The notes beneath the pieces were generated by a model that searched no databases, had not been told where the DNA came from, and worked only from the letters and a program-made list of their open reading frames with translations. A program made the position numbers and the translations under genes. 64,000 nt of DNA from Vulcanococcus sp. Clear-D1. Lineage in GTDB: Bacteria > Cyanobacteriota > Cyanobacteriia > PCC-6307 > Cyanobiaceae. This document shows, in pieces, positions 1 to 64,000 of this stretch (position 1 is its first letter; the number at the start of each line of letters is the position of its first letter). The DNA lies in NCBI RefSeq assembly GCF_014654725.1, contig NZ_JACVZV010000005.1:1-64000 (forward strand), read 5' to 3'.

Positions 1-8
1 GACAGAGA

Positions 9-33
9 AGCCACCCGAGAGGGTGGCTTTTTT
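9..33 (+). terminator. Rho-independent terminator of the gene upstream of the window
   Basis: An 8-bp perfect stem (AGCCACCC / GGGTGGCT) with a GAGA loop is followed at once by a run of six T. It terminates a plus-strand gene that lies to the left of the window. It also argues against starting the next coding region at the in-frame ATG at 23, which sits inside this hairpin. Confidence 0.9.
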
Positions 34-91
34 GTTGGCTCGTGCTGGGGGAGGTTGTAGCGTCGGTGTTAGGTCAGAGTCCCTTGGTGGA

Positions 92-1000
92 ATGCAGCGC
101 ACTTCTCGGTGGCGTTCCTTGGTGCGTTTGTTTTGGCGTTCGTATCGGCTTTGGGATCGTGAAGATTGTGTAGACCTCAGTGCTGCCTTCGCTTACCACA
201 CACTGCAATCATTCTTCCCGATCCTGTTGATTGCCTTGGGCGTTGCCAGTCGCCTTTTGGGTCGCGTGGATAACCTTTCTGATCAGGTGTTGGGATTGGC
301 GGATCAGGTGTTGCCGCCATCGGTGATTCCTGTGATCCGCAGCACGTTAAATCAGTTGATTCGTCAGGGAACTGGTGCCGGTTTGGTCGGTGCCGCTTTT
401 CTCTTGGTGTCATCCACCAATGCCTATCTCAGCTTGCAGCGCGGCGCTGATCGCTTGTGGGGATTTCGGCCTTGCTTGCTTCCGATTGATCATTGGGCCA
501 GGCCTGTCTGGCGCTTTATCCGCGCACGTTTGGAATCGATTGCGCTGGTTGCCCTGATTGGTTTTTTTGTGGTGCTCGATCAGCTCACCACCAATCTGCG
601 ATTGCTGAGCCCTGGCAGTTGGCGCCTGATGCTCCAGGCGTGGTTGCCGGATTGGCTGCATCTCTGGGCGCCGGTACCGATGGCTGTTGATTTTGGGATC
701 TCGTTGCTGATTGCCTGCAGCCTCTCCTTTGCGCTGCTGGCCATCCTCCCATCGCGTCATGTTCCGGCTCGGTCGTTAATCCCCGGCTCTGTTCTGATCG
801 GGTTTGTGTTGACCACCTTCAATGTTGTTTTGGGCCGCAGCTTGTTATCGCTGGGCACCCGCTTTCAGGCCTATGGCGTGATTGGCGGTGTGCTGTTGCT
901 CAGCCTTTGGGTTTGGCTCGTGGGTTTGGTTGTGTATTACGGCATGGCGTTGAGCGTGGTGGTGAGCCGCCGTAGGGATGGCGAGGCATCCGCCCGCTGA
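92..1000 (+). CDS. YihY/BrkB-family inner-membrane protein
   Basis: About 302 residues with roughly six hydrophobic helices, including ones near LQSFFPILLIALG, AFLLVSSTNAYLS and GVLLLSLWVWLVGLVVYYG. The early SAAFAYHTLQSFFP stretch followed by helices is typical of the YihY/BrkB family (sometimes mislabelled ribonuclease BN). These are membrane proteins of uncertain function. I chose the ATG at 92 because the in-frame ATG at 23 lies in a terminator. The gene stands alone on the plus strand, followed after 61 bases by a small membrane protein gene. The family assignment is by pattern; the biochemical role is unknown. Confidence 0.85.
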   Translation: MQRTSRWRSLVRLFWRSYRLWDREDCVDLSAAFAYHTLQSFFPILLIALGVASRLLGRVDNLSDQVLGLADQVLPPSVIPVIRSTLNQLIRQGTGAGLVGAAFLLVSSTNAYLSLQRGADRLWGFRPCLLPIDHWARPVWRFIRARLESIALVALIGFFVVLDQLTTNLRLLSPGSWRLMLQAWLPDWLHLWAPVPMAVDFGISLLIACSLSFALLAILPSRHVPARSLIPGSVLIGFVLTTFNVVLGRSLLSLGTRFQAYGVIGGVLLLSLWVWLVGLVVYYGMALSVVVSRRRDGEASAR

Positions 1001-1061
1001 TCCCCTTCCCCTGTGGGCGTGATCTAGAGAGGATGGACTTAGCCAGCCAAGAGGCCGCCTG

Positions 1062-1406
1062 ATGCAACGCCCGATCCCATGGCTTTGGATCACCGTGATT
1101 GGGTTGTTGCTGCTTGCGCCGGGGTTCACAGCACGGGTGTTCTTTGATGTCTTGGAGGGCTTTGCCCTCTTGTTGGTGTTTGGCCCACTGGTGTTGGCCG
1201 GTGCCGGATTCCTGGCCTGGCAGTGGTTCCGCCGGCGCTTGATCACTTGTCCCGCATGCGGGATGCCCAGCATTGGAGCGGCAACGTGTCCGGCTTGCGG
1301 TGCTGCCTTGATCGCTGCTGACGACCGTTCCAATCCCACAGCCGATCAACCTGCCAGCTCCGCAGTGATCGACGTTGAGGTTCGCGACGTCTCAGGCGAG
1401 CTCTGA
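1062..1406 (+). CDS. Small membrane protein with a C-terminal zinc ribbon
   Basis: A 114-residue protein. Residues 8-58 form two hydrophobic helices, and a four-cysteine zinc ribbon follows, with CPACG at residues 63-67 and again at 76-80. The tail is polar and acidic. The two CxxC knuckles next to a membrane anchor suggest a structural zinc site on the cytoplasmic side. No function can be assigned. The 3' end overlaps the convergent DUF2834 gene by 15 bases, common in this compact genome. Confidence 0.7.
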   Translation: MQRPIPWLWITVIGLLLLAPGFTARVFFDVLEGFALLLVFGPLVLAGAGFLAWQWFRRRLITCPACGMPSIGAATCPACGAALIAADDRSNPTADQPASSAVIDVEVRDVSGEL

Positions 1407-1814
1407 TGCACCGCTGGCGATCGCCTCGCGGGCTAGTTCCGCCAATCGCCTCTCCCTTAGGCAGAGAAAGAGGGGTGCGGCGAAGGCAAAGGCAATCGTG
1501 ACTGAGCTCAGCAGCACCAGCCAGAGGTGTCGCATCTGGAGCCGCCTGCTTTCCACCACCATCCAGATCGTGACCGCAGATGCGCCCACTAGCAGATCCC
1601 TGGAGAGGGATTGAGATGCCGCGTTGGCATTGGCCAGGGAGACAAACAAGCTCAGATCAAAGCTGGAGCCGTAGTCGCGCATGAAGGCGAGGTTGGCCAT
1701 CCACGGCAAAACCCCGCCGGCGATGGCCAAAGCCAGGTACAGCCAAGACAACCAAGGCGTCTGCGCTTTCGGCAGCGCCATGTTGGGATTTCGAGATTCC
1801 ACAGCCGGTGTCAT
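1392..1814 (-). CDS. DUF2834-family membrane protein
   Basis: About 140 residues with three or four hydrophobic segments. The first, WLYLALAIAGGVLPWMANL, has the pattern of DUF2834 proteins, small cyanobacterial membrane proteins of unknown function. I chose the start at 1814 because its ATG overlaps the xseB stop as ATGA, so the gene is probably translated by coupling from xseB. A start 18 bases upstream is possible. It is the last gene of the xseA-xseB operon. Confidence 0.75.
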   Translation of the reverse strand: MTPAVESRNPNMALPKAQTPWLSWLYLALAIAGGVLPWMANLAFMRDYGSSFDLSLFVSLANANAASQSLSRDLLVGASAVTIWMVVESRRLQMRHLWLVLLSSVTIAFAFAAPLFLCLRERRLAELAREAIASGASELA

Positions 1815-2068
1815 GTGGTCGGGGAGTCCCATTCGATCACGTCCTGCTCAACGCCTTGCAGCACGGCGCTGCAGCGGTTGGCGTACGCCTCTGCACGGCG
1901 ATACAGCGTTGCCATCTCTTCCACTTCGAGCTCGCTGGATTGCAACTTGGCCATGGCCAGCTCAAGGGCTGTTCGGGCTTCGTTGAAGCTCAGCTGCTCC
2001 ACCTCGGCCAGCCACTGGCTCTCGGGTTCAACGGCGCTGCGCCTTCGCTTCGGTTTGGGCTCAGCCAT
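1811..2068 (-). CDS. xseB: Exodeoxyribonuclease VII small subunit
   Basis: An 85-residue, mostly helical protein. The segment around SFNEARTALELAMAKLQSSE and the following VEEMATLYRRAEAYANRC match the XseB fold, a two-helix coiled coil that assembles with XseA into exonuclease VII. The enzyme degrades single-stranded DNA to oligonucleotides. The ATG at 2068 overlaps the end of xseA by 8 bases, and its own stop overlaps the DUF2834 start. A slightly longer reading from 2095 is possible but would overlap xseA more. Confidence 0.85.
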   Translation of the reverse strand: MAEPKPKRRRSAVEPESQWLAEVEQLSFNEARTALELAMAKLQSSELEVEEMATLYRRAEAYANRCSAVLQGVEQDVIEWDSPTT

Positions 2069-3218
2069 GGCCTCCTCGATCCGTGTTTTGCACAACGGTG
2101 TTGATCCTGCCGTCCGCCACCATCAGTTGCAGAGCATCGCCGCTTTGTACCTGCCGCACCGAGCGCACCAGTTGCCCATCGGCTTGGTGCACCAACGAGA
2201 AGCCGCGCTCCAGCAAGCGTTGGGGGGAGAGGGCCTGCAAGAGCTCGATGCGTTGGTGGAGCTGCTGGCGCGTGGTCGCCAGTAGCTTGCGGGGATGCAG
2301 CTGCAGCAGTCGGGCGCGATCGCTCTCGAGCCGCAAGCGTTCCCGTTGCAACCGGTGGCTGAGGCTCTGCCTGAGGATTGCTCGCTGCTGCTGCAGGCTC
2401 AGCATTAGATGCTGGCGGTCGGGCAGCAGCGCCACCACAGCGGCCGTGGGGGTGGCGGCGCGGTAGTCGGCTACCAGGTCGGCGATGGTGGTGTCGTCTT
2501 CATGGCCCAGGCCCGTGACCAGGGGCAGTGGGCAGGCCGCAAGATCGCGGGCAAGAGCTTCGTTGTCGAAGACAGCCAGGTCTTCGCGACTGCCGCCACC
2601 CCGTGCCAGCACGATGGCTTCAATGCCCAAATCCTTGGCTCGAGCCAACACCTCGGCCAGCCTTGCCCGAATCTGCTCCTCCACGGCACCTTGCACCGGA
2701 ATCGGCACCACATGGATACGGGTGGCTGGCCAGCGCTCCTGCGCGGTGCGCAGCATGTCGGCGAGAGCAGAGCTTGGAACACTGGTGAGCAGTGCGATCG
2801 CTGCCGGCATGGCGGGCAAGGCCTGCTTCCGCGCTGGATCCAGGAGTCCTTCCGGTTCCAGTAGAGCCCGCACCCGCTCGAATTGGCGCAGCACCGCGCT
2901 GAGGCTGGGCCTGAGATCGAGGATCTGAACGCAGAGGCTGGCTCGGCTGGCCCAGAAATTCAGCTTGCCTACCACGAGCACGCCATCGCCCTCGCTGGGT
3001 TGGAACGTCAGCTTGCTGAGCTGCGACGCCCACACCACCCCCGAAACCGAGGCTTGCTCATCCACGAGCGTGAGCCAGAGATGCCCCTTCTTCAGCTGCG
3101 GCCGCGACACGGTGGCCTCCAGCAGGAACCGCGGGGCGAAGCCCCGCTCCAGCAGAGACGCAATCGCCTGATTGAGTGCGCTGACGCTGTAGCGCGGCAG
3201 GCCGAGATCAGTGTTCAC
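2061..3218 (-). CDS. xseA: Exodeoxyribonuclease VII large subunit
   Basis: About 385 residues. An N-terminal OB-fold (PRYSVSALNQAI, then a strand-rich region to about residue 100) precedes the catalytic domain with the hallmark IVLARGGGSREDLAVFDNE and LVTGLGHEDDTTIADLVAD motifs. A long coiled coil of leucine, arginine and glutamine follows. I place the start at a GTG at 3218, which overlaps the stop of the upstream small gene as GTGA and puts the conserved YSVSALNQ near the N-terminus as in family members. An in-frame start at 3257 would overlap the neighbour by 43 bases. Confidence 0.92.
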   Translation of the reverse strand: MNTDLGLPRYSVSALNQAIASLLERGFAPRFLLEATVSRPQLKKGHLWLTLVDEQASVSGVVWASQLSKLTFQPSEGDGVLVVGKLNFWASRASLCVQILDLRPSLSAVLRQFERVRALLEPEGLLDPARKQALPAMPAAIALLTSVPSSALADMLRTAQERWPATRIHVVPIPVQGAVEEQIRARLAEVLARAKDLGIEAIVLARGGGSREDLAVFDNEALARDLAACPLPLVTGLGHEDDTTIADLVADYRAATPTAAVVALLPDRQHLMLSLQQQRAILRQSLSHRLQRERLRLESDRARLLQLHPRKLLATTRQQLHQRIELLQALSPQRLLERGFSLVHQADGQLVRSVRQVQSGDALQLMVADGRINTVVQNTDRGGHG

Positions 3219-3427
3219 CGCTCCAGGCGGCGATAGCAGCTCCACCAGTAGAGGCACACCAGGCTGCCGAGCAACGCCACGATCTGGCCAGCCGGGTGGT
3301 CGATGCGGATCCAGCCCACGGCGGTGATCACGATGCCGCTGCTGAGCATGCGGGCGCCGTCGCGACGGTTCTTGGCGAAAAGCTGAGCCAGGGGAGCTGC
3401 TGGTGCTGTGCCGTCAGTTTGAACCAT
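3215..3427 (-). CDS. Small two-helix membrane protein upstream of xseA
   Basis: About 70 residues with two hydrophobic helices (ARMLSSGIVITAVGWI and GQIVALLGSLVCLYWWSCY) and a basic tail. I do not recognise the family. Its stop overlaps the GTG proposed for xseA, so the two are translationally coupled. The ATG at 3427 comes right after the T-run of the hli terminator, so the operon is either read through from hli or has a promoter within hli. Confidence 0.55.
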   Translation of the reverse strand: MVQTDGTAPAAPLAQLFAKNRRDGARMLSSGIVITAVGWIRIDHPAGQIVALLGSLVCLYWWSCYRRLER

Positions 3428-3428
3428 C

Positions 3429-3460
3429 AAAAAGCGCCCCCTCAAGCGAGGGAGCGCTGG
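3429..3460 (-). terminator. Terminator of the hli gene
   Basis: Read on the minus strand, an 11-bp stem (AGCGCTCCCTC / GAGGGGGCGCT, one mismatch) with a short loop is followed by TTTTT. It lies directly after the high-light-inducible gene and directly before the start codon of the next small gene. Confidence 0.8.
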
Positions 3461-3486
3461 CAGAGCATCGCTCCGGTTTAACAACG

Positions 3487-3639
3487 TCAGCCGAGCCCGA
3501 TCTGGCCGAGAATGCCCTGGCCGGTGAGGAGCTCGGTGGCAAGGCCGATGGTGAAGCCCAGCATGGCCAGGCGGCCATTCCAGGTTTCGGCGAAATTCAC
3601 AAAACCGAAGCGTGCAGATGTGGAGGTGGAGTCAGGCAT
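3487..3639 (-). CDS. hli: High-light-inducible protein (HLIP, one-helix chlorophyll-binding family)
   Basis: A 50-residue protein with the single chlorophyll-binding helix of HLIPs: FAETWNGRLAMLGFTIGLA, carrying the ExxNGRxAMxGF signature (Glu and Asn ligands). HLIPs sit in the thylakoid membrane and protect chlorophyll-binding proteins under excess light. I prefer the ATG at 3639. An in-frame ATG at 3675 would add an unusual 12 residues, and a TACAGT element just downstream of it could be the promoter -10. A strong terminator follows. Confidence 0.9.
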   Translation of the reverse strand: MPDSTSTSARFGFVNFAETWNGRLAMLGFTIGLATELLTGQGILGQIGLG

Positions 3640-3732
3640 CGGAATGACGCGAACGGTCGGACTGTAACGAAACATGTGGTCCGCTTGACGGTGTTCGGCG
3701 ATACGGTTGTCGCCACTTGTCCGGTCCCTGCT

Positions 3733-4521
3733 GTGTCACGCCAGTTGTTGCAGAGCCAGCTCTCGGCGCCCTTGCCCGAGGCTCCGGAGCTGGTGCTGGT
3801 GACGGATCTCGACGGCACGTTGTTGGGGGGCGCCACCGCTGAGCGGCGCAACTTCTATCGCTGGCTGGCGGAGCAGCGGGAGCGTGTGCTTCACGTGTTC
3901 TGCACGGGGCGCGATTTGGCTTCGATCGCCCGGGTGCTGGAGGACGACGAACCGATCGGTTTGGCTGCTCCTCACCTTGTGATCGGAGATGTGGGTTGCA
4001 CGGTGGCTTGCGGTCAGTCGTTGTTGCCGGTGCCGCTGGCGGTAGAGCCGATCGATGCCCGCTGGCAGGGGTTGGAGCAGCGGCTTCTGCCGATGCTGGC
4101 GGGGCAGCCCGGTCTGGCAGCACAACCACTTCATTCAGAGCGCCGTTTGGCTTACTACGTCGACCCTGAGCAGTTCGACCACAGCCTGATTCCGCAGCTG
4201 GAGGCCCATGGCGTGGATTGCCTGCTCTCCGACAACCGTTATCTCGATCTGCTGCCCAGCGGAGTGAACAAAGGCTCCACCCTGCTGGCCCTGTTGGAGT
4301 GGCTGGAGGTGGACCCGCAGCGCGTCGTAACAGCGGGTGACACGCTCAACGATCTCGCGATGTTTGAAACCGGGCTGAAGGGTGTGATGGTGGCCAATGC
4401 TGAAGCGGCCCTCCTGGAACATCTACCCCGTTTGTCGTCGGTGTATCTCGCTTCAGCAGAGGGCTGCGCCGGCATTGCCGAAGGGCTGCGCCACTTCGGT
4501 TTTGATCACCTCTGGGACTGA
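3733..4521 (+). CDS. HAD-superfamily phosphatase related to sucrose-phosphate phosphatases
   Basis: About 262 residues. HAD motif I is VTDLDGTLL (nucleophile Asp 25, acid-base Asp 27), motif II is the FCTGRD threonine, motif III is the lysine in GVNKGSTL, and motif IV is AGDTLNDLAMF. The type-IIB cap lies between. This is the layout of sucrose-6-phosphate and related sugar-phosphate phosphatases, which finish compatible-solute synthesis. The exact substrate cannot be read from sequence. The start is uncertain: I chose the GTG at 3733, about 25 codons before motif I; a GTG at 3676 is possible. It is divergent from hli. Confidence 0.8.
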   Translation: MSRQLLQSQLSAPLPEAPELVLVTDLDGTLLGGATAERRNFYRWLAEQRERVLHVFCTGRDLASIARVLEDDEPIGLAAPHLVIGDVGCTVACGQSLLPVPLAVEPIDARWQGLEQRLLPMLAGQPGLAAQPLHSERRLAYYVDPEQFDHSLIPQLEAHGVDCLLSDNRYLDLLPSGVNKGSTLLALLEWLEVDPQRVVTAGDTLNDLAMFETGLKGVMVANAEAALLEHLPRLSSVYLASAEGCAGIAEGLRHFGFDHLWD

Positions 4522-7007
4522 CGCCGCTGCAGAGCTCGGTTGGTGAGTGCCGTAGCTGGCGTGTTGGCGGGATCTTCGGGCCATGGGTGGCGGGGATAGC
4601 GCCCTCGCAGCTCCTTGCGCACCTCCTGGTAAGTGCCATTCCAGAAGCCGGCCAGATCCTGGGTGATGGCGGCGGGCCGGCCGGCGGGCGAAAGCAGCTG
4701 CACCGTGACGGGCAGCCGGCCGCCCAGCACGGTGGGGGTGCTCGCAGCTCCGAACAGTTCCTGCAGCTTCACCGCCAGCACCGGCTCCCCGCCGCTGTAA
4801 TCCAGCTGTGCCAGGCGGCCTGAGGGGATCTCGATGGCCTCCGGCAGCAGAACCTCCAACTCCCGCCGCGCATCCCATGGCAGCCCGTTCCATAGCGCTT
4901 CGGTCAGGTTGAGCCCCTGCAGATCAGCGCGGCTGCGAAGGCCATCGAGTTGATCGGCCAGCCAACTGCTGGGATCGGAGGCCAGAGCCGTCAGGCTCCT
5001 GTCGGGCCATGGGCTCCCCAGCTCACGGTGGGCCAGGCAGAGGCGCTGCTGCAGCTGGCGGCTGCTGCCATCCCAGGGGAGAGCTTCAAGGCCCAGTTCG
5101 GCCAGTCCGGTCAGCAGAGCTGTGCGCAGCACCGAGGCGGGTGCGTCAGGCCACGGCCGCCGTTCCAGGACCAGGGCTCCCAGGCGTAGCTCCCGCTCAG
5201 CCCGGATGCGTTGATGCTGGCTGTCCCAACACACCTGAGCAAGCTCTTCACCAGCACTCAGGGCCAAGGCGGTGAGGCTGTTAGGGGCGAGGGGCAGGGC
5301 CAGTTGGATGCGGGCATCGCTGCCGCTCCCGTCGGCCGCCGCGATCGCCAGGGCTGGACTGCCCACCAGGGGGTCATTGGGATGGAGCACGGCACCGCGG
5401 CCGCTGCGGGTGAGATAGCGGCCTGACCCCGGCGTGCGCTCCAGTGCCACCCGCTCGGGGTAGGCGTAGGCCAGTAGTTCTGCGGCAACGGCTGCTTCAC
5501 GGTCGGCCGGGGCTCCGGCGAGGGAGGGCTGCTCCGGAAGTTGGCGCCGCAGCTGCTGTTGCAGTTGGCGCAGCTGCTGGCCCCGTGGATCACGGCCTGC
5601 GCTGCGCAACCAGTCGAGCCGGCGCATCAGGTCGCTGCCGGCCTCCAGTTGCGATAGCGGATCGCGTTCGCTCAACAGGGCAGCCAGGCTGCAGCCCAGA
5701 TCCACGGCCCCCAGCTCGCAGGAGCGCAGCAGCAGCTGGGCCAGGCGTGGATGCACCCCCAGATTGGCGAGCCTGCGGCCATGAGCATTGAGGTTGCCGC
5801 CCTCCTCCAGGGCCCCCAGTTGGCGCAGTAGCTCTTGCCCCTCGCGCAGGTGGGCTTCCGGCGGCGGCTCCAGCCAGGGCAGTGTTTCACCAAGGCCTGC
5901 TCCCCATTCGGCCAACTGCAGCACCAGCGGGGCTGGATCGGCCTCCATCACGGCGGGTGGATCGAAGGCGGGCCGGCGTTGTTGCTCGGCCGGGCTCCAG
6001 AGGCGTAGGGCGCGGCCCGGGCCCAGGCGGCCGGCGCGGCCGGCTCGCTGTTCAGCGCTGGCCAGGCTGGCCGGCACGGTGACCAGGCTCTCCATGCCGC
6101 TCACCGGATCGAAGCGGCTGCGGCGGCTGAGCCCGCTGTCGATCACCAGGCTGACGCCTTCGATCGTGAGCGAGCTCTCGGCGATGGCGGTGGCCAGTAC
6201 CACCTTCCCGGCTGGCTTGCTGGCGGGGCGGATTGCCTGGCTCTGCTCGGCCAGGGGCAGATTGCCGTGCAGCAGGCACAGCTCGAGCTCTCGCCCCCAA
6301 CCTGTGGCGGCGATGGCGTCCTGACAGGCGCGCAGCTCCCGTTGTCCCGGTAGGAACACCAGCACGGTTTCGCTGGCATCTCGCTGATCGAGCCAGTGGG
6401 CTTCAAGGGCGCGCACCACCTGCGCTGGCAGCGCTTCCCGCTCTCGTGGCGGCTGATGGCTCACGCTTACCGGATGGCTGCGCCCCTCGCTGGTGAGCAG
6501 TGCGGCCTCCGGCAGTTGCTCCACCAAGGGCTGCAGGTTGAGCGTGGCGGACATCACCAGCAGCCGCAGCTCGGGCATCAGCAGCTCCCGGGCCTCGCGC
6601 AGCAGGGCGAGAGCCAGATCAGCCTCGCAGCGGCGCTCGTGAAATTCATCGAAGATCACGCATTCCACGCCTTCCAGGCTTGGATCCGCTTGCAGCTGCC
6701 GCAGGAACAGGCCGTCGGTCAGCACCTCAAGGCGCGTGGCGGCGGAGATGCGGCTTTCCAGGCGCACGCGGTAGCCCACCCGTTCGCCCACGCGTTCGTC
6801 CAGCTCGGTGGCCAGCCGCTCTGCCGCGGCCTTGGCGGCCAGTCGCCTTGGCTCGAGCATCAGGATCCGGCCGCCGCAGGCTTCCAGCAAGGCGAGCGGA
6901 ACGCGGGTGGTTTTGCCGGCACCCGGGGGTGCTTGCAGCAGCACGGTGCCACCGGCGGGGAGCCGCTGCACCAGCTCAGGCAGCAGCGGCTCGATCGGTA
7001 GGGGCAC
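4506..7007 (-). CDS. hrpB: ATP-dependent helicase HrpB
   Basis: 833 residues, normal for HrpB. Walker A is PPGAGKTTRVP near residue 30, the DEAH-type box is the variant DEFHER near 120, followed by VMSATLN (motif III). Further on, ESSLTIEGVSLVIDSGLSR and the QRAGRAGR arginine motif define the second RecA lobe. The C-terminal region with PVTVQLLSPAGRPAAITQDL and FWNGTYQEVRKELRGRYP is the HrpB-specific domain. It is a DEAH/RHA-type nucleic-acid helicase whose substrate in cyanobacteria is unknown. The 3' end overlaps the convergent phosphatase gene by 16 bases. Confidence 0.95.
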   Translation of the reverse strand: MPLPIEPLLPELVQRLPAGGTVLLQAPPGAGKTTRVPLALLEACGGRILMLEPRRLAAKAAAERLATELDERVGERVGYRVRLESRISAATRLEVLTDGLFLRQLQADPSLEGVECVIFDEFHERRCEADLALALLREARELLMPELRLLVMSATLNLQPLVEQLPEAALLTSEGRSHPVSVSHQPPREREALPAQVVRALEAHWLDQRDASETVLVFLPGQRELRACQDAIAATGWGRELELCLLHGNLPLAEQSQAIRPASKPAGKVVLATAIAESSLTIEGVSLVIDSGLSRRSRFDPVSGMESLVTVPASLASAEQRAGRAGRLGPGRALRLWSPAEQQRRPAFDPPAVMEADPAPLVLQLAEWGAGLGETLPWLEPPPEAHLREGQELLRQLGALEEGGNLNAHGRRLANLGVHPRLAQLLLRSCELGAVDLGCSLAALLSERDPLSQLEAGSDLMRRLDWLRSAGRDPRGQQLRQLQQQLRRQLPEQPSLAGAPADREAAVAAELLAYAYPERVALERTPGSGRYLTRSGRGAVLHPNDPLVGSPALAIAAADGSGSDARIQLALPLAPNSLTALALSAGEELAQVCWDSQHQRIRAERELRLGALVLERRPWPDAPASVLRTALLTGLAELGLEALPWDGSSRQLQQRLCLAHRELGSPWPDRSLTALASDPSSWLADQLDGLRSRADLQGLNLTEALWNGLPWDARRELEVLLPEAIEIPSGRLAQLDYSGGEPVLAVKLQELFGAASTPTVLGGRLPVTVQLLSPAGRPAAITQDLAGFWNGTYQEVRKELRGRYPRHPWPEDPANTPATALTNRALQRRQSQR

Positions 7008-7030
7008 GGCCTGGTGTGTGGCGGGTGGGC

Positions 7031-7414
7031 TCAGCGCACGTGGCGGGCGCCGTCCACCGGGTGATACACCTCACCGGTGGTTTCTTCGTAGACGATGGCC
7101 GGCAAACCGGTTTCAAACATCGTCTGGAGCGCTTCCTTGAGGTAGGGGTTCCAGCCGCCGGTGTTCACCTTGCCGTGGCGCACGGTCCAATCCCAGGTGC
7201 CCTGTAGATCTCTGGGCACGCGCCCTTCGCGGTCGCGGCGGGCCACCAAATCCTGGGATTCCACGAGTCCCACAAGGATCGGTTGTTTGCCGTAGGCCGG
7301 GGTGAGGATCAGCTCCAGACGCACGGGATCCTCCTTCACCAGCTTCAGCTGAAAGCGGGGGGGCAGCTTGATGGCCTTGAGCACCGCAGCCACGATCCGG
7401 GTTCTTTGCTCCAC
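7031..7414 (-). CDS. Conserved hypothetical protein upstream of hrpB
   Basis: 127 residues, soluble, alternating charged and hydrophobic, with no signal peptide or membrane helix. Recognisable stretches are GGWNPYLKEALQTMFETGLP and YEETTGEVYHPVDG. It is 23 bases upstream of hrpB on the same strand and probably cotranscribed. I do not recognise a characterised family; it looks like a cyanobacterial conserved protein. Coding character is supported by the intact frame, tight spacing and good codon use. Confidence 0.7.
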   Translation of the reverse strand: MEQRTRIVAAVLKAIKLPPRFQLKLVKEDPVRLELILTPAYGKQPILVGLVESQDLVARRDREGRVPRDLQGTWDWTVRHGKVNTGGWNPYLKEALQTMFETGLPAIVYEETTGEVYHPVDGARHVR

Positions 7415-7475
7415 TCAGCCTCCGCTGTGTCCACAAGCACTCAACGGTTGTACCAGCTGGAGGGCCCATGCGGGC

Positions 7476-7751
7476 TCAGCTGGGGTCGTTCGGTGAGGCG
7501 GGCTGCTCTTGATCACCCCCGAAGCGCACGGTGAGCAAGTCGTCGCGGGTGAGCTGGCCATCCGCATCGAGTAGCTCCGGATGGATGGTGAGGCGGCCAG
7601 TGCGATCGCCCCGGGGAATGCGGTTCTGATCACCCGGCCGCGGCACCGCCGCAAAGCCGCGACCCATGATCCGGAAGGCTTGCCAGAGCAATCCGAGGAA
7701 GCAGGCTGCGTAAACGAGCGGCAGCAGCTTGGCGAATAGCTCGGAGCTCAT
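7476..7751 (-). CDS. DUF2973-family small membrane-anchored protein
   Basis: 91 residues. One N-terminal transmembrane helix ([18 protein letters not shown]) is followed by a soluble tail with the [21 protein letters not shown] segment typical of DUF2973, a family confined largely to cyanobacteria and of unknown role. The gene is divergent from htrA, and the 160 bases between their starts must hold both promoters. Confidence 0.75.
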
Positions 7752-7911
7752 GGGGAGGGTTCCCGGCAGGGAGGGGATGGACGGCGTTCAATCCATTGCT
7801 CCCATCATCGCGCGGTTGCGCCAGCCGCGGTGGGGGGGGAATCCACCAGCGCCGGCCCCTTTGCCGCCGCGGAAAACCTGCGTACGGTCGAAACCCGCCG
7901 GATTGCTTGTC

Positions 7912-9048
7912 ATGGCTGCTGTGCCTTCCCGGGTGTTGCCCCTGGCCCTTGCTGCGGCCCTGGCCAGCCCGGTGCTCACCTCTCTCCCGTCTGCCCTGGC
8001 GCAGTCGCCGGCGGCCAGCGCTGTGCTTTCGCGCCAGTCGTTCGTGGCGGAGGCGGTGCGGCGCACCGGCCCTGCGGTGGTCACCATCGACACCGAGCGC
8101 ACGGTGGTGGTGCCAGGTCGCCAGAGCCTGCCGCCCTTTCCCTTCATGGACCCGATGCTGCGGCAGTTCTTTGGGTTGCCCCAGGGTGGCGGTGCCATCC
8201 CGCCATCGCAGCGCACGGAGCGGGGCCAGGGCAGTGGTTTCCTCTACGACTCGACCGGGTTGCTGCTCACCAATGCCCATGTCGTGGAAGGCAGCACGCG
8301 GGTGATGGTGGGCCTCAGCGATGGCCGCCGCGTGGAAGGAACAGTGGTGGGCGCTGATCGCGTGACCGATCTGGCCGTGGTGCGTCTGGCGGGTGGTGGC
8401 TCCTGGCCTGTGGCGCCCCTGGGCAATTCCGACAGTTTGCAGGTGGGTGAGTGGGTGATTGCCGTCGGTAATCCCTTTGGCCTGGATCAGACCGTGACCC
8501 TCGGCATTGTGAGCAGCCTCAACCGCAATGCCGCCGCCCTTGGGATCACCGACAAGCGGCTGGAGCTGATTCAGACCGATGCGGCAATCAACCCGGGCAA
8601 TTCCGGGGGGCCGTTGCTGGATGCCGATGGTGCCGTGGTGGGGATCAACACCCTGGTGCGATCCGGCCCGGGAGCCGGGCTTGGCTTCGCGATCCCGATC
8701 AACCGCGCCCGCAGCGTGGCCGCGCAGCTGGTGAACAAGGGCAGCGTGAGCCACGCGATGATCGGCGTGGGTCTGGATGCTGTGCGCAACGCCAGCGGTA
8801 GCCCGATGCCGGGTGCTGTGGTGCGCAGCGTGATGCCTGGGGGACCGGCTGCACGGGCGGGGCTGCGGCCTGGCGATCGGATCACGGCGGTGGATGGCCA
8901 GGCCGTGAGTCACCCGGCTCAGCTCACCCAGCTGGTGGAGCGCAATGGTGTGGGCCGCTCCATGGAGGTCACGCTGCAGCGGCAGGGTCAGACCCTGCGA
9001 CTGCAGGTGACGCCGGTGGAGCTTTCAACCCTGATGGGATCGCGTTGA
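7912..9048 (+). CDS. HtrA/Deg-type periplasmic serine protease
   Basis: 378 residues. A signal peptide (to about residue 30, cleaved after SALA) is followed by a trypsin-like domain with the complete triad: His 123 in TNAHVVEG, Asp 153 in TDLAVVRL and Ser 231 in [10 protein letters not shown] single PDZ domain occupies about residues 280-375 ([20 protein letters not shown]). This is the S1C family, which degrades misfolded proteins in the periplasm or thylakoid lumen. Cyanobacteria have several paralogues (HtrA, HhoA, HhoB); one PDZ domain fits all, so I give no symbol. The ATG at 7912 gives a clean signal peptide. Confidence 0.93.
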
Positions 9049-9055
9049 TCGGCGA

Positions 9056-9268
9056 TCAGCCGTCGGTTTCGCGCAGCACCTCCACGCACTGGGTCACACA
9101 CTCCCCGTCGTCGATGGAGCAGGCGGTGATGCATTCGAAATAGCTTTCCACCGGATCCAGGCCGGGGGGGCTGGAGGCTGCGAGCCCCATGGCCATCAGG
9201 TCAGCACCCGTGGCGGTGCTGGCTGCGATCGAGCTCGTGGCATGGGAGGGATGCGGAACGATGCCCAT
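9056..9268 (-). CDS. Small conserved protein with a twin CX3C motif
   Basis: About 70 residues. The C-terminal third contains ECITACSIDDGECVTQC: two CX3C pairs separated by six residues, flanked by helical sequence. Such twin CX3C pairs form disulfide-locked helical hairpins in other proteins, or could bind a metal. The N-terminal half is low-complexity (Ala, Ser, Thr). I recognise no named family. The gene is convergent with the protease gene, 7 bases apart. Alternative start at 9283. Confidence 0.6.
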   Translation of the reverse strand: MGIVPHPSHATSSIAASTATGADLMAMGLAASSPPGLDPVESYFECITACSIDDGECVTQCVEVLRETDG

Positions 9269-9377
9269 GGCCTGACCTCTCAAGGGGGGAAGTCATCAGC
9301 GTATGAACACTGTGTGTCTTGGACAAGAACAATGAGTCGTCTTGCCTAGGGAACTGTGAAGTTGTTTTGAGCGCGCT

Positions 9378-11105
9378 TCAGGCCACCTTCTGTTTGCGCG
9401 CTTCGGCTTTGGCCTTTTGCTTGTCGCGATTGGCCTTGCGTTTGGCGTCCTGCTCGGCGGCCTGGCGTGTGGCCTCAGCGGCAGCGGCCTCTTCGGCTTT
9501 CTTCTCGCGGTAGTAGGCGTAATCGCCGCGGTAGACCACCAGTTCGCCATCGCGGATTTCCACGATCTTGTTGGCCACCCGCGAGATGAAGTAGCGGTCG
9601 TGGCTCACCACGAGCACCGCGCCCTCGTAGTCGATCAGCGCATCCTCGAGCATCTGCTTGGCCGGGATGTCGAGGTGGTTGGTGGGCTCATCCAGCACCA
9701 CGAGGTTGCAGGGCATCAGCAACATCAGCGCCAGGGCCAGGCGTGCCTTTTCGCCGCCGGAGAGCTTGCCCACCTCCTTGAACACGGCGTCGTTGCTGAA
9801 GCAGAAGCTGCCCAGCAGCGAGCGCACCTGGGTCTGGGTCCAATCGGGCACGGCCTCAAACAGGGTGTCGATCACCGTCTTGGAGAGATCAAGGGCTTCG
9901 GCCTGGTTCTGCTCGAAGTAGCCGGCGATCACGTTGTGCTCCCCAAGGCCGGCGAAGCCCTCATCGGGCTTTTCGATGCCCATCACCAGGCGCAGCAGTG
10001 TGGATTTGCCGGCGCCGTTGGGGCCCACGAAGGCGATGCGATCGCCCCGCTCCACCTCGAGGTTGGTGCCCAGGAACAGGATCTGCTCGCCGTAGCTGTG
10101 GCTGAGGTCTTTGATCTCGGCGATCAGGCGGCCGCTGCGCGGGGCCGGTGGGAACTGAAAGCGCGGCCCGCTGACGCTTTCAATCGGCGCCTCGATGCGC
10201 TCCACCTTGTCGAGCAGCTTCTCGCGGCTCTTGGCTTGGGTGGAGCGGGTGGCGCTGGCGCGGAAGCGATCGATGTAGGCCTGCTGGGTGGCGAGCTCCT
10301 TTTGCTGGCGCTCAAAGGCGGCCTGGCCGGCTTCGCGCTCCAGGGCCTTCTGCTCGAGGTGCTGGCTGTAGTTGCCCAGGTAGCTGCGGGAGACCCCTCG
10401 CTCGGTTTCCACGATCTGATTGCAGACCCGATCGAGGAAGGCCCGGTCATGGCTGATCACCACCAGCGGGCAGGTCTGGCCCACGAGGTAGTCCTCCAGC
10501 CACTGGATCGTCTCCACGTCCAGGTGGTTCGTGGGTTCGTCGAGGAGCAGCAGATCCGGCTCCTGCAGCAGCACCTTGCCCAGGGCGATGCGCATCTGCC
10601 AGCCGCCGGAGTAGTCGCCCACCAGCTGCTCGGCCCCTTCCGGGGTGAAGCCGATGGTGGGCAGCAGCTTGTCGATGCGGGCATCGAGTTCGTAGCCGTG
10701 CAGGCTCTCGAAGCGGCTCTGCAGGCTGCCCAGCTCGTGGATCAGATCATTGAGGTGGTCGGGGTCTTCGGCGGCCTTCTCCGAGCCCATCTCCTCTTCC
10801 ACCTCGCGCTGGCGGTTGAGCACCGTGGCGGCCTCGCCGAAGGCCTGGAACAGTTCCTGCCGCACGGTGCGGCTCACATCCACATCGAATTCCTGCTGCA
10901 GATACACGATCCGGGGATCGCCCTGCTTCACCACCTGGCCGCTGCTGGGCTCCTCCATCCCGGCGATGATCCGCATCTGGGTGGATTTGCCGGCGCCGTT
11001 CACGCCCACCAAGCCGATGCGATCGCCCGCCTTCACCTCCCAGGTGACATCCCGCAGCACCTCACCGGTGGGATAGATCTTCGAGACGCGTTCGAGACGG
11101 AGCAA
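9378..11105 (-). CDS. ABC-F family ATPase (duplicated ABC domains, Uup/EttA type)
   Basis: About 575 residues from a TTG at 11105, which puts LRLERVSKIYPTGEVLRDV at the N-terminus as family alignments require. An in-frame GTG at 11198 would add 31 atypical residues. Two ABC domains carry Walker A sequences GVNGAGKST and GPNGAGKST, signatures SGGWQMR and LSGGEKARLALAL, and Walker B LLLLDEPTNHLD and LVVLDEPTNHLD. There is no membrane domain. The linker is glutamine and charge rich and the C-terminus is a lysine/alanine coiled coil. ABC-F proteins act on ribosomes to relieve stalled translation or give antibiotic protection. The precise subfamily is unclear. Confidence 0.92.
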   Translation of the reverse strand: MLRLERVSKIYPTGEVLRDVTWEVKAGDRIGLVGVNGAGKSTQMRIIAGMEEPSSGQVVKQGDPRIVYLQQEFDVDVSRTVRQELFQAFGEAATVLNRQREVEEEMGSEKAAEDPDHLNDLIHELGSLQSRFESLHGYELDARIDKLLPTIGFTPEGAEQLVGDYSGGWQMRIALGKVLLQEPDLLLLDEPTNHLDVETIQWLEDYLVGQTCPLVVISHDRAFLDRVCNQIVETERGVSRSYLGNYSQHLEQKALEREAGQAAFERQQKELATQQAYIDRFRASATRSTQAKSREKLLDKVERIEAPIESVSGPRFQFPPAPRSGRLIAEIKDLSHSYGEQILFLGTNLEVERGDRIAFVGPNGAGKSTLLRLVMGIEKPDEGFAGLGEHNVIAGYFEQNQAEALDLSKTVIDTLFEAVPDWTQTQVRSLLGSFCFSNDAVFKEVGKLSGGEKARLALALMLLMPCNLVVLDEPTNHLDIPAKQMLEDALIDYEGAVLVVSHDRYFISRVANKIVEIRDGELVVYRGDYAYYREKKAEEAAAAEATRQAAEQDAKRKANRDKQKAKAEARKQKVA

Positions 11106-11209
11106 GGCGTGTGCAGTGGAGGGCGCCTGGGGCCCGGTCCTGCTTGCATCATCTCCCCTGGGAGGTCCGGCCCTGCAGACTGTTTTCTGTCCCCGCACAG
11201 CCCGGCGCC

Positions 11210-11467
11210 ATGGTGAAGCGACTCGAACAGGTGGCGGCCCTGGTGGTGGCAGCCGGCCTGGCGATCGTGAGCTACTGGCTGTTCTTCAGCTGGATGGGGG
11301 CCGACCGCCGGCCGCGCCGCAGCGCCCTAGAGGCCGCCCCGGGCCTTGAGCAGCCACTGCTTGGTTTCAGGGTCGTCGATGCTGCCCAGGTGGGTTTTCA
11401 CCTCGTCTCTGCTCACGGGCAGCCCCCAGCTGTCGCCCAGCTCACAGATGCGGCTGAGGGCGCCTGA
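11210..11467 (+). CDS. Putative short membrane protein, end uncertain
   Basis: The ATG at 11210 opens an N-terminal helix (VAALVVAAGLAIVSYWLFFSW) with basic flanks, which looks like a genuine one-helix protein. After about residue 45 the frame runs for 140 bases antisense to the convergent Nif11-like gene, and that tail probably carries no independent meaning. Either the protein really is 85 residues, or the annotated end reflects a small frameshift. It is divergent from the ABC-F gene. Function unknown. Confidence 0.4.
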   Translation: MVKRLEQVAALVVAAGLAIVSYWLFFSWMGADRRPRRSALEAAPGLEQPLLGFRVVDAAQVGFHLVSAHGQPPAVAQLTDAAEGA

Positions 11468-11560
11468 GGGGTCCTGCAGGGCCTGGCGGAAGAGCTCCTG
11501 GGTGAGCTGCTGATCGCTGCGGATGCGCTCGTAGAGGGCGGGGGCGTTGCCGGCGCTCAT
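11327..11560 (-). CDS. Nif11-like small protein
   Basis: 77 residues, acidic and helical. The pattern (LYERIRSDQQLTQELFRQAL, then a helix-turn ending GLPVSRDEVKTHLG) resembles the Nif11 domain, found in nitrogen-fixation-associated proteins and as leader peptides of ribosomal peptide natural products. It ends in ARGGL, so a double glycine lies at the very C-terminus but no core peptide follows. No modification enzyme is nearby, so it is more likely a stand-alone Nif11-type protein than a precursor. The ATG at 11560 fits the domain; longer in-frame starts exist. Confidence 0.6.
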   Translation of the reverse strand: MSAGNAPALYERIRSDQQLTQELFRQALQDPSGALSRICELGDSWGLPVSRDEVKTHLGSIDDPETKQWLLKARGGL

Positions 11561-11640
11561 GGGCTTGCTGGCCGATCGCCACACCCTATGAACGGCCGTG
11601 GCTTCTGCCCGCGCTTCGTGGTGGATCGTGATCTGCCGGT

Positions 11641-12792
11641 TTAAAGGCTCGGGTGGGCGCACACCCCTAGAACGGCCGGCTGCGCGGCGCCTGTCACCGA
11701 GGGAAGTGAGCCGCTGACCCCGTGGTGATGCCACCAGGCCAGGAGGGCGAAGGCCAGAGCCTCGCGGTCGCTCTCGCCGATGCCCAGCTCCGCCAGCGCC
11801 CGCAGCTGCAGGCCGCGGCAGCGGAGGCGCAGCTCCGCCATCAAGGTGGCGTTGCGGGCGCCGCCACCGGCCACCAGCAGTTCCAGAACGGCTGGCCCGC
11901 GGGCCAGGTCTTGGGCCACCACAGCAGCCGTGAAGGCGGTGAGTGTGGCGAGGGCATCGGCGGGCTCCAGCCGTTGATCCCGCCGATCTGCAGCGGCCTC
12001 TAGCTCCCGCAGGCGCCGCTGCAGATCTGGCTGCCCGAATAATTCCCGGCCGGTGGATTTAGGCGGCGCCTGCTGCAGATAGGGCTCTTGCAACCACCGC
12101 TGCACCAGCGCCTCATCCACCTGGCCTTGGGCTGCCCAGGCGCCATCGGCATCGAAGCGCCGCTCCCCTGCGGAGAATTGGGCCGCCGCCAGATCCAGGA
12201 GGGTGTTGGCGGGGCCGCAATCCCAGCCCTGCACGGCCGCGGTGCGATCCGGGCCCGCTTGCGGTGGCAGCAGGGTGAGGTTGGCGATGCCCCCCAAGTT
12301 GAGCAGGGCCCGCCAGCCGCCGATCGCCGGCAATAGGGCGGCATCGGCAGCTGGCACCAGCGGTGCCCCCTGGCCCCCGAGGGCTAGATCAGCGGCGCGG
12401 AAGTCGAACACCACGGGCCGCTGCAACAGCTGGGCCAGCAGGGGGCCCTGCAACAGCTGCCAGCTGCTGCCGCGGCGCTCGCCCTGGGGCGGGCGGTGCC
12501 AGAGGGTCTGGCCGTGGCACCCCACCAGCTGGGCGCTGCCGTTTGGATCGCAGGCGCGGGCCGCGGCGGCTTGCACCTCCGTGAGCGCTTCCCCCAGCTC
12601 GATCACATCCGCGGCCTGGATCGGCTGGCCTTGGCCGGCTGCGATCAGCCGCTGGCGCAGATCGTCCGGGTACGGCACGCCGGCCCGGCTGAGCAGCCGC
12701 CAGCGGGGCCGGCGCGGCGGGCCACTGAAGGCTGCCAGCACGGCATCCACGCCATCGGCGCTGGTGCCGCTCATCAGACCCAACACCCGCAT
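11641..12792 (-). CDS. anmK: Anhydro-N-acetylmuramic acid kinase
   Basis: 383 residues, standard for AnmK. The N-terminal phosphate-binding motif LGLMSGTSADGVDAVL is diagnostic; GCHGQTLWHRP, LNLGGIANLTLLPP, GWDCGPANTLLD and the later VAGGGARNATLM segment complete the ASKHA kinase fold. The enzyme cleaves and phosphorylates 1,6-anhydro-N-acetylmuramic acid to N-acetylmuramic acid 6-phosphate during peptidoglycan recycling. I chose the ATG at 12792, which gives the family-typical start MRVLGLMSG. Confidence 0.95.
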   Translation of the reverse strand: MRVLGLMSGTSADGVDAVLAAFSGPPRRPRWRLLSRAGVPYPDDLRQRLIAAGQGQPIQAADVIELGEALTEVQAAAARACDPNGSAQLVGCHGQTLWHRPPQGERRGSSWQLLQGPLLAQLLQRPVVFDFRAADLALGGQGAPLVPAADAALLPAIGGWRALLNLGGIANLTLLPPQAGPDRTAAVQGWDCGPANTLLDLAAAQFSAGERRFDADGAWAAQGQVDEALVQRWLQEPYLQQAPPKSTGRELFGQPDLQRRLRELEAAADRRDQRLEPADALATLTAFTAAVVAQDLARGPAVLELLVAGGGARNATLMAELRLRCRGLQLRALAELGIGESDREALAFALLAWWHHHGVSGSLPSVTGAAQPAVLGVCAHPSL

Positions 12793-12798
12793 GGCAAC

Positions 12799-12832
12799 AA
12801 AAAAGCCCCCGGGCATTGTCCCGGGGGCTGAT
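12799..12832 (-). terminator. Terminator of the 1-Cys peroxiredoxin gene
   Basis: On the minus strand a GC-rich stem (GCCCCCGGGA / GCCCGGGGGC type) is followed by a run of T. It sits directly downstream of the peroxiredoxin stop and just before the anmK start, separating the two transcription units. Confidence 0.85.
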
Positions 12833-12852
12833 GCATCGTGCCGCCTAGGCGA

Positions 12853-13488
12853 TCACTTGTTGGGCTGGGGGGTCATGCGCAGGTAGGGCTTGATCTCGGT
12901 CACGCCCTTGGGGAACTTGGTGCGGGCTTCATCGGTGGGGATGGAAGGAACCACCACGCAGTCTTCGCCGTCTTTCCAGTTCACCGGGGTGGCCACCTGG
13001 TGGTGGTCGGTGAGCTGCAGGGAGTCGATCACCCGCAGGATCTCCTGGAAATTCCGGCCGGTGCTGGCGGGGTAAGTGATCTGCAGACGCAGCTTTTTGT
13101 TGGGGTCGATGATGAACACCGACCGCACCGTGAGGTTGTTGAGCGAGTTGGGGTGGATCATCCCGTAGAGATCACTCACCTTCTTGTCCTCATCGGCGAG
13201 GATCGGGTAGTCGACCGTGGTGTTCTGCGTCTCATTGATGTCGCAGATCCAGCCGCCATGGCTCTCAGCGGAGTCGACGCTCAGGGCAATGGTTTTCACA
13301 TTGCGCTTCTCCCACTCGGAGCGCAGGCGCGACACCTCACCCAGCTCGGTGGTGCACACCGGGGTGTAGTCGGCGGGGTGGGAGAACAGCACCACCCAGC
13401 TATCGCCGGCGAAGTCGTAGAGGTTGATCGGGCCCAGCTGGGAGTTCTGGGTGAAATCGGGGACGGTGTCGCCCAGTTGGAGCGCCAT
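12853..13488 (-). CDS. 1-Cys peroxiredoxin (Prx6 type)
   Basis: 211 residues, the length of the Prx6 subfamily. The peroxidatic cysteine lies in SHPADYTPVCTTELGEV near residue 47 (PxxxTxxC). The long C-terminal domain with TGRNFQEILRVIDSLQLTD and ATPVNWKDGEDCVVVPS is characteristic of 1-Cys enzymes. It reduces hydrogen peroxide and alkyl hydroperoxides in the cytoplasm. It has its own promoter region (66 bases to hflX) and a strong terminator, suggesting a monocistronic, well-expressed gene. Confidence 0.93.
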   Translation of the reverse strand: MALQLGDTVPDFTQNSQLGPINLYDFAGDSWVVLFSHPADYTPVCTTELGEVSRLRSEWEKRNVKTIALSVDSAESHGGWICDINETQNTTVDYPILADEDKKVSDLYGMIHPNSLNNLTVRSVFIIDPNKKLRLQITYPASTGRNFQEILRVIDSLQLTDHHQVATPVNWKDGEDCVVVPSIPTDEARTKFPKGVTEIKPYLRMTPQPNK

Positions 13489-13554
13489 GGAGCCGGGTTG
13501 ATTTGAGGCCAGATGCTGCCATAACCAGGGCCGGAACTGACGTCAACCCATCGC

Positions 13555-15192
13555 TCAGCCCAGTGGCGGCTGTTCGCTGAACAGCCACTCGCGCAAACCC
13601 TCCAGGCCAAGGCCTGCGGTGGCGGAGACGAACAGTGCCTGGGGATCGAGATTGCGCGCCTGGTCCAGGGACTGGGCCGTGCAGCGATCGATCTGGTTGC
13701 CGATCAGCCGGCGCGGGGTGTCGCTGCCCAGCTCATCCAGGATGGAATGCACTGTCTTGAGCTGTTCCTCCCAGCCCGGATCGGAAAGATCCACCACCAG
13801 CAGCAGCTGATCGGCTTCCAGGGTTTCCTCCAGCGTGGAGCGAAAGGCCTCCACCAAGGGTGGCGGCAGGGCGCGGATGAAGCCCACCGTGTCGGTGAGC
13901 AAGAGCGTTTGGGGCGGCCCGCCGGCGGGGTTGGGCCGGCTGATGCGGCGGGTGGTGGGATCGAGGGTGGCGAAGAGCTTGTTCTCCGCCAGCACGGCCT
14001 CGCCGGCAGCCGGTTTGCTCAGGGCATTGAGCAGGGAGCTCTTGCCGGCGTTGGTGTAGCCCACCAGGGCAAAGCGCTGCAGGCCGTGGCGGCCACTGCG
14101 GATGCGGGCCCGATGCTCCCGCAGCTTCTGCACATCGCGTTGCAGCTTGTCGATGCGGCGGGCAATGGCGCGGCGATCCTTTTCAAGCTGGGTTTCACCG
14201 GGGCCGCGGGTACCGATGCCACCGCCCTGGCGCGAGAGGCTCAGGCCGCGGCCCACCAGTCGAGGTAGCCGGTAGCGCAGCTGCGCCAGTTCCACCTGAA
14301 GCCGCCCCGCTCCGCTCGCGGCCCGCTGGGCAAAGATGTCGAGAATCAGCTCGCTGCGATCGCTCACCGGCAGATCCAGCAGGTGCTCGAGGTTGCGAGC
14401 CTGGGCGGGGGTGAGTTCGCGATCGGTCACCACCAGCGAAGCCCCAAGCCGCCGTGCCTCCAGTGCTGCTTCGCGGAGCTTGCCCTCGCCCCAGAGGGTT
14501 TGCGGTGAGCCGGAAGCCTTGCGTTGCACCACCAGTCCCACCGGCAGTGAGCCGGCGCTCCGCACCAGCCCTTCGAGCTCCGCGATCTCACGCCGCGCCG
14601 TTTCAGGGTCGGAGGGGCTGAGCACCAGCAGCAGCACCTGCTCAAGACCGCTTGGTTTGGTCGCCGCTTGCGGCGGCGCTTGCCGCTCCGGTGGGATCCA
14701 CTGGCAGAGCTCACTGAGATCGGCCTCGTGCTGCTGTTGCCAGGGATGGCTGGGATCGCCGCCGGGCAGGTAAGCCGCAGCCATCCAGTCGCCGCCGGCG
14801 CCCGGTTGTTGGCAGTAGCGCAGCCAGAGCTGGGGATCAAGATCGAGCCCCACCACCGCTTCACTGCCCTGGGGTTCAAGCTGCTTGGCCCGGCCGACGC
14901 AGGTGATCAGGCGCAGGTCACTGCCCTGGCGGCGCGGCCCCCCGGGCAGGCGCTCCAGTAGCCGGCCTGATTGCTCCAGCGGGCCTACCCACAGCAGGCG
15001 GCAGAGGCCGCGGCCATCGATCACGAGGCTCAAGGGCAGCTCCAGCTCGGTGCTCTCGGCCGCCAGCCGCTGCAAGGTGAGCAGATCGGCGCCGTAGGCC
15101 TCCGGGTGTCGCCGGTGGCTGAGCCTCTCCAGCCGACGGCTCTGGGCAGGACGCAGACCGGCGGTGCGGCCCAGTAAGGCGGTTTGCTTCAA
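13555..15192 (-). CDS. hflX: GTPase HflX
   Basis: 545 residues, long because cyanobacterial HflX has an extended N-terminal region. The HflX core starts with the RKASGSPQTLWGEGKL segment and continues through a glycine-rich linker (GGGIGTRGPGETQLEKDRR). The G domain has G1 GYTNAGKSSL, G3 DTVGF and G4 NQID. HflX binds ribosomes, splits stalled 70S particles and hydrolyses GTP. The start is a TTG at 15192 that overlaps the stop of the upstream HAD gene (TTGA), so the two are probably coupled. Confidence 0.93.
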   Translation of the reverse strand: MKQTALLGRTAGLRPAQSRRLERLSHRRHPEAYGADLLTLQRLAAESTELELPLSLVIDGRGLCRLLWVGPLEQSGRLLERLPGGPRRQGSDLRLITCVGRAKQLEPQGSEAVVGLDLDPQLWLRYCQQPGAGGDWMAAAYLPGGDPSHPWQQQHEADLSELCQWIPPERQAPPQAATKPSGLEQVLLLVLSPSDPETARREIAELEGLVRSAGSLPVGLVVQRKASGSPQTLWGEGKLREAALEARRLGASLVVTDRELTPAQARNLEHLLDLPVSDRSELILDIFAQRAASGAGRLQVELAQLRYRLPRLVGRGLSLSRQGGGIGTRGPGETQLEKDRRAIARRIDKLQRDVQKLREHRARIRSGRHGLQRFALVGYTNAGKSSLLNALSKPAAGEAVLAENKLFATLDPTTRRISRPNPAGGPPQTLLLTDTVGFIRALPPPLVEAFRSTLEETLEADQLLLVVDLSDPGWEEQLKTVHSILDELGSDTPRRLIGNQIDRCTAQSLDQARNLDPQALFVSATAGLGLEGLREWLFSEQPPLG

Positions 15193-15866
15193 CGGTTGGA
15201 CCCACCCGGGGTGCCGGCGGGCTGTTGCCGCTCGATCAGCACGCAGTGGAGCCCGGCTGCCCGGGCGCCGGCTTCATCCTCGGGGCTATCGCCGATGTGC
15301 CAGGCGGCCGCCGCCGGCAGCTTGAGCAGCTCCAGTGCCCGCTGGAAGGGGCGTGGATCGGGTTTAGCCGCCCCCACCGCCGAAGACACCACCACCGCAT
15401 CCAGCCATGGCGCCAGCTCCAGCTGCTCCAGCAGTGGGTGCAGCCGCTGATCGAAGTTGCTCACCACCGCCAGCTTCAGGCCTGCGTCGCTCCAGCGCTG
15501 CAGGTGATCGGGCACGTCGGGATACACCTGCCAGGGTTCGGCGGTGGCGTAGTGGGCAAACAGCGCCGGCCCCAGACCCTCGGGCAAGGTGCCTTCATGG
15601 CCGCAGGCCTTCAGGCAGCCGGCGATCAGCTCGATCCACCAGGCCTGTTCGGCCTCCAGCAACGCCGCACCCTCCAGGCCGGGGAAGGCCAGTGCCGGTG
15701 CAGCGCGAAACAGCTGCGGGAACACGGCATTGATCGCCTCAGCGTCCACCTTCAGCCCGTATTCGGCGGCGAAGGCTGCATAGGTGCTGCCCACGGAGCG
15801 CCGCAGGCCAATCAGGGTGCCCATCGCATCGAGCAGCAAGCCCTCGGGTCGGCGCGCGTCGGTCAT
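15189..15866 (-). CDS. HAD-superfamily hydrolase (subfamily IA)
   Basis: About 225 residues. Motif I is LLLDAMGTLIGL, which has Asp then Met where most members have DxD, a variant found in the HAD-IA group with reduced or altered activity. Motif II is VVSNFDQRL, motif III the lysine in GAAKPDP, and motif IV HIGDSPEDEAGARAAG. The helical C1 cap is between motifs I and II. The substrate is unknown. The start is the ATG at 15866, 34 bases downstream of the NDH-2 stop; the 3' end overlaps hflX. Confidence 0.85.
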   Translation of the reverse strand: MTDARRPEGLLLDAMGTLIGLRRSVGSTYAAFAAEYGLKVDAEAINAVFPQLFRAAPALAFPGLEGAALLEAEQAWWIELIAGCLKACGHEGTLPEGLGPALFAHYATAEPWQVYPDVPDHLQRWSDAGLKLAVVSNFDQRLHPLLEQLELAPWLDAVVVSSAVGAAKPDPRPFQRALELLKLPAAAAWHIGDSPEDEAGARAAGLHCVLIERQQPAGTPGGSNR

Positions 15867-15900
15867 CGATGGAGTGGTGGTGCGTCGCAGTGTCTGGGCG

Positions 15901-17073
15901 TCAGAACCAATCGGCCAGCCAGCCACCGGCCACGCGCAGCTGATGCTGCAGCCCCGGCATTCGGGCCAGGTAGGCCAGGCGCCGCAGTTGGAAGGCCGCG
16001 GGGCCGGCCAGGGTGATCCCCATGCCCGTGAGGGTGGCCTGGCCGATGCCCAGACCCAGCATTTCCCCCAGATCCTTCCAGATGAAGGGTTGCAGCTCCT
16101 CACCGTGCCGTTGGCGCAACACATTGGCCGCGACACAGCTGGCCTGCTGGTAGGCGACCTGGGCGGTGGCGGGATGGGCCTCCCCGCTGGGATCGGGGCA
16201 GAGGGCGGCGTCCCCCATGGCGAACAGGTGGTCAGCCCCGATGACTCGGAGGTCGCTGTGGCAAGGCAGCCGTCCGCGGCGATCGAGCTCAAGGGCTGGC
16301 GTGAGGCTGGGAACACTGCCCACCACCCCGCCGGTCCAGATCACCCCATCGCAGCTCAGCGTTTCGCTGGCGCTGTCTCGCTGGAGGCTGAGCGTCGTGG
16401 CGCTCACCGCCGTCACCCGGGTGCCTGTGCGTAGGCGGATATCGCGCTGCAATAGGGCTTGCCGGGCTTGATCCCTGTTGAAGGAGCGGGCTGCCGGCAG
16501 CAGTTCGTCGCCCTGTTCGATCAGTTCCACCACCGCTGCACCTTGCAGCAGATCGGCCAGCTTGCAGGCCAGCTCCACGCCACTGGCGCCGGCCCCCACG
16601 ATCACGAGGCGCTGCAGGGGGCGCTGCTGTTGCTTGAGCCGCTGCACCAGCTGCTGCAAGCGATCCACATCCGCCAGGCTGCGGAAGCCGAGGCAGTGCT
16701 CCTCCACGCCTGGAATGCCGTAGCTGGTGGGCTTGCCGCCTGTGGCCAGCACCAGTTGGGCGTAGGGCAGCTGGCGACCGGATTCGGTGGTGAGCCGTTG
16801 TGCGCTGGTGTCGATCTGGCTGACGCGCTCCTGCAGCCAAACCACCCCTTTGCCAGCGATCAGTTCGCTGTAGCGCGGAGCGATTTCCCAGCGCCGCAGC
16901 TCCTGGCTGAGCAGCTCGTAGAGCAGGGGCAGAAACAGGAATCGTTCCTGCGGTTCGATCAGCAGCACCGGAGTGTCGGGGGCTGCAGCCGCCAGTTGCA
17001 GGGCGGCGCTCAATCCGCCGAAACCGCCTCCGACCACCACAACAGGTTGCTGTTCGGCCTCGGCTGGCGGCAC
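15901..17073 (-). CDS. Type II NADH dehydrogenase (FAD-dependent pyridine nucleotide oxidoreductase)
   Basis: 390 residues. The FAD-binding Rossmann motif VVVVGGGFGGLSAAL is at residues 10-24, and the NAD-binding motif VIVGAGASGVELA is near 155-170. The FLFLPLLYELLS and LFAMGDAALCPDP segments are typical of NDH-2/NdbC-like enzymes. NDH-2 passes electrons from NAD(P)H to quinone without pumping protons and is held at the membrane by a C-terminal amphipathic region. It is divergent from cysH with about 90 bases between. Confidence 0.88.
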   Translation of the reverse strand: MPPAEAEQQPVVVVGGGFGGLSAALQLAAAAPDTPVLLIEPQERFLFLPLLYELLSQELRRWEIAPRYSELIAGKGVVWLQERVSQIDTSAQRLTTESGRQLPYAQLVLATGGKPTSYGIPGVEEHCLGFRSLADVDRLQQLVQRLKQQQRPLQRLVIVGAGASGVELACKLADLLQGAAVVELIEQGDELLPAARSFNRDQARQALLQRDIRLRTGTRVTAVSATTLSLQRDSASETLSCDGVIWTGGVVGSVPSLTPALELDRRGRLPCHSDLRVIGADHLFAMGDAALCPDPSGEAHPATAQVAYQQASCVAANVLRQRHGEELQPFIWKDLGEMLGLGIGQATLTGMGITLAGPAAFQLRRLAYLARMPGLQHQLRVAGGWLADWF

Positions 17074-17162
17074 GGTTCCGATCGGGCGGATGGTGTTGCG
17101 CGAACCCTAACCAGCAGCTGCGGGCACGGAAGCGATTTCCCCTGGCATTGGAGGATGGACCG

Positions 17163-17900
17163 ATGACGAGCACCCCGGCCACTACCTCAGCCACGCTGGA
17201 TGAGCAGCAGTGCTGCCTGGCGCTGGAGCCTCTGGATGCGCTGGGGCGGATGCGCTGGGGCCTGGAACAGTTCGGAGATGGCTTCGCCCTCACCACAAGC
17301 TTCGGCATCCAAGCGGCGGTTTCGCTGCATCTGATCAGCCAGCTGGATCGCTCGGTGCCCGTGATTTGGGTGGATACCGGCTATCTGCCGCCTGAGACCT
17401 ACCGCTACGCCGAAACCCTGATCGAGCTGCTGGGGCTGCAGGTGCATGTGGCCCAGGCTGAGATCAGTCCTGCGCGGATGGAGGCGTTGCATGGCCGCCT
17501 CTGGGAGACCGGCCGTGTGGAAGACATGCAGACCTACCACCGCATTCGCAAGGTGGAGCCGCTGGATCGGGCCATGGAGGCGCTGGCTGTGCGCTGCTGG
17601 GCCAGCGGCGTGCGTGGCCGGCAGACCGATCACCGCAGCACCATGCAACCCCTGGCGCAGGTGCGCGGCCGCTGGGCGCTGCGCCCTCTGCTCGCCTGGA
17701 CCAACAAGGACGTTTTTTATTACATGCAGGAGCACGGGCTACCACAGCACCCGCTGTTTGAGCAGGGCTATTCCACGGTGGGCGACTGGCATTCCAGTGG
17801 CCCAGACGATGGTGGGGTCTCCGGCCGGGCCACCCGATTCGGTGGCCTCAAGCAGGAATGCGGCATTCACCTGCCCGGGATGGCCGGCGAGGGCATCTGA
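17163..17900 (+). CDS. cysH: Phosphoadenosine phosphosulfate (PAPS) reductase
   Basis: 245 residues. The PP-loop nucleotide-binding region is at FALTTSFGIQAAV; VDTGYLPPETYRYAETL and WASGVRGRQTDHRS are substrate-binding motifs. The catalytic cysteine is in KQECGIH near the C-terminus. The CC...CxxC cluster that binds Fe-S in APS reductases is absent, so this is the thioredoxin-dependent PAPS type, which makes sulfite in assimilatory sulfate reduction. The ATG at 17163 is preferred over an in-frame start at 17148. coaX follows immediately. Confidence 0.93.
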   Translation: MTSTPATTSATLDEQQCCLALEPLDALGRMRWGLEQFGDGFALTTSFGIQAAVSLHLISQLDRSVPVIWVDTGYLPPETYRYAETLIELLGLQVHVAQAEISPARMEALHGRLWETGRVEDMQTYHRIRKVEPLDRAMEALAVRCWASGVRGRQTDHRSTMQPLAQVRGRWALRPLLAWTNKDVFYYMQEHGLPQHPLFEQGYSTVGDWHSSGPDDGGVSGRATRFGGLKQECGIHLPGMAGEGI

Positions 17901-18587
17901 GTGGCGCGGCTGTTGCTGATCGGCAACAGCCGCTGGCACTGGGCTGAGCCCTGCGCCAGCGGCGGCGGGCTGCGTTGTTGGCACACCCCGCCGGTTGACA
18001 ACCTCGAAGCGGAGGATCTTCAGGCCTGGGCTGCGGTGGGTTCGCTGCCTCGCCATCCACCGTCTGTGGCGGCGCGACGGCTGACATTGGCGGATGTGCC
18101 CCTGAAGGGGGCACCGCCCTGGCTGGGCATCGACCGCGCTTTGGTGGGCTGGTGGGCCTGGCAGCAGCAGCAGCAGGCCGTGTTGGTGGCTGATGCCGGC
18201 ACGGCCCTGAGCCTGACGCGGGTGAGTGCTCAGGGCTGCTTTGCCGGCGGCTTGATCAGCGCGGGTGTGGCCTTGCAGCTGAGGGCTCTGGCCGGCTCCA
18301 CGGCGCAACTGCCCCAACTGCACGACGCCTGCTTCGAGGCAGGCCAGCCCTCGCCCGCCTGGCCTCAGAGCACCGATGCAGCCATGGCGGAGGGCTGCCG
18401 GCGTGCCGTGGCGGCAGGGATTACACAGGCCGCGGCAGAGGCTGCGGGCAGTTGCCTCTGGCTCACCGGAGGCGACGCTGCGCTGGTGTTGCCACTGCTG
18501 ATGGCGCAGCAAATCCAGCCCGTGCATGCACCGGATCTGGCCCTGGAGGCCATGGCGGCGTTGCCGCTGGTGGGTTGGCGCCGCTGA
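17901..18587 (+). CDS. coaX: Type III pantothenate kinase
   Basis: 228 residues, starting at a GTG directly after the cysH stop. The ASKHA phosphate-binding motif VADAGTALSLT near residue 95, the GGLISAGVALQLRAL stretch and LTGGDAALV near the C-terminus identify CoaX, which phosphorylates pantothenate as the first step of coenzyme A synthesis. The N-terminal motif reads LLLIGNSRWHWA, so the aspartate usual in this motif (DxGN) is missing. To my knowledge cyanobacterial CoaX proteins share this IGNSR form. Confidence 0.88.
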   Translation: MARLLLIGNSRWHWAEPCASGGGLRCWHTPPVDNLEAEDLQAWAAVGSLPRHPPSVAARRLTLADVPLKGAPPWLGIDRALVGWWAWQQQQQAVLVADAGTALSLTRVSAQGCFAGGLISAGVALQLRALAGSTAQLPQLHDACFEAGQPSPAWPQSTDAAMAEGCRRAVAAGITQAAAEAAGSCLWLTGGDAALVLPLLMAQQIQPVHAPDLALEAMAALPLVGWRR

Positions 18588-18589
18588 GA

Positions 18590-19057
18590 TCAGGCCAGGC
18601 CCAGATCCCTCAGGATGTCGTCGGCCATGGTTTCCGCCTTCACCTTGGTGTAGGCCTTCTCGATCTTGCCGTCCGCATCAACCACGAAGGTGTGGCGCAT
18701 CATGCCCATGTATTCGCGGCCCATGAACTTCTTGAGGCCGTAGCTGCCGAAGCTCTCGGCCACCGGGCAGGGTTCGGCGTCGGTGAGCAGGGTGAAGGGC
18801 AGCTCGTATTTGCTGATGAACTTGCTGTGGCTGGTCGCGCCGTCTTTGCTGATGCCCAGGACGGCGATGTTGTGCTGCTCAAAAGCCGACCACTGATCCC
18901 GGAAGTTGCAGGCCTCTTTGGTGCAGCCGGGGGTGTCGTCCTTGGGATAGAAGTAGATCACCACGCGCTGGCCCTTGAAACCGGCCAAGCTCACCAGCTC
19001 ACCGTTCTGATCGGGGAGGGTGAAGTTTGGTGCGGCATCACCGATCTGCAGAGCCAT
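18590..19057 (-). CDS. bcp: Peroxiredoxin Q / bacterioferritin comigratory protein
   Basis: 155 residues, the standard size. The peroxidatic cysteine is in PKDDTPGCTKEACNFRDQW, with the second cysteine five residues later as in atypical 2-Cys PrxQ. VLGISKDGATSHSKF and MMRHTFVVDADGKI are further family motifs. It reduces peroxides with thioredoxin as donor. The gene is convergent with coaX, 2 bases apart, and divergent from the phosphopantetheinyl transferase. The start codons of the two divergent genes overlap at a CATG palindrome if the longer start of the neighbour is right. Confidence 0.93.
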   Translation of the reverse strand: MALQIGDAAPNFTLPDQNGELVSLAGFKGQRVVIYFYPKDDTPGCTKEACNFRDQWSAFEQHNIAVLGISKDGATSHSKFISKYELPFTLLTDAEPCPVAESFGSYGLKKFMGREYMGMMRHTFVVDADGKIEKAYTKVKAETMADDILRDLGLA

Positions 19058-19745
19058 GGCGGGGCTTCAACACAATGGCGGGAGCCTAAGGGGAGCTCTG
19101 AGCGCATCGGCGCCCACCACACACCACGCCGCTCCACGCTTGTGGCTGTTGCCGCTCACGGCGGACGATCCCTGGACGCTCAGTGAGGCCGAACGGGACT
19201 GGAGCGCTGCGCTGCCGCCGCCGGTGCAGCACCGTTATCGCACCAGCCGGCATCTGTTGCGCTGTCGCCTGGCCGCATGTCTGGATCTGCCGGCTGAGGC
19301 GGTGCCGCTGCATAGTCCGCCCGGTGAGGCGCCTTGTCTGGCAGCGGGCTATGGGGCCGTGAGCCTGAGCCACAGCCGCGATCAGGTGTTACTGGCCTGG
19401 TCGCCCTGGCCGATCGGGGTCGATCTGGAGTGGCAGCAGCGCACCATTGCTGCGGAGTTGTTGGCGCGGCGCTTCTTCCCGCCGCAGGAGTGGCAGCAGC
19501 TGCAGCGCCGATCCCCGGCGGAGCGTGCGGCGCTGGTGCTGGAGAGCTGGGTGCGCAAGGAGGCGGCGATCAAATGGCAACGCAGCAGCCTGGCCGCCGA
19601 CCTGCGCCATTGGCACTGGTGTGCGGAACGTCAGCGTCTTGAGCATCTGCTGGAGGGCTGGCAGCCGCCCTGTGTGTGTGAGGGGCGTAACGGCTGGTTG
19701 TGCGCGGTGGTGGGGCAGGCAGCCGAACAGGCGATCTGGGATTAA
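19056..19745 (+). CDS. 4'-phosphopantetheinyl transferase (Sfp/HetI type)
   Basis: About 229 residues. The magnesium-binding and catalytic motifs are PIGVDLEW, the FFPPQEWQQLQ segment and WVRKEAAIKWQ, the canonical Sfp-type set. It transfers the phosphopantetheine arm of CoA to acyl or peptidyl carrier proteins. The length and two-lobed layout fit Sfp rather than AcpS. The start is uncertain: the ATG at 19056 overlaps the divergent bcp start, and a TTG at 19140, nearer the conserved region, is an alternative. Confidence 0.85.
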   Translation: MAGLQHNGGSLRGALSASAPTTHHAAPRLWLLPLTADDPWTLSEAERDWSAALPPPVQHRYRTSRHLLRCRLAACLDLPAEAVPLHSPPGEAPCLAAGYGAVSLSHSRDQVLLAWSPWPIGVDLEWQQRTIAAELLARRFFPPQEWQQLQRRSPAERAALVLESWVRKEAAIKWQRSSLAADLRHWHWCAERQRLEHLLEGWQPPCVCEGRNGWLCAVVGQAAEQAIWD

Positions 19746-19792
19746 CGTCCGCGCGTTCGACCCCTGAACAGTCCTCTCAACAGGCCGCACCC

Positions 19793-20305
19793 ATGCCGTT
19801 GGCCCTGCGCTTCAGTGTGGTGGCTCTTCTGAGCCTGTTCGGCGTGGCGGGGCTCGCCCAATGGCGCTTGTTGCCCCCTCCGGCCATGCGCACGGGTGCC
19901 TCCACCGACCGGGTGCTGGCGGATCTGGCCAGTCAGGAAGCGCTGCAGGATGGTCGCGCCAGGGCGACCGAAGCGCTGGGCCAGTTCGTGGGCGGCCAGA
20001 TCACCCGCTACTTCTGGGGCAGCTTCACCGGTTATCTCGATGTGCTCGGGTTGGAGACCCCGGAAGACATGGAGGCCCGCATCAGTGAAGCGCCCGAGCG
20101 GGTGCAGCTGCTGCTGATTCCCAGGGGCGGCGATGAGCGGTATGTGGCGCAAGTGCAGGCGGAAGACAACGTGCCGCGCGGCGTGGCCTGCAGCGGCCGC
20201 GGCGAACCGGGCAGCTTCCGCTTGGAGCGCGATGCGCTGCATTGCCCGCCGGGTTGGAGTCCATTGGAGCTGCCGACGCGGCGCCCGGCCGACCGGCGCG
20301 GTTAA
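19793..20305 (+). CDS. Conserved exported or membrane-anchored protein
   Basis: 170 residues. An N-terminal hydrophobic helix (FSVVALLSLFGVAGLAQW) acts as signal or anchor, followed by a soluble domain containing FWGSFTGYLDVLGLETPEDM and a paired-cysteine region (VACSG, LHCPPGW). I do not recognise the family. It lies 47 bases after the phosphopantetheinyl transferase and 103 bases before another exported protein. The ATG at 19793 is chosen because it places the hydrophobic helix at the N-terminus. Confidence 0.65.
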   Translation: MPLALRFSVVALLSLFGVAGLAQWRLLPPPAMRTGASTDRVLADLASQEALQDGRARATEALGQFVGGQITRYFWGSFTGYLDVLGLETPEDMEARISEAPERVQLLLIPRGGDERYVAQVQAEDNVPRGVACSGRGEPGSFRLERDALHCPPGWSPLELPTRRPADRRG

Positions 20306-20408
20306 CAGTTCAACGGTTTTTCGATAACCGATTCTTAAATCAACCTGCAGAAGGTCCATGGCGGACGCCCCCGCTCGCCATACCGGGAGAGTCATCTTCT
20401 GCTCAACC

Positions 20409-21089
20409 ATGCGCAAGGTTCTCCTCCCCTTGGCTGGCGCTGGTGTCCTGCTTGCAGGCCTCTCGGCCCAGGCCATCCCCCAAGGGCCCACCACCATCAA
20501 TTCCGATCAGGCCGGTGTGCGCTACGGCGCTCCAACCTTCATTCAAGAAGGTCTGCCCACCCAGACCGCCCGCGCTGTGAGCCAGGGCTTTGTTCGCTCC
20601 AACACCCTGCTGCCCCTGGGTGGCACCGAGGTGATCGACAACCCCGTGCCCCGCGACCTGAAGGATCTCTCCGGTTGGTCACGCGATGAGCTGCAGGCTG
20701 GCCTGCAGAAGGAATACGACGTGGACGTTGCTGCCGTGGCACGTTTCCTCTATTCCGAGAAGGGTGAACAGTTCCTGTCTGAAAGCATTCAGCAGAACAA
20801 TTACACCCCCTACTACAGCCAGAATCACAGCCTGCAAGCTGTGCGCAGCGCCATCATTCTCGACTCGGCTGACGGCAAACTGTCCAGCTACGGGATGATG
20901 TCGAATCTGCCCACCGATCAGCGTCTGCAGGGCGCCATGAAGGTGTGTGATGTGAGCGATGCCTCCAACAGTCAGCGGGCCACCTCGCTGCTGAGCTGGT
21001 ACATGAACACCCCGGCTTGCATTGCGGCTTACACCGCTGAGGCTCCTGCTCCAGCCCCCGCTGCTCCTGCCGTGCGCGGTCTCTGGTGA
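20409..21089 (+). CDS. Exported protein with a DUF1400-like helical region
   Basis: About 226 residues. The signal peptide (VLLPLAGAGVLLAGLSAQA) is cleaved near residue 24. The central part has DLKDLSGWSRDELQAGLQKE and then RFLYSEKGEQFLSESIQ, followed by AVRSAIILDSADGKLSSYGM and LPTDQR. This resembles the helical cap region of cyanobacterial DUF1400 proteins (secreted putative alpha/beta hydrolases), but no hydrolase domain is present. The C-terminus is alanine and proline rich. A clear terminator follows. The family relation is an inference by pattern. Confidence 0.65.
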   Translation: MRKVLLPLAGAGVLLAGLSAQAIPQGPTTINSDQAGVRYGAPTFIQEGLPTQTARAVSQGFVRSNTLLPLGGTEVIDNPVPRDLKDLSGWSRDELQAGLQKEYDVDVAAVARFLYSEKGEQFLSESIQQNNYTPYYSQNHSLQAVRSAIILDSADGKLSSYGMMSNLPTDQRLQGAMKVCDVSDASNSQRATSLLSWYMNTPACIAAYTAEAPAPAPAAPAVRGLW

Positions 21090-21125
21090 TCCCGCACACA
21101 GCTGACCCTGGCTGAACGCTTCTCA

Positions 21126-21156
21126 GGCTTCCACTCATCGAGTGGAAGCCTTTCTT
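21126..21156 (+). terminator. Terminator of the DUF1400-like gene
   Basis: A perfect 11-bp stem (GGCTTCCACTC / GAGTGGAAGCC) with an ATC loop is followed by TTTCTT. It overlaps the last codons of the convergent rarA-fusion gene, so it may also serve the opposite strand. Confidence 0.9.
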
Positions 21157-23369
21157 GCGATTGAGCCCATGCGTAGGGCCGTGAGCCGCTGATGCTGCAG
21201 CTTCTGCGGCAGGCGGTATCCCCGCCGCTCTTGGAGCGCATCGTTGAGCAACCGCACCTGCTCGGGTTGGAGGACGCCGCTCAGATGGCTGCGGTAAGCA
21301 GCATTGACTCCCAGCCAGCGCTCGATGAGCGCGGCCGTGAGGTTGAGCTCCAGGGGCTCCTCCCACTGCTCCCAGTTCACCTGCCAACCCCGTTGCTCGA
21401 GGCCTATCTGCAACAGCTCCCGATCCGGCGGTGCACTCAGCCAGGCCTGCTCGAGGGCTGGCAGGGGAGCCAGCAGGTTGCGAAGGGCATCGGGCAGGTC
21501 TGTGATGGCCAACAGGGCAGCGGCAGGGCCGATCGCCGGTTGGCTGAACAGCAGCCGCAGCTGGCCATTCGGGGCCGCGAGGCGCTCCAGTTGATCCAGT
21601 GCGGCAGGCAATTGGTCGGCGCTGAGATCTCTGAAGGGGTGCCTTGCTGCAATCCATTCGAAAACGCTGCCGGGCTCTAGGGCGCCAGCGAGGCCGGCTG
21701 TGTCGCAGCAGAGCACACTTGGTTGCCGCAGCGCATCGAGCACGCGCAGCTGGTTGCGGAGCCTTTCGGCATCGGTGCTGTCTGCGGTTTGAATCACCAC
21801 GCCGCCTTCCGGCGTGTGCTCCAGAGGGTCAAGCGCCCAGAGCAATGAGCGGGCCTCCAGGATCAGCACCCGGTCATGTCGCCGCCAGGTTGCGTCCTGC
21901 CAAAGCCGGCTGCGCAGAGCATCCAGCCGCTCCCCTTCGCTTCCTAATTGGCGCTGCAGCCAGCGTTCTAGAGCTGGATCCTCGGGGCTGCTGCTGAGCA
22001 CCTCCCCCAGTTCAGCCTCGTGTTCCGCCGCTGCGGCCAGCTGGGCCGCCCGCCGTTGCTGCAGCAATTGGCGCCGTTGGCCCTCCCAGCCCAGTTGGCC
22101 CGGCTGCCAGAACACTTGGCCCTGTAGTGCGCTGGGTAGATATTGCTGGGCCACCCAGTGCTCGGCGTAGGCGTGGGGGTAGCGGTAGCCCACCCCATCG
22201 CCGAAGGCCTTGCCATCACGGTTGGCATCGCGCAGGTGGGCCGGCACGTTCTGGCGGCTGCTCGCCTTCACGCTCTTGAGGGCATCGAAGAACCCCAACA
22301 GGCTGTTGCTCTTGTCGGTGCTGGCCAGATAGAGCGCCGCCTGCGCCAGGGGATAGAGCCCCTCCGGCAGGCCCACGCGCTCAAAGGCCGCAGCGCAGGC
22401 CTCCACCACCACCATCGCCTGGGGGTCGGCCAGGCCGATGTCTTCTCCGGCGGAGATCAACATGCGCCGGAAGATGAAGCGGGGGTTCTCGCCCGCTTCC
22501 ACCATCCGGGCCAGCCAGAACAATGCTGCATCGGGATCGCTGCCCCGCAGCGATTTGATGAAGGCGCTGATCGTGTCGAAGTGGGCGTCGCCCTGCTTGT
22601 CGTAGAGCACGGCGCGCTGCTGGATCGATTCTTCGGCGATTGTTAGATCAATGGCGATCACACCGTCGTCATCGGGTTCGCTGGTCTCCACGGCCAGCTC
22701 GAGGGCGTTGAGCAGGCTGCGGGCATCGCCGCCGGCCACATCCACCAGATGCTCGGCGGCTTCAGCGCTGATCCGCACCGAGCGGTTGCCGTAGCCATGG
22801 TTCGGATCCTGCAGGGCGCGTTGCAGCAGCTGATGCAGGTGGCGGGGTTGCAGGGGCTGCAGGCGGAACAGGCGTGAGCGGCTCACCAGCGCCTTGTTCA
22901 CTTCAAAGAACGGGTTTTCGGTGGTGGCGCCGATCAGCGTCACCGTGCCGTTTTCCACCCAGGGCAATAGAGCGTCCTGCTGGGCGCTGTTGAAGCGGTG
23001 CACCTCATCGATGAACAGCAGGCTGCGCAGGCCGTGTTGCTCGAGCCTTCGCCGCGCCTCCTCCACCTCGGCGCGCAGGTCTTTCACGCCCGCCAGCACC
23101 GCGTTGAGGCTGCTGAAGTGGGCGCGGGTGCTGGCGGCGATGATCCGGGCCAAGGTGGTTTTCCCCACGCCAGGTGGCCCATAGAGGATCAGGTTGCCAA
23201 CGCGATCGGCCGCGATAGCTCGCCGTAGCAGCCGTCCGGGCCCAAGGATCTCCTCTTGACCCTGAAAGTCGTCGATGCTGCGGGGACGCATCCGATCGGC
23301 GAGCGGGGCCAGGCTCTGGCGCAGCTGCTCGCCGCGATGGCTGAACAGGTCGCTCACACCGCTCGTCAT
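21135..23369 (-). CDS. RarA/MgsA AAA+ ATPase fused to a C-terminal domain of unknown function
   Basis: 744 residues, against about 440 for stand-alone RarA. Residues 1-440 are RarA: MRPRSIDDFQGQEEILGPG, Walker A GPPGVGKTTLARI, Walker B SLLFIDEVHRF, sensor GATTENPFFE, and the C-terminal GFFDALKSVKASSRQNVPAH and GVGYRYPHAYAEHWV. RarA acts at stalled replication forks and on recombination intermediates. Residues from about 450 form a second domain with ILEARSLLWALDPLEHTPEG and a Rossmann-like pattern that could be methyltransferase-derived. Such RarA/unknown-domain fusions are known in cyanobacteria. Confidence 0.9.
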   Translation of the reverse strand: MTSGVSDLFSHRGEQLRQSLAPLADRMRPRSIDDFQGQEEILGPGRLLRRAIAADRVGNLILYGPPGVGKTTLARIIAASTRAHFSSLNAVLAGVKDLRAEVEEARRRLEQHGLRSLLFIDEVHRFNSAQQDALLPWVENGTVTLIGATTENPFFEVNKALVSRSRLFRLQPLQPRHLHQLLQRALQDPNHGYGNRSVRISAEAAEHLVDVAGGDARSLLNALELAVETSEPDDDGVIAIDLTIAEESIQQRAVLYDKQGDAHFDTISAFIKSLRGSDPDAALFWLARMVEAGENPRFIFRRMLISAGEDIGLADPQAMVVVEACAAAFERVGLPEGLYPLAQAALYLASTDKSNSLLGFFDALKSVKASSRQNVPAHLRDANRDGKAFGDGVGYRYPHAYAEHWVAQQYLPSALQGQVFWQPGQLGWEGQRRQLLQQRRAAQLAAAAEHEAELGEVLSSSPEDPALERWLQRQLGSEGERLDALRSRLWQDATWRRHDRVLILEARSLLWALDPLEHTPEGGVVIQTADSTDAERLRNQLRVLDALRQPSVLCCDTAGLAGALEPGSVFEWIAARHPFRDLSADQLPAALDQLERLAAPNGQLRLLFSQPAIGPAAALLAITDLPDALRNLLAPLPALEQAWLSAPPDRELLQIGLEQRGWQVNWEQWEEPLELNLTAALIERWLGVNAAYRSHLSGVLQPEQVRLLNDALQERRGYRLPQKLQHQRLTALRMGSIARKASTR

Positions 23370-23436
23370 CCAGCACTCATCATCGGATGAAAGATCGAGG
23401 CGGATCCGTTAATTTGCGCTCTGCTGTCGATGACCC

Positions 23437-24564
23437 GTGCGGCGCTACCTGGCCCCACTGCCTCTGATCGCCCTGCTGGTGGGCTGTGGAGCTAAACCAC
23501 CGACACGTCCGCCCCTCGCGGTGCAGGTGGAGAGCATCGGCGAAGCCGACTTCAATCCTTCGATCGAAGTGATCAGCGTTCTCAGCTCCACCACGGATGT
23601 GGCGCTGAGGCCTGAAACCGATGGCCGGGTGGTGAAAATTTTGGTGAGCCAGGGGCAGCAGGTGAAGGCCGGGCAGCCGATCCTGGTGCTCGACAACGTG
23701 CAGCAGACGGCTCAACTCAATGCGTCTGAAGCGGAAGCTCGCAAGGATCGGCTCAACGCCGAGCGCTACATCTTCCTGAACGCGCAGGGGGCTGTTTCAA
23801 CCAAGCAACGCGATCAATACGTCACCCAGGCCATCCAGTCTCGCGATAAGGCGAAGGCTGATGCAGCCACGCTTGGCTACAAATATGTCACGGCGCCGAT
23901 TAGCGGTGAGATTGGTGATCTCGATACGGTGAAAATTGGAGATTACGTCCGTCAGGGTCAGGCCATCACGGGAATTGTTGATAACTCCTCTCTCTGGACA
24001 TTGATGGATGTGCCGGCCACCCAGGCGCTGAGTGTGTCGATGGGGCAGTCCGTGAAGCTCACGACCCAGACCAATCCGCCCCAGACACTCACTGGAAAAG
24101 TGGTGTTTATTTCTCCCTACTTCGGCGTGAGCGGCAGTGCCTCATCGCCGAACACCGTGTTGGTGAAGGCCAGTTTCGCCAATGCCGACGGCAAGCTCAA
24201 GACGGGGCAGTACGTCAAGAACAGCATCATCACCGGCAATGCTCGCGGCTTGTCAGTTCCCGTGACAGCTGTTCTGATGCAGGCTCAGCAGCCCTTTGTG
24301 TATAGGGTTGTCAGCCTGGCTCAGGCGCTGCCCAAGATCAAAGCTTCCACCACCATTACCGACGCCCAAAAACAGAAGTTGGAGGCTTTGCCACCCTCCA
24401 CCTCGATTGTGGTGCAAACACCGGTCAAGCTGGGTCAGCTTCAGAACAATCGCTACCAGCTGATTTCGGGTCTTCAGAAAGGAGAGACAGTGGTGGTGAG
24501 CAACACAGCGCTGCTGCGCACCGGCTTGCCGGTGAAAGTCTCAACGACCGCGGCCAGCAACTGA
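23437..24564 (+). CDS. RND efflux periplasmic adaptor (membrane fusion) lipoprotein
   Basis: 375 residues. A lipobox (LIALLVGCG) at residues 10-18 predicts a lipoprotein. The barrel-sandwich half-motifs are near VVKILVSQGQQVKAGQPILVL and KYVTAPISGEIGDL, with a helical hairpin between (AQLNASEAEARKDRLNAERY) and beta-barrel and membrane-proximal domains after. It links an RND pump to an outer-membrane channel. The start is a GTG at 23437. The permease gene follows after 9 bases, so the two form one operon. No outer-membrane channel gene is present here. Confidence 0.92.
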   Translation: MRRYLAPLPLIALLVGCGAKPPTRPPLAVQVESIGEADFNPSIEVISVLSSTTDVALRPETDGRVVKILVSQGQQVKAGQPILVLDNVQQTAQLNASEAEARKDRLNAERYIFLNAQGAVSTKQRDQYVTQAIQSRDKAKADAATLGYKYVTAPISGEIGDLDTVKIGDYVRQGQAITGIVDNSSLWTLMDVPATQALSVSMGQSVKLTTQTNPPQTLTGKVVFISPYFGVSGSASSPNTVLVKASFANADGKLKTGQYVKNSIITGNARGLSVPVTAVLMQAQQPFVYRVVSLAQALPKIKASTTITDAQKQKLEALPPSTSIVVQTPVKLGQLQNNRYQLISGLQKGETVVVSNTALLRTGLPVKVSTTAASN

Positions 24565-24573
24565 GGACCCGCC

Positions 24574-27500
24574 ATGTCGCTCTCCGATAATTTCATCAAG
24601 CGGCCGGTCCTGACGACCGTCTGCAGCATCCTGATTGTGCTGGTGGGCTTGATCGCCATCCCCAGCCTGCCGATTGAAAACCTGCCCAACATTGCGCCGC
24701 CTCAGATTCAGGTGGTGGCCAACTACAGCGGCGCGAACTCCCTGGTGACGGAGCAGGCTGTTACCAATGTTTTGGAGCAGCAGATCAATGGTGTGCCTGG
24801 TGCGGCCTATATCTCTTCACTGAGCACGAATACCGGCACCAGCACGGTGAATGTGTTCTTTGATGAGACAACCGATATCAATATCGACCAGGTGAACGTG
24901 CAGAACCGCGTTTCCTTGGCCATGCCTCAGCTGCCGCAGCAGGTGAGCGCCACGGGTGTGTCTGTGCTGCAGACCACCCCTTCGATTCTGTTGGCCTATC
25001 AGGTGAGCTCCACAGAGGGGCAGTTTGATCGCGCCTATATCAATGGACTGATCTACGAGCAGCTTTACTACCAGCTCGAGCGCATTCCTGGTGTGGCCCA
25101 GGCCACGCTCTTCGGCGGCAGTAATCCCGCCTTCTGGTTATTTGTTGATCCGAACAAGCTCACTGCTAACCAGCTCACCGCTGATCAAGTGGTATCGGCA
25201 GTGCGCAGTCAGAACTCCGTGGCGATCGGTGGTCTGGTCGGTGGTCCGCCCGCTGGTGGTGACCAGATGTTCACTTACCCCATCTTGGTGGAGAACAACG
25301 GCAACTTGGTGTCGGTGGATCAGCTGAACAAGCTGATCGTGGGCAAGTCGCCGGCTGGAAACCTGCTCCGCTTAGCGGACGTGGGTGAAGCCACCTATGG
25401 CTTCAACACCTTCGCCACCGCCGGTGTGGACATGAATAACTACCCCGCGATCACCGTGGGTGTTTATCAGACGCCTGAAAGCAATGCTCTTCAGGTGAGT
25501 GAAGCGGTGGTGCAACTGATGGATCAGTTTCGCGCTGAGGTGCCACCTGGGATCACCGTCCAGGAGATCTACAACGTCGGTGAGTTCATCGAGTCCGCCG
25601 TTGATGGCGTGACCGATGCCCTGGGCCTGGCGATTGTGCTGGTGTTGGTGATCCTGTTCCTGTTCCTGCAGGACTGGCGCGCCACCGTGGTGCCAAGCCT
25701 GGCAATTCCGATCTCGCTGGTGGGCACCTTCGCTTTTATCAAAGCCTTCGGATTCTCGATCAACCAGCTCACCCTGCTGGGTCTGGTGCTGGCCACCGGC
25801 CTGGTGGTGGACGACGCGATCGTGGTGATCGAAGCCGTTGCCAAGAACCTCGAAAGTGGCATGAAGCCGCGTCAGGCAGCCCTGGCCTGTATGGGCGAGC
25901 TGATTGGTGCCTTGATCGCGACGTCACTGGTGCTGATGGCTGTGTTTGTGCCGGTGGCGTTTTATCCGGGTGGCATCGGCATCATCTATCGCCAGTTTGC
26001 ACTCACGATTGCCTTCTCGATTGCGATTTCCACCTTCAATGCGCTCACCTTCTCGCCGATGATGGCGGGTCTGATCTTGAAGGCGGAGAAGCCACCCAAG
26101 CCCAAGGGTTGGAGCTGGACAGTCGCTGGCATCATCGTCGGCTTGGCCTTCGGTCGCTTTAGTGCAGCCTCCTTCGGCTTCGGGGCCTACATCTTTGGTG
26201 TCTTGCTCTTCGGCTTCGCCGGCAGTCGTCTGGCCGACATCTTTGATGGTTTCAATGATTGGTTCCATCGCCTAGAGCAGGCCTACGCCAACTTGCTCAA
26301 GCTGCTAATCCAGCGGCGTCGCTTGATCCTGATGGGATTGGCAAGCGGCATCGTCGTCACCGCCATCGCGTTCAACGCCCTGCCTTCGGCCTTTATCCCT
26401 GAGGAAGATCAGGGCTATGGCCTGGGCATCTTCCAGCTGCAGAACGGCGCGTCACTCTCGCAGACCCAGAAGGTGGGTGCTCAGATCGCTCAGGTGTTGC
26501 GGGAGGAGGACGACATCGTGGCCGGCAGTGTGATCAGCGGTGCTGGATTTAACGGCAACAGTCCTGATCAAGGTCTGTTCTTCTATGGCTTTAAGCCGCT
26601 TGAAGAGCGTTCAGGCGGCGATAACAAGGCGCCGGCCATCGTGGCCCGCCTCAATCAAAAGCTGTCCAAGTTTGATTCAGCCTTGGCTGTGGCCTCACAG
26701 CCGCCTGCCATCCCTGGCTTCTCGGCCCAGGGCGGTTTCTATTTCCAATTCAACGACCTGAGCAACGGTGCTTACACCTTTACCCAGCTCAATGACCTGG
26801 CCCAGCAGTTGGTGAGCACCGGTCAATCGAGTGGAGAGTTCTCCACCCTTTATACCCAGTTTGTTCCGAGCGCTCCGGCATTCGGTCTTAAAATCGATCG
26901 CTCGATCCTCGGCACCCTCAACGTTGACTTCCAGCAGGCGATGCAGACGATCGCTGTGCTCGCTGGCGGTAATTACTCCGGCCTCACCTATGAGAGCGGT
27001 CAGGTGCGCAATATCTATGTGCAGTCGCAACCAGATGAGCGCAGCAACCTTGAAGATGTTCTCAGCTACTACGTTCGCAATCGCGACGGCAAGATGGTGC
27101 AGGTGTCGGAGTTTGCCTCAGCGGATCTCTCCAGTGCGCCGCCGGTGATCAGCCACTATAACCTCTATCGCACGATTCTGGTGCAGGGTGCTGAGGCGAT
27201 CGGTAAGAGTTCTGGTCAGGCTCTTACGGCGATCCAGAAGATCTTCAACAGCCTGGACTTCAACAACATCGGCTACGCCTTCACCGGCATTGCCGCCCTG
27301 CAGCTTTCAGCTGGCAGCGCCAGTGTGCTGGTGTTCGGCCTGGGTGTGCTGATCGTTTATCTCGTGCTCTCTGCTCAATACGAGAGCTACGTGACGCCGG
27401 TGATCATCCTGATGACCGTGCCCCTGGCCATGCTCGGCGCCCTGGTGTTCCTGTCGCTGCGTTCGATCGACCTGAACATCTATGCCCAGGTTGGCCTGGT

Positions 27501-27876
27501 GACCCTGATTGGTCTGGCCGCGAAGAACGGCATCTTGATCGTGGAGGTGGCTGAACAGCACCTTGAGGCCGGCATGAGTGTGCCTGAAGCCGCCATCGCT
27601 GCTGCTGAGTCCAGAATGCGTCCGATTCTGATGACGGCGATTGCTTCGCTGGCGGGCTTCTTGCCGTTGGTGGTGGCCACGACAGCTGGTGCGAATAGTC
27701 AGCAGTCGCTCGGCACGGTGATCTTCGGAGGCCTGCTGGTGGCCACGGTGCTCTCGCTTGGCGTGGTGCCGCCTTTCTATGTGGCGATCAAGAACCTGGA
27801 GGAGCGTTGGTTCGGCGAGGGCGGAGGTCGTGGTGGTGATGCTTCTGCAGCCGCCACCCTCCCCCGCGTCGACTGA
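24574..27876 (+). CDS. RND-family (HAE1/AcrB-type) multidrug efflux permease
   Basis: 1100 residues with the 12-helix, two-large-loop plan. It begins LSDNFIKRPVLTTVCSILIV as AcrB homologues do. The proton-relay aspartates are in LATGLVVDDAIVVIEAV near residue 410, and the matching second-half motif is GLVTLIGLAAKNGILIVEVA. It exports lipophilic compounds across the cell envelope with the adaptor encoded just upstream. A charged linker near residue 505 precedes helices not usual in E. coli AcrB (GWSWTVAGIIVGLAFGRFSA). The next gene starts 2 bases after the stop. Confidence 0.95.
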   Translation: MSLSDNFIKRPVLTTVCSILIVLVGLIAIPSLPIENLPNIAPPQIQVVANYSGANSLVTEQAVTNVLEQQINGVPGAAYISSLSTNTGTSTVNVFFDETTDINIDQVNVQNRVSLAMPQLPQQVSATGVSVLQTTPSILLAYQVSSTEGQFDRAYINGLIYEQLYYQLERIPGVAQATLFGGSNPAFWLFVDPNKLTANQLTADQVVSAVRSQNSVAIGGLVGGPPAGGDQMFTYPILVENNGNLVSVDQLNKLIVGKSPAGNLLRLADVGEATYGFNTFATAGVDMNNYPAITVGVYQTPESNALQVSEAVVQLMDQFRAEVPPGITVQEIYNVGEFIESAVDGVTDALGLAIVLVLVILFLFLQDWRATVVPSLAIPISLVGTFAFIKAFGFSINQLTLLGLVLATGLVVDDAIVVIEAVAKNLESGMKPRQAALACMGELIGALIATSLVLMAVFVPVAFYPGGIGIIYRQFALTIAFSIAISTFNALTFSPMMAGLILKAEKPPKPKGWSWTVAGIIVGLAFGRFSAASFGFGAYIFGVLLFGFAGSRLADIFDGFNDWFHRLEQAYANLLKLLIQRRRLILMGLASGIVVTAIAFNALPSAFIPEEDQGYGLGIFQLQNGASLSQTQKVGAQIAQVLREEDDIVAGSVISGAGFNGNSPDQGLFFYGFKPLEERSGGDNKAPAIVARLNQKLSKFDSALAVASQPPAIPGFSAQGGFYFQFNDLSNGAYTFTQLNDLAQQLVSTGQSSGEFSTLYTQFVPSAPAFGLKIDRSILGTLNVDFQQAMQTIAVLAGGNYSGLTYESGQVRNIYVQSQPDERSNLEDVLSYYVRNRDGKMVQVSEFASADLSSAPPVISHYNLYRTILVQGAEAIGKSSGQALTAIQKIFNSLDFNNIGYAFTGIAALQLSAGSASVLVFGLGVLIVYLVLSAQYESYVTPVIILMTVPLAMLGALVFLSLRSIDLNIYAQVGLVTLIGLAAKNGILIVEVAEQHLEAGMSVPEAAIAAAESRMRPILMTAIASLAGFLPLVVATTAGANSQQSLGTVIFGGLLVATVLSLGVVPPFYVAIKNLEERWFGEGGGRGGDASAAATLPRVD

Positions 27877-27878
27877 GC

Positions 27879-28322
27879 ATGGTTGCACTCGATCAACCTC
27901 GTGCTTCGAAGCCTTCTGGGTTTGGCCTGTTTACGAGGATTGTTTATATCCACCAGGCTTTAAGCCTCGCCTTCTTCATCGCCGCGTTGCGAGTCTTCCC
28001 CCGGCTTGGGTTTGAGCAGCTTGTGCTGCCTCATGGTCTTGGTATTGCCCTCTCTGTGGCCGTGCTGCTGGCTGTGTTTGGGGTGTCGAGTCGCCACTCA
28101 CTCAAAGCCCTGGGTTGGCTCCGCGTGATCTTGTGGATCAGCGTCATCAAGATCTTGGTTGTCCAGCTTTGGCTGATCAGCAAGGGAGAGCTCGAGTTGG
28201 CGGCTTATGTCCGCGGCATGTTGATCAATGAGCTGATTGCAATCCCCTTGGCGATCTATTGGTCCAGGCCTGTTCACAGGGTTTATCTGGCCTCCTTCAG
28301 GCGCTCTTCTGGGCCGTCATGA
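27879..28322 (+). CDS. Four-helix membrane protein downstream of the RND pump
   Basis: 147 residues with about four transmembrane helices (VYIHQALSLAFFIAALRVF, LGIALSVAVLLAVFG, LRVILWISVIKILVVQLW, GMLINELIAIPLAIYW). It starts 2 bases after the RND permease stop and its own stop overlaps the next start as ATGA, so it is cotranscribed and coupled. I do not recognise the family. An accessory role in the pump is only inference from position. Confidence 0.7.
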   Translation: MVALDQPRASKPSGFGLFTRIVYIHQALSLAFFIAALRVFPRLGFEQLVLPHGLGIALSVAVLLAVFGVSSRHSLKALGWLRVILWISVIKILVVQLWLISKGELELAAYVRGMLINELIAIPLAIYWSRPVHRVYLASFRRSSGPS

Positions 28323-29665
28323 CGGAGCGTGGTCCAGACCCTCCGGGTTTGCGCCGCTGCCTGCGGCCTCTGGAGGTGACGGCCCAGGCGGTGGGCACCG
28401 TCGGCTTAACGCTCACGGCGGTGTTCAACATCCCAGAGGCGATGCGCACGGCTGGAGCCGCCACCTGGATTAGCTATGGGCTGGCGCTGCTGGTGGTGTT
28501 GCTTGTCGCTGAAACCCTGGTGCTGTTCCGTCGCTTACCTGGCAGCCCCGGTGGTATCGCCGCCTATGTGGGCGCCGGATTGGGCGCTCGCCTGGGGGCT
28601 ACGGCCAGCTGGACACTGCTGCTGGGCTATGGCGCCACCCTGGTGGCCTGTTTGCTGTTCTTTGGCTTCTTTCTGGAGCTGTTGCTGCGGCATCTCGGTT
28701 TGCAGGTGCCACCGCTGCTGGCCTATCTGCTCGGCGGGCTGGGTTGCCTGGAGCTCGCCCGCCGCGATGTGCAGCTCTCGACCCGCACGATGTTGCTCAC
28801 CGAGACCATCTCGGCGCTGATCATCCTTGCCCTCACTCTGGTGATCCTGCGGCACGGCTGGGGGGCGCCCGATTTGAGGGCGATCAACCCGCTTAACGAC
28901 ACAACTGCCCAGGTGCGATCTGGCCTGATGGTGGCAGTGCTGAGCTTCATTGGCTTCGAGAGCGCTGCCAACCTCGGCCGCGAGGCGATGGATGCTGAGC
29001 GGTCTGTGCCACGCAGCATCCGAACCGCGGTGCTGCTCGCCGGCGTGCTGTTCATGGTTTGGGGTGCCTTCCTGCCAGAGGGGCTGGCCTGGTTGCCGCC
29101 GGCGGCACGCCAGAGCCTTGATCCCCTCAGCGCCCTAGCCGAGGCGATGGGCATTCCTGGCGCTGGCCTTTGGATCAAGTTTGGTGCGGTGCTGTGTCTC
29201 TTCGGAACCTGCCTTGGTGCGCTCACGGCCCTGGCGCGACTGGGTTACGGTTTGGCGGAACAAGGCCTGTTGCCGCCACCGCTTGCCCGGGTGCATCCGC
29301 ACTACGGAACTCCAGCGCCTGCACTGATGGCTGTGGGTTTGCCGCTGCTGCTCGTTGGTGCGTTGGTGGTGCAGCGCCAGCTCAATATCAGCCAGATCTT
29401 CGGGGTGTTCGGAGGGTTCGCCGTCCTCGCTTTTCTGTTGGTGTACGGGCTGGTCGCACTTTCGAGCCTGCGGGTGCACCTACCCGGCAACTCCAGGCGC
29501 CGCCGTCTGATCGTTGGCGGTGCCTGCCTGGCGGCCGTTGGCTCGATGGCCGTGGCCTACGTCTCCGGGGTGCTTGGCCAGCAGAACGGCATGTTGCTCA
29601 CCTTTTCCGCACTGCTGTTGCTCGGGGCAATCCGCGTGAGGTGTGTGCTGCCGGCCCGCCGGTGA
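28319..29665 (+). CDS. APC-superfamily amino acid/amine permease
   Basis: About 448 residues, roughly 12 transmembrane helices. The APC pattern appears in TAVFNIPEAMRTAG (broken helix 1), SPGGIAAYVGAGLGARLG (helix 3) and AVLSFIGFESAANLGREAMD (helix 6, with the FxGFE-type motif), then RSVPRSIRTAVLLAG. It should import an amino acid or amine by proton symport; the substrate is not predictable. The start overlaps the previous gene by ATGA, so it belongs to the RND operon transcript. Confidence 0.88.
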   Translation: MTERGPDPPGLRRCLRPLEVTAQAVGTVGLTLTAVFNIPEAMRTAGAATWISYGLALLVVLLVAETLVLFRRLPGSPGGIAAYVGAGLGARLGATASWTLLLGYGATLVACLLFFGFFLELLLRHLGLQVPPLLAYLLGGLGCLELARRDVQLSTRTMLLTETISALIILALTLVILRHGWGAPDLRAINPLNDTTAQVRSGLMVAVLSFIGFESAANLGREAMDAERSVPRSIRTAVLLAGVLFMVWGAFLPEGLAWLPPAARQSLDPLSALAEAMGIPGAGLWIKFGAVLCLFGTCLGALTALARLGYGLAEQGLLPPPLARVHPHYGTPAPALMAVGLPLLLVGALVVQRQLNISQIFGVFGGFAVLAFLLVYGLVALSSLRVHLPGNSRRRRLIVGGACLAAVGSMAVAYVSGVLGQQNGMLLTFSALLLLGAIRVRCVLPARR

Positions 29666-29753
29666 TCACGGTGGACGCATCCATGCAGGGTGAGCTCACC
29701 CCCTTCGCGCTCGGCATGGAGAGAGGATCAAGCCGCTGCTGCCGCAGACCCTG

Positions 29754-31085
29754 ATGCCGAGTGCATGGCTGATGGCCTTACCTCTGCCCCACACCCATCT
29801 GGAGGGCACGCTGCTGCCCCGCGGTTTCTTTCTGGGCCTTGGCCTGATCTACCTGGCGGCTCTGGCCGTGGATCGCCTGGCGGCGCACTGGCGCTTGCCA
29901 GTGGCGGCCGCCGTGTTGCTGCTTGGCCTGGTGATTCCCAGCCAGTGGTTGACCCAGGCCCAGCCCCTCGGTCCGCTGCAGCTGGAGACCCTGCATCGGG
30001 TCAGCCTGGCGCTGCTGATCTTCTACGCCGGTCTCAAGACCGACCTGCGCCGCATCCGCGGCATGACGGTGGCCGGGTTGCGGCTGGGCTGTGGCGGCGT
30101 GTTGATCACCGTGGTGATTACGGCTCTGGCACTCCTGCTGCTGGCGCCTCTGCTTGCAGTTGGCTTGCCGCCCGCCGCGGCGGTGCTGGCGGTGTGTTGC
30201 CTGGGGGCCACTGACAGCGGCGCCATCGAAGATCTGCTCGTGGCGCTGGGCCATTCCATCCGTGGACGGCTGAGCCATCTGCTGCAGTTCGAGGTGGCGG
30301 TGAGCACGGTGGTCACCTTGCTGGGCTTTGGGCTGTTGGCCGGTGTGTTGCAGGCCCACCCCCATGGCGACCATCAGGCTCTGCATGGGCTGTTGGCGGT
30401 TCGCCTGATGGACCAGCTGGGGGCTGTTGGGCTGCATGTGATCGCCGGTCTGCTGGCAGGGCTGGCCGTGGGTGCCGCGGCGCCGCGCTTGATCGATGCC
30501 CTGGTGCGCTCGGAGCCGATGCTGCTGCTGGTGGCAGTTGTACTGGCGTTCGTGGCCTTCGGCTTCGGTCAGCTCCTGGGCGGTGGTGGGCTGCTGGCGG
30601 TGTTTGTGGCTGGGGTGTTGCTGTCCAATGGCCGCTACAGGATCAGTCGCTTTGAACAGCAGGCCTTGGGCCGGGTGATGCATCCCCTGAACACGGCCGC
30701 GGAAATCACGGTGCTGCTGTTGCTCGGTCTGTTGGTGAAACCTGCCGCGTTGATCACGGTTCTGCCGCTGGGGCTTGCGCTGGCGATCGTTGTGCCGCTG
30801 GCGCGGCTGCTGTCGGTGTCTGTGCTGCTGCCTACCGGTCGTTTCCCGTGGCCCGACCGCCTGGTGCTTGCCGGTTGCGGGCTTCGGGCGGCGGTCCCCT
30901 TGGCGCTCGCGGTGGCGATGACTGAAGAGCTGCCGCATCTGCGCGGTGTTGCCTCGACGCTGGCGGAACCCTTGGGGGAGCAACTGTTGGCGTTGCTGTT
31001 CGTTGTGGTGTTGGCGGATCTGTTGCTGCAGCCGTTGCTGATGCGCAGCCTGCTGCGGTTCACACCCGAGACATCTCAACCTTGA
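29754..31085 (+). CDS. Monovalent cation/proton antiporter (CPA family)
   Basis: 443 residues with about 12 hydrophobic helices. The region ALLIFYAGLKTDLRRIRG is typical of Na+/H+ exchanger-domain (Kef/NhaP-like) proteins, followed by CCLGATDSGAIEDLL, where the conserved acidic residue of the transport site lies, and VGGG-type repeats. No RCK/TrkA-N domain is present. It exchanges Na+ or K+ for protons. The 3' end overlaps the convergent COQ4-like gene by 26 bases. The ATG at 29754 is preceded by a purine-rich stretch. Confidence 0.85.
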   Translation: MPSAWLMALPLPHTHLEGTLLPRGFFLGLGLIYLAALAVDRLAAHWRLPVAAAVLLLGLVIPSQWLTQAQPLGPLQLETLHRVSLALLIFYAGLKTDLRRIRGMTVAGLRLGCGGVLITVVITALALLLLAPLLAVGLPPAAAVLAVCCLGATDSGAIEDLLVALGHSIRGRLSHLLQFEVAVSTVVTLLGFGLLAGVLQAHPHGDHQALHGLLAVRLMDQLGAVGLHVIAGLLAGLAVGAAAPRLIDALVRSEPMLLLVAVVLAFVAFGFGQLLGGGGLLAVFVAGVLLSNGRYRISRFEQQALGRVMHPLNTAAEITVLLLLGLLVKPAALITVLPLGLALAIVVPLARLLSVSVLLPTGRFPWPDRLVLAGCGLRAAVPLALAVAMTEELPHLRGVASTLAEPLGEQLLALLFVVVLADLLLQPLLMRSLLRFTPETSQP

Positions 31086-31755
31086 ACGGCGATCGCGCCA
31101 CCAGTTCGGTGATGCCCAGTTGCTCCTGCCAGTTGCTCAGCGGCCGATCCCAGCCCTCTTCCCAGCGCTGGGCCAGCAGCGGCGCGCAAACCCGGCCCAG
31201 CTCCAGGCCGTAGGCCGCCGCCTGCCCCACATCCACCTCTCCGGAAGCAGGACCTTCGAGGCAGCGATGCAGTAGATCGGCCCCGAGCAGCATGGCGCTG
31301 CCGGGCCAGCGCAGCTGCATCACATTGACAGCGTTCATCGCCGCTTCCCCAGCCGCGGTGGGCGGGCAGCCGCACACCACATGCCAGAGGTCGTGGGTGT
31401 GGCGCACACGCTGATGGAGCCAGATGTCGTCGCCATCGCTGCCGGTTTGCAGCACCGGATCGGGCAGTGCTTGGCCGCCTGCAGCGCTGAACCAGCTGGC
31501 ATAGGCGTGACCGAGGCTGTCTGCCGGAAGCGCCAGAAGTTCAGGAGGGCTCGGCCAGGGCCCCCAATAGCGTTCGTGGATCAGCGGAGCGATCGATGGG
31601 TCGCCTCGCAGGGCGTTGCGCGCGGCATCCGCTACGGGCGTGACATAGCTGCGGGTGAGTAGATCAAAGCCATGGCCTAGGTCTTCAGGATTGGCGACCA
31701 GGGCTGAAAGGTCGGTGGCCAGGTGCAGCAGCTGGCGGCGCAGGGAAGAACGCAT
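31060..31755 (-). CDS. COQ4-family protein
   Basis: 231 residues. The diagnostic metal-binding motif HDLWH...E is intact: RHTHDLWHVVCG followed 11 residues later by the glutamate in AAGEAAMNAV. RSYVTPVADAARNAL and GHAYASWFSAAG precede it, as in COQ4. In proteobacteria and mitochondria COQ4 supports ubiquinone synthesis, including head-group decarboxylation/hydroxylation. Cyanobacteria make plastoquinone instead, so the role here is open. The ATG at 31755 is preferred over an in-frame start at 31848. Confidence 0.85.
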   Translation of the reverse strand: MRSSLRRQLLHLATDLSALVANPEDLGHGFDLLTRSYVTPVADAARNALRGDPSIAPLIHERYWGPWPSPPELLALPADSLGHAYASWFSAAGGQALPDPVLQTGSDGDDIWLHQRVRHTHDLWHVVCGCPPTAAGEAAMNAVNVMQLRWPGSAMLLGADLLHRCLEGPASGEVDVGQAAAYGLELGRVCAPLLAQRWEEGWDRPLSNWQEQLGITELVARSPFKVEMSRV

Positions 31756-32066
31756 GGCAGCGGAGGCGTTTTGGGGCGGAGATGGAGCTCTGGCGTGTGC
31801 TGATTGGGGTGACTGCTCCGATGCAACTCTGTTCGTGCTTGCGATCACGCAGGGTCAGCGTGATCGGGCCTGACCGGGCCGTTGTTCGCTTCCAAACTAA
31901 AGACGGTGTTGATGCGCGTGAGCGAGGTAGCGCCCGCCGCTCCAGGGCTTTAGGAGCCGTCCACCTGAGCCGGAATCATCTCCTTCACGCGCGCCGTGGG
32001 CTGCCTCGCCAGACCCGGCTTCGCCTAAGCCTGATTCGCTGGGTTGGCCGGGGGAAACTGGTGGCC
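31756..32066. other. Divergent intergenic region between the COQ4-like and MFS genes
   Basis: 311 bases with no convincing gene. An imperfect hairpin (GGTCAG ... CTGACC) lies near 31855-31877. Open frames run through it, continuous with the MFS gene, but they lack family-like sequence. It should hold the promoters of the two divergent genes; I cannot define -10 and -35 boxes with confidence. Confidence 0.4.
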
Positions 32067-33320
32067 ATGGTTCCCCTCATCCCCCGCAGCGCCCTCGCTG
32101 CTGCGATCGGCAACACGGTGGAGTGGTTTGACTTCGCCATCTACGGCTACTTCGCCAAGGAGATCGGTGAGGCCTTCTTCCCGGCGGATGTTCCGTCGCT
32201 GCAGCTGCTCAGTGCCTTCGCCGTGTTTGCTGTGGGCTATCTGATGCGGCCTATCGGCGGGCTGTTGCTCGGCCCGCTCGGGGATCTGGTGGGGCGGCGG
32301 GCGTTGCTCCTGGTGAGCATGGTGGTGATGGCTGCCTGCAGCCTTGGTATTGCCCTCCTGCCGCCCACGAACCAATGGGGGCATGTCTCCGCCGTGTTCC
32401 TCGTGCTCCTACGCCTGTTGCAGGGACTTTCGGTGGGTGGTGAGTTCACCGGATCGGTGGTGGCTCTGGTGGAAACGGCTCCGCTCCAGCGCCGTGGCCT
32501 CACCGCCAGCTTTGCCAGCGCCGGTGCCGTGCTGGGTTTTGTGGGGGGATCGCTGGCGGCTGCGTTGATTCACCTCTGCCTGACCCCGCCGGCTGTGCAG
32601 CACTGGGGCTGGCGCATCCCTTTCGTGCTGGGTGCCGCCATGGGGATCTGGGCCCTGAGCCTGCGCCGCCATCTGGAGGAGACCCGGCCCGATGCGCCCG
32701 CCATCAGCCTCGATGCCCACCTGGCTGAGCTGCGCTCCCAGCTGCCGGCGATGGTGCGGCTAATGGCGGCCGTGGCGCTCTCCTCTGTGAGCTTTTACGC
32801 CGCCACGGTGTTCGCCGTGCAGGAGGTGTCGGCGCGGCTGCCTGCATTGGCTGCCAACTTCAACGCGATTACCACCCTCAACCAGGCGGTCGGGGTGGGG
32901 CTGATCCTGCTGGGCGGCCATCTGGCCGATCGCGCTGCACCCGGAGCGCTGGCGCGGCGCCTAAGCCTGGTGCTGGCCGTGGCTGTGGTGCCAGGGATGC
33001 TGCTGATCGCCGCTGGCACCCCACTGGCCTTTGGTGTGGGCCAGTTGATCGTGTTGGTGCCGTTGATGCTGTATTTCGGCGTTTATCCCTCGCTACTGCC
33101 CGGTCTGTTCCCAGCAGCGTTGCGCTGCAGTGCCTTTTCGTTCTCCTACAGCCTGGTGGTGGCGCTGCTCGGTGGCACGCTGCCGCTGATGGCCACCTGG
33201 CTTGAGTCGAGACTGGGGCTCACACAGGGCCCGGCCCTTTATTGCTTGCTTTGGGCGGTGCCCACTCTGCTCGCCTACAACCGGCTCGAGAAGCATCTGC
33301 TGCCGGACACACACCTCTGA
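32067..33320 (+). CDS. MFS transporter of the metabolite:H+ symporter (ProP-like) family
   Basis: About 417 residues, 12 helices. The N-terminus IPRSALAAAIGNTVEWFDFAIYGYFA is the signature of the MHS family (proline/betaine, citrate, alpha-ketoglutarate symporters). GPLGDLVGRRALLLVSM is the loop 2-3 MFS motif, and RLLQGLSVGGEFTGS the next MHS motif. Substrates in this family are organic acids or betaines. The ATG at 32067 places the family motif close to the N-terminus; a GTG two codons upstream is equally possible. Confidence 0.9.
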   Translation: MVPLIPRSALAAAIGNTVEWFDFAIYGYFAKEIGEAFFPADVPSLQLLSAFAVFAVGYLMRPIGGLLLGPLGDLVGRRALLLVSMVVMAACSLGIALLPPTNQWGHVSAVFLVLLRLLQGLSVGGEFTGSVVALVETAPLQRRGLTASFASAGAVLGFVGGSLAAALIHLCLTPPAVQHWGWRIPFVLGAAMGIWALSLRRHLEETRPDAPAISLDAHLAELRSQLPAMVRLMAAVALSSVSFYAATVFAVQEVSARLPALAANFNAITTLNQAVGVGLILLGGHLADRAAPGALARRLSLVLAVAVVPGMLLIAAGTPLAFGVGQLIVLVPLMLYFGVYPSLLPGLFPAALRCSAFSFSYSLVVALLGGTLPLMATWLESRLGLTQGPALYCLLWAVPTLLAYNRLEKHLLPDTHL

Positions 33321-33351
33321 CGAGGATGGTTACCAGCCGCAGACGGCATCG

Positions 33352-34632
33352 TCAACCCTCGCCTTGCAGTGGCCTGGAGCGAACCACCTGGCTGATCAGC
33401 AGTCCCAGCAGCAGGGCGTCGGCGCCATGGCCCCGCAGCAGGGCCAGGCCCAGTACCAGGGCCAGCAGTGGCGAGGGCAGCAGCGTCCCCAGGCTCCCGC
33501 CCACCACGCTGCCGCACCAGAGGCCCGCATCGCCCAAGGCCGGCAGCAGTTGATGCAGGCCGATCCCGATCGCCGCACTGCCTGTCAGCACCGGAAAGAT
33601 CAGGCCTCCGCGCCAGCCGGATTCCAGACACAGGCCCGCCAGCAGCAGTTTGAGAGCGCCGGCCAGGACTAACAGGGCTGCCTCAGGTCCCAACCGTTCC
33701 AGCAGAAGGGGTTTCAGCTGCTGCTCTCCGGAGAAGGCCGCCAGGGGCAGGGCCCAGCTCGTCAGGCCGATGAGCCCACCGGTCAGCACGGGTGTGAGGG
33801 CATCCCAGCGGCTCTCGCTGCGTGCTCGCAGCCAGCTTCGCCAGCTGAGCAGGGCCTGTGCGCAGCCACGGCCCACGACACCGCCCGCCAGCGCCGCCAG
33901 TAGCGCAGGAAGTGGCGCCTGATCGAGAAGCGGTGTGCCCAAGGGGACACCCTCAAGTCCGCCGCTCAGCCCCCGCAGCCCCTGGAAGGCGATGAAGCCC
34001 GTGATCCCCGCCAGGGTTCCAGGCAGCCATCGCCAGAGCAGCGGGGTGTTCCGGGCGGCCAGGGCGATCGGGCCGGCCAGCGGGGTGCCGAAGAAGCCCA
34101 GGCTGCCCGCCAGTGCCGCGGCGGCCACGGGCTGATCGCGGCCGCGCCAGATCCAGCGGCTGAGGTTCACCACCGCATGGCTCACCAGCGCTTCAGGTCC
34201 GATGCTGGCGCCGCCCACCAGGGCCAGAACCCCGGCCAGGGCTTGCCGGAATGCGCCGCGCCGGGGCGGCTGATGCCGCAGACCCGACAGGGTGTCGCCG
34301 AGTTCCGGCAGACGGCCGGCGGAGCGCTGCGCTCCCATCAGGCTCAGCAGCAGGCCGATTCCGCTGGGGATCGCCAGGCACCAGGCGAGGGATCGCTGCG
34401 GAGCCAGCCCCTCCCCGATCGCTTCGCCCCAGATCCAGCGCTGCAGCAGCTCAATGCCGAGTAGCAGCAGTGCCGCCAGAGCGCCTCCCACCATGCCCGC
34501 AAGGGCGGCGCGCAGGCAGGCTGGCAGCAGGTTGAGCGCTGCCGCTCGAGTGGCTGCCGCGGTATCAGCCAGGGCCGGAGCCGATCTGGTTGAACTTCGC
34601 TGCCAGCACCACATCGGCCTGGGTGAGTCCAT
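33352..34632 (-). CDS. ClC-family chloride channel/transporter
   Basis: Up to 426 residues with about 10-12 hydrophobic segments. The selectivity-filter motif is GGASIGPEALVSH (GxGxGPE type), and the second conserved stretch is ESGWRGGLIFPVLTGS, corresponding to GxFxP. Residues lining the chloride path are partly changed. The start is uncertain: the ATG codons at 34632 and 34614 overlap the pterin dehydratase gene by 50-68 bases, and an ATG at 34494 would cut into the first helix. The gene is downstream of the dehydratase on the same strand. Confidence 0.82.
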   Translation of the reverse strand: MDSPRPMWCWQRSSTRSAPALADTAAATRAAALNLLPACLRAALAGMVGGALAALLLLGIELLQRWIWGEAIGEGLAPQRSLAWCLAIPSGIGLLLSLMGAQRSAGRLPELGDTLSGLRHQPPRRGAFRQALAGVLALVGGASIGPEALVSHAVVNLSRWIWRGRDQPVAAAALAGSLGFFGTPLAGPIALAARNTPLLWRWLPGTLAGITGFIAFQGLRGLSGGLEGVPLGTPLLDQAPLPALLAALAGGVVGRGCAQALLSWRSWLRARSESRWDALTPVLTGGLIGLTSWALPLAAFSGEQQLKPLLLERLGPEAALLVLAGALKLLLAGLCLESGWRGGLIFPVLTGSAAIGIGLHQLLPALGDAGLWCGSVVGGSLGTLLPSPLLALVLGLALLRGHGADALLLGLLISQVVRSRPLQGEG

Positions 34633-34900
34633 TCACCTTGTGGGTGTAGATCACCGCCTCGGCGTGGCCCCAGCCGAGCGTGAACTCGGCGTGATGGCCC
34701 TGGCCCTCACAGATGGCGCCGGCGGCGATCACCCAATCGAGCGCGCTCTGAAAATCAGGGAAGAGCAGCGAGCGCTGCAGGTGGTGCTGCTCCACCACGC
34801 TCCAGCCCGGCAGTTGAGGCAGGAGCGCTTCGAGCTCCGCCTTTGTGGGCGTCGGAGCGCCCTCGCGGCAGGGGATGCAGGTCTGCGTTGCTAGATCCAT
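34565..34900 (-). CDS. 4a-hydroxytetrahydrobiopterin dehydratase (pterin carbinolamine dehydratase)
   Basis: 111 residues, the normal size. LPGWSVVEQHHLQRSLLFPDF, then ICEGQGHHAEFTLGW and VIYTHKVNGLTQADVVLAA, are the PCD signature, with the histidine pair in GHHAEF as the active site. In bacteria the enzyme recycles pterin cofactor or acts in molybdopterin/tetrahydropterin metabolism; marine cyanobacteria commonly carry it. The gene overlaps the following ClC gene. Confidence 0.92.
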   Translation of the reverse strand: MDLATQTCIPCREGAPTPTKAELEALLPQLPGWSVVEQHHLQRSLLFPDFQSALDWVIAAGAICEGQGHHAEFTLGWGHAEAVIYTHKVNGLTQADVVLAAKFNQIGSGPG

Positions 34901-35074
34901 GGATCATGCGCATCTTTCCCCATGCTCGCCAGGCAGAGGCTGCTGGTCATCCATTGCCGGTGGCCTCTTCAGCTGCACGGAATCAGGCAGAGATGGTGGG
35001 CTCGGCGCTGGGCACCCTGTCGAGACGGATGCGCTGATCGAAGCTGGCCAAGCAGCCGCCCTGGCTGGAAGTCC

Positions 35075-35500
35075 TCAGGGCGCCACGCGCACTTCCGAGC
35101 CGGAGAGCGCGGTGGGCTGGCTTCCTGGCGCTGCCGTGATCGTGTACACGAAGCGGCTGCCATCCGGGCTGATGAAACTGGTGGCCTTCTGGCCGTCGGG
35201 GTAGGTAGCGGTGCCGATGCAGTCGGCACTGACGTTGTAGGTGGCCTTCTCGACCCCGCCGGAGCCATCGGAGCCCTGATAGCTCAGCACGATGCCGCCC
35301 TGGCCGTCGTACACCTCGCGGCCGCTTTCGGCGTAGGGCTTGCCGTTGAGCACGCCACTCTCGTTGTAGAGATACGTGCCCTTGAGGGTGGCTTTGCTGC
35401 AGGGCAGCGGTTGGGCGGAGGCGGCGCTGCCGGCCACCAGAGCCAGCGCGAAGACTTTGATTGTGGCGAGCCGGTATTGACGGCGCAGCGGTGAGGCCAT
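35075..35500 (-). CDS. Exported protein of unknown function
   Basis: 141 residues. A signal peptide (TIKVFALALVAGSAASA) ends near residue 29. The mature part is beta-rich, with CSKATLKGTYLYNESGVLNG, DGQGGIVLSYQGSDGSGG and YNVSADCIGTATYPDG; the two cysteines could form a disulfide. The pattern looks like a small periplasmic beta-sandwich or lipocalin-like domain, but I assign no family. Flanking intergenic spaces are 174 and about 60 bases, suggesting a monocistronic gene. Confidence 0.6.
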   Translation of the reverse strand: MASPLRRQYRLATIKVFALALVAGSAASAQPLPCSKATLKGTYLYNESGVLNGKPYAESGREVYDGQGGIVLSYQGSDGSGGVEKATYNVSADCIGTATYPDGQKATSFISPDGSRFVYTITAAPGSQPTALSGSEVRVAP

Positions 35501-35560
35501 GGGATGTGGGGCAGCAGATCAGGGTTGGCAGACGGCTGGGGCGTGGTCAGTTTCCGCGCA

Positions 35561-35677
35561 TCAGCACGATTTGATCAGGGTGGGCGCTAGGGCGCCGATT
35601 CCCTTGTAGGGGTGAATGTGGAGCTCGATCATTGAAACGACAAGTGTCGAGCAGATACACCACAGAGCAATCGCCAT
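35561..35677 (-). CDS. Possible one-helix membrane miniprotein
   Basis: A 38-codon frame encodes one hydrophobic helix (ALWCICSTLVVSMIELH) with a short polar tail. It occupies most of the 294-base gap between the exported protein gene and pgm. The composition looks like the small membrane proteins of picocyanobacteria, but nothing else supports it. A longer reading from 35767 is possible. Confidence 0.3.
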   Translation of the reverse strand: MAIALWCICSTLVVSMIELHIHPYKGIGALAPTLIKSC

Positions 35678-35794
35678 TGCTCGCCCCCTGCTGCCCATTG
35701 CCCACGGAGTTGGCGCTCTGTGGGCTTTTAGGCTTCGCCCGACGGATCCCAATCCTCCGATTGCCAATCAGATGGCGGCGGAGGCAGAGCGCTT

Positions 35795-37495
<1,701 letters not shown>

Positions 37496-37502
37496 TCACC
37501 CC

Positions 37503-37952
37503 TCAGCGTTGACCGCCACCAAAGTTGATCCCGCCGCCGCCGGCTGGTTTTGCGGCCGGTGTGTCCGTGGCCCCAGGCTTCTCGGAGCTGCGGCACACGA
37601 GCAGCAACCGTTCGGCAGGATCACTGATCGCTTGCCGACGGCTGAAGCTGTTGGTGGCAGCTGGCTCAGCCTTGGCCAGCATCTGCCAGATCAGGTCCTT
37701 GCAATTGGCGGGTAGCCGTGGGTGATCCATCAGTGGATCACCGAGCTTGCGAGCTTGATTGCAGGTCTCGCTCGTGTTCTCCCTGGCGCAGGCCAGAGCA
37801 GCCAGTTGCACCTGGCGCAGGCTGTCCTGGCTGGGGAAGGGCACATACGGGGCGCCCCGGCTGCCTTCGGGTCCCACCACCGCAACCAACAACGCCGCCG
37901 CGGAGGTCAGTGCGGAAGCGGCGGGCAGACGCCAGCCCCGATGAGCAGCCAT
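37503..37952 (-). CDS. Exported protein of unknown function
   Basis: 149 residues. A signal peptide (LPAASALTSAAALLVAVVGP) is followed by VPFPSQDSLRQVQLAALACA, RENTSETCNQARKLGDPLMD and LPANCKDLIWQMLAKAEP. Four cysteines could make two disulfides, and the spacing suggests a small helical lumen or periplasmic domain. The tail is glycine rich. No characterised family is recognised. It lies 22 bases after the TPR-sulfotransferase on the same strand and may share its transcript. Confidence 0.6.
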   Translation of the reverse strand: MAAHRGWRLPAASALTSAAALLVAVVGPEGSRGAPYVPFPSQDSLRQVQLAALACARENTSETCNQARKLGDPLMDHPRLPANCKDLIWQMLAKAEPAATNSFSRRQAISDPAERLLLVCRSSEKPGATDTPAAKPAGGGGINFGGGQR

Positions 37953-37974
37953 CACAACCGGAACGGTGTTCCCA

Positions 37975-39762
37975 TCATGCAATGGGTTCGATCGCTGTGC
38001 TGTAGCCCAGGGCTTCGAGCTGATCGGCATAGGGCTGCAGCAGATCCCTGTAGTGCTGCCAACGACCCACTGAGCGGCTGTTGATGGGGCTGCGGGCCTG
38101 CACGGCACTGGCGGTGTGGATCTGTCGCCGGCCGCGTTCCGGATGCAGATAAGCCTCGTCCCAATCGAAGCCGCAATGCTCGATCAGGGAGGGAATCACT
38201 TGCTCAGGATGCCGCGTCAATTGGTCGTAGTTGAGGTGGTAAATCCGTCCCGGAATGCTCTGCTCATGGGCAGCCATCACCTGGCGGTAAAGGTGATAGA
38301 AGGCAACGGAGTGATCAAGCCTGTAGGTCCATTCATTGCCCTGGGCGAAATGGTTGGTGAAGGTCGACCAAAGATTGTCCATGGGGTTGCGATGGACATG
38401 CACGATCCGGCAATCCGGAAAGGCCGCCGCAAGCACCGGGCAGTAGGCAAAGTTGTACAGAAACTTGTCGCTCAGTGCCGCTGCGTCTGGCCGGTAGTCG
38501 GCCCTGGTTTGGATGGCTGCTTGATACCTGGAGCGAATCGCGTCGATCGTGCTGCAGCCGGCCATGGCCTGGTTGAGATAGGGAACCTCGCCGAGATCGA
38601 TGAGCTCCTGGTTCTGGCTCAGGATCGTTTCCACGAGCGTTGAGCCAGAGCGCGGCAACCCCACGATGAAGATCAACCTGGGTGTACTGGCCTGTGCTTG
38701 TGGTGGTGGTGTTGGTGCCCCCGACGGCGCAAGCAGTGTGGTGTTGGTGCGGATCAGATCACTGGGATCTGGCAGGGTCCAGGTTCCCTCCAGCTGCGCC
38801 GATCTGGATTGATTGGCCTTGCAGAACCAGTCCGCAGCTGCTGGATCCTGGAGGTCCTGCTGGTACTTGCCGATGCAGAAATACAGGTGATAGGCCTTCG
38901 CCTGATTCTTCAGCTCGTTCAGGCAGGCTTGCGCAGCCTGTTGTGGTTCTGGATCTTCGCGTCCATTCACGCAGTAGGAGAGGTGCCGATGAGCCTCGGC
39001 ATAGAGCGGGTTGTGCTGCAACGCTTCGCGGAAGCGTGCTTGGGCTTGATCCATGTGGCCCTGCTCCATCAGGGCAAGCCCCAGGTTGGAGAGGATTTCG
39101 CTCTGAGCGGGCTTGATGGCCAGAGCCTGCTCAAACCAGTGCACAGCGCCTTCAATCTGGCCTGCCTCCTGCAGGCTCAGTCCCAGGTTGTTCATCGCTT
39201 CGGGGTAGTCGGCGCGCTGCTCGAGGGCCCGCTCCAGTGCCGCAATCGAATCGGTGATGTGCCCAAGTTCCCGTAGGACTACACCTTGGGCAGACAGCAC
39301 TTCCGGGTACAGCGGTTGCAGCGCTAAGGCTTTGCTGTAGGCCTCAAGGGCCCCCTGTGCATCGCTGCAGGTATGCAGGGCATGGCCGAGGTTGGCGTAG
39401 GCCTTTGCAAAACCTGGTTTGAGGGCCGCAGCGCGCCGGCAGCTTTCCGCAGCCTGCTCACTGCGGCCGAGGGCATGCTGCGCCGTGCCCAGATTGAGCC
39501 AGGCCTCGGCGTTGTTGGGCGCCAGCTGCAAGGCCTGCTCCAGCAAGGCGGCGGCGGGTTCGATTCGGTTGGCTTGCAGTTCCAGGGCTGCCAGGTTGCT
39601 GTAGGCCGCGGCACTGGCATCGCCCTGGCCGACCGCCTGCCGGTAAAGCTGGGCGGCCGCTGCAAAGTTCCGGACCCGGATCTGTTGCAGTGCGAGCTGC
39701 TCCAGCACAGGAGTCGGTTGCGTGGCGCCCGCGGAGGCGGGTTGCATGCGGGGGATGCTCAC
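37975..39762 (-). CDS. TPR-repeat protein with a C-terminal sulfotransferase domain
   Basis: 595 residues. Residues 20-290 contain about eight tetratricopeptide repeats, for example NAEAWLNLGTAQHALGRSE and YPEAMNNLGLSLQEAGQIEG. The C-terminal domain (about 345-590) is a PAPS-dependent sulfotransferase: the 5'-phosphosulfate loop is IFIVGLPRSGSTLVE and the 3'-phosphate region RIVHVHRNPMDNLWS. TPR-sulfotransferase fusions are widespread in marine cyanobacteria and are thought to sulfate proteins or glycans. It lies just outside the left end of the 40-50 kb element. Confidence 0.9.
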   Translation of the reverse strand: MSIPRMQPASAGATQPTPVLEQLALQQIRVRNFAAAAQLYRQAVGQGDASAAAYSNLAALELQANRIEPAAALLEQALQLAPNNAEAWLNLGTAQHALGRSEQAAESCRRAAALKPGFAKAYANLGHALHTCSDAQGALEAYSKALALQPLYPEVLSAQGVVLRELGHITDSIAALERALEQRADYPEAMNNLGLSLQEAGQIEGAVHWFEQALAIKPAQSEILSNLGLALMEQGHMDQAQARFREALQHNPLYAEAHRHLSYCVNGREDPEPQQAAQACLNELKNQAKAYHLYFCIGKYQQDLQDPAAADWFCKANQSRSAQLEGTWTLPDPSDLIRTNTTLLAPSGAPTPPPQAQASTPRLIFIVGLPRSGSTLVETILSQNQELIDLGEVPYLNQAMAGCSTIDAIRSRYQAAIQTRADYRPDAAALSDKFLYNFAYCPVLAAAFPDCRIVHVHRNPMDNLWSTFTNHFAQGNEWTYRLDHSVAFYHLYRQVMAAHEQSIPGRIYHLNYDQLTRHPEQVIPSLIEHCGFDWDEAYLHPERGRRQIHTASAVQARSPINSRSVGRWQHYRDLLQPYADQLEALGYSTAIEPIA

Positions 39763-39768
39763 AGCCCT

Positions 39769-39855
39769 TCAGCTCAACTCTGAAAGCACCACTAAAACGG
39801 GCATCAACATCAGGGTGACCGCAGCAGCGGCAATCAGTGCCGTGGCAGTGAACAT
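39769..39855 (-). CDS. Possible 28-residue membrane peptide
   Basis: A 28-codon frame encodes one almost uninterrupted hydrophobic helix (ALIAAAAVTLMLMPVLVVLS). It resembles in size and character the one-helix subunits of photosynthetic complexes, but matches none I know (PetN, PetL, PetG, PsbM, PsbT, PsaM). It lies just upstream of the TPR-sulfotransferase start and just left of the element boundary. Evidence is limited to the composition. Confidence 0.3.
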   Translation of the reverse strand: MFTATALIAAAAVTLMLMPVLVVLSELS

Positions 39856-39891
39856 CGCGCCCTCGACCGATTGAAATCACCCTAGAAGCGG

Positions 39892-39912
39892 AAAACCAGC
39901 TTTGTTGCTGGG
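39892..39912 (-). terminator. Displaced native terminator of the PLD-like gene
   Basis: Read on the minus strand, CCAGC and GCTGG enclose a 6-base loop and are followed by TTTT. It lies 36 bases beyond the TGA of the stranded gene end. The intact copy of the gene on the right of the element has no such hairpin at the matching place, so this is probably its original terminator. Confidence 0.55.
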
Positions 39913-39948
39913 GCCGCCTGATCCGGCAGAAACGATGGCGTTTGCGGC

Positions 39949-40199
39949 TCACAGCCGCTGCATCCCACTGCCGCAGCGCCTGCGGTTCTCGAGCAGTTTG
40001 CGCTCCAGTGCGGCGTTGATCCCTAGGTCGGCTCCCTTCCAAAGCCGATCGATCTCGCGCGTGAAGTGAGCTGCCAGCAGCGGTGAGTGGATCACCATCA
40101 GGACCTCATCGTTTTGATGTGCGGCACTCGGGCTCCAGTTGAAGGACCCTGTGATCACGGTGTTGCCATCGATGACGGCGAGCTTGTGGTGGAGGTTGT
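39949..40199 (-). pseudogene. Stranded 3' end of the PLD-like gene
   Basis: The frame encodes the second HKD motif (AVIDGNTVITGSFNWSPSA) and the following C-terminus, ending GSGMQRL and a TGA. It is the same as the C-terminal 70-odd residues of the intact gene at 49944-51410 apart from a few differences. It lacks the signal peptide and first catalytic domain, and reading upstream reaches unrelated sequence and a stop near 40312. It is the chromosomal 3' end cut off by insertion of the element. Confidence 0.8.
39955..40199. repeat. Left 245-bp direct repeat (putative attL)
   Basis: Direct copy of 50004-50248. I count 8 mismatches, all in the inner 84 bases (40116-40199); the outer roughly 160 bases are identical. 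The repeat is coding sequence, the 3' end of a PLD-like gene. The tyrosine recombinase gene starts 188 bases inside it. I infer that recombination took place in the identical part. Confidence 0.88.
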
Positions 40200-40299
40200 G
40201 GAAACACCAGTTCCAGCTTGAGTTTTGTGGGGTGCAGTGGGTACTGGAGCCGCTTTGAAAGCCAGTGAGGCTGATGAGGCTGTGATGGGACGGGAATAG

Positions 40300-40317
40300 G
40301 GCTACGAACGGCTACGA
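40300..40317. repeat. Short tandem motif beside the recombinase gene
   Basis: GGCTACGA occurs twice exactly 10 bases apart, one helical turn, in the 187-base space between the left repeat and the recombinase start. It could be an arm-type recombinase binding site or an operator; this is inference from spacing and position only. Confidence 0.35.
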
Positions 40318-40386
40318 GGTCCTGTTGAGAGCTTGGCTTGTCCTTGTGGTCAGCGTTAAGCCAGATCGCAGTACTGGAGATGGATC

Positions 40387-41481
40387 TTGAGGAAAGCACC
40401 GTCGTTGCGGAATAACAACGGGTCTCTGCAGGTTCGTGTGCGTTTGGATGGGTGCGATCGATTTATCAACCGTTTGGGGAGGTGGGATGACCCAGTGGCA
40501 GTAGCAAGAGCACAGGCAATTGCTGCGGAAATCTGGAGTGACTACCAGCAGGGTGAGCTGGATTGGAGTCTGTCTCGTTACAAGCCTCTTGTGGAAGGCA
40601 AGGACCCTGAGCTGCTCAAGGCACTGGAGGAGTTGATGCTGCGGAAACGGCAGGGACGGGTCACGCACGCTTATCGGGTCGTCAAGCGGTATGGGAAACC
40701 GCTGCGGAGTAAGGGTGAGGTTGCTGCGTTCCTGAGCTGGATGGAGGCAGAAGGACTGGCAGCCTCAACACGATCCACACTGTTGAGCACGATCAGGAGT
40801 GTCCAGCCCGGCAATCAGGCACTGGCAGCAGCTGTGGTGAAGGTCCCGCACCGGAGTGTGCAAGAGGAGGTGTTGAGTAAGGGAGAGATCCAGAGGGTGC
40901 TAGAGGACCTGAGGATCCACGAGGACTGGTACTACCCAGTCTTTGCGGTGTGGTTGGGCACTGGATTGAGGAATTCGGAACTGATTGGTCTGACGTGGGA
41001 CTGCGTGCGGTTGGAGGAGGGAGAACTGCTGATCAGCAAGACCTTGAAGCGTGATGGAACAGCAACGCACCGGAGGGAATGGGGAGGAACCAAGACGGGG
41101 AGGAGTCGTGTGGTGCCGTTGCGTGAGGACCTGGTGGAGTTGCTGCGGGAGCACAAGGAGCAGATGGGTGCACTGGGACTGGAGACCAGGAGAGGACTGG
41201 TGTTCGTGACTCCAATCAGTCACGGACACCTGTATGACAGTGGGTTGGAGATCGTGTGGAAACGATCCCAGAGGAGAGTGGGCATCCAGCCGAGACGGTT
41301 GTATGCCCAACGGCACTCATTTTTGAGTCACGCCCTGGCAATGGGGAATAGTCCTGCGGATTTGGCAGCAGTGGCAGGGCATCGGACGGAGCAACTGCTG
41401 AATACCTATGCAAAGCCGACTGGGAGGGTGCTGTTGCCTAACTGGTCAGTGGATCAGAAGTCATTTTCATCAGTGGAATAG
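40387..41481 (+). CDS. Tyrosine recombinase (integrase) of the element
   Basis: 364 residues. The N-terminal SAM-like DNA-binding domain is at about 90-150; the catalytic domain has Arg in GTGLRNSELIGLTW, Lys in GGTKTGRSRVVPL, the box II region LYAQRHSFLSHAL, the box II histidine in AAVAGHRTEQLL and the nucleophile Tyr in LNTYAKPT. The usual HxxR histidine is a tyrosine here (YAQR). The start is a TTG at 40387 with a GGAG ribosome-binding site 7 bases upstream. It reads into the element from beside the left repeat and presumably catalyses its integration and excision. Confidence 0.92.
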   Translation: MRKAPSLRNNNGSLQVRVRLDGCDRFINRLGRWDDPVAVARAQAIAAEIWSDYQQGELDWSLSRYKPLVEGKDPELLKALEELMLRKRQGRVTHAYRVVKRYGKPLRSKGEVAAFLSWMEAEGLAASTRSTLLSTIRSVQPGNQALAAAVVKVPHRSVQEEVLSKGEIQRVLEDLRIHEDWYYPVFAVWLGTGLRNSELIGLTWDCVRLEEGELLISKTLKRDGTATHRREWGGTKTGRSRVVPLREDLVELLREHKEQMGALGLETRRGLVFVTPISHGHLYDSGLEIVWKRSQRRVGIQPRRLYAQRHSFLSHALAMGNSPADLAAVAGHRTEQLLNTYAKPTGRVLLPNWSVDQKSFSSVE

Positions 41482-41915
41482 AAGATCTTGGTGTTCACCT
41501 GCCCCTCACGGCTGACTTTATAGAAGCAACGGCTGATGCTGTCAGCCCATAAGGTCTCTGTGGAGAAGGTCAGAACATCACCAGCACCGAATTGACGAAA
41601 GAGTACCCAAGCAACCCAGCGGGTCACGTGATCATCTGCATTGAGGAGAGGAATACCTTCTAGAATGATGGTCTGCCCATCTCGTTTCAGTTGGAAATAC
41701 TCGCCCAGATCAAAGTGATCGTCAAGGAACGGGTCAATGGCGTCGTCGATATCAAAAGCATCAGCAAATGCTTGATAAGCAGAGTCGAGATCGAATGCAG
41801 TTGATCTTACTTCTGACTGGATCGTGCTTTCGATGTGTGCAATGAGCTGCTCTGTGGTGATCGATGGATTGATGAGGTCAAAGCAAGCATAAGCTTGAGT
41901 GGAGCACTGTGGCAT
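41454..41915 (-). CDS. Acidic protein of unknown function, convergent with the recombinase
   Basis: 153 residues, strongly acidic (AFADAFDIDDAIDPFLDDHFDLG region), with a beta-rich second half (QLKRDGQTIILEGIPLLN). No signal peptide or membrane helix. Its 3' end overlaps the recombinase 3' end by 28 bases. I recognise no family. Small acidic proteins in mobile elements can be DNA mimics that block host enzymes, or regulators; both are only possibilities. The upstream region is A+T rich (TTAATTCATTATG) and might hold the promoter. Confidence 0.65.
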   Translation of the reverse strand: MPQCSTQAYACFDLINPSITTEQLIAHIESTIQSEVRSTAFDLDSAYQAFADAFDIDDAIDPFLDDHFDLGEYFQLKRDGQTIILEGIPLLNADDHVTRWVAWVLFRQFGAGDVLTFSTETLWADSISRCFYKVSREGQVNTKIFYSTDENDF

Positions 41916-42033
41916 AATGAATTAAGGGGTATGGTTTGTCCACGCAATCTCCCTAGTGTCGATGTAGGGGTTTAATGACGGTTTGCGGTCGTCAAGACCT
42001 GCTGGAGTCTGATCAACTGGTCACGTCAGTGAC

Positions 42034-42204
42034 CTATCGGGTGTATCGACTGCTCTGATCCAAGGATTCGTCGGGTTCCCATTCGTCCCGTTCAACCCAG
42101 TGACCTGATGCTGTTTGCCTGTAACCAGGGTATTGGTTGGACCGGGTTGTGGAGGACCGAAAGGTATTGCGATACCAGAAGGAGGATGAGACCCTAGAGG
42201 TCAT
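42034..42204 (-). CDS. Possible 56-residue protein in the element
   Basis: A 56-codon frame rich in Ser, Thr, Arg, Tyr and Trp, with an acidic C-terminus (HWVERDEWEPDESLDQ). It fills part of the 560-base space between the acidic protein gene and the small-gene cassette. There is no family match I recognise and no clear ribosome-binding site. The rest of this space (42205-42475) shows nothing recognisable. Confidence 0.35.
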   Translation of the reverse strand: MTSRVSSSFWYRNTFRSSTTRSNQYPGYRQTASGHWVERDEWEPDESLDQSSRYTR

Positions 42205-42475
42205 TGATGTGATGTTGCCGTGAGAGTATTGCTCTTGCGAAATTGATTATCAAGGCGGTTCGCTTGCTCTGTCGCCTTTGGTGAGAAGTGGTGCTTAAGG
42301 ACGTTATGAAGTTGTCAGATCTAGAAGCACTTGCTTCCTTCACTGTCCTTGCAGTATAACAGATCGAAATCGATATTGCAAGTTGATAGGGACAGAAGCA
42401 CAGCCGATCTAGAGCAGGTGCTACTCACCGTGAGATTGCCCCAGTGTGATGCCGCAATCGTTGGACAGAGTAATT

Positions 42476-42655
42476 CTAGAGGACTGATGCTTCCGTCAGG
42501 GTATAAACCTGATTGATCAGATCCCAGATTGCATCAGAGCAATCGTGCCGTTCGGCATTGGTGGCTGCCTGCCCATAGGACCAGTTGAGGATCTCCTGTG
42601 GATCCGGCTGATGCCAAGCATATTGATCCGCAAGGACTGAAGATGGGTTCATCAT
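42476..42655 (-). CDS. Third gene of a coupled mini-gene cassette, unknown function
   Basis: A 59-residue frame starting with two ATG codons; the first overlaps the previous stop as ATGA. The protein is acidic, with QPDPQEILNWSYGQAATNAE and DCSDAIWDLINQVYTLTE, predicted helical. No family is recognised. Two successive ATGA overlaps are the main evidence that it is coding. Confidence 0.6.
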   Translation of the reverse strand: MMNPSSVLADQYAWHQPDPQEILNWSYGQAATNAERHDCSDAIWDLINQVYTLTEASVL

Positions 42656-42777
42656 CTGATCTTGTCGTATTGGATCCTGATGAGGTCCTTAAGCAGTTCA
42701 TTTGGTCGTTTATGCGCTTTACGTGCTAATTGCTCGAGCATCAGGTAATCAAGCTTATCGATGGTAATGGTCTTCAT
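42652..42777 (-). CDS. 41-residue ribbon-helix-helix-like protein
   Basis: The sequence opens MKTITIDKLDYLMLEQLARK, a beta strand followed by a helix, then KRPNELLKDLIRIQY, a second helix; this is the strand-helix-helix plan of MetJ/Arc/CopG-type DNA-binding proteins. Its ATG overlaps the stop of the preceding gene as ATGA and its stop overlaps the next start in the same way. It could be an autorepressor, antitoxin or excision factor of the element. Confidence 0.65.
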   Translation of the reverse strand: MKTITIDKLDYLMLEQLARKAHKRPNELLKDLIRIQYDKIR

Positions 42778-42956
42778 TGATTATTGTCTCCTCTTGGTGC
42801 ATTAAAGGTGATCTGGTGCTCCTTCTGGATCAGGTGTTTAACCAGTTCTGATTTGTTCATCTTGTGCCTACGGCAAAGTTGATCCCTTAAGGATCGTATG
42901 TGGTTCTCATCTTGTTTGTAGGAAATCTGTTCCCGGATTGGTTTGGTACTGTTCAT
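42774..42956 (-). CDS. 60-residue ribbon-helix-helix-like protein
   Basis: A basic 60-residue protein. After a short strand-like region (REQISYKQ) come two helices, ENHIRSLRDQLCRRH and KSELVKHLIQKEH, the plan of CopG-type DNA-binding proteins. It is the first gene of three with consecutive ATGA overlaps. Function is probably DNA binding and control of the element; a toxin-antitoxin role is possible, but no toxin family is recognisable. Confidence 0.65.
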   Translation of the reverse strand: MNSTKPIREQISYKQDENHIRSLRDQLCRRHKMNKSELVKHLIQKEHQITFNAPRGDNNQ

Positions 42957-43346
42957 TGTGCTGGTGGTGTTGTATGGATTGTGGTTCTAGTGATCCTTAA
43001 GGGTCCGTAGTTGGCTGGCTTGGATCAGGTGCTTGAGATATTTTAGGCAACTTGATTTCTAAAGGGATTTTATTGAATCCCACTGCGTGGGATTGCCTAC
43101 GGCAGCCTTGAGGTTTGAATCTTGATCTTGTTACCAGAAGGGATGCTTAATGGTCTTGAGGGTATTGATGAGCCTAGTGTTTGTTGAAACTACTACGTAG
43201 TTATTTATGTATTCTGGAACTTCAAGGTATATTTCCTGAAGGAAGTGCGTAGTTATTCTATCGAGAATACTTGATCTTGTCAAATTGACAATCCAGGAAG
43301 ATGATCTTATGATTGCATCTGTGAAATAAACATTGTGGAGTTCAAT
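42957..43346. other. A+T-rich divergent intergenic region with a perfect hairpin
   Basis: 390 bases between the mini-gene cassette (left, minus strand) and the zinc-ribbon gene (right, plus strand), with no convincing gene. It contains a perfect 8-bp inverted repeat (AATCCCAC / GTGGGATT, 3-base loop) at 43076-43094 without a T-run, and the motif CGTAGTTATT twice near 43195 and 43249. Position and base composition fit a control region or replication origin of the element. Confidence 0.5.
43076..43094. repeat. Perfect inverted repeat in the element control region
   Basis: AATCCCAC and GTGGGATT separated by TGC. There is no T-run on either side, so it is not a typical terminator. It may be an operator for the small ribbon-helix-helix-like proteins or part of an origin. 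Confidence 0.55.
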
Positions 43347-43730
43347 ATGGAATCATTGATTGATCGTGAATATAGATTGAATCTGTTTCAGTTTTATATT
43401 CAAGATGCACTGGAAGCAGCAAGAGGTCGGAAGTGGCTCTTCCCGTGTCCCTTTTGTTCCCCTCTGGCACGCACAGATGCCAAGAAGAGGCACCGTAAGG
43501 CAGCATTGCTCTGGAATTCAGTGCAGCACTCCTGGGTGTTCTCCTGTGCCCGTCAGGGGCACTGTGAGTGCCAGAGGAGCAAGAGTTTCCCTCGTTTGAT
43601 TCAAGCACTGAACCAGGACTTGTTCCGGAGGTATCAACTGGATCGATACCACTCTGGTACTACCGGCAAGGGGCATAATTGTCCGCATCCTGATTGGACA
43701 GCACTAAATAAGACAGATGTGGAGCAATAA
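43347..43730 (+). CDS. Zinc-ribbon protein, primase N-domain-like
   Basis: 127 residues from an ATG with GGAG 6 bases upstream; an in-frame GTG at 43335 is less likely. Cys 34 and 37 (CPFC) and Cys 67, 73 and 75 (CARQGHCEC) could form a zinc site, with RKAALLWNSVQHSWVFSC between. A zinc knuckle, hydrophobic strands and a second cysteine group resemble the zinc-binding domain of phage-type DNA primases, followed by a helix (FPRLIQALNQDLF). There is no catalytic primase domain. It probably binds single-stranded or template DNA in element replication; that is inference. Confidence 0.65.
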   Translation: MESLIDREYRLNLFQFYIQDALEAARGRKWLFPCPFCSPLARTDAKKRHRKAALLWNSVQHSWVFSCARQGHCECQRSKSFPRLIQALNQDLFRRYQLDRYHSGTTGKGHNCPHPDWTALNKTDVEQ

Positions 43731-44117
43731 ATGAGGGATAGAAGTAGAAAGAGCCGACCACTGACGTTTGATCGGTTTCTCAAGAAGGCACAAGAGTTTC
43801 TATCGATGCGTCATCGCAGTCGGTTGCTGGAGACGATGTTTTATGTCTATCGTACGGATACCAATGCCATCTTGGCTCGTCATCTTGATGGGTTTGATGC
43901 TGCCAAGGAGAAAGCCAATCAATTGCGACGACAGTTGGGGTTGAAATGGGATCAGGTGAAGTTCAAGGCAGAACGTCAGGCAAGTGCGGCACCTGCTTCC
44001 AGAAGCACTGGGTCTGGTTCTAGAAGGATTGACTATGCACCACGGTATAATCCATCCAAAGGCAGACGATTTCGTGGGTACACGGATGCCGACGGGAATT
44101 ATCACGATATTGATTGA
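43731..44117 (+). CDS. Basic protein paired with the zinc-ribbon protein, unknown function
   Basis: 128 residues, strongly basic. The ATG follows the previous stop without a gap, so the two genes are coupled. The central part (HLDGFDAAKEKANQLRRQLG) is helical; the C-terminus is Ser/Arg rich and ends in GRRFRGYTDADGNYHDID. The charge suggests nucleic-acid binding. No family recognised. Confidence 0.6.
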   Translation: MRDRSRKSRPLTFDRFLKKAQEFLSMRHRSRLLETMFYVYRTDTNAILARHLDGFDAAKEKANQLRRQLGLKWDQVKFKAERQASAAPASRSTGSGSRRIDYAPRYNPSKGRRFRGYTDADGNYHDID

Positions 44118-44164
44118 AATATGAGATGTGTATTATCTGGTCGGCAATGCCTTGATTCACTCAA

Positions 44165-44869
44165 TCAGCCGATACTTGCCAGGATAGGCTTTCCACTGTA
44201 GTGGATCTTGTTGTGAAGAAGAATGTCACGACCATACAAGAGTTTAATTCCTGCAAGAGTGTCATCGCTCAAGGATCGGTCAATGGATTTGGATTTCTCT
44301 ACTTTCGAGTGAAGGCGAACAAGTTCTTTTGTTATCGGTATTTCTAGCCTTTGGCAGTGTTGATGCAATTCACTCCAGTGACTGTCGGATTGCTCGGTCA
44401 ATCCGACAAACTTTGGCAGCCTGCCTGAACTGTCTTCTATGAGGAATGTTTGAGGTTGGGTATGTACGTCCATCCTGTTGAGGTTGATAGAGAGGGTATG
44501 ACTTGCAAATTCTTCAAATGACATCTGTGCTGTATAGCCAAGTCTTTGAAAGCTTTTTGAACGGCACTTGTTGTCCACTATCTTGTCCGCATAGCAAGAA
44601 AAGAGCCGATCGACTGGTTCTCTGATGAAGGAAAAGGAGAACAGCTCTTTGTAGTTGCCTGTGTATTCGTCGGGGGAGAGAAAGCGTGTGCCCCTTGATG
44701 GCTCCTTCCAGTACTTGTCGTTCGTTGGATTGAATTTAGACTGCACGGAAGATCTGTCCTTTGGAGTCAGCCTTGCCAAGGTTTCCTTGATGGATGTATT
44801 CGCCGCTTTCGGCACTCGAGCATAGACCAGCTTGTGCTTCTCAAAGAAGAGAAATCCTTTTCCTCTCAT
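44165..44869 (-). CDS. Family-2 sulfotransferase (carbohydrate type)
   Basis: 234 residues. The 5'-phosphosulfate-binding loop is YARVPKAANTSIKETL near residue 17, and the 3'-phosphate motif is FSFIREPVDRLFSCYADK near 80, together the signature of the Sulfotransfer_2 family that sulfates carbohydrates with PAPS. It is cargo of the element and neighbours two large surface-type proteins, so it could sulfate cell-surface glycans. Codon use is more A+T rich than in the flanking genome, pointing to transfer. Confidence 0.88.
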   Translation of the reverse strand: MRGKGFLFFEKHKLVYARVPKAANTSIKETLARLTPKDRSSVQSKFNPTNDKYWKEPSRGTRFLSPDEYTGNYKELFSFSFIREPVDRLFSCYADKIVDNKCRSKSFQRLGYTAQMSFEEFASHTLSINLNRMDVHTQPQTFLIEDSSGRLPKFVGLTEQSDSHWSELHQHCQRLEIPITKELVRLHSKVEKSKSIDRSLSDDTLAGIKLLYGRDILLHNKIHYSGKPILASIG

Positions 44870-45074
44870 TAGATTGGGTTGTCGTGTTGAGTGCTATGGG
44901 TGAAGCTTTTATCCCGTCGGTAATTGTGGGAGTGAGTTCACAGGGCTTCTACAGGGCTTCTTGCATCCAGCATTGCTAATGATTCGGTCTAGCATAGGTT
45001 GCCGGAAAGTTTATATGTTTACTCTCTTTGATTCCAGTGACCTAGTTGCATCTGTCCTCCGAGATGTGTGATGT

Positions 45075-46493
45075 CTATACGATAACGGCAGCAATATTGC
45101 GGAAGGTGCCGACGTCATTGCCAAAGAGGTCTTCTAGCACTCCTGATGATTGATCCTTCTTGGGGTCTCGGTAACTGACCTGTACGTCTGAATCGGATTC
45201 AACCGCAGTAGCAAAAGTCAGGATCGCACGTGTTGAATTACTTTCCACAATTGCATCAGAAGTCTTTACCTTCTTTCCGTCGATGCGAACTTTAAATCTT
45301 GATGCCTTGATCGTACCTGGATTAATTAACTCATCGAACTGCATTGCAGCGATCTGCCCGTTTACTGTAATATCTATTAGGACAGGATGACTCTGATCAT
45401 TCGGATGGCTTTGTTCCGCTTCGTTTTCTGTTATGGTTAGCCTAATTGCTTCAGTAGGTGCCTGCAGGAAATAGTCAGGACTTCGTGCTGGCAACAAAGA
45501 TACCTTTATTGTTTCATCTTTCTCTGCCTTCTTGTTGGCAATTACCCAGAGATCAATATCCACTGAGGACACTCCAGGCGGAAATTCAACAAAGCTGCTG
45601 CCATCAAATGTGATGTCGTGAAACCAGTCTTGATATCCATCGTTGTAATACCAGTTTGCTTTCCCAAAATCCCACTGAAGATTTACCTTTGCTGATTCAC
45701 CTAGATATCCATCGGACCGAGTTAGCCTCATTTGCTTTAGGGTTTTACCTGCGACTGGTTCTTGGACTATGTTGCCACCAGCAAACTCTGCTGAAAGTGT
45801 TGGGCTTTTCCATTCATTGAGAATCGGCAATGTGTGCTGATTTATAAGCAGTGTGCCGTCATCCCCATTCTGTGAAATATTGCCCGATTCAGCGCCATGA
45901 ATTAGTGTGATTGCCTGTTGGTCAAGAGCAGTAAACTGTGGATTCCCATCTGTATCAATTTCTTGTTCATATGACATGACCGTATCGTTGGTGGTCAAAT
46001 TAGCGTCACCGTCTCCATCTTCATGGTCATGAGGATGCTCTAGACCAAGCGCATGACCTAGTTCGTGGAAGGCGACGTTCTTCCACCCAGCCTCTGCAGA
46101 GCCACCAAAATACGAAGAATGTGTGTATGCGCTTTGGGCAAGTGTGATATTTCCAGTGTTCTGTCTTTTGAAGTTGTATGGTTCTCCGGTTGAATCGTAT
46201 TCATATGAATAGCGAGGTGACGTGTACTGCCCTGATTGGGATCCCGACACATAGTCTCTATTAACTTGTTCTATTGTGAGCTGGCTTCTGGTGTCGTCAG
46301 CTGTAACTAGGCATATCTCTGGTTCGATAATGCCATCAGCGGTCAGCAAAACATCTTTCCACCAATTCCTCAAGGTATCATCGAGCGAGTTTCCCAGGGA
46401 AAGATAAATGACCCCATTGTCGGAATGGAGCCACTGAGCTGCAAGTCTTTCTTGGCTAGCAAGAGCACCTTCGTCGATGATGGCTGAAGTCAC
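45075..46493 (-). CDS. Metzincin-type metalloprotease with a C-terminal SwmB-like repeat
   Basis: 472 residues from a GTG. The zinc site HELGHALGLEH is at residues 143-153 and the Met-turn TVMSYEQ at 171-177, so this is a matrixin/serralysin-like metzincin. A Calx-beta/carbohydrate-module-like region follows (about 230-350). The last 100 residues are one SwmB-type repeat, ending SSGVLEDLFGNDVGTFRNIA. No N-terminal signal peptide is visible, which suggests type I-like export through the C-terminus. Its 3' 105 bases are nearly identical to those of the next gene upstream, 46617-49694. Confidence 0.85.
   Translation of the reverse strand: MTSAIIDEGALASQERLAAQWLHSDNGVIYLSLGNSLDDTLRNWWKDVLLTADGIIEPEICLVTADDTRSQLTIEQVNRDYVSGSQSGQYTSPRYSYEYDSTGEPYNFKRQNTGNITLAQSAYTHSSYFGGSAEAGWKNVAFHELGHALGLEHPHDHEDGDGDANLTTNDTVMSYEQEIDTDGNPQFTALDQQAITLIHGAESGNISQNGDDGTLLINQHTLPILNEWKSPTLSAEFAGGNIVQEPVAGKTLKQMRLTRSDGYLGESAKVNLQWDFGKANWYYNDGYQDWFHDITFDGSSFVEFPPGVSSVDIDLWVIANKKAEKDETIKVSLLPARSPDYFLQAPTEAIRLTITENEAEQSHPNDQSHPVLIDITVNGQIAAMQFDELINPGTIKASRFKVRIDGKKVKTSDAIVESNSTRAILTFATAVESDSDVQVSYRDPKKDQSSGVLEDLFGNDVGTFRNIAAVIV
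45087..45191. repeat. Shared C-terminal coding repeat, copy 1
   Basis: 105 bases matching 46629-46733 with 4 differences. Both copies encode the final 35 or so residues of their proteins, including VSYRDPKKDQSSGVLEDLFG. Such conservation is much higher than between other SwmB repeats of the same proteins. Confidence 0.85.
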
Positions 46494-46616
46494 TTGAATG
46501 GCTGCAGATTCTTGTTGTGGTTTTGGTCTAATGTTTGAAACAAGCAGTAGCGTCTGATTGTTTCGTCAATACCTGGATGCCTCTAGGGAGATGATGTGCA
46601 TTTCTGGGGCATATGT

Positions 46617-49600
46617 CTATATTACTGTGGCAGCAATATTTCGGAAGGTGCCGACATCATTGCCAAAGAGGTCTTCTAGGACTCCTGATGATTGATCCTT
46701 CTTGGGGTCTCGGTAACTGACCTGCACGTCTGATCCAGCAGTGAGGATTGCAGGCAGAGTTAAGACTGCAAATGTGGAGTCCTGATCGACAATGGCATCA
46801 GATGTCTTGACCTTTGTGCCATCTACACGCACCTGGAACTTCGATGCCTTGATGGTTGCTGGATTGATGATCTCATCAAATTCCATCAGGACCTCGGCTC
46901 CGTCAACCGAGATCTCCAGCAGTTCTGGTGGGATCTCATCGGTGGTGAGGTTGGTTGCAGACAGATCGGAGAAGGACTCAAGATCAGTCCCAATCAAGTC
47001 CTCGATGACCCCAGAGGTCTGATTGCCCTTGAGGTCTTTGTAACTCACCAGAACATCTTGACCTGGATCCAGGGTGTTCTTGAGGGTGAGGGTAACGATC
47101 CCATCACCAGGATCGGTTTCTACTGAAGTGATGGGATTGGATCGACCATCCACTTTGACTTTAAACCGAGCATTGCCAGGAGATGTCGTTCCAATCTCTT
47201 CTGAGAGTTGAATGGAAATCTGGTTGTCTTGCGCCTCGATCGTATCGACCTCAAGGACAGTTGTCTTTTGGGTGATGTTCTTGGCTGGTAGTTGCAGGAA
47301 GGATGCAAGGTCGTTGCCATCTTGATCTTGGATCACACCTGAAGTCTGATCACCATCAGGGTCGTTGTAGGAGATCAGTAACTGATCACCCGGTTCCACT
47401 GGTTTCTGCAGACCGAGAAACACCTCTTGTGTTGATGTGACGGTATCGACCGATGTGACTCGTACATTTTGGTTGTTAACTGTGACTCGGAACAGCCTGG
47501 ATGGTGCAATCACATCATCCAGTTCACGATCAAACCGTAAGGTGACATCTTGTCCATCCACCTCAGCACTGCTGACCTCAAGAGGATTGATGGTGGCAAC
47601 GGTTTCATTGATGACTTCAAAGCCTTGGAAGCTCTCAAGGTCATTGCCGTATCCATCTTGAAGAACGCCTGTGGTTTGATCACCATTGAGGTCCTTGTAA
47701 TCCAGGGTGACTGCGGTACGGGCAGCCACAGGACGACTCAACGTGAGGACAACAGAACCTGCAGTGTCATCGACTTGCAGACCAGTGATGCTGATTGTCT
47801 TGCCTGCTTCCTTGAGTTTGAAGGAAGTCAGTGCTGGTTGCGTGCTCTGTAGTGCCTCTGAGAAGGTGAGCAGTGCTTGCGATCCAGTGATCGAGGCTGA
47901 CTCAAGAACAGGAGGTTCTTGATCTGTGCTTTGGTTGGAGACATTAGCGGTGAAGGATGCAACATCAGTGCCATCCAGTGCCTGAATCACACTGCTGACT
48001 TGATCACCATTGAGGTCCCTGTACGCAATGGTGACTGTTTCTTTTGGAGCAATGGATCGCAGCAACTGCAGATTGACGACCCCTGCACTTCCCGTTACTA
48101 TTGTGGCAAAGACTCCGACGTTCTTGCCGTTTGCCTGAACTGTAAAGGATGTTGCGGCAGGTTTCGTGTTGGATAGTTCGGAATCAAATGCAAGAGTAAT
48201 CAGGTCTCCGGTAACAGTTCCTTCTAACAGCCTTGGTGCTGATGGAGCAGGTGTTGGTGCTGCAGGAATCACAACGGCTGACGTGGTGATGGTTTCATCA
48301 AAGTCTTCTGCATCGGTGTATGACACCACAACCCTGATCTGTTTGCCTTGATCCGTGGTCTGAAGTTTGTAGGAGGAACCAGAACCGATGGAAGACCAGG
48401 AGGAACCGTTTGTGGAGGCTTGCCAGGAATAGGTGGGAGTGCCGTTGCCGTCTAGGTCATCAGATGTTTGTTGAACCTGAAGGGTTGATCCAATGGATGT
48501 CGAACCACTGATCTGGAACGATGCTTTGCCGTTATTGGTGTTTGATCCGGAGATTGCCGTCGTAGCAGTGGTTCGGATTGTTTCAGTTGTTCCGTATCCA
48601 TCTACATAGTTCACAACAGCACGAATTTGCTTGCCGACTTCTGCGGAGGTCAGCGTGTAGGTGGTGGTGTTATCAGTTGCGTCTGCCGTATTGATGGTCA
48701 TCCAATTGGCACCATCAACTGATGACTCCCAGGAGTATTGGAAGGCGGGTGTATATCCAATGAAGTTGTCAGCATCCTGGATTCTTGATGAGTCGATAGT
48801 GAGAGTGGAACCTGTCTTTAGTTGTCCTGCGATTGTTGGTGAACCGGTAGGGGTGTTGTTGGGAGCGAGTGGTATCTCTGCTATGCCATACCTGACGTGA
48901 CCATTCCCACCGTTATTCGTGGCATCGTTCCACTCCGAGGTTGTTGCCTCTCCGTATGCGTTTCGTGCATAGAGGTGAACATAGTCTTCTTCTCCGTACG
49001 CGCCGTCACCGCTAGGCTCTCCTGGCGCAAAGTTGCGGTAGTCAGGCGTCTCGCCTGAGGACCAAGTAAAAACTCCCTCTCTGCTTGCATCATTCAAGCC
49101 GATGAACATCATATTGTCAGGCTTGAGCGAAAGAAGGCGTGTGTACACAAATGTATCTTCTTTTCCATCATTAATGGTCACCAGGTGCCCGCCGAGTCTG
49201 ACGGCGTTCGCCTCTGCTTCTTCCCAGGTGGGTCCTTCGACGATTACATAGGCAGAATCTCCACGTCTGATGAAGGGGATTTCTGCGATACCCTCGCTGT
49301 TGCCACCATTGCCGTCAATGTAGTAGTCGTCCCACGTTCCATCATTTGTCCCCCACCAAAAATTTGCATAGTCTTGCGCTTCACTCCCTTTGCCGGCTTC
49401 ATATTGAATACCTGATGTATTTGCGGGTGCCACATAGGCCCAATTCGTGAATACGACATCTTCACCATTGGACCAGCGCCAGGTCCCCTCTGTTTCGGCG
49501 TCGTTTAGTCCAATCCATTTTTCTTCTGATGGAGTATTGGATGGTCCGAACTTCTCCCAAACGAAGGTGTTCTCTGAGCTATCGCTTATTGTCACCAAAT

Positions 49601-49694
49601 GTCCACCCAGTTTCACCGCATTAGCCTCTGCCTGCGTCCAAGAAGGACCTGGCACGATGGTGTAGAGGGAGTTGCCGCGGATTACAGGTGTCAT
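46617..49694 (-). CDS. Large surface protein with two C-type lectin-like domains and SwmB-type repeats
   Basis: 1025 residues. Two C-type lectin-like domains fill about residues 8-140 and 145-280 (WTQAEANAVKLGGHLVTISD and WEEAEANAVRLGGHLVTIND, each with a later WIGLND or FIGLND). Two immunoglobulin-like repeats follow (to about 490), then five SwmB-type repeats with the consensus SYxDxxGDQTSGVIQDxxGNDLASF. SwmB is a cell-surface protein required for swimming in some marine Synechococcus. No signal peptide is seen. GAGG precedes the ATG at 49694 by a good distance. It is probably an adhesin or surface-binding protein. Confidence 0.85.
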   Translation of the reverse strand: MTPVIRGNSLYTIVPGPSWTQAEANAVKLGGHLVTISDSSENTFVWEKFGPSNTPSEEKWIGLNDAETEGTWRWSNGEDVVFTNWAYVAPANTSGIQYEAGKGSEAQDYANFWWGTNDGTWDDYYIDGNGGNSEGIAEIPFIRRGDSAYVIVEGPTWEEAEANAVRLGGHLVTINDGKEDTFVYTRLLSLKPDNMMFIGLNDASREGVFTWSSGETPDYRNFAPGEPSGDGAYGEEDYVHLYARNAYGEATTSEWNDATNNGGNGHVRYGIAEIPLAPNNTPTGSPTIAGQLKTGSTLTIDSSRIQDADNFIGYTPAFQYSWESSVDGANWMTINTADATDNTTTYTLTSAEVGKQIRAVVNYVDGYGTTETIRTTATTAISGSNTNNGKASFQISGSTSIGSTLQVQQTSDDLDGNGTPTYSWQASTNGSSWSSIGSGSSYKLQTTDQGKQIRVVVSYTDAEDFDETITTSAVVIPAAPTPAPSAPRLLEGTVTGDLITLAFDSELSNTKPAATSFTVQANGKNVGVFATIVTGSAGVVNLQLLRSIAPKETVTIAYRDLNGDQVSSVIQALDGTDVASFTANVSNQSTDQEPPVLESASITGSQALLTFSEALQSTQPALTSFKLKEAGKTISITGLQVDDTAGSVVLTLSRPVAARTAVTLDYKDLNGDQTTGVLQDGYGNDLESFQGFEVINETVATINPLEVSSAEVDGQDVTLRFDRELDDVIAPSRLFRVTVNNQNVRVTSVDTVTSTQEVFLGLQKPVEPGDQLLISYNDPDGDQTSGVIQDQDGNDLASFLQLPAKNITQKTTVLEVDTIEAQDNQISIQLSEEIGTTSPGNARFKVKVDGRSNPITSVETDPGDGIVTLTLKNTLDPGQDVLVSYKDLKGNQTSGVIEDLIGTDLESFSDLSATNLTTDEIPPELLEISVDGAEVLMEFDEIINPATIKASKFQVRVDGTKVKTSDAIVDQDSTFAVLTLPAILTAGSDVQVSYRDPKKDQSSGVLEDLFGNDVGTFRNIAATVI
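46629..46733. repeat. Shared C-terminal coding repeat, copy 2
   Basis: 105 bases matching 45087-45191 with 4 differences, at the 3' end of the lectin/SwmB gene. It could be a common export or anchoring signal, kept uniform by recent duplication or gene conversion. Confidence 0.85.
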
Positions 49695-50003
49695 AAGATC
49701 CTCGAAATCCCCTTGAGAAGGAATAAGGCTGTCAGGGCTGGGGCTTGTCCTTACACCCGATTTACTTTGATTCTATAGGATCTCAAGGATCTCTCCTTGA
49801 TTCTCTTGTGCCGCAGAGGTCCTGTGCTGCAACGGACCTCAAGGAACCCGGTCCTTTATGCACTACCGGCATAACCTGTCCCCTTTTGTGACCTGGAGAC
49901 CTGGATTGGCTTCTCCCGGCTCCAAAGTCTCCAGAAGCCAGTCTCAGAGCCAGCCCGCAAGCCTGCGACCTCCCAAAACCCCTGCCCAGTCCACCACTCG
50001 CAA
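49695..50003. other. Right arm of the element, upstream of the lectin gene
   Basis: 309 bases between the lectin gene start and the right repeat. The left part should contain the lectin promoter; the right part (49944-50003) is now read as the last codons of the PLD-like gene. Apart from a few short CTCAAGGA-type repeats near 49767-49800 and 49828-49845, I see nothing recognisable. Confidence 0.45.
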
Positions 50004-51410
50004 CCGCTGCATCCCACTGCCGCAGCGCCTGCGGTTCTCGAGCAGTTTGCGCTCCAGTGCGGCGTTGATCCCTAGGTCGGCTCCCTTCCAAAGCCGATCG
50101 ATCTCGCGCGTGAAGTGAGCTGCCAGCAGCGGTGAGTGGATCACCATCAGGACCTCATCGTTTTGGTGAGCTGCAGACGGGCTCCAGTTGAAGGAACCTG
50201 TGATCACGGTGTTGCCATCGATGACGGCGAACTTGTGGTGGAGCTTGTCCCCCCTGGCCAGGCGCGGGATTCCTACCCCTTCGGCGGCCTGCTTGAGGGG
50301 TTGGTTGCCGGCTTCCACCTTGCAGTGGCGATCCGCCAGGGCCACGCCGAGAAGATCCAGCACTTCGGAGAAGGAGCGGCTGGCGAAGCCGGGATCGGCC
50401 AGGAGTCGCAGCCGCACTCCTTTGGCCTGCAGGTCTGCGATCACCGTGGTGAGGGCCTGGGCTGAAAAGACGAACAACGCGAGATCCACCCGTTGCTTTG
50501 CGGTGGCCAGGGTGTTGCTGATCAGATGGAGGCCGTGGTTGGGATCGCTGCTCCGGTGTGGGGCAAACAGCACCTCCACGCTGGTCTGTCCCACCATCAC
50601 CTGAGCCGCGGGGCCGGATTGTTTGGCCAGCCCGAAGCGGCTATCGGGCTGGCCGCCCGGACCATCGCCCCACATGCGGCTGAAGTCGTCGGCGAAGAGC
50701 TCGGCCAGCTGAGGGCTGTCCAGCTGGAGCAGATGGTTCACGTTGCCGCGGGTGCGTCGATCGGCTGCATCGCCATGCATGCCTGATGCCGTGAAGTTCG
50801 CCGATCCGGTGATGACCAGCCGCCGGTCGACCACCACATATTTCGAGTGCATCAGGCCGCTGCCTTTGCTGCCATCGGCTGTGTCATCGAGCCATGGCAC
50901 GCCGGCGGCCGTGAGGATGGCTACGGCGTCGCCGCTTTGCTGCTCTGCCAGGCTCACCTTGCCGTCGCGGTTGCGATCGGCCAGCTCCATCAGCAGCTGG
51001 CGGCGTTGGCGTGCGTGGCCATCAAGATCTGCTTCGTGCTGCTCACTCCACGGGGTGCTGTAGGTGTTCTCCAACACCACCTTCACCGTCACGCCCCGGC
51101 GGTGTTGGCGCACCAGGGCTTCGGCAATGGCCGGTAAAGACAGCTCCTGCACGGCCACCAGGACCTCCTGTTCGGCGGCCTCGATCCCACGGATCACCAA
51201 CGCCTCGAGGTTGTCGCCATTGCGGGCTTCAGCGTGGATCGGGCTCCGGTAGTGGCGGTCTGCGCGGTGGTTGAAGGCCACCTGGATTCCATCCGGTAGC
51301 GGCAACTCCACAGGGCCAGTGCCCACCAGTCGGCCGGCTTGGCTGCCGCAGCCCTGCACCAGGGAGAGCGCGAGCAGCAACGCCCCCCAGCAACGCTTCG
51401 ATTCGATCAC
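49944..51410 (-). CDS. PLD-superfamily lipoprotein with two HKD motifs, 3' end replaced by the element
   Basis: 488 residues. A lipobox (ALSLVQGCG) near residue 20 predicts a lipoprotein. The first HKD motif is HSKYVVVDRRLVITGSANF and the second HHKFAVIDGNTVITGSFNW, so both halves of the PLD active site are present. An EF-hand-like loop, DRNGDGKVSLAEQ, is inserted near 145. It should cleave phosphodiesters (phospholipid or nucleic acid) at the envelope. The C-terminal RVVDWAGVLGGRRLAGWL after GSGMQRL is encoded by the element; the stranded native end stops at MQRL. Confidence 0.88.
   Translation of the reverse strand: MIESKRCWGALLLALSLVQGCGSQAGRLVGTGPVELPLPDGIQVAFNHRADRHYRSPIHAEARNGDNLEALVIRGIEAAEQEVLVAVQELSLPAIAEALVRQHRRGVTVKVVLENTYSTPWSEQHEADLDGHARQRRQLLMELADRNRDGKVSLAEQQSGDAVAILTAAGVPWLDDTADGSKGSGLMHSKYVVVDRRLVITGSANFTASGMHGDAADRRTRGNVNHLLQLDSPQLAELFADDFSRMWGDGPGGQPDSRFGLAKQSGPAAQVMVGQTSVEVLFAPHRSSDPNHGLHLISNTLATAKQRVDLALFVFSAQALTTVIADLQAKGVRLRLLADPGFASRSFSEVLDLLGVALADRHCKVEAGNQPLKQAAEGVGIPRLARGDKLHHKFAVIDGNTVITGSFNWSPSAAHQNDEVLMVIHSPLLAAHFTREIDRLWKGADLGINAALERKLLENRRRCGSGMQRLRVVDWAGVLGGRRLAGWL
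50004..50248. repeat. Right 245-bp direct repeat (putative attR)
   Basis: Direct copy of 39955-40199, lying within the intact PLD-like gene. Its inner-gene part (50165-50248) is continuous with the rest of the host gene and differs from the left copy at 8 positions; the remaining 160 bases are identical. Confidence 0.88.
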
Positions 51411-51457
51411 GGCGGAGCCTCTGCCTCTGAGAGGAGCATTCCCCGTTCGGGTTGGTC

Positions 51458-51631
51458 TCAGCCGTGTTCGGGTAGTTCAGAGGTGCGCAGCATCGCCACA
51501 AACCAGAGGCTGCTGATCACGACGGCCGCCAATACTCCGGAGCCGATGCTCACTTTGGCCATCAAAAAGCACACCAACAGTGGCAGTGCCACAGCGCCCG
51601 TGATCGGCGTGAGGGCAACCAGAGCTTTCAT
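51458..51631 (-). CDS. Small two-helix membrane protein
   Basis: 57 residues with two hydrophobic helices (ALVALTPITGAVALPLLVCFL and SGVLAAVVISSLWFVAML) and a short acidic tail. It lies 13 bases after the DUF4912 gene on the same strand and 47 bases before the PLD-like gene, so it is probably in one transcript with them. Function unknown. Confidence 0.5.
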   Translation of the reverse strand: MKALVALTPITGAVALPLLVCFLMAKVSIGSGVLAAVVISSLWFVAMLRTSELPEHG

Positions 51632-51644
51632 CACAACCGCTTCT

Positions 51645-52691
51645 TCAGAACCATTCAGCAACAGCCTGATCGCTTGGGTTGCTGTTGTCTTCGGGGGTGG
51701 TGCGTTCGAAATCGAGCGTGATGTTCCGCTTCTGTTCGCTATCGGCGGCCACGGCCTCGATGGCATACACCTGCTGACCATCGCGGAAGGGCACCTGAAT
51801 CCGGAAGGTGCCGTCGCTGGAGAGCGGCACCTCTTCGCCGCCGATGCTCAATTTGGCCGAGGGATCGGTGGCGCCATACACGATCAGCTCGGCATCAGCC
51901 ACGAGCCAGAAGGAGCGCTGGCGCGGTGCCACCACGCCGGAGCCGGATTCACTGCGGCCGCTGGCCCAGAGGCCGGCACCGGAGGCATTGAGGCCGGCGC
52001 CGCTGACCTGATCCAGTTCATGGAAGGCTTCCGAGCCCCGACCGAGGCGGCGGGTTCCCGTGGTTGCCGTTTGATAGAGGCGCTCATGCAGCCCGTTGTC
52101 GCTGCTGGGCAGCGTCTGCGGGGTGATGGTGCTGGGGGGCGTATCAAGGGAGAAGGGCACGAACTGATCGAGGATCTGTTCGCTCGGGTGCAGGGCTGGA
52201 ACGCGAGCCACCGAGGAGAAGGCCAGCGAGATCCAGCCGCCGCCGCTGACGCGGTAGCCCAGCTCCACGCGGTAGTCGCGGTCGCTGAGGGGGACAGGCA
52301 GGTACCACTCGGTGGCATGGCTGTCCACCGGCACTTCCTGGAGGGTGTGGGGATGGCTGCCGCCGTTGCTCATGCCGGTGACATCGGCCACCCGCAGGCA
52401 GAGCTGACTGGCACCGGCCTTGAAGGCCTGCTGACGATCCTGTTCGCTGATCTCCCAGAACACGTAGGCCCACTGTGGGTCACGTGGCAGAAACACCACC
52501 CGGGTGTCATCGCCTTGCCGGCTGGGAGCGTGTTCCTGCTCGAGGCTGGAGAGATCGGCCTGGCGTTCGCCGATCGCACTCACCAGCTCGTCTTTGGTTT
52601 TGCGGCTGTAGAGGGTCACACCCAGCTCGCTGGCCACCTGGCGCAGTTGGCGCAGGGTCATCCGGGCAAGCGATGACAGGGTCTGACTCAC
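51645..52691 (-). CDS. DUF4912-family protein with an N-terminal Rho-N-like domain
   Basis: 348 residues. Residues 10-45 (MTLRQLRQVASELGVTLYSRKTK-type sequence) resemble the Rho termination factor N-terminal/SAP helix-extended-loop-helix fold. The central part with VVFLPRDPQWAYVFWEIS, LCLRVADVTG and YLPVPLSDRDYRVELGY is the DUF4912 domain. The C-terminal part (SFWLVADAELIVYGATDPSA, IGGEEVPLSSDGTFRIQVPF) is a second beta-sandwich typical of cyanobacterial members. The role is unknown; the architecture suggests binding nucleic acid or polysaccharide. Confidence 0.82.
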   Translation of the reverse strand: MSQTLSSLARMTLRQLRQVASELGVTLYSRKTKDELVSAIGERQADLSSLEQEHAPSRQGDDTRVVFLPRDPQWAYVFWEISEQDRQQAFKAGASQLCLRVADVTGMSNGGSHPHTLQEVPVDSHATEWYLPVPLSDRDYRVELGYRVSGGGWISLAFSSVARVPALHPSEQILDQFVPFSLDTPPSTITPQTLPSSDNGLHERLYQTATTGTRRLGRGSEAFHELDQVSGAGLNASGAGLWASGRSESGSGVVAPRQRSFWLVADAELIVYGATDPSAKLSIGGEEVPLSSDGTFRIQVPFRDGQQVYAIEAVAADSEQKRNITLDFERTTPEDNSNPSDQAVAEWF

Positions 52692-52803
52692 AGCGCCTCC
52701 GGATTGTGTTCGGGATCAGTCTGGCTAACTCTCACAGGTCCGCCTTGGTCTGTGATCCCGCAGTCAGCATCCCAAGACCAGCTCGGCAGCTTGGGCCTTC
52801 CCA

Positions 52804-52828
52804 CAAAAAAGCGGGGGTTTCCCCCCGC
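52804..52828 (-). terminator. Terminator of the rod-core linker gene
   Basis: On the minus strand a GCGGGGG / CCCCCGC stem with a short A-rich loop is followed by a T-run. It lies 30 bases beyond the cpcG stop. Confidence 0.85.
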
Positions 52829-52857
52829 ACCGTGATGGGGCCCAAGGGCCTCAATGA

Positions 52858-53616
52858 TCAGCGGCCGATGCTGCGGTAGGGCACCTTGGCCAGGTAATCG
52901 ATGTCGGCGCTGCCGGCGGCGCTGGCGCCACGCAGGGCAGGCAGGGTCCGCACCCAGGGCATGTAGTCCTGAGGGAAGCCACCGCGGCGCTGCAGGGAGC
53001 GCTCGGGCAGTTTGCGGGCGGTGCCGGTGTACACGATCTGGGGGAAGCCCAGGATGCCGCGGTAGTAGGCGTCGTAGCGGGGGCTGGTGATGTTGAAGGG
53101 TGTTTCACCCAGATCACGGCTGCCCACCACACGGTTGCGGTGGTAAGGAACGGTGTCGTAACCGAACGCGTTGAGGTACTCCTCGCTGTCGAGGATGTCG
53201 TCAACCATGCCTTTGACGCCGCGGGTCATCAGCACAGCCGACCAGGCAATCTCCTCGGACTTGCCGTGGGTCTTGCGACCCAGCAGCTTCTCCACGAGGT
53301 GGCGGGCCACCTTGTAGTTGCTGTTGAGGGTGTAGAAGCTGCGGTTGAAGGTGTCCGACAGACACAGGGAGCGAATGAAATCGCGCACCGTGATCTGACC
53401 GTTACGCAGTTGCGACTCCAGGGTGCGGTCGCGGTCGACCTTGAAGGCGTGGAAGAAGATCTGGCGGTAAGCCGCTTCGATCACGAAGTTCTGATCTTCG
53501 CGATCCATTGCCTTGTCCATGGACGCGGCTTTGGGATCCTCGTCCGAGCCCACGCGCAGGGGATCCACACGCGCGTTCTGCGTTGTGGGCGCGTACTTCA
53601 GGAGGGGAAGGGCCAC
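52858..53616 (-). CDS. cpcG: Phycobilisome rod-core linker polypeptide
   Basis: 252 residues, the size of CpcG. The Pfam linker domain spans residues 35-170: QNFVIEAAYRQIFFHAFKVD, LESQLRNGQITVRDFIRSLC, SDTFNRSFYTLNSNYKVARH and LDSEEYLNAFGYDTVPYHR. The N-terminal MALPLLKYAPTTQNARV is typical of CpcG. It fastens phycocyanin rods to the allophycocyanin core. It has a strong terminator; the 105-base upstream space to the lyase gene likely holds the promoter. Confidence 0.95.
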   Translation of the reverse strand: MALPLLKYAPTTQNARVDPLRVGSDEDPKAASMDKAMDREDQNFVIEAAYRQIFFHAFKVDRDRTLESQLRNGQITVRDFIRSLCLSDTFNRSFYTLNSNYKVARHLVEKLLGRKTHGKSEEIAWSAVLMTRGVKGMVDDILDSEEYLNAFGYDTVPYHRNRVVGSRDLGETPFNITSPRYDAYYRGILGFPQIVYTGTARKLPERSLQRRGGFPQDYMPWVRTLPALRGASAAGSADIDYLAKVPYRSIGR

Positions 53617-53721
53617 TCGAACTTCGGCATCCGTCGTGGCTGATCGTAGAAGTGCTGTTACGGCTCCACTGATCCGCCTCAGGCAGGACTCACAGTCCGT
53701 AACGTTCGCAACAGCTCGGGC

Positions 53722-54336
53722 CTACCAGCCCAGCAGCGAGAGGGCTGGTTCGCTGGCTGCTGCACGGCCGGCCGCCGCCGATGCCGCGGGCCGCTCCTGT
53801 TGCGCGTCGTCGCAGCGGGTCTCGATGCAGAAGGACGCGTTGTTGGAGAGGCCCTCCACCGTGCTGCTGCGTACGCGCACATTCGGCCCCTGAAAGGCGA
53901 AGCGCTCCCACACGCTCATCGTTTCGTACTCGGTGCTGAGCAGCAGGCCATCGTGCTCATCCATGCAGAAGCGCGAGCTGGCCGGTGCCTTTTCGGCGTA
54001 GCCGAGATCGCGCAGCAAGATTCCCTCGCGGCCGCGGTCGTCGGTGGGGATCAGCCCGATCACGCTTTCACCGGTGTGATCTTCGCCGGCCTTGTCCCAG
54101 GCCATCGAGGCGCTCCAGCGCACCCAGCAGCCGCCCACGAGCCCGGCCGGATCCTGGCCGTGCAGCTCAGCCAGCTCCAAAAGCCGTGAATCGCTGGCGG
54201 CCAGTTCGTCCACAACGATCAACGAGCCGCCCGCTTCGGCGCGGCGGTGCAACAGGTGATGCACGCTGCGCTGGGAGCGCCAGCGGCCGCAGCTCAGCTG
54301 AAAAAAGCTGAGGGCGTTCTCAAGGGAGAGGCTCAC
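53722..54336 (-). CDS. Phycobiliprotein chromophore lyase, CpcS/CpeS family
   Basis: About 204 residues from a GTG at 54336, where the family-typical LENALSFFQLSCGRW begins. SQRSVHHLLHRRAEAGGS, then GILLRDLGYAEKAPASSRFC and FQGPNVRVRSSTV, match CpcS/CpeS lyases, which attach bilins to a single cysteine of phycobiliproteins. The C-terminus has an alanine-rich extension. It lies directly upstream of cpcG, consistent with a role in phycobilisome assembly. Which phycobiliprotein is its target cannot be read from sequence. Confidence 0.88.
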   Translation of the reverse strand: MSLSLENALSFFQLSCGRWRSQRSVHHLLHRRAEAGGSLIVVDELAASDSRLLELAELHGQDPAGLVGGCWVRWSASMAWDKAGEDHTGESVIGLIPTDDRGREGILLRDLGYAEKAPASSRFCMDEHDGLLLSTEYETMSVWERFAFQGPNVRVRSSTVEGLSNNASFCIETRCDDAQQERPAASAAAGRAAASEPALSLLGW

Positions 54337-54389
54337 GGCGGCGCGGCGGGTGCAGCGATGATCGCAAGCCGCCACCGCCGGTTGAGGTT

Positions 54390-55253
54390 GTGCTGATCGG
54401 TGCTCTGGCTGCCCTGGCTGCCGCGCTGTGCTGGACCCTGGCCAGCAGCCTCTGGCGTCGCCTGCCCACCTCCCTCAGCGGCGCAGAACTGAATCTGCTG
54501 AAAAACTGGCTGGCGCTCGCGATGCTCCTGCCCCTGGTGCTGGGCCGTCCCTGGCCTGAGGCCCAGGGCCCCCTGCTGTTGTTGGCGTTGAGTGGCGTGC
54601 TGGGGATTGCGCTGGGCGACAGCCTCTACTTCGCGGCCTTGCGCCGGCTGGGCACCCGCCGCACGCTCACCATCGATGCCGGTGGCCCGGCGGTCGCCTC
54701 CGTGGGTGGGATGGTCTGGCTGGCGGAGGTGCCGGAACCGCTCCACTGGTTCGGCCTTGGTCTGATCACCTTCGCGCTGCTGCTCGTGGCGGTGCAGCGC
54801 TCAGGCGATGCCTTCGCGGGGCGCCGGCAGTTGCAGGGTGTGGTTCTGGCCCTGGGAGCACTGTTCTGCGGCAGCGCTGGAGCGCTGGTGTCGCGGGCGG
54901 CTCTGCGGGATGCCGCCTTTGATCCGCTGCAGTCGGCTCTGGTGCGGGTGCTGGCGGCGGGCTTGGTGTTGTTGCCGTTGCTGCGGGGCTGGCGCACCAG
55001 GGGTTGGGGGCCGCGCCCATCCACCCGGCGCTGGCCCCTGGGATTACTGGCCACGCTGCTCGGAACCACCGCAGGCATCGCCTTGCAGCAGCTGGCCCTG
55101 CAGCAGTTGCCGGGCGGCATCGCGGTGGCGCTGCTGGCTACCGCCCCGCTGATGGCGATCCCGCTGGCTCATTTGGAAGGGGATCGGCCGGGATGGCGGG
55201 GATGGTTGGCCGCCTTGCTGGCCCTGTGCGGCGTTAGTGCTCTGGTGGCTTGA
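54390..55253 (+). CDS. EamA/DMT-family transporter
   Basis: 287 residues with ten hydrophobic helices in two EamA repeats: GALAALAAALCWTLASSLWRR (first) and LGALFCGSAGALVSRAALRD (second). LSGVLGIALGDSLYFAALRR and LLATLLGTTAGIALQQLALQ are the matching later helices of each half. The substrate is unknown; relatives export amino acids or metabolites. The start is a GTG at 54390. The gene is divergent from the lyase gene and convergent with the small gene after sufR (overlap 20 bases). Confidence 0.87.
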   Translation: MLIGALAALAAALCWTLASSLWRRLPTSLSGAELNLLKNWLALAMLLPLVLGRPWPEAQGPLLLLALSGVLGIALGDSLYFAALRRLGTRRTLTIDAGGPAVASVGGMVWLAEVPEPLHWFGLGLITFALLLVAVQRSGDAFAGRRQLQGVVLALGALFCGSAGALVSRAALRDAAFDPLQSALVRVLAAGLVLLPLLRGWRTRGWGPRPSTRRWPLGLLATLLGTTAGIALQQLALQQLPGGIAVALLATAPLMAIPLAHLEGDRPGWRGWLAALLALCGVSALVA

Positions 55254-55596
55254 GCGTGTTGCCCAGCCGTTGATCAGCCTGTTGCTGTCCCCAGAGCACC
55301 AGGTCGCTGATCTCCAGCGCCAGCGGTGGCTTGTGAAGCTCCAGGCCGATGGCTTCGAGCTGAACGGCGGCCTTGGCGAGTTGCTCCACCAACACGGGGA
55401 TGAAGCTGGGGTCCACCGCCAGGTTGGGTTGTTGGTGCGCCCAGGCCATCAAGCCTTCCTGGGCTGGCATGGCGGCGTCGCCTTGGGCGGCTTGTTGGAG
55501 GCAGCGCAGGCTGTGGGCCAGCAGGCGCAGGTGGTGACGCTCCAGTGCCGGAAGCAGCGTGCTCTCCAGCTCTTGAAGGTCGTGCTCGCTCAGCAC
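55234..55596 (-). CDS. Conserved protein coupled to sufR
   Basis: About 120 residues, helical and soluble: LQELESTLLPALERHHLRLL, LRCLQQAAQGDAA, and SFIPVLVEQLAKAAVQLEAI. Its GTG start at 55596 overlaps the sufR stop by 7 bases, so it is cotranscribed and coupled. I do not recognise the family. Position suggests a link to Fe-S cluster formation or its control, but nothing in the sequence confirms it. No cysteine motif for metal binding is present. Confidence 0.6.
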   Translation of the reverse strand: MLSEHDLQELESTLLPALERHHLRLLAHSLRCLQQAAQGDAAMPAQEGLMAWAHQQPNLAVDPSFIPVLVEQLAKAAVQLEAIGLELHKPPLALEISDLVLWGQQQADQRLGNTLKPPEH

Positions 55597-56225
55597 GGCT
55601 GCAGCAGGAACCCGCAGGCGTGGCCGCCATCGAGCAGCCAGTGCACCCGCTCCACGGCGCAGTCGGGGAACGTGTGCCGGATCAGCTGCAGCTCCTGATC
55701 GCACACGCAGGGGAACTGTTCAGCGATCTTCATCACAGAGCAGTGGAATTCGCTGATCACCCAGCCTTCGCCCTTCGGGTTGGGCTTGTAGTCGGCCACA
55801 TAGCCCTCGCGCCGGCGCAGATCCACCAGTCGTTCGATGCGCTCCTTCAGGCTGCCGTCGCCGATCAGGCGGCGGTAGTCGGTGGCTTTTTCAGAGGCCT
55901 GGCGTTGCAGCAGCTGATCCACCATCTCGGTGGGCAGGCTGGTGGCCATGGAGCTGAGCAGCCCCAGAGCGAAATGTTCGCTGCCGTTGGGGAACTGGCG
56001 GCGGCCAGCTGCTGTGAGCCGCCAGAGATTGGAGGGACGTCCAGGACCTTCGGGAGCCGGGCTGGCCTCCACGAGGCCTTCTTCTTCCAGGGAACGCAGG
56101 TGGCGACGCATCACTTGGACGGACACACCCAGTGCCTCAGCCAGTTGCGCCGCGGTGATTTCACCCTGACGCAACATCAGGGTGAGCGCTGCCTCTCGGG
56201 TGGGTGCCTGCGTGGAGGCGCTCAT
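55590..56225 (-). CDS. sufR: Fe-S cluster biogenesis repressor SufR
   Basis: 211 residues. The N-terminal winged helix-turn-helix is at about 10-65 (EITAAQLAEALGVSVQVMRRH, then RPSNLWRLTAAGR). The C-terminal half carries the cysteines that bind the sensor cluster: Cys in SEFHCSVMK, CVCDQELQ and FPDCAVERV. SufR with its cluster represses the suf operon, and loss of the cluster derepresses it. It is divergent from ftrC-sufBCDS, as in other cyanobacteria. The ATG at 56225 is chosen; a start at 56255 exists. Confidence 0.94.
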   Translation of the reverse strand: MSASTQAPTREAALTLMLRQGEITAAQLAEALGVSVQVMRRHLRSLEEEGLVEASPAPEGPGRPSNLWRLTAAGRRQFPNGSEHFALGLLSSMATSLPTEMVDQLLQRQASEKATDYRRLIGDGSLKERIERLVDLRRREGYVADYKPNPKGEGWVISEFHCSVMKIAEQFPCVCDQELQLIRHTFPDCAVERVHWLLDGGHACGFLLQPC

Positions 56226-56354
56226 GACCAACTCTTTACCACCACACCATGCCACGCCTGTTCAGGCGCTGACGAGTGGACCGTGCTGGTGCGCCCACAC
56301 GTCACAATGCAGCGTCACCCCCGGGTGCCGCTCGTGTGCTTTAGGGTCGACTTG

Positions 56355-56372
56355 CGAAACACACTGGTTTCG
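56355..56372. promoter_or_regulatory. Probable SufR operator
   Basis: A perfect inverted repeat CGAAAC-N6-GTTTCG lies in the 200-base region between sufR and ftrC. The SufR sites described in Synechocystis are inverted repeats of the form CAAC-N6-GTTG, and here the AAC-N6-GTT core and the spacer length are the same. A TTTCGTAACT stretch overlapping its right end could be part of the ftrC/suf promoter. Confidence 0.7.
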
Positions 56373-56425
56373 TAACTGCTGGCCAAGCCCGCACGGGCAC
56401 AACGCTCCGCCTCGCCTTTGCCCTC

Positions 56426-56779
56426 ATGTCTGAAGCTCCTGCCCCCCAAGCCAGCGACAGCCTTGAGGTGATCCGCAAATTTGCGGAAACCTACGCCCAG
56501 CGCACGGGGACCTATTTCTGCAGTGACCCCAGCGTCACGGCTGTCGTGCTCGAGGGGCTGGCCCGTCATAAGGACGAGCTGGGAGGTGCCCTGTGCCCCT
56601 GCCGCCATTACGAAGACAAGGAGGCTGAGGTGGCTCAGGCTTTCTGGAACTGCCCCTGCGTGCCGATGCGTGAGCGCAAGGAGTGCCACTGCATGCTGTT
56701 CCTCACCGAAGACAACCCCTTCCGCGGCGAGAAACAGACGATCACGCTCGAAGAAGTGAAAGCCCATTGCGCCGGTTGA
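56426..56779 (+). CDS. ftrC: Ferredoxin-thioredoxin reductase, catalytic chain
   Basis: 117 residues. The cysteines that hold the 4Fe-4S cluster and the active disulfide occur in [19 protein letters not shown] and ECHCMLFL, the CPC-CPC-CHC pattern of the catalytic (beta) subunit. The enzyme passes electrons from photoreduced ferredoxin to thioredoxin. It lies 10 bases before sufB, so the Fe-S enzyme is cotranscribed with the machinery that builds its cluster. Confidence 0.95.
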
Positions 56780-56789
56780 AGGTCAGTTC

Positions 56790-58232
56790 ATGAGCAACGC
56801 ACAGGCTGTTGGTGATCTGGTGAGCCAGCCGTACAAGTACGGCTTCGTCACCGATATCGAAACCGAAAAGATCGCCAAGGGCCTCAGCGAGGACGTGGTG
56901 CGCTTGATCTCCAGCAAGAAGGAGGAGCCGTCCTTCCTGCTGGACTTTCGCCTGCGCGCCTACAAGCAATGGCTGCAGATGAGCGAGCCCGATTGGGCGG
57001 CTCTCGGTTATCCGCCGATCGACTACCAAGACGTGGTGTACTACGCCGCGCCCAAACAGCAGCAAAAGAAAGCCAGCCTCGATGAGGTGGATCCGAAGCT
57101 GCTCGAAACCTTCGACAAACTCGGCATCCCCCTCAGCGAGCAGAAGCGACTGTCCAACGTGGCCGTTGACGCGGTGTTCGACAGTGTGTCAATCGCCACG
57201 ACCTACAAGGACAAGCTGGCCGAGCACGGCGTGATCTTCTGCTCGATCAGTGAGGCGGTGAAGGAGCACCCTGAGCTGATCGAGCGGTATCTCGGCACGG
57301 TGGTGCCTAGCAACGACAACTACTTCGCGGCGCTCAACTCAGCCGTGTTCAGCGACGGCTCTTTTGTGTTCATTCCCAAAGGTGTGGAATGTCCGATGGA
57401 GCTCTCCACCTATTTCCGGATCAACTCCGGCGATACAGGACAGTTCGAGCGCACGCTGATCGTTGCCGAAGAGGGTGCTTCGGTGAGCTACCTCGAGGGC
57501 TGCACCGCCCCGATGTTTGACACCAACCAGCTCCATGCGGCTGTCGTGGAATTGGTGGCTCTCGATGATGCCTCGATCAAATACTCCACCGTGCAGAACT
57601 GGTACGCCGGTGATGAAAATGGCGTGGGTGGCATTTACAACTTCGTGACCAAGCGCGGCCAGTGCCGCGGCGACCGCAGCAAGATCAGCTGGACCCAGGT
57701 GGAAACCGGCTCAGCGATCACCTGGAAATACCCCAGCTGCGTGTTGCAGGGCGCTGATTCTGTAGGTGAGTTTTATTCCGTGGCGCTCACCAATAACAAA
57801 CAGCAGGCGGATACGGGCACCAAAATGATTCACGTGGGTCCGCGGAGCCGCTCCACCATCGTGAGCAAGGGCATCAGCGCCGGCCGCTCTGCCAATAGCT
57901 ATCGCGGTTTGGTGCAGATCGGCCCGAAAGCGGTGGGGGCACGCAACTACAGCCAGTGCGATTCGATGCTGATCGGCGATCAGGCGGCCGCCAACACCTA
58001 CCCCTACATCCGTTCTCAGCAGCCCCAGGCTTCGGTGGAGCACGAAGCCAGCACCTGCCGTATCTCCGAAGATCAGCTCTTCTATCTGCAGAGCCGCGGC
58101 ATCGGGTTTGAAGAGGCCGTTTCGATGATGGTGAGTGGCTTCTGCCGTGATGTGTTCAATCAGCTGCCGATGGAATTCGCAGCCGAAGCCGACAAACTGC
58201 TCGCCCTCAAGCTGGAGGGCTCCGTGGGTTGA
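56790..58232 (+). CDS. sufB: Fe-S cluster assembly scaffold SufB
   Basis: 480 residues, the family length. [20 protein letters not shown] and [20 protein letters not shown], then [20 protein letters not shown] and [20 protein letters not shown], are SufB hallmarks; the last contains the Cys/Glu region needed for cluster building. SufB forms the SufBC2D scaffold complex with the products of the next two genes. A gap of 80 bases separates it from sufC. Confidence 0.97.
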
Positions 58233-58312
58233 GTTCAGCCCCGTTGCCGAATCGGCGTTGATCCGCCTGCTCCCCTTCCGTTTCTGATTCCGTCCTCGCT
58301 CGCTCCTCCGCC

Positions 58313-59107
58313 GTGATTCGCCCCGACGCTCCCGTACTGCTTGAGATCCGCGATCTCCATGCCCGGGTGGAGGACAAGGCGATCCTCAAGGGCGTGAACC
58401 TCACCATCCGTGCCGGTGAAATCCACGCGGTGATGGGTCGCAATGGCAGTGGCAAAAGCACCCTCTCCAAAGTGCTCGCCGGCCACCCCGCTTACAGCGT
58501 GACCGGCGGCAGCGTGACCTACCGCGGCGAGAACCTGCTGGAGCTGGATCCCGAGCAGCGCGCTCGCATCGGGGTGTTCCTTGGTTTTCAGTACCCCGTG
58601 GAAATCCCTGGGGTGAGCAACCTGGAGTTTCTGCGGGTGGCCACGAATGCTCGTCGGCTGGAGCAGGGCCACGAGGAGCTCGACACATTCGCTTTCGAAG
58701 ATTTGGTGCGTGAACGCCTGAAGGTGGTTCAGATGGACCCTGCTTTCCTCGATCGTTCCGTGAACGAAGGCTTCAGCGGTGGTGAGAAAAAGCGCAATGA
58801 GATCCTGCAGATGGCTCTGCTGGAGCCTTTGGTGGCGATCCTCGATGAAACGGATTCCGGTTTGGATATCGATGCCCTGCGCATCGTGGCTGGGGGTGTG
58901 AACCAGCTGGCCAATGCCGAGAACGCCACGCTGCTGATCACCCATTACCAGCGCCTGCTCGATGCGATCACACCGGATTACGTGCATGTGATGGCGGCGG
59001 GCCGCATCCTGCGCACAGGCGGTAAGGAGCTGGCGCTCGAGCTCGAAGAGCGAGGCTACGACTGGGTGGATCAGGAGCTCGCTGCCCTGGCGGCGGAGGT
59101 GGCCTGA
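58313..59107 (+). CDS. sufC: Fe-S cluster assembly ATPase SufC
   Basis: 264 residues from a GTG at 58313. ABC ATPase motifs are Walker [18 protein letters not shown], signature [15 protein letters not shown] and Walker [19 protein letters not shown]. The LDETDSGLD form and the conserved Q-loop [12 protein letters not shown] are SufC specific. It powers the SufBC2D scaffold. Its stop overlaps the sufD start by one base. Confidence 0.97.
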
Positions 59108-60351
59108 TGAGCGCAAGCCTCGCAACACCGGCTGCGGCCAAGGGTGCTTGGCTGGATGCCTGGTTGGCCCATCTGCCTGCCGCCAGTGGTGAGCTGGCGC
59201 CGGTGCAGGAGCGTGGCCGCCAGGCCCTGAGCCAAAGCTCGATTCCCTCGGGGCGTCACGAAGATTGGCGTTTCACAGATCTCTCACTGCTGCAGGCGCT
59301 GCCTCTTGCTCCGGCGGCCGCGGCAACAGCCACCTTGCCCGTCCCTGAATCCGGGGCTGTGCGGCTGGTGTGGAGCGGCGGCAGCAATCCCCTGGCGGGC
59401 CAAGCCCTGCCTGCGGGTTTGCAGCAGCTCACCCCTGGTGAAATTGCCCAGGGGCTCGGGCACACCCTCGCCGCTGCTGGCTGCCAGGAGCATTGGCCGG
59501 TGGAGCTCAATCACGCTGCTGCCGAGCGTGTGTTGGCCCTGCGTGTGACCAGCCGCAGCCAGGTGAGCCTGGAGTTGGTGAGCGCCGCGGCCGAGGGTCT
59601 GCAGGCGCTGCGCTTGTTGCTGCTGCTGGAGGAGAAGGCCGAGCTGGATCTCTCCCAGTGGATCGAAGCCCAGGCCTCCGGTTTGCACAGCTTGGTGATT
59701 GAGGCCCATCTTGCGCGCGGTGCCCGCCTCAGCCATGGCCTGGTGGCGCTGGGGCAATCCGATGCCGCTCTCATGGCTCATGTGGTGATCGAGCAGGAAC
59801 CGGAAAGCCGGGTGCAACTGAGCAGCGTCACCTCCGGCTGGGGGCTGGCGCGGCTTGAGCCCCGGGCCGTGCAGGTGGATGGCGCGGCCCACACCACCCT
59901 GCGGGGCCTGCAGCTGGTGGACGGTCAGCGCATCGCCGACACCCACAGCTTTGTGGAGTTCAAAGGGCCGGAGGGGCAGCTCGATCAACTGCATAAAGCA
60001 GTTGCAGCCGGCCAGGGCCGCAGCGTGTTCAACGGTGCCGTGCGCGTGCCCCGCGCCGCCCAGCGCACCAATGCAGCTCAGCTCAGCCGCAGCCTGCTGC
60101 TCTCGGATCGCGCCAGGATCGATACCAAGCCGGAGCTGGAGATCGTGGCCGACGACGTGAAGTGCGCCCATGGCGCCACGGTGAGCAGCCTGCAGACCGA
60201 TGAGCTCTTCTATTTACAGAGCCGTGGCATCGGCGCCGACCAGGCGGCTGGCCTGCTGCAGCGGGCCTTCTGCGAGGAAGTGCTGCGGGAGCTGCCTGCA
60301 GCGGCCCGCAGCTGGTGTTCGCTCGAGCGTTTGCTGGAGAGCGCGGCATGA
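59107..60351 (+). CDS. sufD: Fe-S cluster assembly protein SufD
   Basis: 414 residues. RHEDWRFTDLSLLQALPL near the N-terminus and the C-terminal half with DTHSFVEFKGPEGQLDQLHK, KPELEIVADDVKCAHGATVS and [20 protein letters not shown] define SufD, including the conserved histidine of CAHGA. The middle is divergent and alanine/leucine rich, as usual in this family. The stop overlaps the sufS start as ATGA. Confidence 0.95.
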   Translation: MSASLATPAAAKGAWLDAWLAHLPAASGELAPVQERGRQALSQSSIPSGRHEDWRFTDLSLLQALPLAPAAAATATLPVPESGAVRLVWSGGSNPLAGQALPAGLQQLTPGEIAQGLGHTLAAAGCQEHWPVELNHAAAERVLALRVTSRSQVSLELVSAAAEGLQALRLLLLLEEKAELDLSQWIEAQASGLHSLVIEAHLARGARLSHGLVALGQSDAALMAHVVIEQEPESRVQLSSVTSGWGLARLEPRAVQVDGAAHTTLRGLQLVDGQRIADTHSFVEFKGPEGQLDQLHKAVAAGQGRSVFNGAVRVPRAAQRTNAAQLSRSLLLSDRARIDTKPELEIVADDVKCAHGATVSSLQTDELFYLQSRGIGADQAAGLLQRAFCEEVLRELPAAARSWCSLERLLESAA

Positions 60352-61637
60352 CCAGCACCCTCTCGGCACCCCAGGCCGCTGCCGTCACCCAGCCCGACAA
60401 CCTGGCAGCGCTCACGCGCCCTGATTTCCCGCTGCTGGCCCAGACCGCCTGCCTCGGCCAGCCGCTGATCTATCTCGATCACGCCGCCACCAGCCAGAAG
60501 CCCCGCCAGGTGCTGGAGGCGCTGCAGCATTACTACGACCACGACAATGCCAACGTGCACCGCGGCGCGCACCAGCTGAGCGCCCGTGCCACCGAAGGCT
60601 TTGAAGGCGCCCGTGCCAAGGCGGCAGCTTTTGTGGGGGCCGCCAACCCCAACGAGATCGTGTTCACCCGCAACGCCAGCGAGGCGATCAACCTCGTGGC
60701 CCGCAGCTGGGGTGAGGCCAACCTGCGCCCCGGTGATGAGGTGCTGCTCACGGTGATGGAGCACCACAGCAATCTGGTGCCCTGGCAGCTGCTCGCCGAT
60801 CGCACTGGTTGCGTGTTGCGCCATGCCGGCCTCACCGACAGCGGTGAACTCGATCTCCACGATCTGCGCAGCAAGATCAGCGATCGCACCCGGCTGGTGA
60901 GCCTGGTGCAGGTGAGCAACACGCTCGGCTGCCTCAATCCGATCGCGGAGGTGGCAGCCCTGGCTCACGCCGCCGGTGCCTTGGTGCTGGTGGATGCCTG
61001 CCAGAGTCTGCCCCACCTGCCGGTGAACGTGAAGCAGCTGGGCGCTGATTTTCTGGTGGGCAGCTCCCACAAGCTCTGCGGCCCCACGGGTATGGGCTTC
61101 CTCTGGGGCCGCGAGGCGCTGCTGGAGGCGATGCCCCCCTTCCTGGGCGGCGGCGAAATGATCCAGGACGTCTACCTCGACCACAGCACCTGGGCCGGCT
61201 TGCCCCACAAATTCGAAGCAGGTACCCCGGCGATTGGCGAGGCGGTGGGGATGGGCGCAGCTCTCGATTACCTGCAGGCCATCGGGCTGGATCGCATCCA
61301 TGCCTGGGAGCAGCAGCTCACCCGCCATCTGTTCGAGCGCCTGCAGGCCATCGATGGCCTGCGCATCCTCGGCCCCACCCCAGAGCAACAGCCGGATCGT
61401 GCTGCTCTGGCCGCCTTCCACGTGGAAGGCGTGCACGCCAACGACATCGCCGCTCTGCTCGATTCAGCCGGCATCTGCATCCGCAGCGGCCACCACTGCA
61501 CCCAGCCGCTGCACCGCCACTACGGCATCAGTGGTTCCGCCCGCGCCAGCCTCAGTTTCACCACCACCACTGAGGAGATCGATCGCTTTGCTGATGAGCT
61601 GCAGGGCTCGATCAGCTTCCTGCGGGAGCACAGCTGA
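60348..61637 (+). CDS. sufS: Cysteine desulfurase SufS
   Basis: 429 residues. The PLP lysine is in LVGSSHKLCGPTGMGFLWG and the active cysteine in IRSGHHCTQPLHRHYG, the type II (SufS) arrangement. IYLDHAATSQKPRQVL is the N-terminal motif. It mobilises sulfur from cysteine as persulfide for the SufBC2D scaffold. No sufE gene is in this window. The ATG at 60348 overlaps the sufD stop. Confidence 0.96.
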   Translation: MTSTLSAPQAAAVTQPDNLAALTRPDFPLLAQTACLGQPLIYLDHAATSQKPRQVLEALQHYYDHDNANVHRGAHQLSARATEGFEGARAKAAAFVGAANPNEIVFTRNASEAINLVARSWGEANLRPGDEVLLTVMEHHSNLVPWQLLADRTGCVLRHAGLTDSGELDLHDLRSKISDRTRLVSLVQVSNTLGCLNPIAEVAALAHAAGALVLVDACQSLPHLPVNVKQLGADFLVGSSHKLCGPTGMGFLWGREALLEAMPPFLGGGEMIQDVYLDHSTWAGLPHKFEAGTPAIGEAVGMGAALDYLQAIGLDRIHAWEQQLTRHLFERLQAIDGLRILGPTPEQQPDRAALAAFHVEGVHANDIAALLDSAGICIRSGHHCTQPLHRHYGISGSARASLSFTTTTEEIDRFADELQGSISFLREHS

Positions 61638-61652
61638 GCGGATCCTCTTGGC

Positions 61653-62366
61653 TCAGGCTGGCGTCAGCACGGCCATCGCCTCAGCGTGTTGGCGTCCATT
61701 CCATGCCCAGCGCCACTGCCAACCTGCTGCTTTGGCCGTGGCCTCAATCGCGGCACGGTCGGCGGGGTGGTCGTAAGCGGCCAGGTGGCTACTCACGTGC
61801 TCTCGCTGCTGGGCAGAGAGCTGGGGCCAACTGCTGGCAATGCGTTGCTGGTAGCGCTGCACATAAATGTCGCGGCTCTCGCCGGGTTTCCGGAAGACAT
61901 CCACCCAAATGAACAACCCTCCCGGTGCGATCCGGGTGCGCAGGCGCTCGAGCAGCCACTGTTTCTCCTCGGCGCTGAGGTGATGAATGGCGAAGGCAGA
62001 GTGAAGGATGTCGACTGGTTCTGCGTCATCGCCAGCTGGATCGCTTGCCCAACGGAGTAGATCTCCTTCCAGCCAGCGGCATGGATAGGCCACGTTGCCG
62101 AGAGCTTGCTGCGCCAGGGGCAGCACCTCAGGCGTGAGATCCAGCCCCGTGTAGGAGCCCAAAGGCAGGCGTTGCAGCAGAGGAGCCAGCAGCGCCAGAT
62201 CGCCGCAGCCCAGATCCACCATCCGCGGTGCCGCGGCATCGTTGGGGCGAGCCTGGAGCCAGCCCTCCAGGGTTGCGGCCGTGGCGGAGGCCACGGCTTG
62301 GTGCTCCATCAGATCGTGCTCCACCACGGCCCGATAGGAGGCCCACTGCTGTGTGAAAAGGTCCAT
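61653..62366 (-). CDS. Class I SAM-dependent methyltransferase
   Basis: 237 residues. Motif I is RMVDLGCGDLALLAPLL, motif II about YTGLDLTPEVLPLA, and HSAFAIHHLSAEEKQWLLER with GGLFIWVDVFRKPGE form the later motifs. It binds SAM in a Rossmann fold and methylates a small molecule not identifiable here. The ATG at 62366 gives a short N-terminal helical cap; it follows the other methyltransferase gene by 5 bases in one operon. It is convergent with sufS, 15 bases apart. Confidence 0.87.
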   Translation of the reverse strand: MDLFTQQWASYRAVVEHDLMEHQAVASATAATLEGWLQARPNDAAAPRMVDLGCGDLALLAPLLQRLPLGSYTGLDLTPEVLPLAQQALGNVAYPCRWLEGDLLRWASDPAGDDAEPVDILHSAFAIHHLSAEEKQWLLERLRTRIAPGGLFIWVDVFRKPGESRDIYVQRYQQRIASSWPQLSAQQREHVSSHLAAYDHPADRAAIEATAKAAGWQWRWAWNGRQHAEAMAVLTPA

Positions 62367-62371
62367 GGTGC

Positions 62372-63205
62372 TCAGCCTGGTTGGTCGTCGGCGGGTTTCA
62401 TCCCCCGGGCTTGATAGGCGCTGATGCTGATCGCCGCATCGGGTCGCTCCGCCAGGCGCGCAAATCGCTTGAGCCCAGTCTCGATCAGGGCTACGGCATG
62501 GGGTGTGGGCGCAGCCTCGAACAAGGCTGAGCGTTCCGGCTCGATAAAGCCGAGCAGATAGCTGCAAAACCCATCAACCGCATCGCGCTGACTGGGACAC
62601 CAGTGGTGGATCCCCACCATGGTGTTGTGCACCGCAGTGAAGCCGGCCTGCTCCAGCCAGGGGCCCAGCGCCGGGCCGGCGTGGGCATTGCCGTGGCGGT
62701 TGAAATGGGCAACGAAGGCGCTGAGCATCGCCTCAATCGCGGGGTCTGGCGGGGAAACGCGCAGGCTGGAGTAATCGGTTTCGGTGATGTGAATCGTGCC
62801 CCCTGGCCGCAGCACCCGCAGGGCTTCGCGCAGCACCGCCAGCGGCTCCTGCAGGTGCTCCACCACCCACACCAACCGCACACGATCCATCGAGGCGCAT
62901 GCCCAAGGCAGCGCAGCGCCATCCCCCACCGCAAGGTCCACCTGATCCAGGCCCAGCCCCCTGAGGTGCCCTCGCGCGGCCGCGATCTGGTCGGGGCTGA
63001 TGTCGATCCCGTGCAGTTGGGCATCGGGGTGCCTCTTGCCGATCTGCCCCAGCACCGCACCAACGCCGCAGCCGATCTCGAGGATCTGATCACCAGCCTG
63101 GTAATCCAGATTCGCTGCCAGTAGCTCGGAGAGCAGCTCTGCTTGATCAATCAGACGCTCTTGTTCGCGGCGACTCGTCCCATGGATGTAAGGCCGATCC
63201 TTCAT
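62372..63205 (-). CDS. Class I SAM-dependent methyltransferase
   Basis: 277 residues. Motif I is ILEIGCGVGAVLGQIG, motif II is HGIDISPDQIAAAR, followed by DLAVGDGAALPW, RLVWVVEHLQEPLAVLREAL and LRPGGTIHITETDYSS. The pattern matches UbiE/COQ5-like small-molecule methyltransferases. The ATG overlaps the stop of the amine oxidase gene as ATGA. Both methyltransferases and the oxidase may act in one pathway on an amine or pigment; the substrate is unknown. Confidence 0.87.
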   Translation of the reverse strand: MKDRPYIHGTSRREQERLIDQAELLSELLAANLDYQAGDQILEIGCGVGAVLGQIGKRHPDAQLHGIDISPDQIAAARGHLRGLGLDQVDLAVGDGAALPWACASMDRVRLVWVVEHLQEPLAVLREALRVLRPGGTIHITETDYSSLRVSPPDPAIEAMLSAFVAHFNRHGNAHAGPALGPWLEQAGFTAVHNTMVGIHHWCPSQRDAVDGFCSYLLGFIEPERSALFEAAPTPHAVALIETGLKRFARLAERPDAAISISAYQARGMKPADDQPG

Positions 63206-64000
63206 GGGCTCAGGTGTCGGGCAACGGTTGATGCGGCTAGCTCCCCGGCCTCGATGGCGCCTTCGAAATAGCCGGGCCAGCGCGGGGAGACCTCGGTACC
63301 GGCCCAGCACACCCTCCCATGGCTCGCGGGAGCCGGGCCACACTCGGTGCCGGCAGCCAGGCGGGCATGGCTGGTCCAGCTGCCTGGTGCTGGAAAGCTG
63401 GTGAAGGCACCGCCGGTCCAGGCTTCGCCATTCCAGGCTTGTTCCACCAGATCGAGGGGGCTGGCGGCGTCGGGGCCCCAATAGCTCACAAGATCCTTGA
63501 GGATCAGCGCTCGCCGTTCCGCCTCCGGCAGTGCGGCCATGGTGATGGCCCGCTCCCCCGCCACAAAGCTCGCCAGCACAGCCGGTTGCTCGCCAGGGGG
63601 GCCGCTGTCGGCGGTGAGATCCAGCCAGGGCTGTTCACCGGTCCCTAGACCGTTCAGTCCCTGCTCACGCCAGAAGGGCCTGCTGTAGCGCGTGAGGATT
63701 TTGGTCATGCCTCCCATGGCTGTGCGTTGCAGCAGGGCTTGATGCGCCGGGGGCAAGGGCGGTTCAAAGCGGATCGCTTGCCGCTGCGGCGGTGGCACCG
63801 CCACGATCACTGCACGGGCCTGCAGCGGTTCGAGCCCCTCGGCTATCACGGTTGCCATGGCCTCGTTTTGCTGAATGGCCAGCACCGGGGCTTCCAGCAC
63901 GAGGGCCTCCGGGCTGCGGGCCCGAAGGTCCGCCGCGAGCTGCAGGCTCACCGCTCCTGCCCCTCCCTGCACCAGCCATGCTTCCGGTGTCTCGGTCTGC
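63202..64000 (-). CDS. Flavin-containing amine oxidase (5' end beyond the window)
   Basis: The window contains the C-terminal 265 codons; the frame stays open to the edge. GGAGAVSLQLAADL and VIVAVPPPQRQAIRFEPPLP, SWTSHARLAAGTECGPA and the C-terminal VCWAGTEVSPRWPGYFEGAIE (FAD-binding motif of monoamine/polyamine oxidases) identify the family. The N-terminal FAD dinucleotide motif should lie outside the window. It heads an operon with two methyltransferases. Confidence 0.88.
   Translation of the reverse strand, partial: QTETPEAWLVQGGAGAVSLQLAADLRARSPEALVLEAPVLAIQQNEAMATVIAEGLEPLQARAVIVAVPPPQRQAIRFEPPLPPAHQALLQRTAMGGMTKILTRYSRPFWREQGLNGLGTGEQPWLDLTADSGPPGEQPAVLASFVAGERAITMAALPEAERRALILKDLVSYWGPDAASPLDLVEQAWNGEAWTGGAFTSFPAPGSWTSHARLAAGTECGPAPASHGRVCWAGTEVSPRWPGYFEGAIEAGELAASTVARHLSP

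Follow-up and report, generated by a model that had tools for sequence, protein, structure and literature searches.

Three overlapping small genes: a probable control operon on a small mobile island of picocyanobacteria

What could three tiny genes, packed end to end on the minus strand, be doing in a picocyanobacterial genome? They were noticed in a stretch of 64,000 nt from Vulcanococcus sp. Clear-D1 (contig NZ_JACVZV010000005.1, positions 1 to 64,000; hereafter the window), where genes of 60, 41 and 59 codons (g1, g2 and g3) had been described as joined by two successive ATGA overlaps. The list of open reading frames (ORFs) and their translations bore this arrangement out with exact coordinates, the ATGA bases being common to g1 and g2 at 42774-42777 and to g2 and g3 at 42652-42655. 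The start of g3 is ambiguous by one codon, with two consecutive ATGs (MM). The first two products are basic (pI 9.9 for g1 and 9.8 for g2). The third, expected to be acidic and without assignment, indeed has a pI of 4.1 and gave no match in Pfam, PHROGs, defence-family and other family scans. We consider the three overlapping genes as real genes, and the trio as the probable control operon of a small picocyanobacterial mobile island. The features on which this view is based are collected in Table 1.

Table 1. Features of the element and of its insertion site, in window coordinates.
Feature	Coordinates	Strand	Remarks
Left direct repeat (att copy), duplicated PLD-gene 3' end	39948..40199	.	252 nt, 96% identical to 49997-50248
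Tyrosine recombinase, 364 aa	40387..41481	+	Phage_integrase 2.3e-17 (Pfam); phrog_1 integrase 1.2e-35
Acidic 153-aa protein, pI 4.1	41454..41915	-	3' end overlaps recombinase 3' end
g3	42476..42655	-	59 aa, acidic accessory protein
g2	42652..42777	-	41 aa, ribbon-helix-helix protein by predicted fold
g1	42774..42956	-	60 aa, first operon gene, probable ribbon-helix-helix protein
Third AACTACG core copy, near g1 start	43006..43012	-	7 bases only; chance possible
Tandem hairpins, g1-operon leader	43076..43104	-	Pattern scan with shuffles
O2, second copy of AATAACTACG	43195..43205	-	Overlaps palindrome ACTACGTAGT (43192-43201)
O1, AATAACTACGC on -10 box and start of g1 promoter	43247..43257	-	Candidate site
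Predicted g1-operon promoter, TTGACA-17-TAGAAT	43255..43283	-	11/12 consensus; leader about 292 nt
Predicted zinc-domain gene promoter, TTGACA-17-TATGAT	43285..43313	+	11/12 consensus
Stand-alone T4-type primase zinc-binding domain, 131 aa	43335..43730	+	Cyanophage and gp61 matches
yrt, 128-aa basic protein	43731..44117	+	Element hallmark; 17 ORFs in 16/37 neighbourhoods
Sulfotransferase, cargo	44165..44869	-	Pfam Sulfotransfer_2 2.3e-22
Matrixin-like metalloprotease with SWM repeat, cargo	45075..46493	-	SWM_repeat 1.9e-8, Peptidase_M10 3e-5 (Pfam)
C-type lectin + SWM-repeat protein, 1025 aa, cargo	46617..49694	-	SWM_repeat 6e-58, Lectin_C 6.5e-19 (Pfam)
PLD gene	49944-51410	-	Pfam PLDc_2 8.4e-45
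Right direct repeat, inside PLD gene	49997..50248	.	Repeat match

The trio was found within a 10,049-bp integrated element carrying a tyrosine recombinase at one end, in line with the claim that an element with a recombinase surrounds it. This call is based on the direct repeats, the recombinase, a step in GC content and the alignment of the joined flanks in relatives. In 1-kb steps, GC amounts to 44-53% between 41 and 50 kb, against 57-71% in the rest of the window. Of 25 genomes belonging to the genus, 23 gave a match to the PLD gene DNA, which covered the greater part of the query in 22. When the two flanks of the element were joined in a script and aligned to relatives, they aligned contiguously in three out of 11 (L125, L126, L127), thereby revealing the empty site; in L128 and L129 both flanks aligned separately, within 0.4 kb, and in the remaining six only the PLD side did. 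No tRNA gene was present in the window, and no capsid or terminase family was found among the proteins scanned. The acidic 153-aa protein gave no significant family match and had no relative in the 16 neighbourhoods compared for it; at its place, L059 and L061 carry a different protein family of 183-185 aa. A direct repeat of 121 nt (92%; 45071-45191 and 46613-46733) was also seen at the 3' ends of both SWM-repeat cargo genes, perhaps reflecting a recent duplication or a gene conversion.

Relatives of g1 were sought in the family of the searched genomes, which we take to be the Cyanobiaceae. A search with the single sequence gave matches in 13 of 151 family genomes, and a profile search (E up to 0.001) reached 49 of 400 at 65 places, the window's own genome included; named carriers are Cyanobium sp. 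CH-040, Synechococcus sp. CS-1330 and CS-1331, S. lacustris and a Synechococcaceae MAG. Two weak matches among 292 phylum-wide genomes were discounted as g1 relatives outside the family, since one lies inside a 405-aa frame and the other has four stops. The genomic context was compared in 37 neighbourhoods, i.e., the window and 36 stretches, each 20 kb long at most and drawn mainly from the top-scoring of the 65 places, which together hold 40 g1 genes. The recombinase was matched in 36 of them (none in L081; some matches are fragments), the primase zinc-domain gene that is divergent from the trio in 30 and yrt in 16, and g1 was present without the zinc-domain gene in seven. Twenty arbitrarily chosen control stretches of these genomes contained no match to g1, g2, g3, yrt, cc, ddav or the zinc-domain gene, and one weak match to the recombinase. 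Across the 400 family genomes, g1 occurred in 49, the zinc-domain gene in 51 and both in 30, versus 6.2 expected if independent, a comparison whose p-value is inexact as the genomes are related. At 39 of the 65 g1 places the zinc-domain gene lay at most 2.6 kb away. From these sequence matches, g1 is considered as the hallmark of the element family.

Direct repeats were also observed around sister elements. In L059, two sister elements stand in tandem (1106-13382) with three 223-bp repeats of a gene end, spaced 6.8 and 5.3 kb; the target is presumably the 3' end of uvrA, a name given from a 988-aa frame. Repeats were found elsewhere as a pair 5.3 kb apart (L061), as three copies (L071) and as a pair 6.7 kb apart (L082). 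In L078, from the same genus as the window, a copy of the PLD fragment seen here is found next to the recombinase, and in eight loci (L058, L064, L066, L075, L077, L079, L090, L094) the distance between the recombinase and tRNA-Ser(cga) is at most about 0.6 kb. In most other loci the repeat search gave no clear border.

The conservation of the trio in sister elements, suggested as a check by the original prediction, was observed in part. A small frame follows g1 within -30 to +60 nt in 37 of the 40 g1 genes, with a gap of -4 (ATGA) in 17 of these 37, and the direct g1-g2 junctions show the ATGA overlap in nine cases out of 15, window included; some of the loci are close relatives, and the tallies are biased towards overlap as the start was taken as the in-frame ATG nearest the 4-base overlap. 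The frame found after g1 varies among elements (g2, the coiled cc protein, ddav, k88), and the close junction is often kept. Small frames classed as '?' after g1 in L057, L066 and L085-L088 look RHH-like (ribbon-helix-helix) by eye. The g2 family comprises 24 ORFs in 20 of the 37 neighbourhoods. As for g3, it was found in four, with relatives in L056, L057 and L066 at 26-30% identity. In L056 and L057, the two relatives having the g2-g3 pair, the genes are separated by a gap of 13 nt without overlap, and in L066 g3 overlaps cc, not g2. Thus, g1, g2 and their ATGA overlap are recurrent in relatives, whereas the g2/g3 overlap is peculiar to the window, and g3 is a rare, lineage-specific acidic accessory. 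Because g3 is acidic, it may perhaps act as an anti-repressor or DNA mimic, which is a guess.

Selection was estimated from relatives. For g1, dN/dS ranged from 0.00 to 0.23 in 26 pairs (a naive count on non-independent pairs that excludes the window copy, too diverged), pointing to purifying selection on g1 in relatives. For g2, the single usable pair gave 0.27 (naive count, without the window copy). It is thus hardly credible that the three frames are chance ORFs rather than genes: all three are short and g3 is rare and weakly conserved, but g1 and g2 are conserved, the dN/dS of relatives is low as given above, and a conserved promoter precedes g1.

The first two products had been described as small strand-helix-helix DNA-binding proteins. 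This holds for g2 by predicted fold and probably for g1, for which the fold match is weak. The AlphaFold2 model of g2 (pLDDT 90.3 from a 3-sequence alignment) has helices at residues 8-20 and 25-40, the strand being unformed in the monomer. It superposed on the RHH domain of PutA over 41/41 residues with an rmsd of 1.0 A and a VIA-align Z of 6.7, a value in the range below 8 that is counted as common. The next matches were Arc, CopG, AtaR, NikR and others, and nearly all of the 50 fold matches listed were RHH proteins. The Foldseek E values were weak (best 0.41). It is because nearly the whole list belongs to one fold that g2 was judged to be an RHH protein by predicted fold. At the sequence level, the g2 family gave Pfam leads below the cut-off (RHH_4 0.041 and RHH_1 0.11, each in 1 of 22 members), and its profile found no RHH chain among PDB sequences.

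In the case of g1, the alignment core contains invariant S, K, E, L, S, L and K, with a strand-like stretch and a conserved S-x-L-x-K that opens the second helix. Such a motif at the start of the second helix is typical of RHH proteins. The g1 model (pLDDT 73.8, 6 sequences; helices 17-30 and 35-52) resembles CopG and MazE-mt9 weakly, with Z about 4, 4.2 at best, and Foldseek E of 3.4 or worse. The sequence leads were sub-threshold (aCcr1 0.0081 in 3 of 16 g1 members, a CopG-like phrog 0.07, CcdA 0.6), none of the Pfam matches of the 16 members was to RHH, and a profile-profile comparison between g1 and g2 gave a probability of 11%. Hence, structure prediction, run as single-chain models, placed g2 on RHH structures and gave g1 only weak matches, and the profile search against MetJ/Arc/CopG families yielded sub-threshold leads for both, with no curated family above the cut-off. 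Taken together, g1 is probably an RHH protein.

The RHH fold could also suggest a toxin-antitoxin module, in which g2 would be the antitoxin and g3 or another protein the toxin, as the original prediction had offered among its options. Many of the fold matches of g2 are RHH antitoxins, and tiny overlapping genes are typical of these modules. However, the gene after g2 varies (g3, cc, yrt or none), g3 is found in four of the 37 neighbourhoods and has no family match, and the scans returned no toxin family match. A module of this kind is very improbable and was rejected, as no constant toxin partner stands beside the RHH gene.

The region shared by g1 and the zinc-domain gene (42957-43334) contains two divergent predicted sigma-70-type promoters. 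They are the joint best-scoring ones of the 10-kb element, and a single nucleotide separates their -35 boxes; over the whole element, promoter-like sites number 10, versus 9.3 in shuffles. Directed towards g1, the pattern TTGACA-17-TANAAT occurs in 19 of 32 g1/zinc-domain intergenic regions, versus 0.07% of shuffles, and in the 13 regions without it the g1 proteins are unlike that of the window. The -35 boxes are 1 nt apart in eight of the 32. Two candidate protein-binding sites were identified, of which O1 sits on the -10/start site of the g1 promoter: O2 is 10/11 identical to O1 and lies 52 bp downstream of it, which was seen in 0 of 300 shuffles. Among window-like copies, the best second copy of the start-site repeat lies at +48 to +57 in nine out of 14; in the L071-like copies it lies at -79 to -92 in 5/5, with a different core, AACCTTG. 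Taken singly, the start-site repeat was reached by at most 2% of shuffles in seven of 19 copies and was not above them in the other 12.

The leader of the g1 operon contains a further conserved feature. Two adjacent hairpins were present in 12 of 19 leaders, some of which are near-duplicates, and in 10 of the 17 short leaders, versus 0.9% of their shuffles. The stems differ in sequence among relatives yet remain paired; they were tested by a pattern scan, the MAFFT alignment having misplaced the stems of several rows. The fold of the whole leader was no better than that of shuffles (z -1.09), and the leader gave no match in Rfam up to E 1. Its length is 273-408 nt in 17 of 19 copies and is greater by insertion in L060 and L075. 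In these two loci, insertions of 1-2 kb separate the promoter from g1, and that of L060 contains a 327-aa ORF that looks transposase-like by eye.

On the other side of this region, the 131-aa zinc-domain protein matched 359 phage records, each of which bears the name of a Synechococcus, Prochlorococcus, cyanophage or marine virus. Among 20 of these matches listed, which show 25-31% identity, the annotated ones are DNA primase gp61. With the profile built from the element family, T4 gp61 (8dvf_H) was matched from residue 7 to residue 113 at an E value of 8.8e-8; searched against the PDB, the single sequence of the window did not reach gp61. Four Cys are invariant in 19 members of the family, and dN/dS was 0.18-0.67 in eight pairs of relatives (naive count on non-independent pairs, without the window copy). 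In this T4 structure, the zinc ribbon of gp61 is followed by the helicase-interacting motif HIM1 at residues 74-97, and Lys115 is the first residue of the RNA polymerase domain (PMC10359460). The RNA polymerase/TOPRIM domain is absent from the element protein, which is 131 aa long and whose profile stops at gp61 residue 113. Judged from its sequence, the product carries the gp61 zinc-binding domain without the polymerase domain. Because the sequence of HIM1 is not conserved, according to the same study (PMC10359460), docking on a cyanophage helicase is something that we infer. Host DnaG was rejected as a source of the domain, as the profile finds only the element copy in the genome of the window (E up to 1e-4).

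The gene that follows, yrt, is recognized by the motifs FYVYRTDT / FYIYRTDT and YNPSKGRRFRGYTD..DID / YNPSKGRRFRGYTD..GNYHDID, and searches of Pfam, PHROGs, phages and viral contigs found nothing significantly similar to its product. In viral contigs no relative was recovered with either of two g1 alignments, with that of yrt or with the recombinase, and the zinc-domain protein yielded a single 20-residue match (L121). Phage records scanned with yrt and g1 gave no match, and neither did plasmid records scanned with the zinc domain. The marine virus AG-345-D19 (L072) was considered as a satellite and rejected: its full-length primase frame is followed by ribonucleotide-reductase-like frames, which is the annotated order of T4-like cyanophages. 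The proteins of sister elements gave no informative match in PHROGs and Pfam, a 43-aa frame of L085 reaching SirC_C below the cut-off, and ten proteins scanned against defence families had no match.

From these results, we regard it as rather likely that the trio is an autoregulated dual-RHH switch over the two divergent promoters of a tyrosine-recombinase integrative element. Repression is the usual role of RHH proteins this small, and promoter control is favoured because of the shared divergent promoter region with a primase zinc-domain gene on its other side, a context absent from the original prediction. According to this explanation, g1 and g2, two miniature RHH proteins, would be co-translated via the ATGA overlap, resulting in a fixed proportion of both. 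Alone or together with g2, g1 would probably bind the repeated AATAACTACG sites on its own -10/start site and 52 bp downstream, a spacing of about five helical turns, and occupancy of these sites would lead the g1 operon to repress itself. Because the two -35 boxes abut, the opposite promoter, which serves the zinc-domain gene and the 128-aa gene, would be controlled too, and the integrated element would stay quiet until a trigger. The opposite gene corresponds to that half of a T4-type primase which binds ssDNA and the helicase; this suggests that the release would come with phage infection, and that the phage primosome would then be either disturbed or exploited. Control of the zinc-domain gene would not be the sole role of g1, since seven of the 37 neighbourhoods have g1 without that gene. 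Behind this scheme stand observations on the genes, their conservation, purifying selection on g1 in relatives, the g2 fold (as a prediction), the element borders and empty site, the conserved promoter layout, the repeats and the leader hairpins; we infer the RHH identity of g1, the binding, the repression, the pairing of protein with site and the trigger.

Instead, g1 or g2 could be a recombination directionality factor, binding the att arms and turning the recombinase to excision. Both are small basic putative DNA-binding proteins that accompany a recombinase in 36 of the 37 neighbourhoods, and the recombinase is the sole window protein scanned that matches an integration/excision family. 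Directionality factors usually follow their att site, and the characterised ones are mostly winged-helix proteins. By contrast, g1 is conserved across unrelated targets (the PLD and uvrA 3' ends, tRNA-Ser neighbours), and the candidate sites, sought in the promoter regions, lie at the promoters. This role, which we find unlikely, was kept as a possible one because excision of PICMI satellites requires a small gene that shares an ATGA overlap with int (PMC10803314).

The fold matches of g2 include CopG, ParG and Omega structures, which raises the question of whether the small proteins govern the copy number or partition of an excised, replicating form. Plasmid RHH proteins of this size do exert copy-number or partition control, and the gene on the divergent side encodes part of a replication protein. 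However, scans of the window proteins gave no match to a ParA-like or Rep initiator family. We hold this function to be quite unlikely; it overlaps with the dual-RHH switch favoured above.

The phage-type primase domain suggests a broader reading, which is conceivable and remains doubtful in our view: the elements would be minimalist satellites of T4-like cyanophages, or guards against them, with the primase half docking on gp41 and the trio as the switch. The detached primase half, made of the zinc ribbon and the helicase-docking region, would jam or re-aim phage priming. The two RHH proteins would keep the two-way promoter shut until infection, and the structured leader RNA would provide a second layer of control. 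Like PICI and PICMI satellites, the elements measure 5-10 kb, carry a tyrosine recombinase, have direct-repeat borders at a conserved gene and a regulator divergent from a primase-like gene, and gave no capsid or terminase match in the protein scans. Unlike these satellites, the regulators of the window look RHH, not Stl or AlpA, and only the primase zinc domain is present, without the catalytic domain. In PICMI satellites of vibrios, the primase gene helps replication (PMC10803314). The element protein also differs from T4 gp61 in being free-standing and in ending before the RNA polymerase domain.

The dual-RHH switch may also be compared with CopG/Arc-type repressors (pMV158 CopG, P22 Arc and Mnt, the PutA RHH domain, RHH proteins of archaeal viruses and plasmids). 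As in these, the proteins are basic, two-helix and of 41-60 aa, g1 and g2 adjoin the control region of a mobile element, and the g2 model superposes on PutA, Arc and CopG. Unlike them, two different tiny RHH-like proteins are co-translated from one operon, no family model is reached at the cut-off, and the operon of the window is divergent from a phage-type primase domain gene. FciC of the CA4-A island of marine Synechococcus is likewise an RHH protein of 55-67 aa in a picocyanobacterial genomic island; unlike g1, it sits with AraC-type regulators and a phycobilin lyase (PMC3877281). Tycheposons of Prochlorococcus are also tyrosine-recombinase elements with cargo in picocyanobacteria; they integrate at a tRNA gene (PMC10872708), whereas the element of the window sits in the 3' end of the PLD gene and not at a tRNA. 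Another picocyanobacterial recombinase element sits at tRNA-Phe or tRNA-Cys (PMC10187409). Among the entries listed by a literature search on titles and abstract starts, with the primary papers on tycheposons and VEIMEs outside it, none describes the present module.

Picocyanobacteria and the T4-like phages that infect them are of major importance in lakes and oceans. The recurrent module, which combines a dual RHH operon, abutting divergent promoters, a structured leader and a detached primase domain, makes a whole class of small elements recognizable by sequence, and it offers a directly testable hypothesis on the means by which an element might monitor or sabotage the replication of phages. 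In addition, genes of 41 codons are seen to be able to recur in such elements. Besides the trio, the genome of the window harbours a second g1 relative (L069, G000:C10:36000-55999), which is accompanied by another recombinase and a ddav gene, without the zinc-domain gene.
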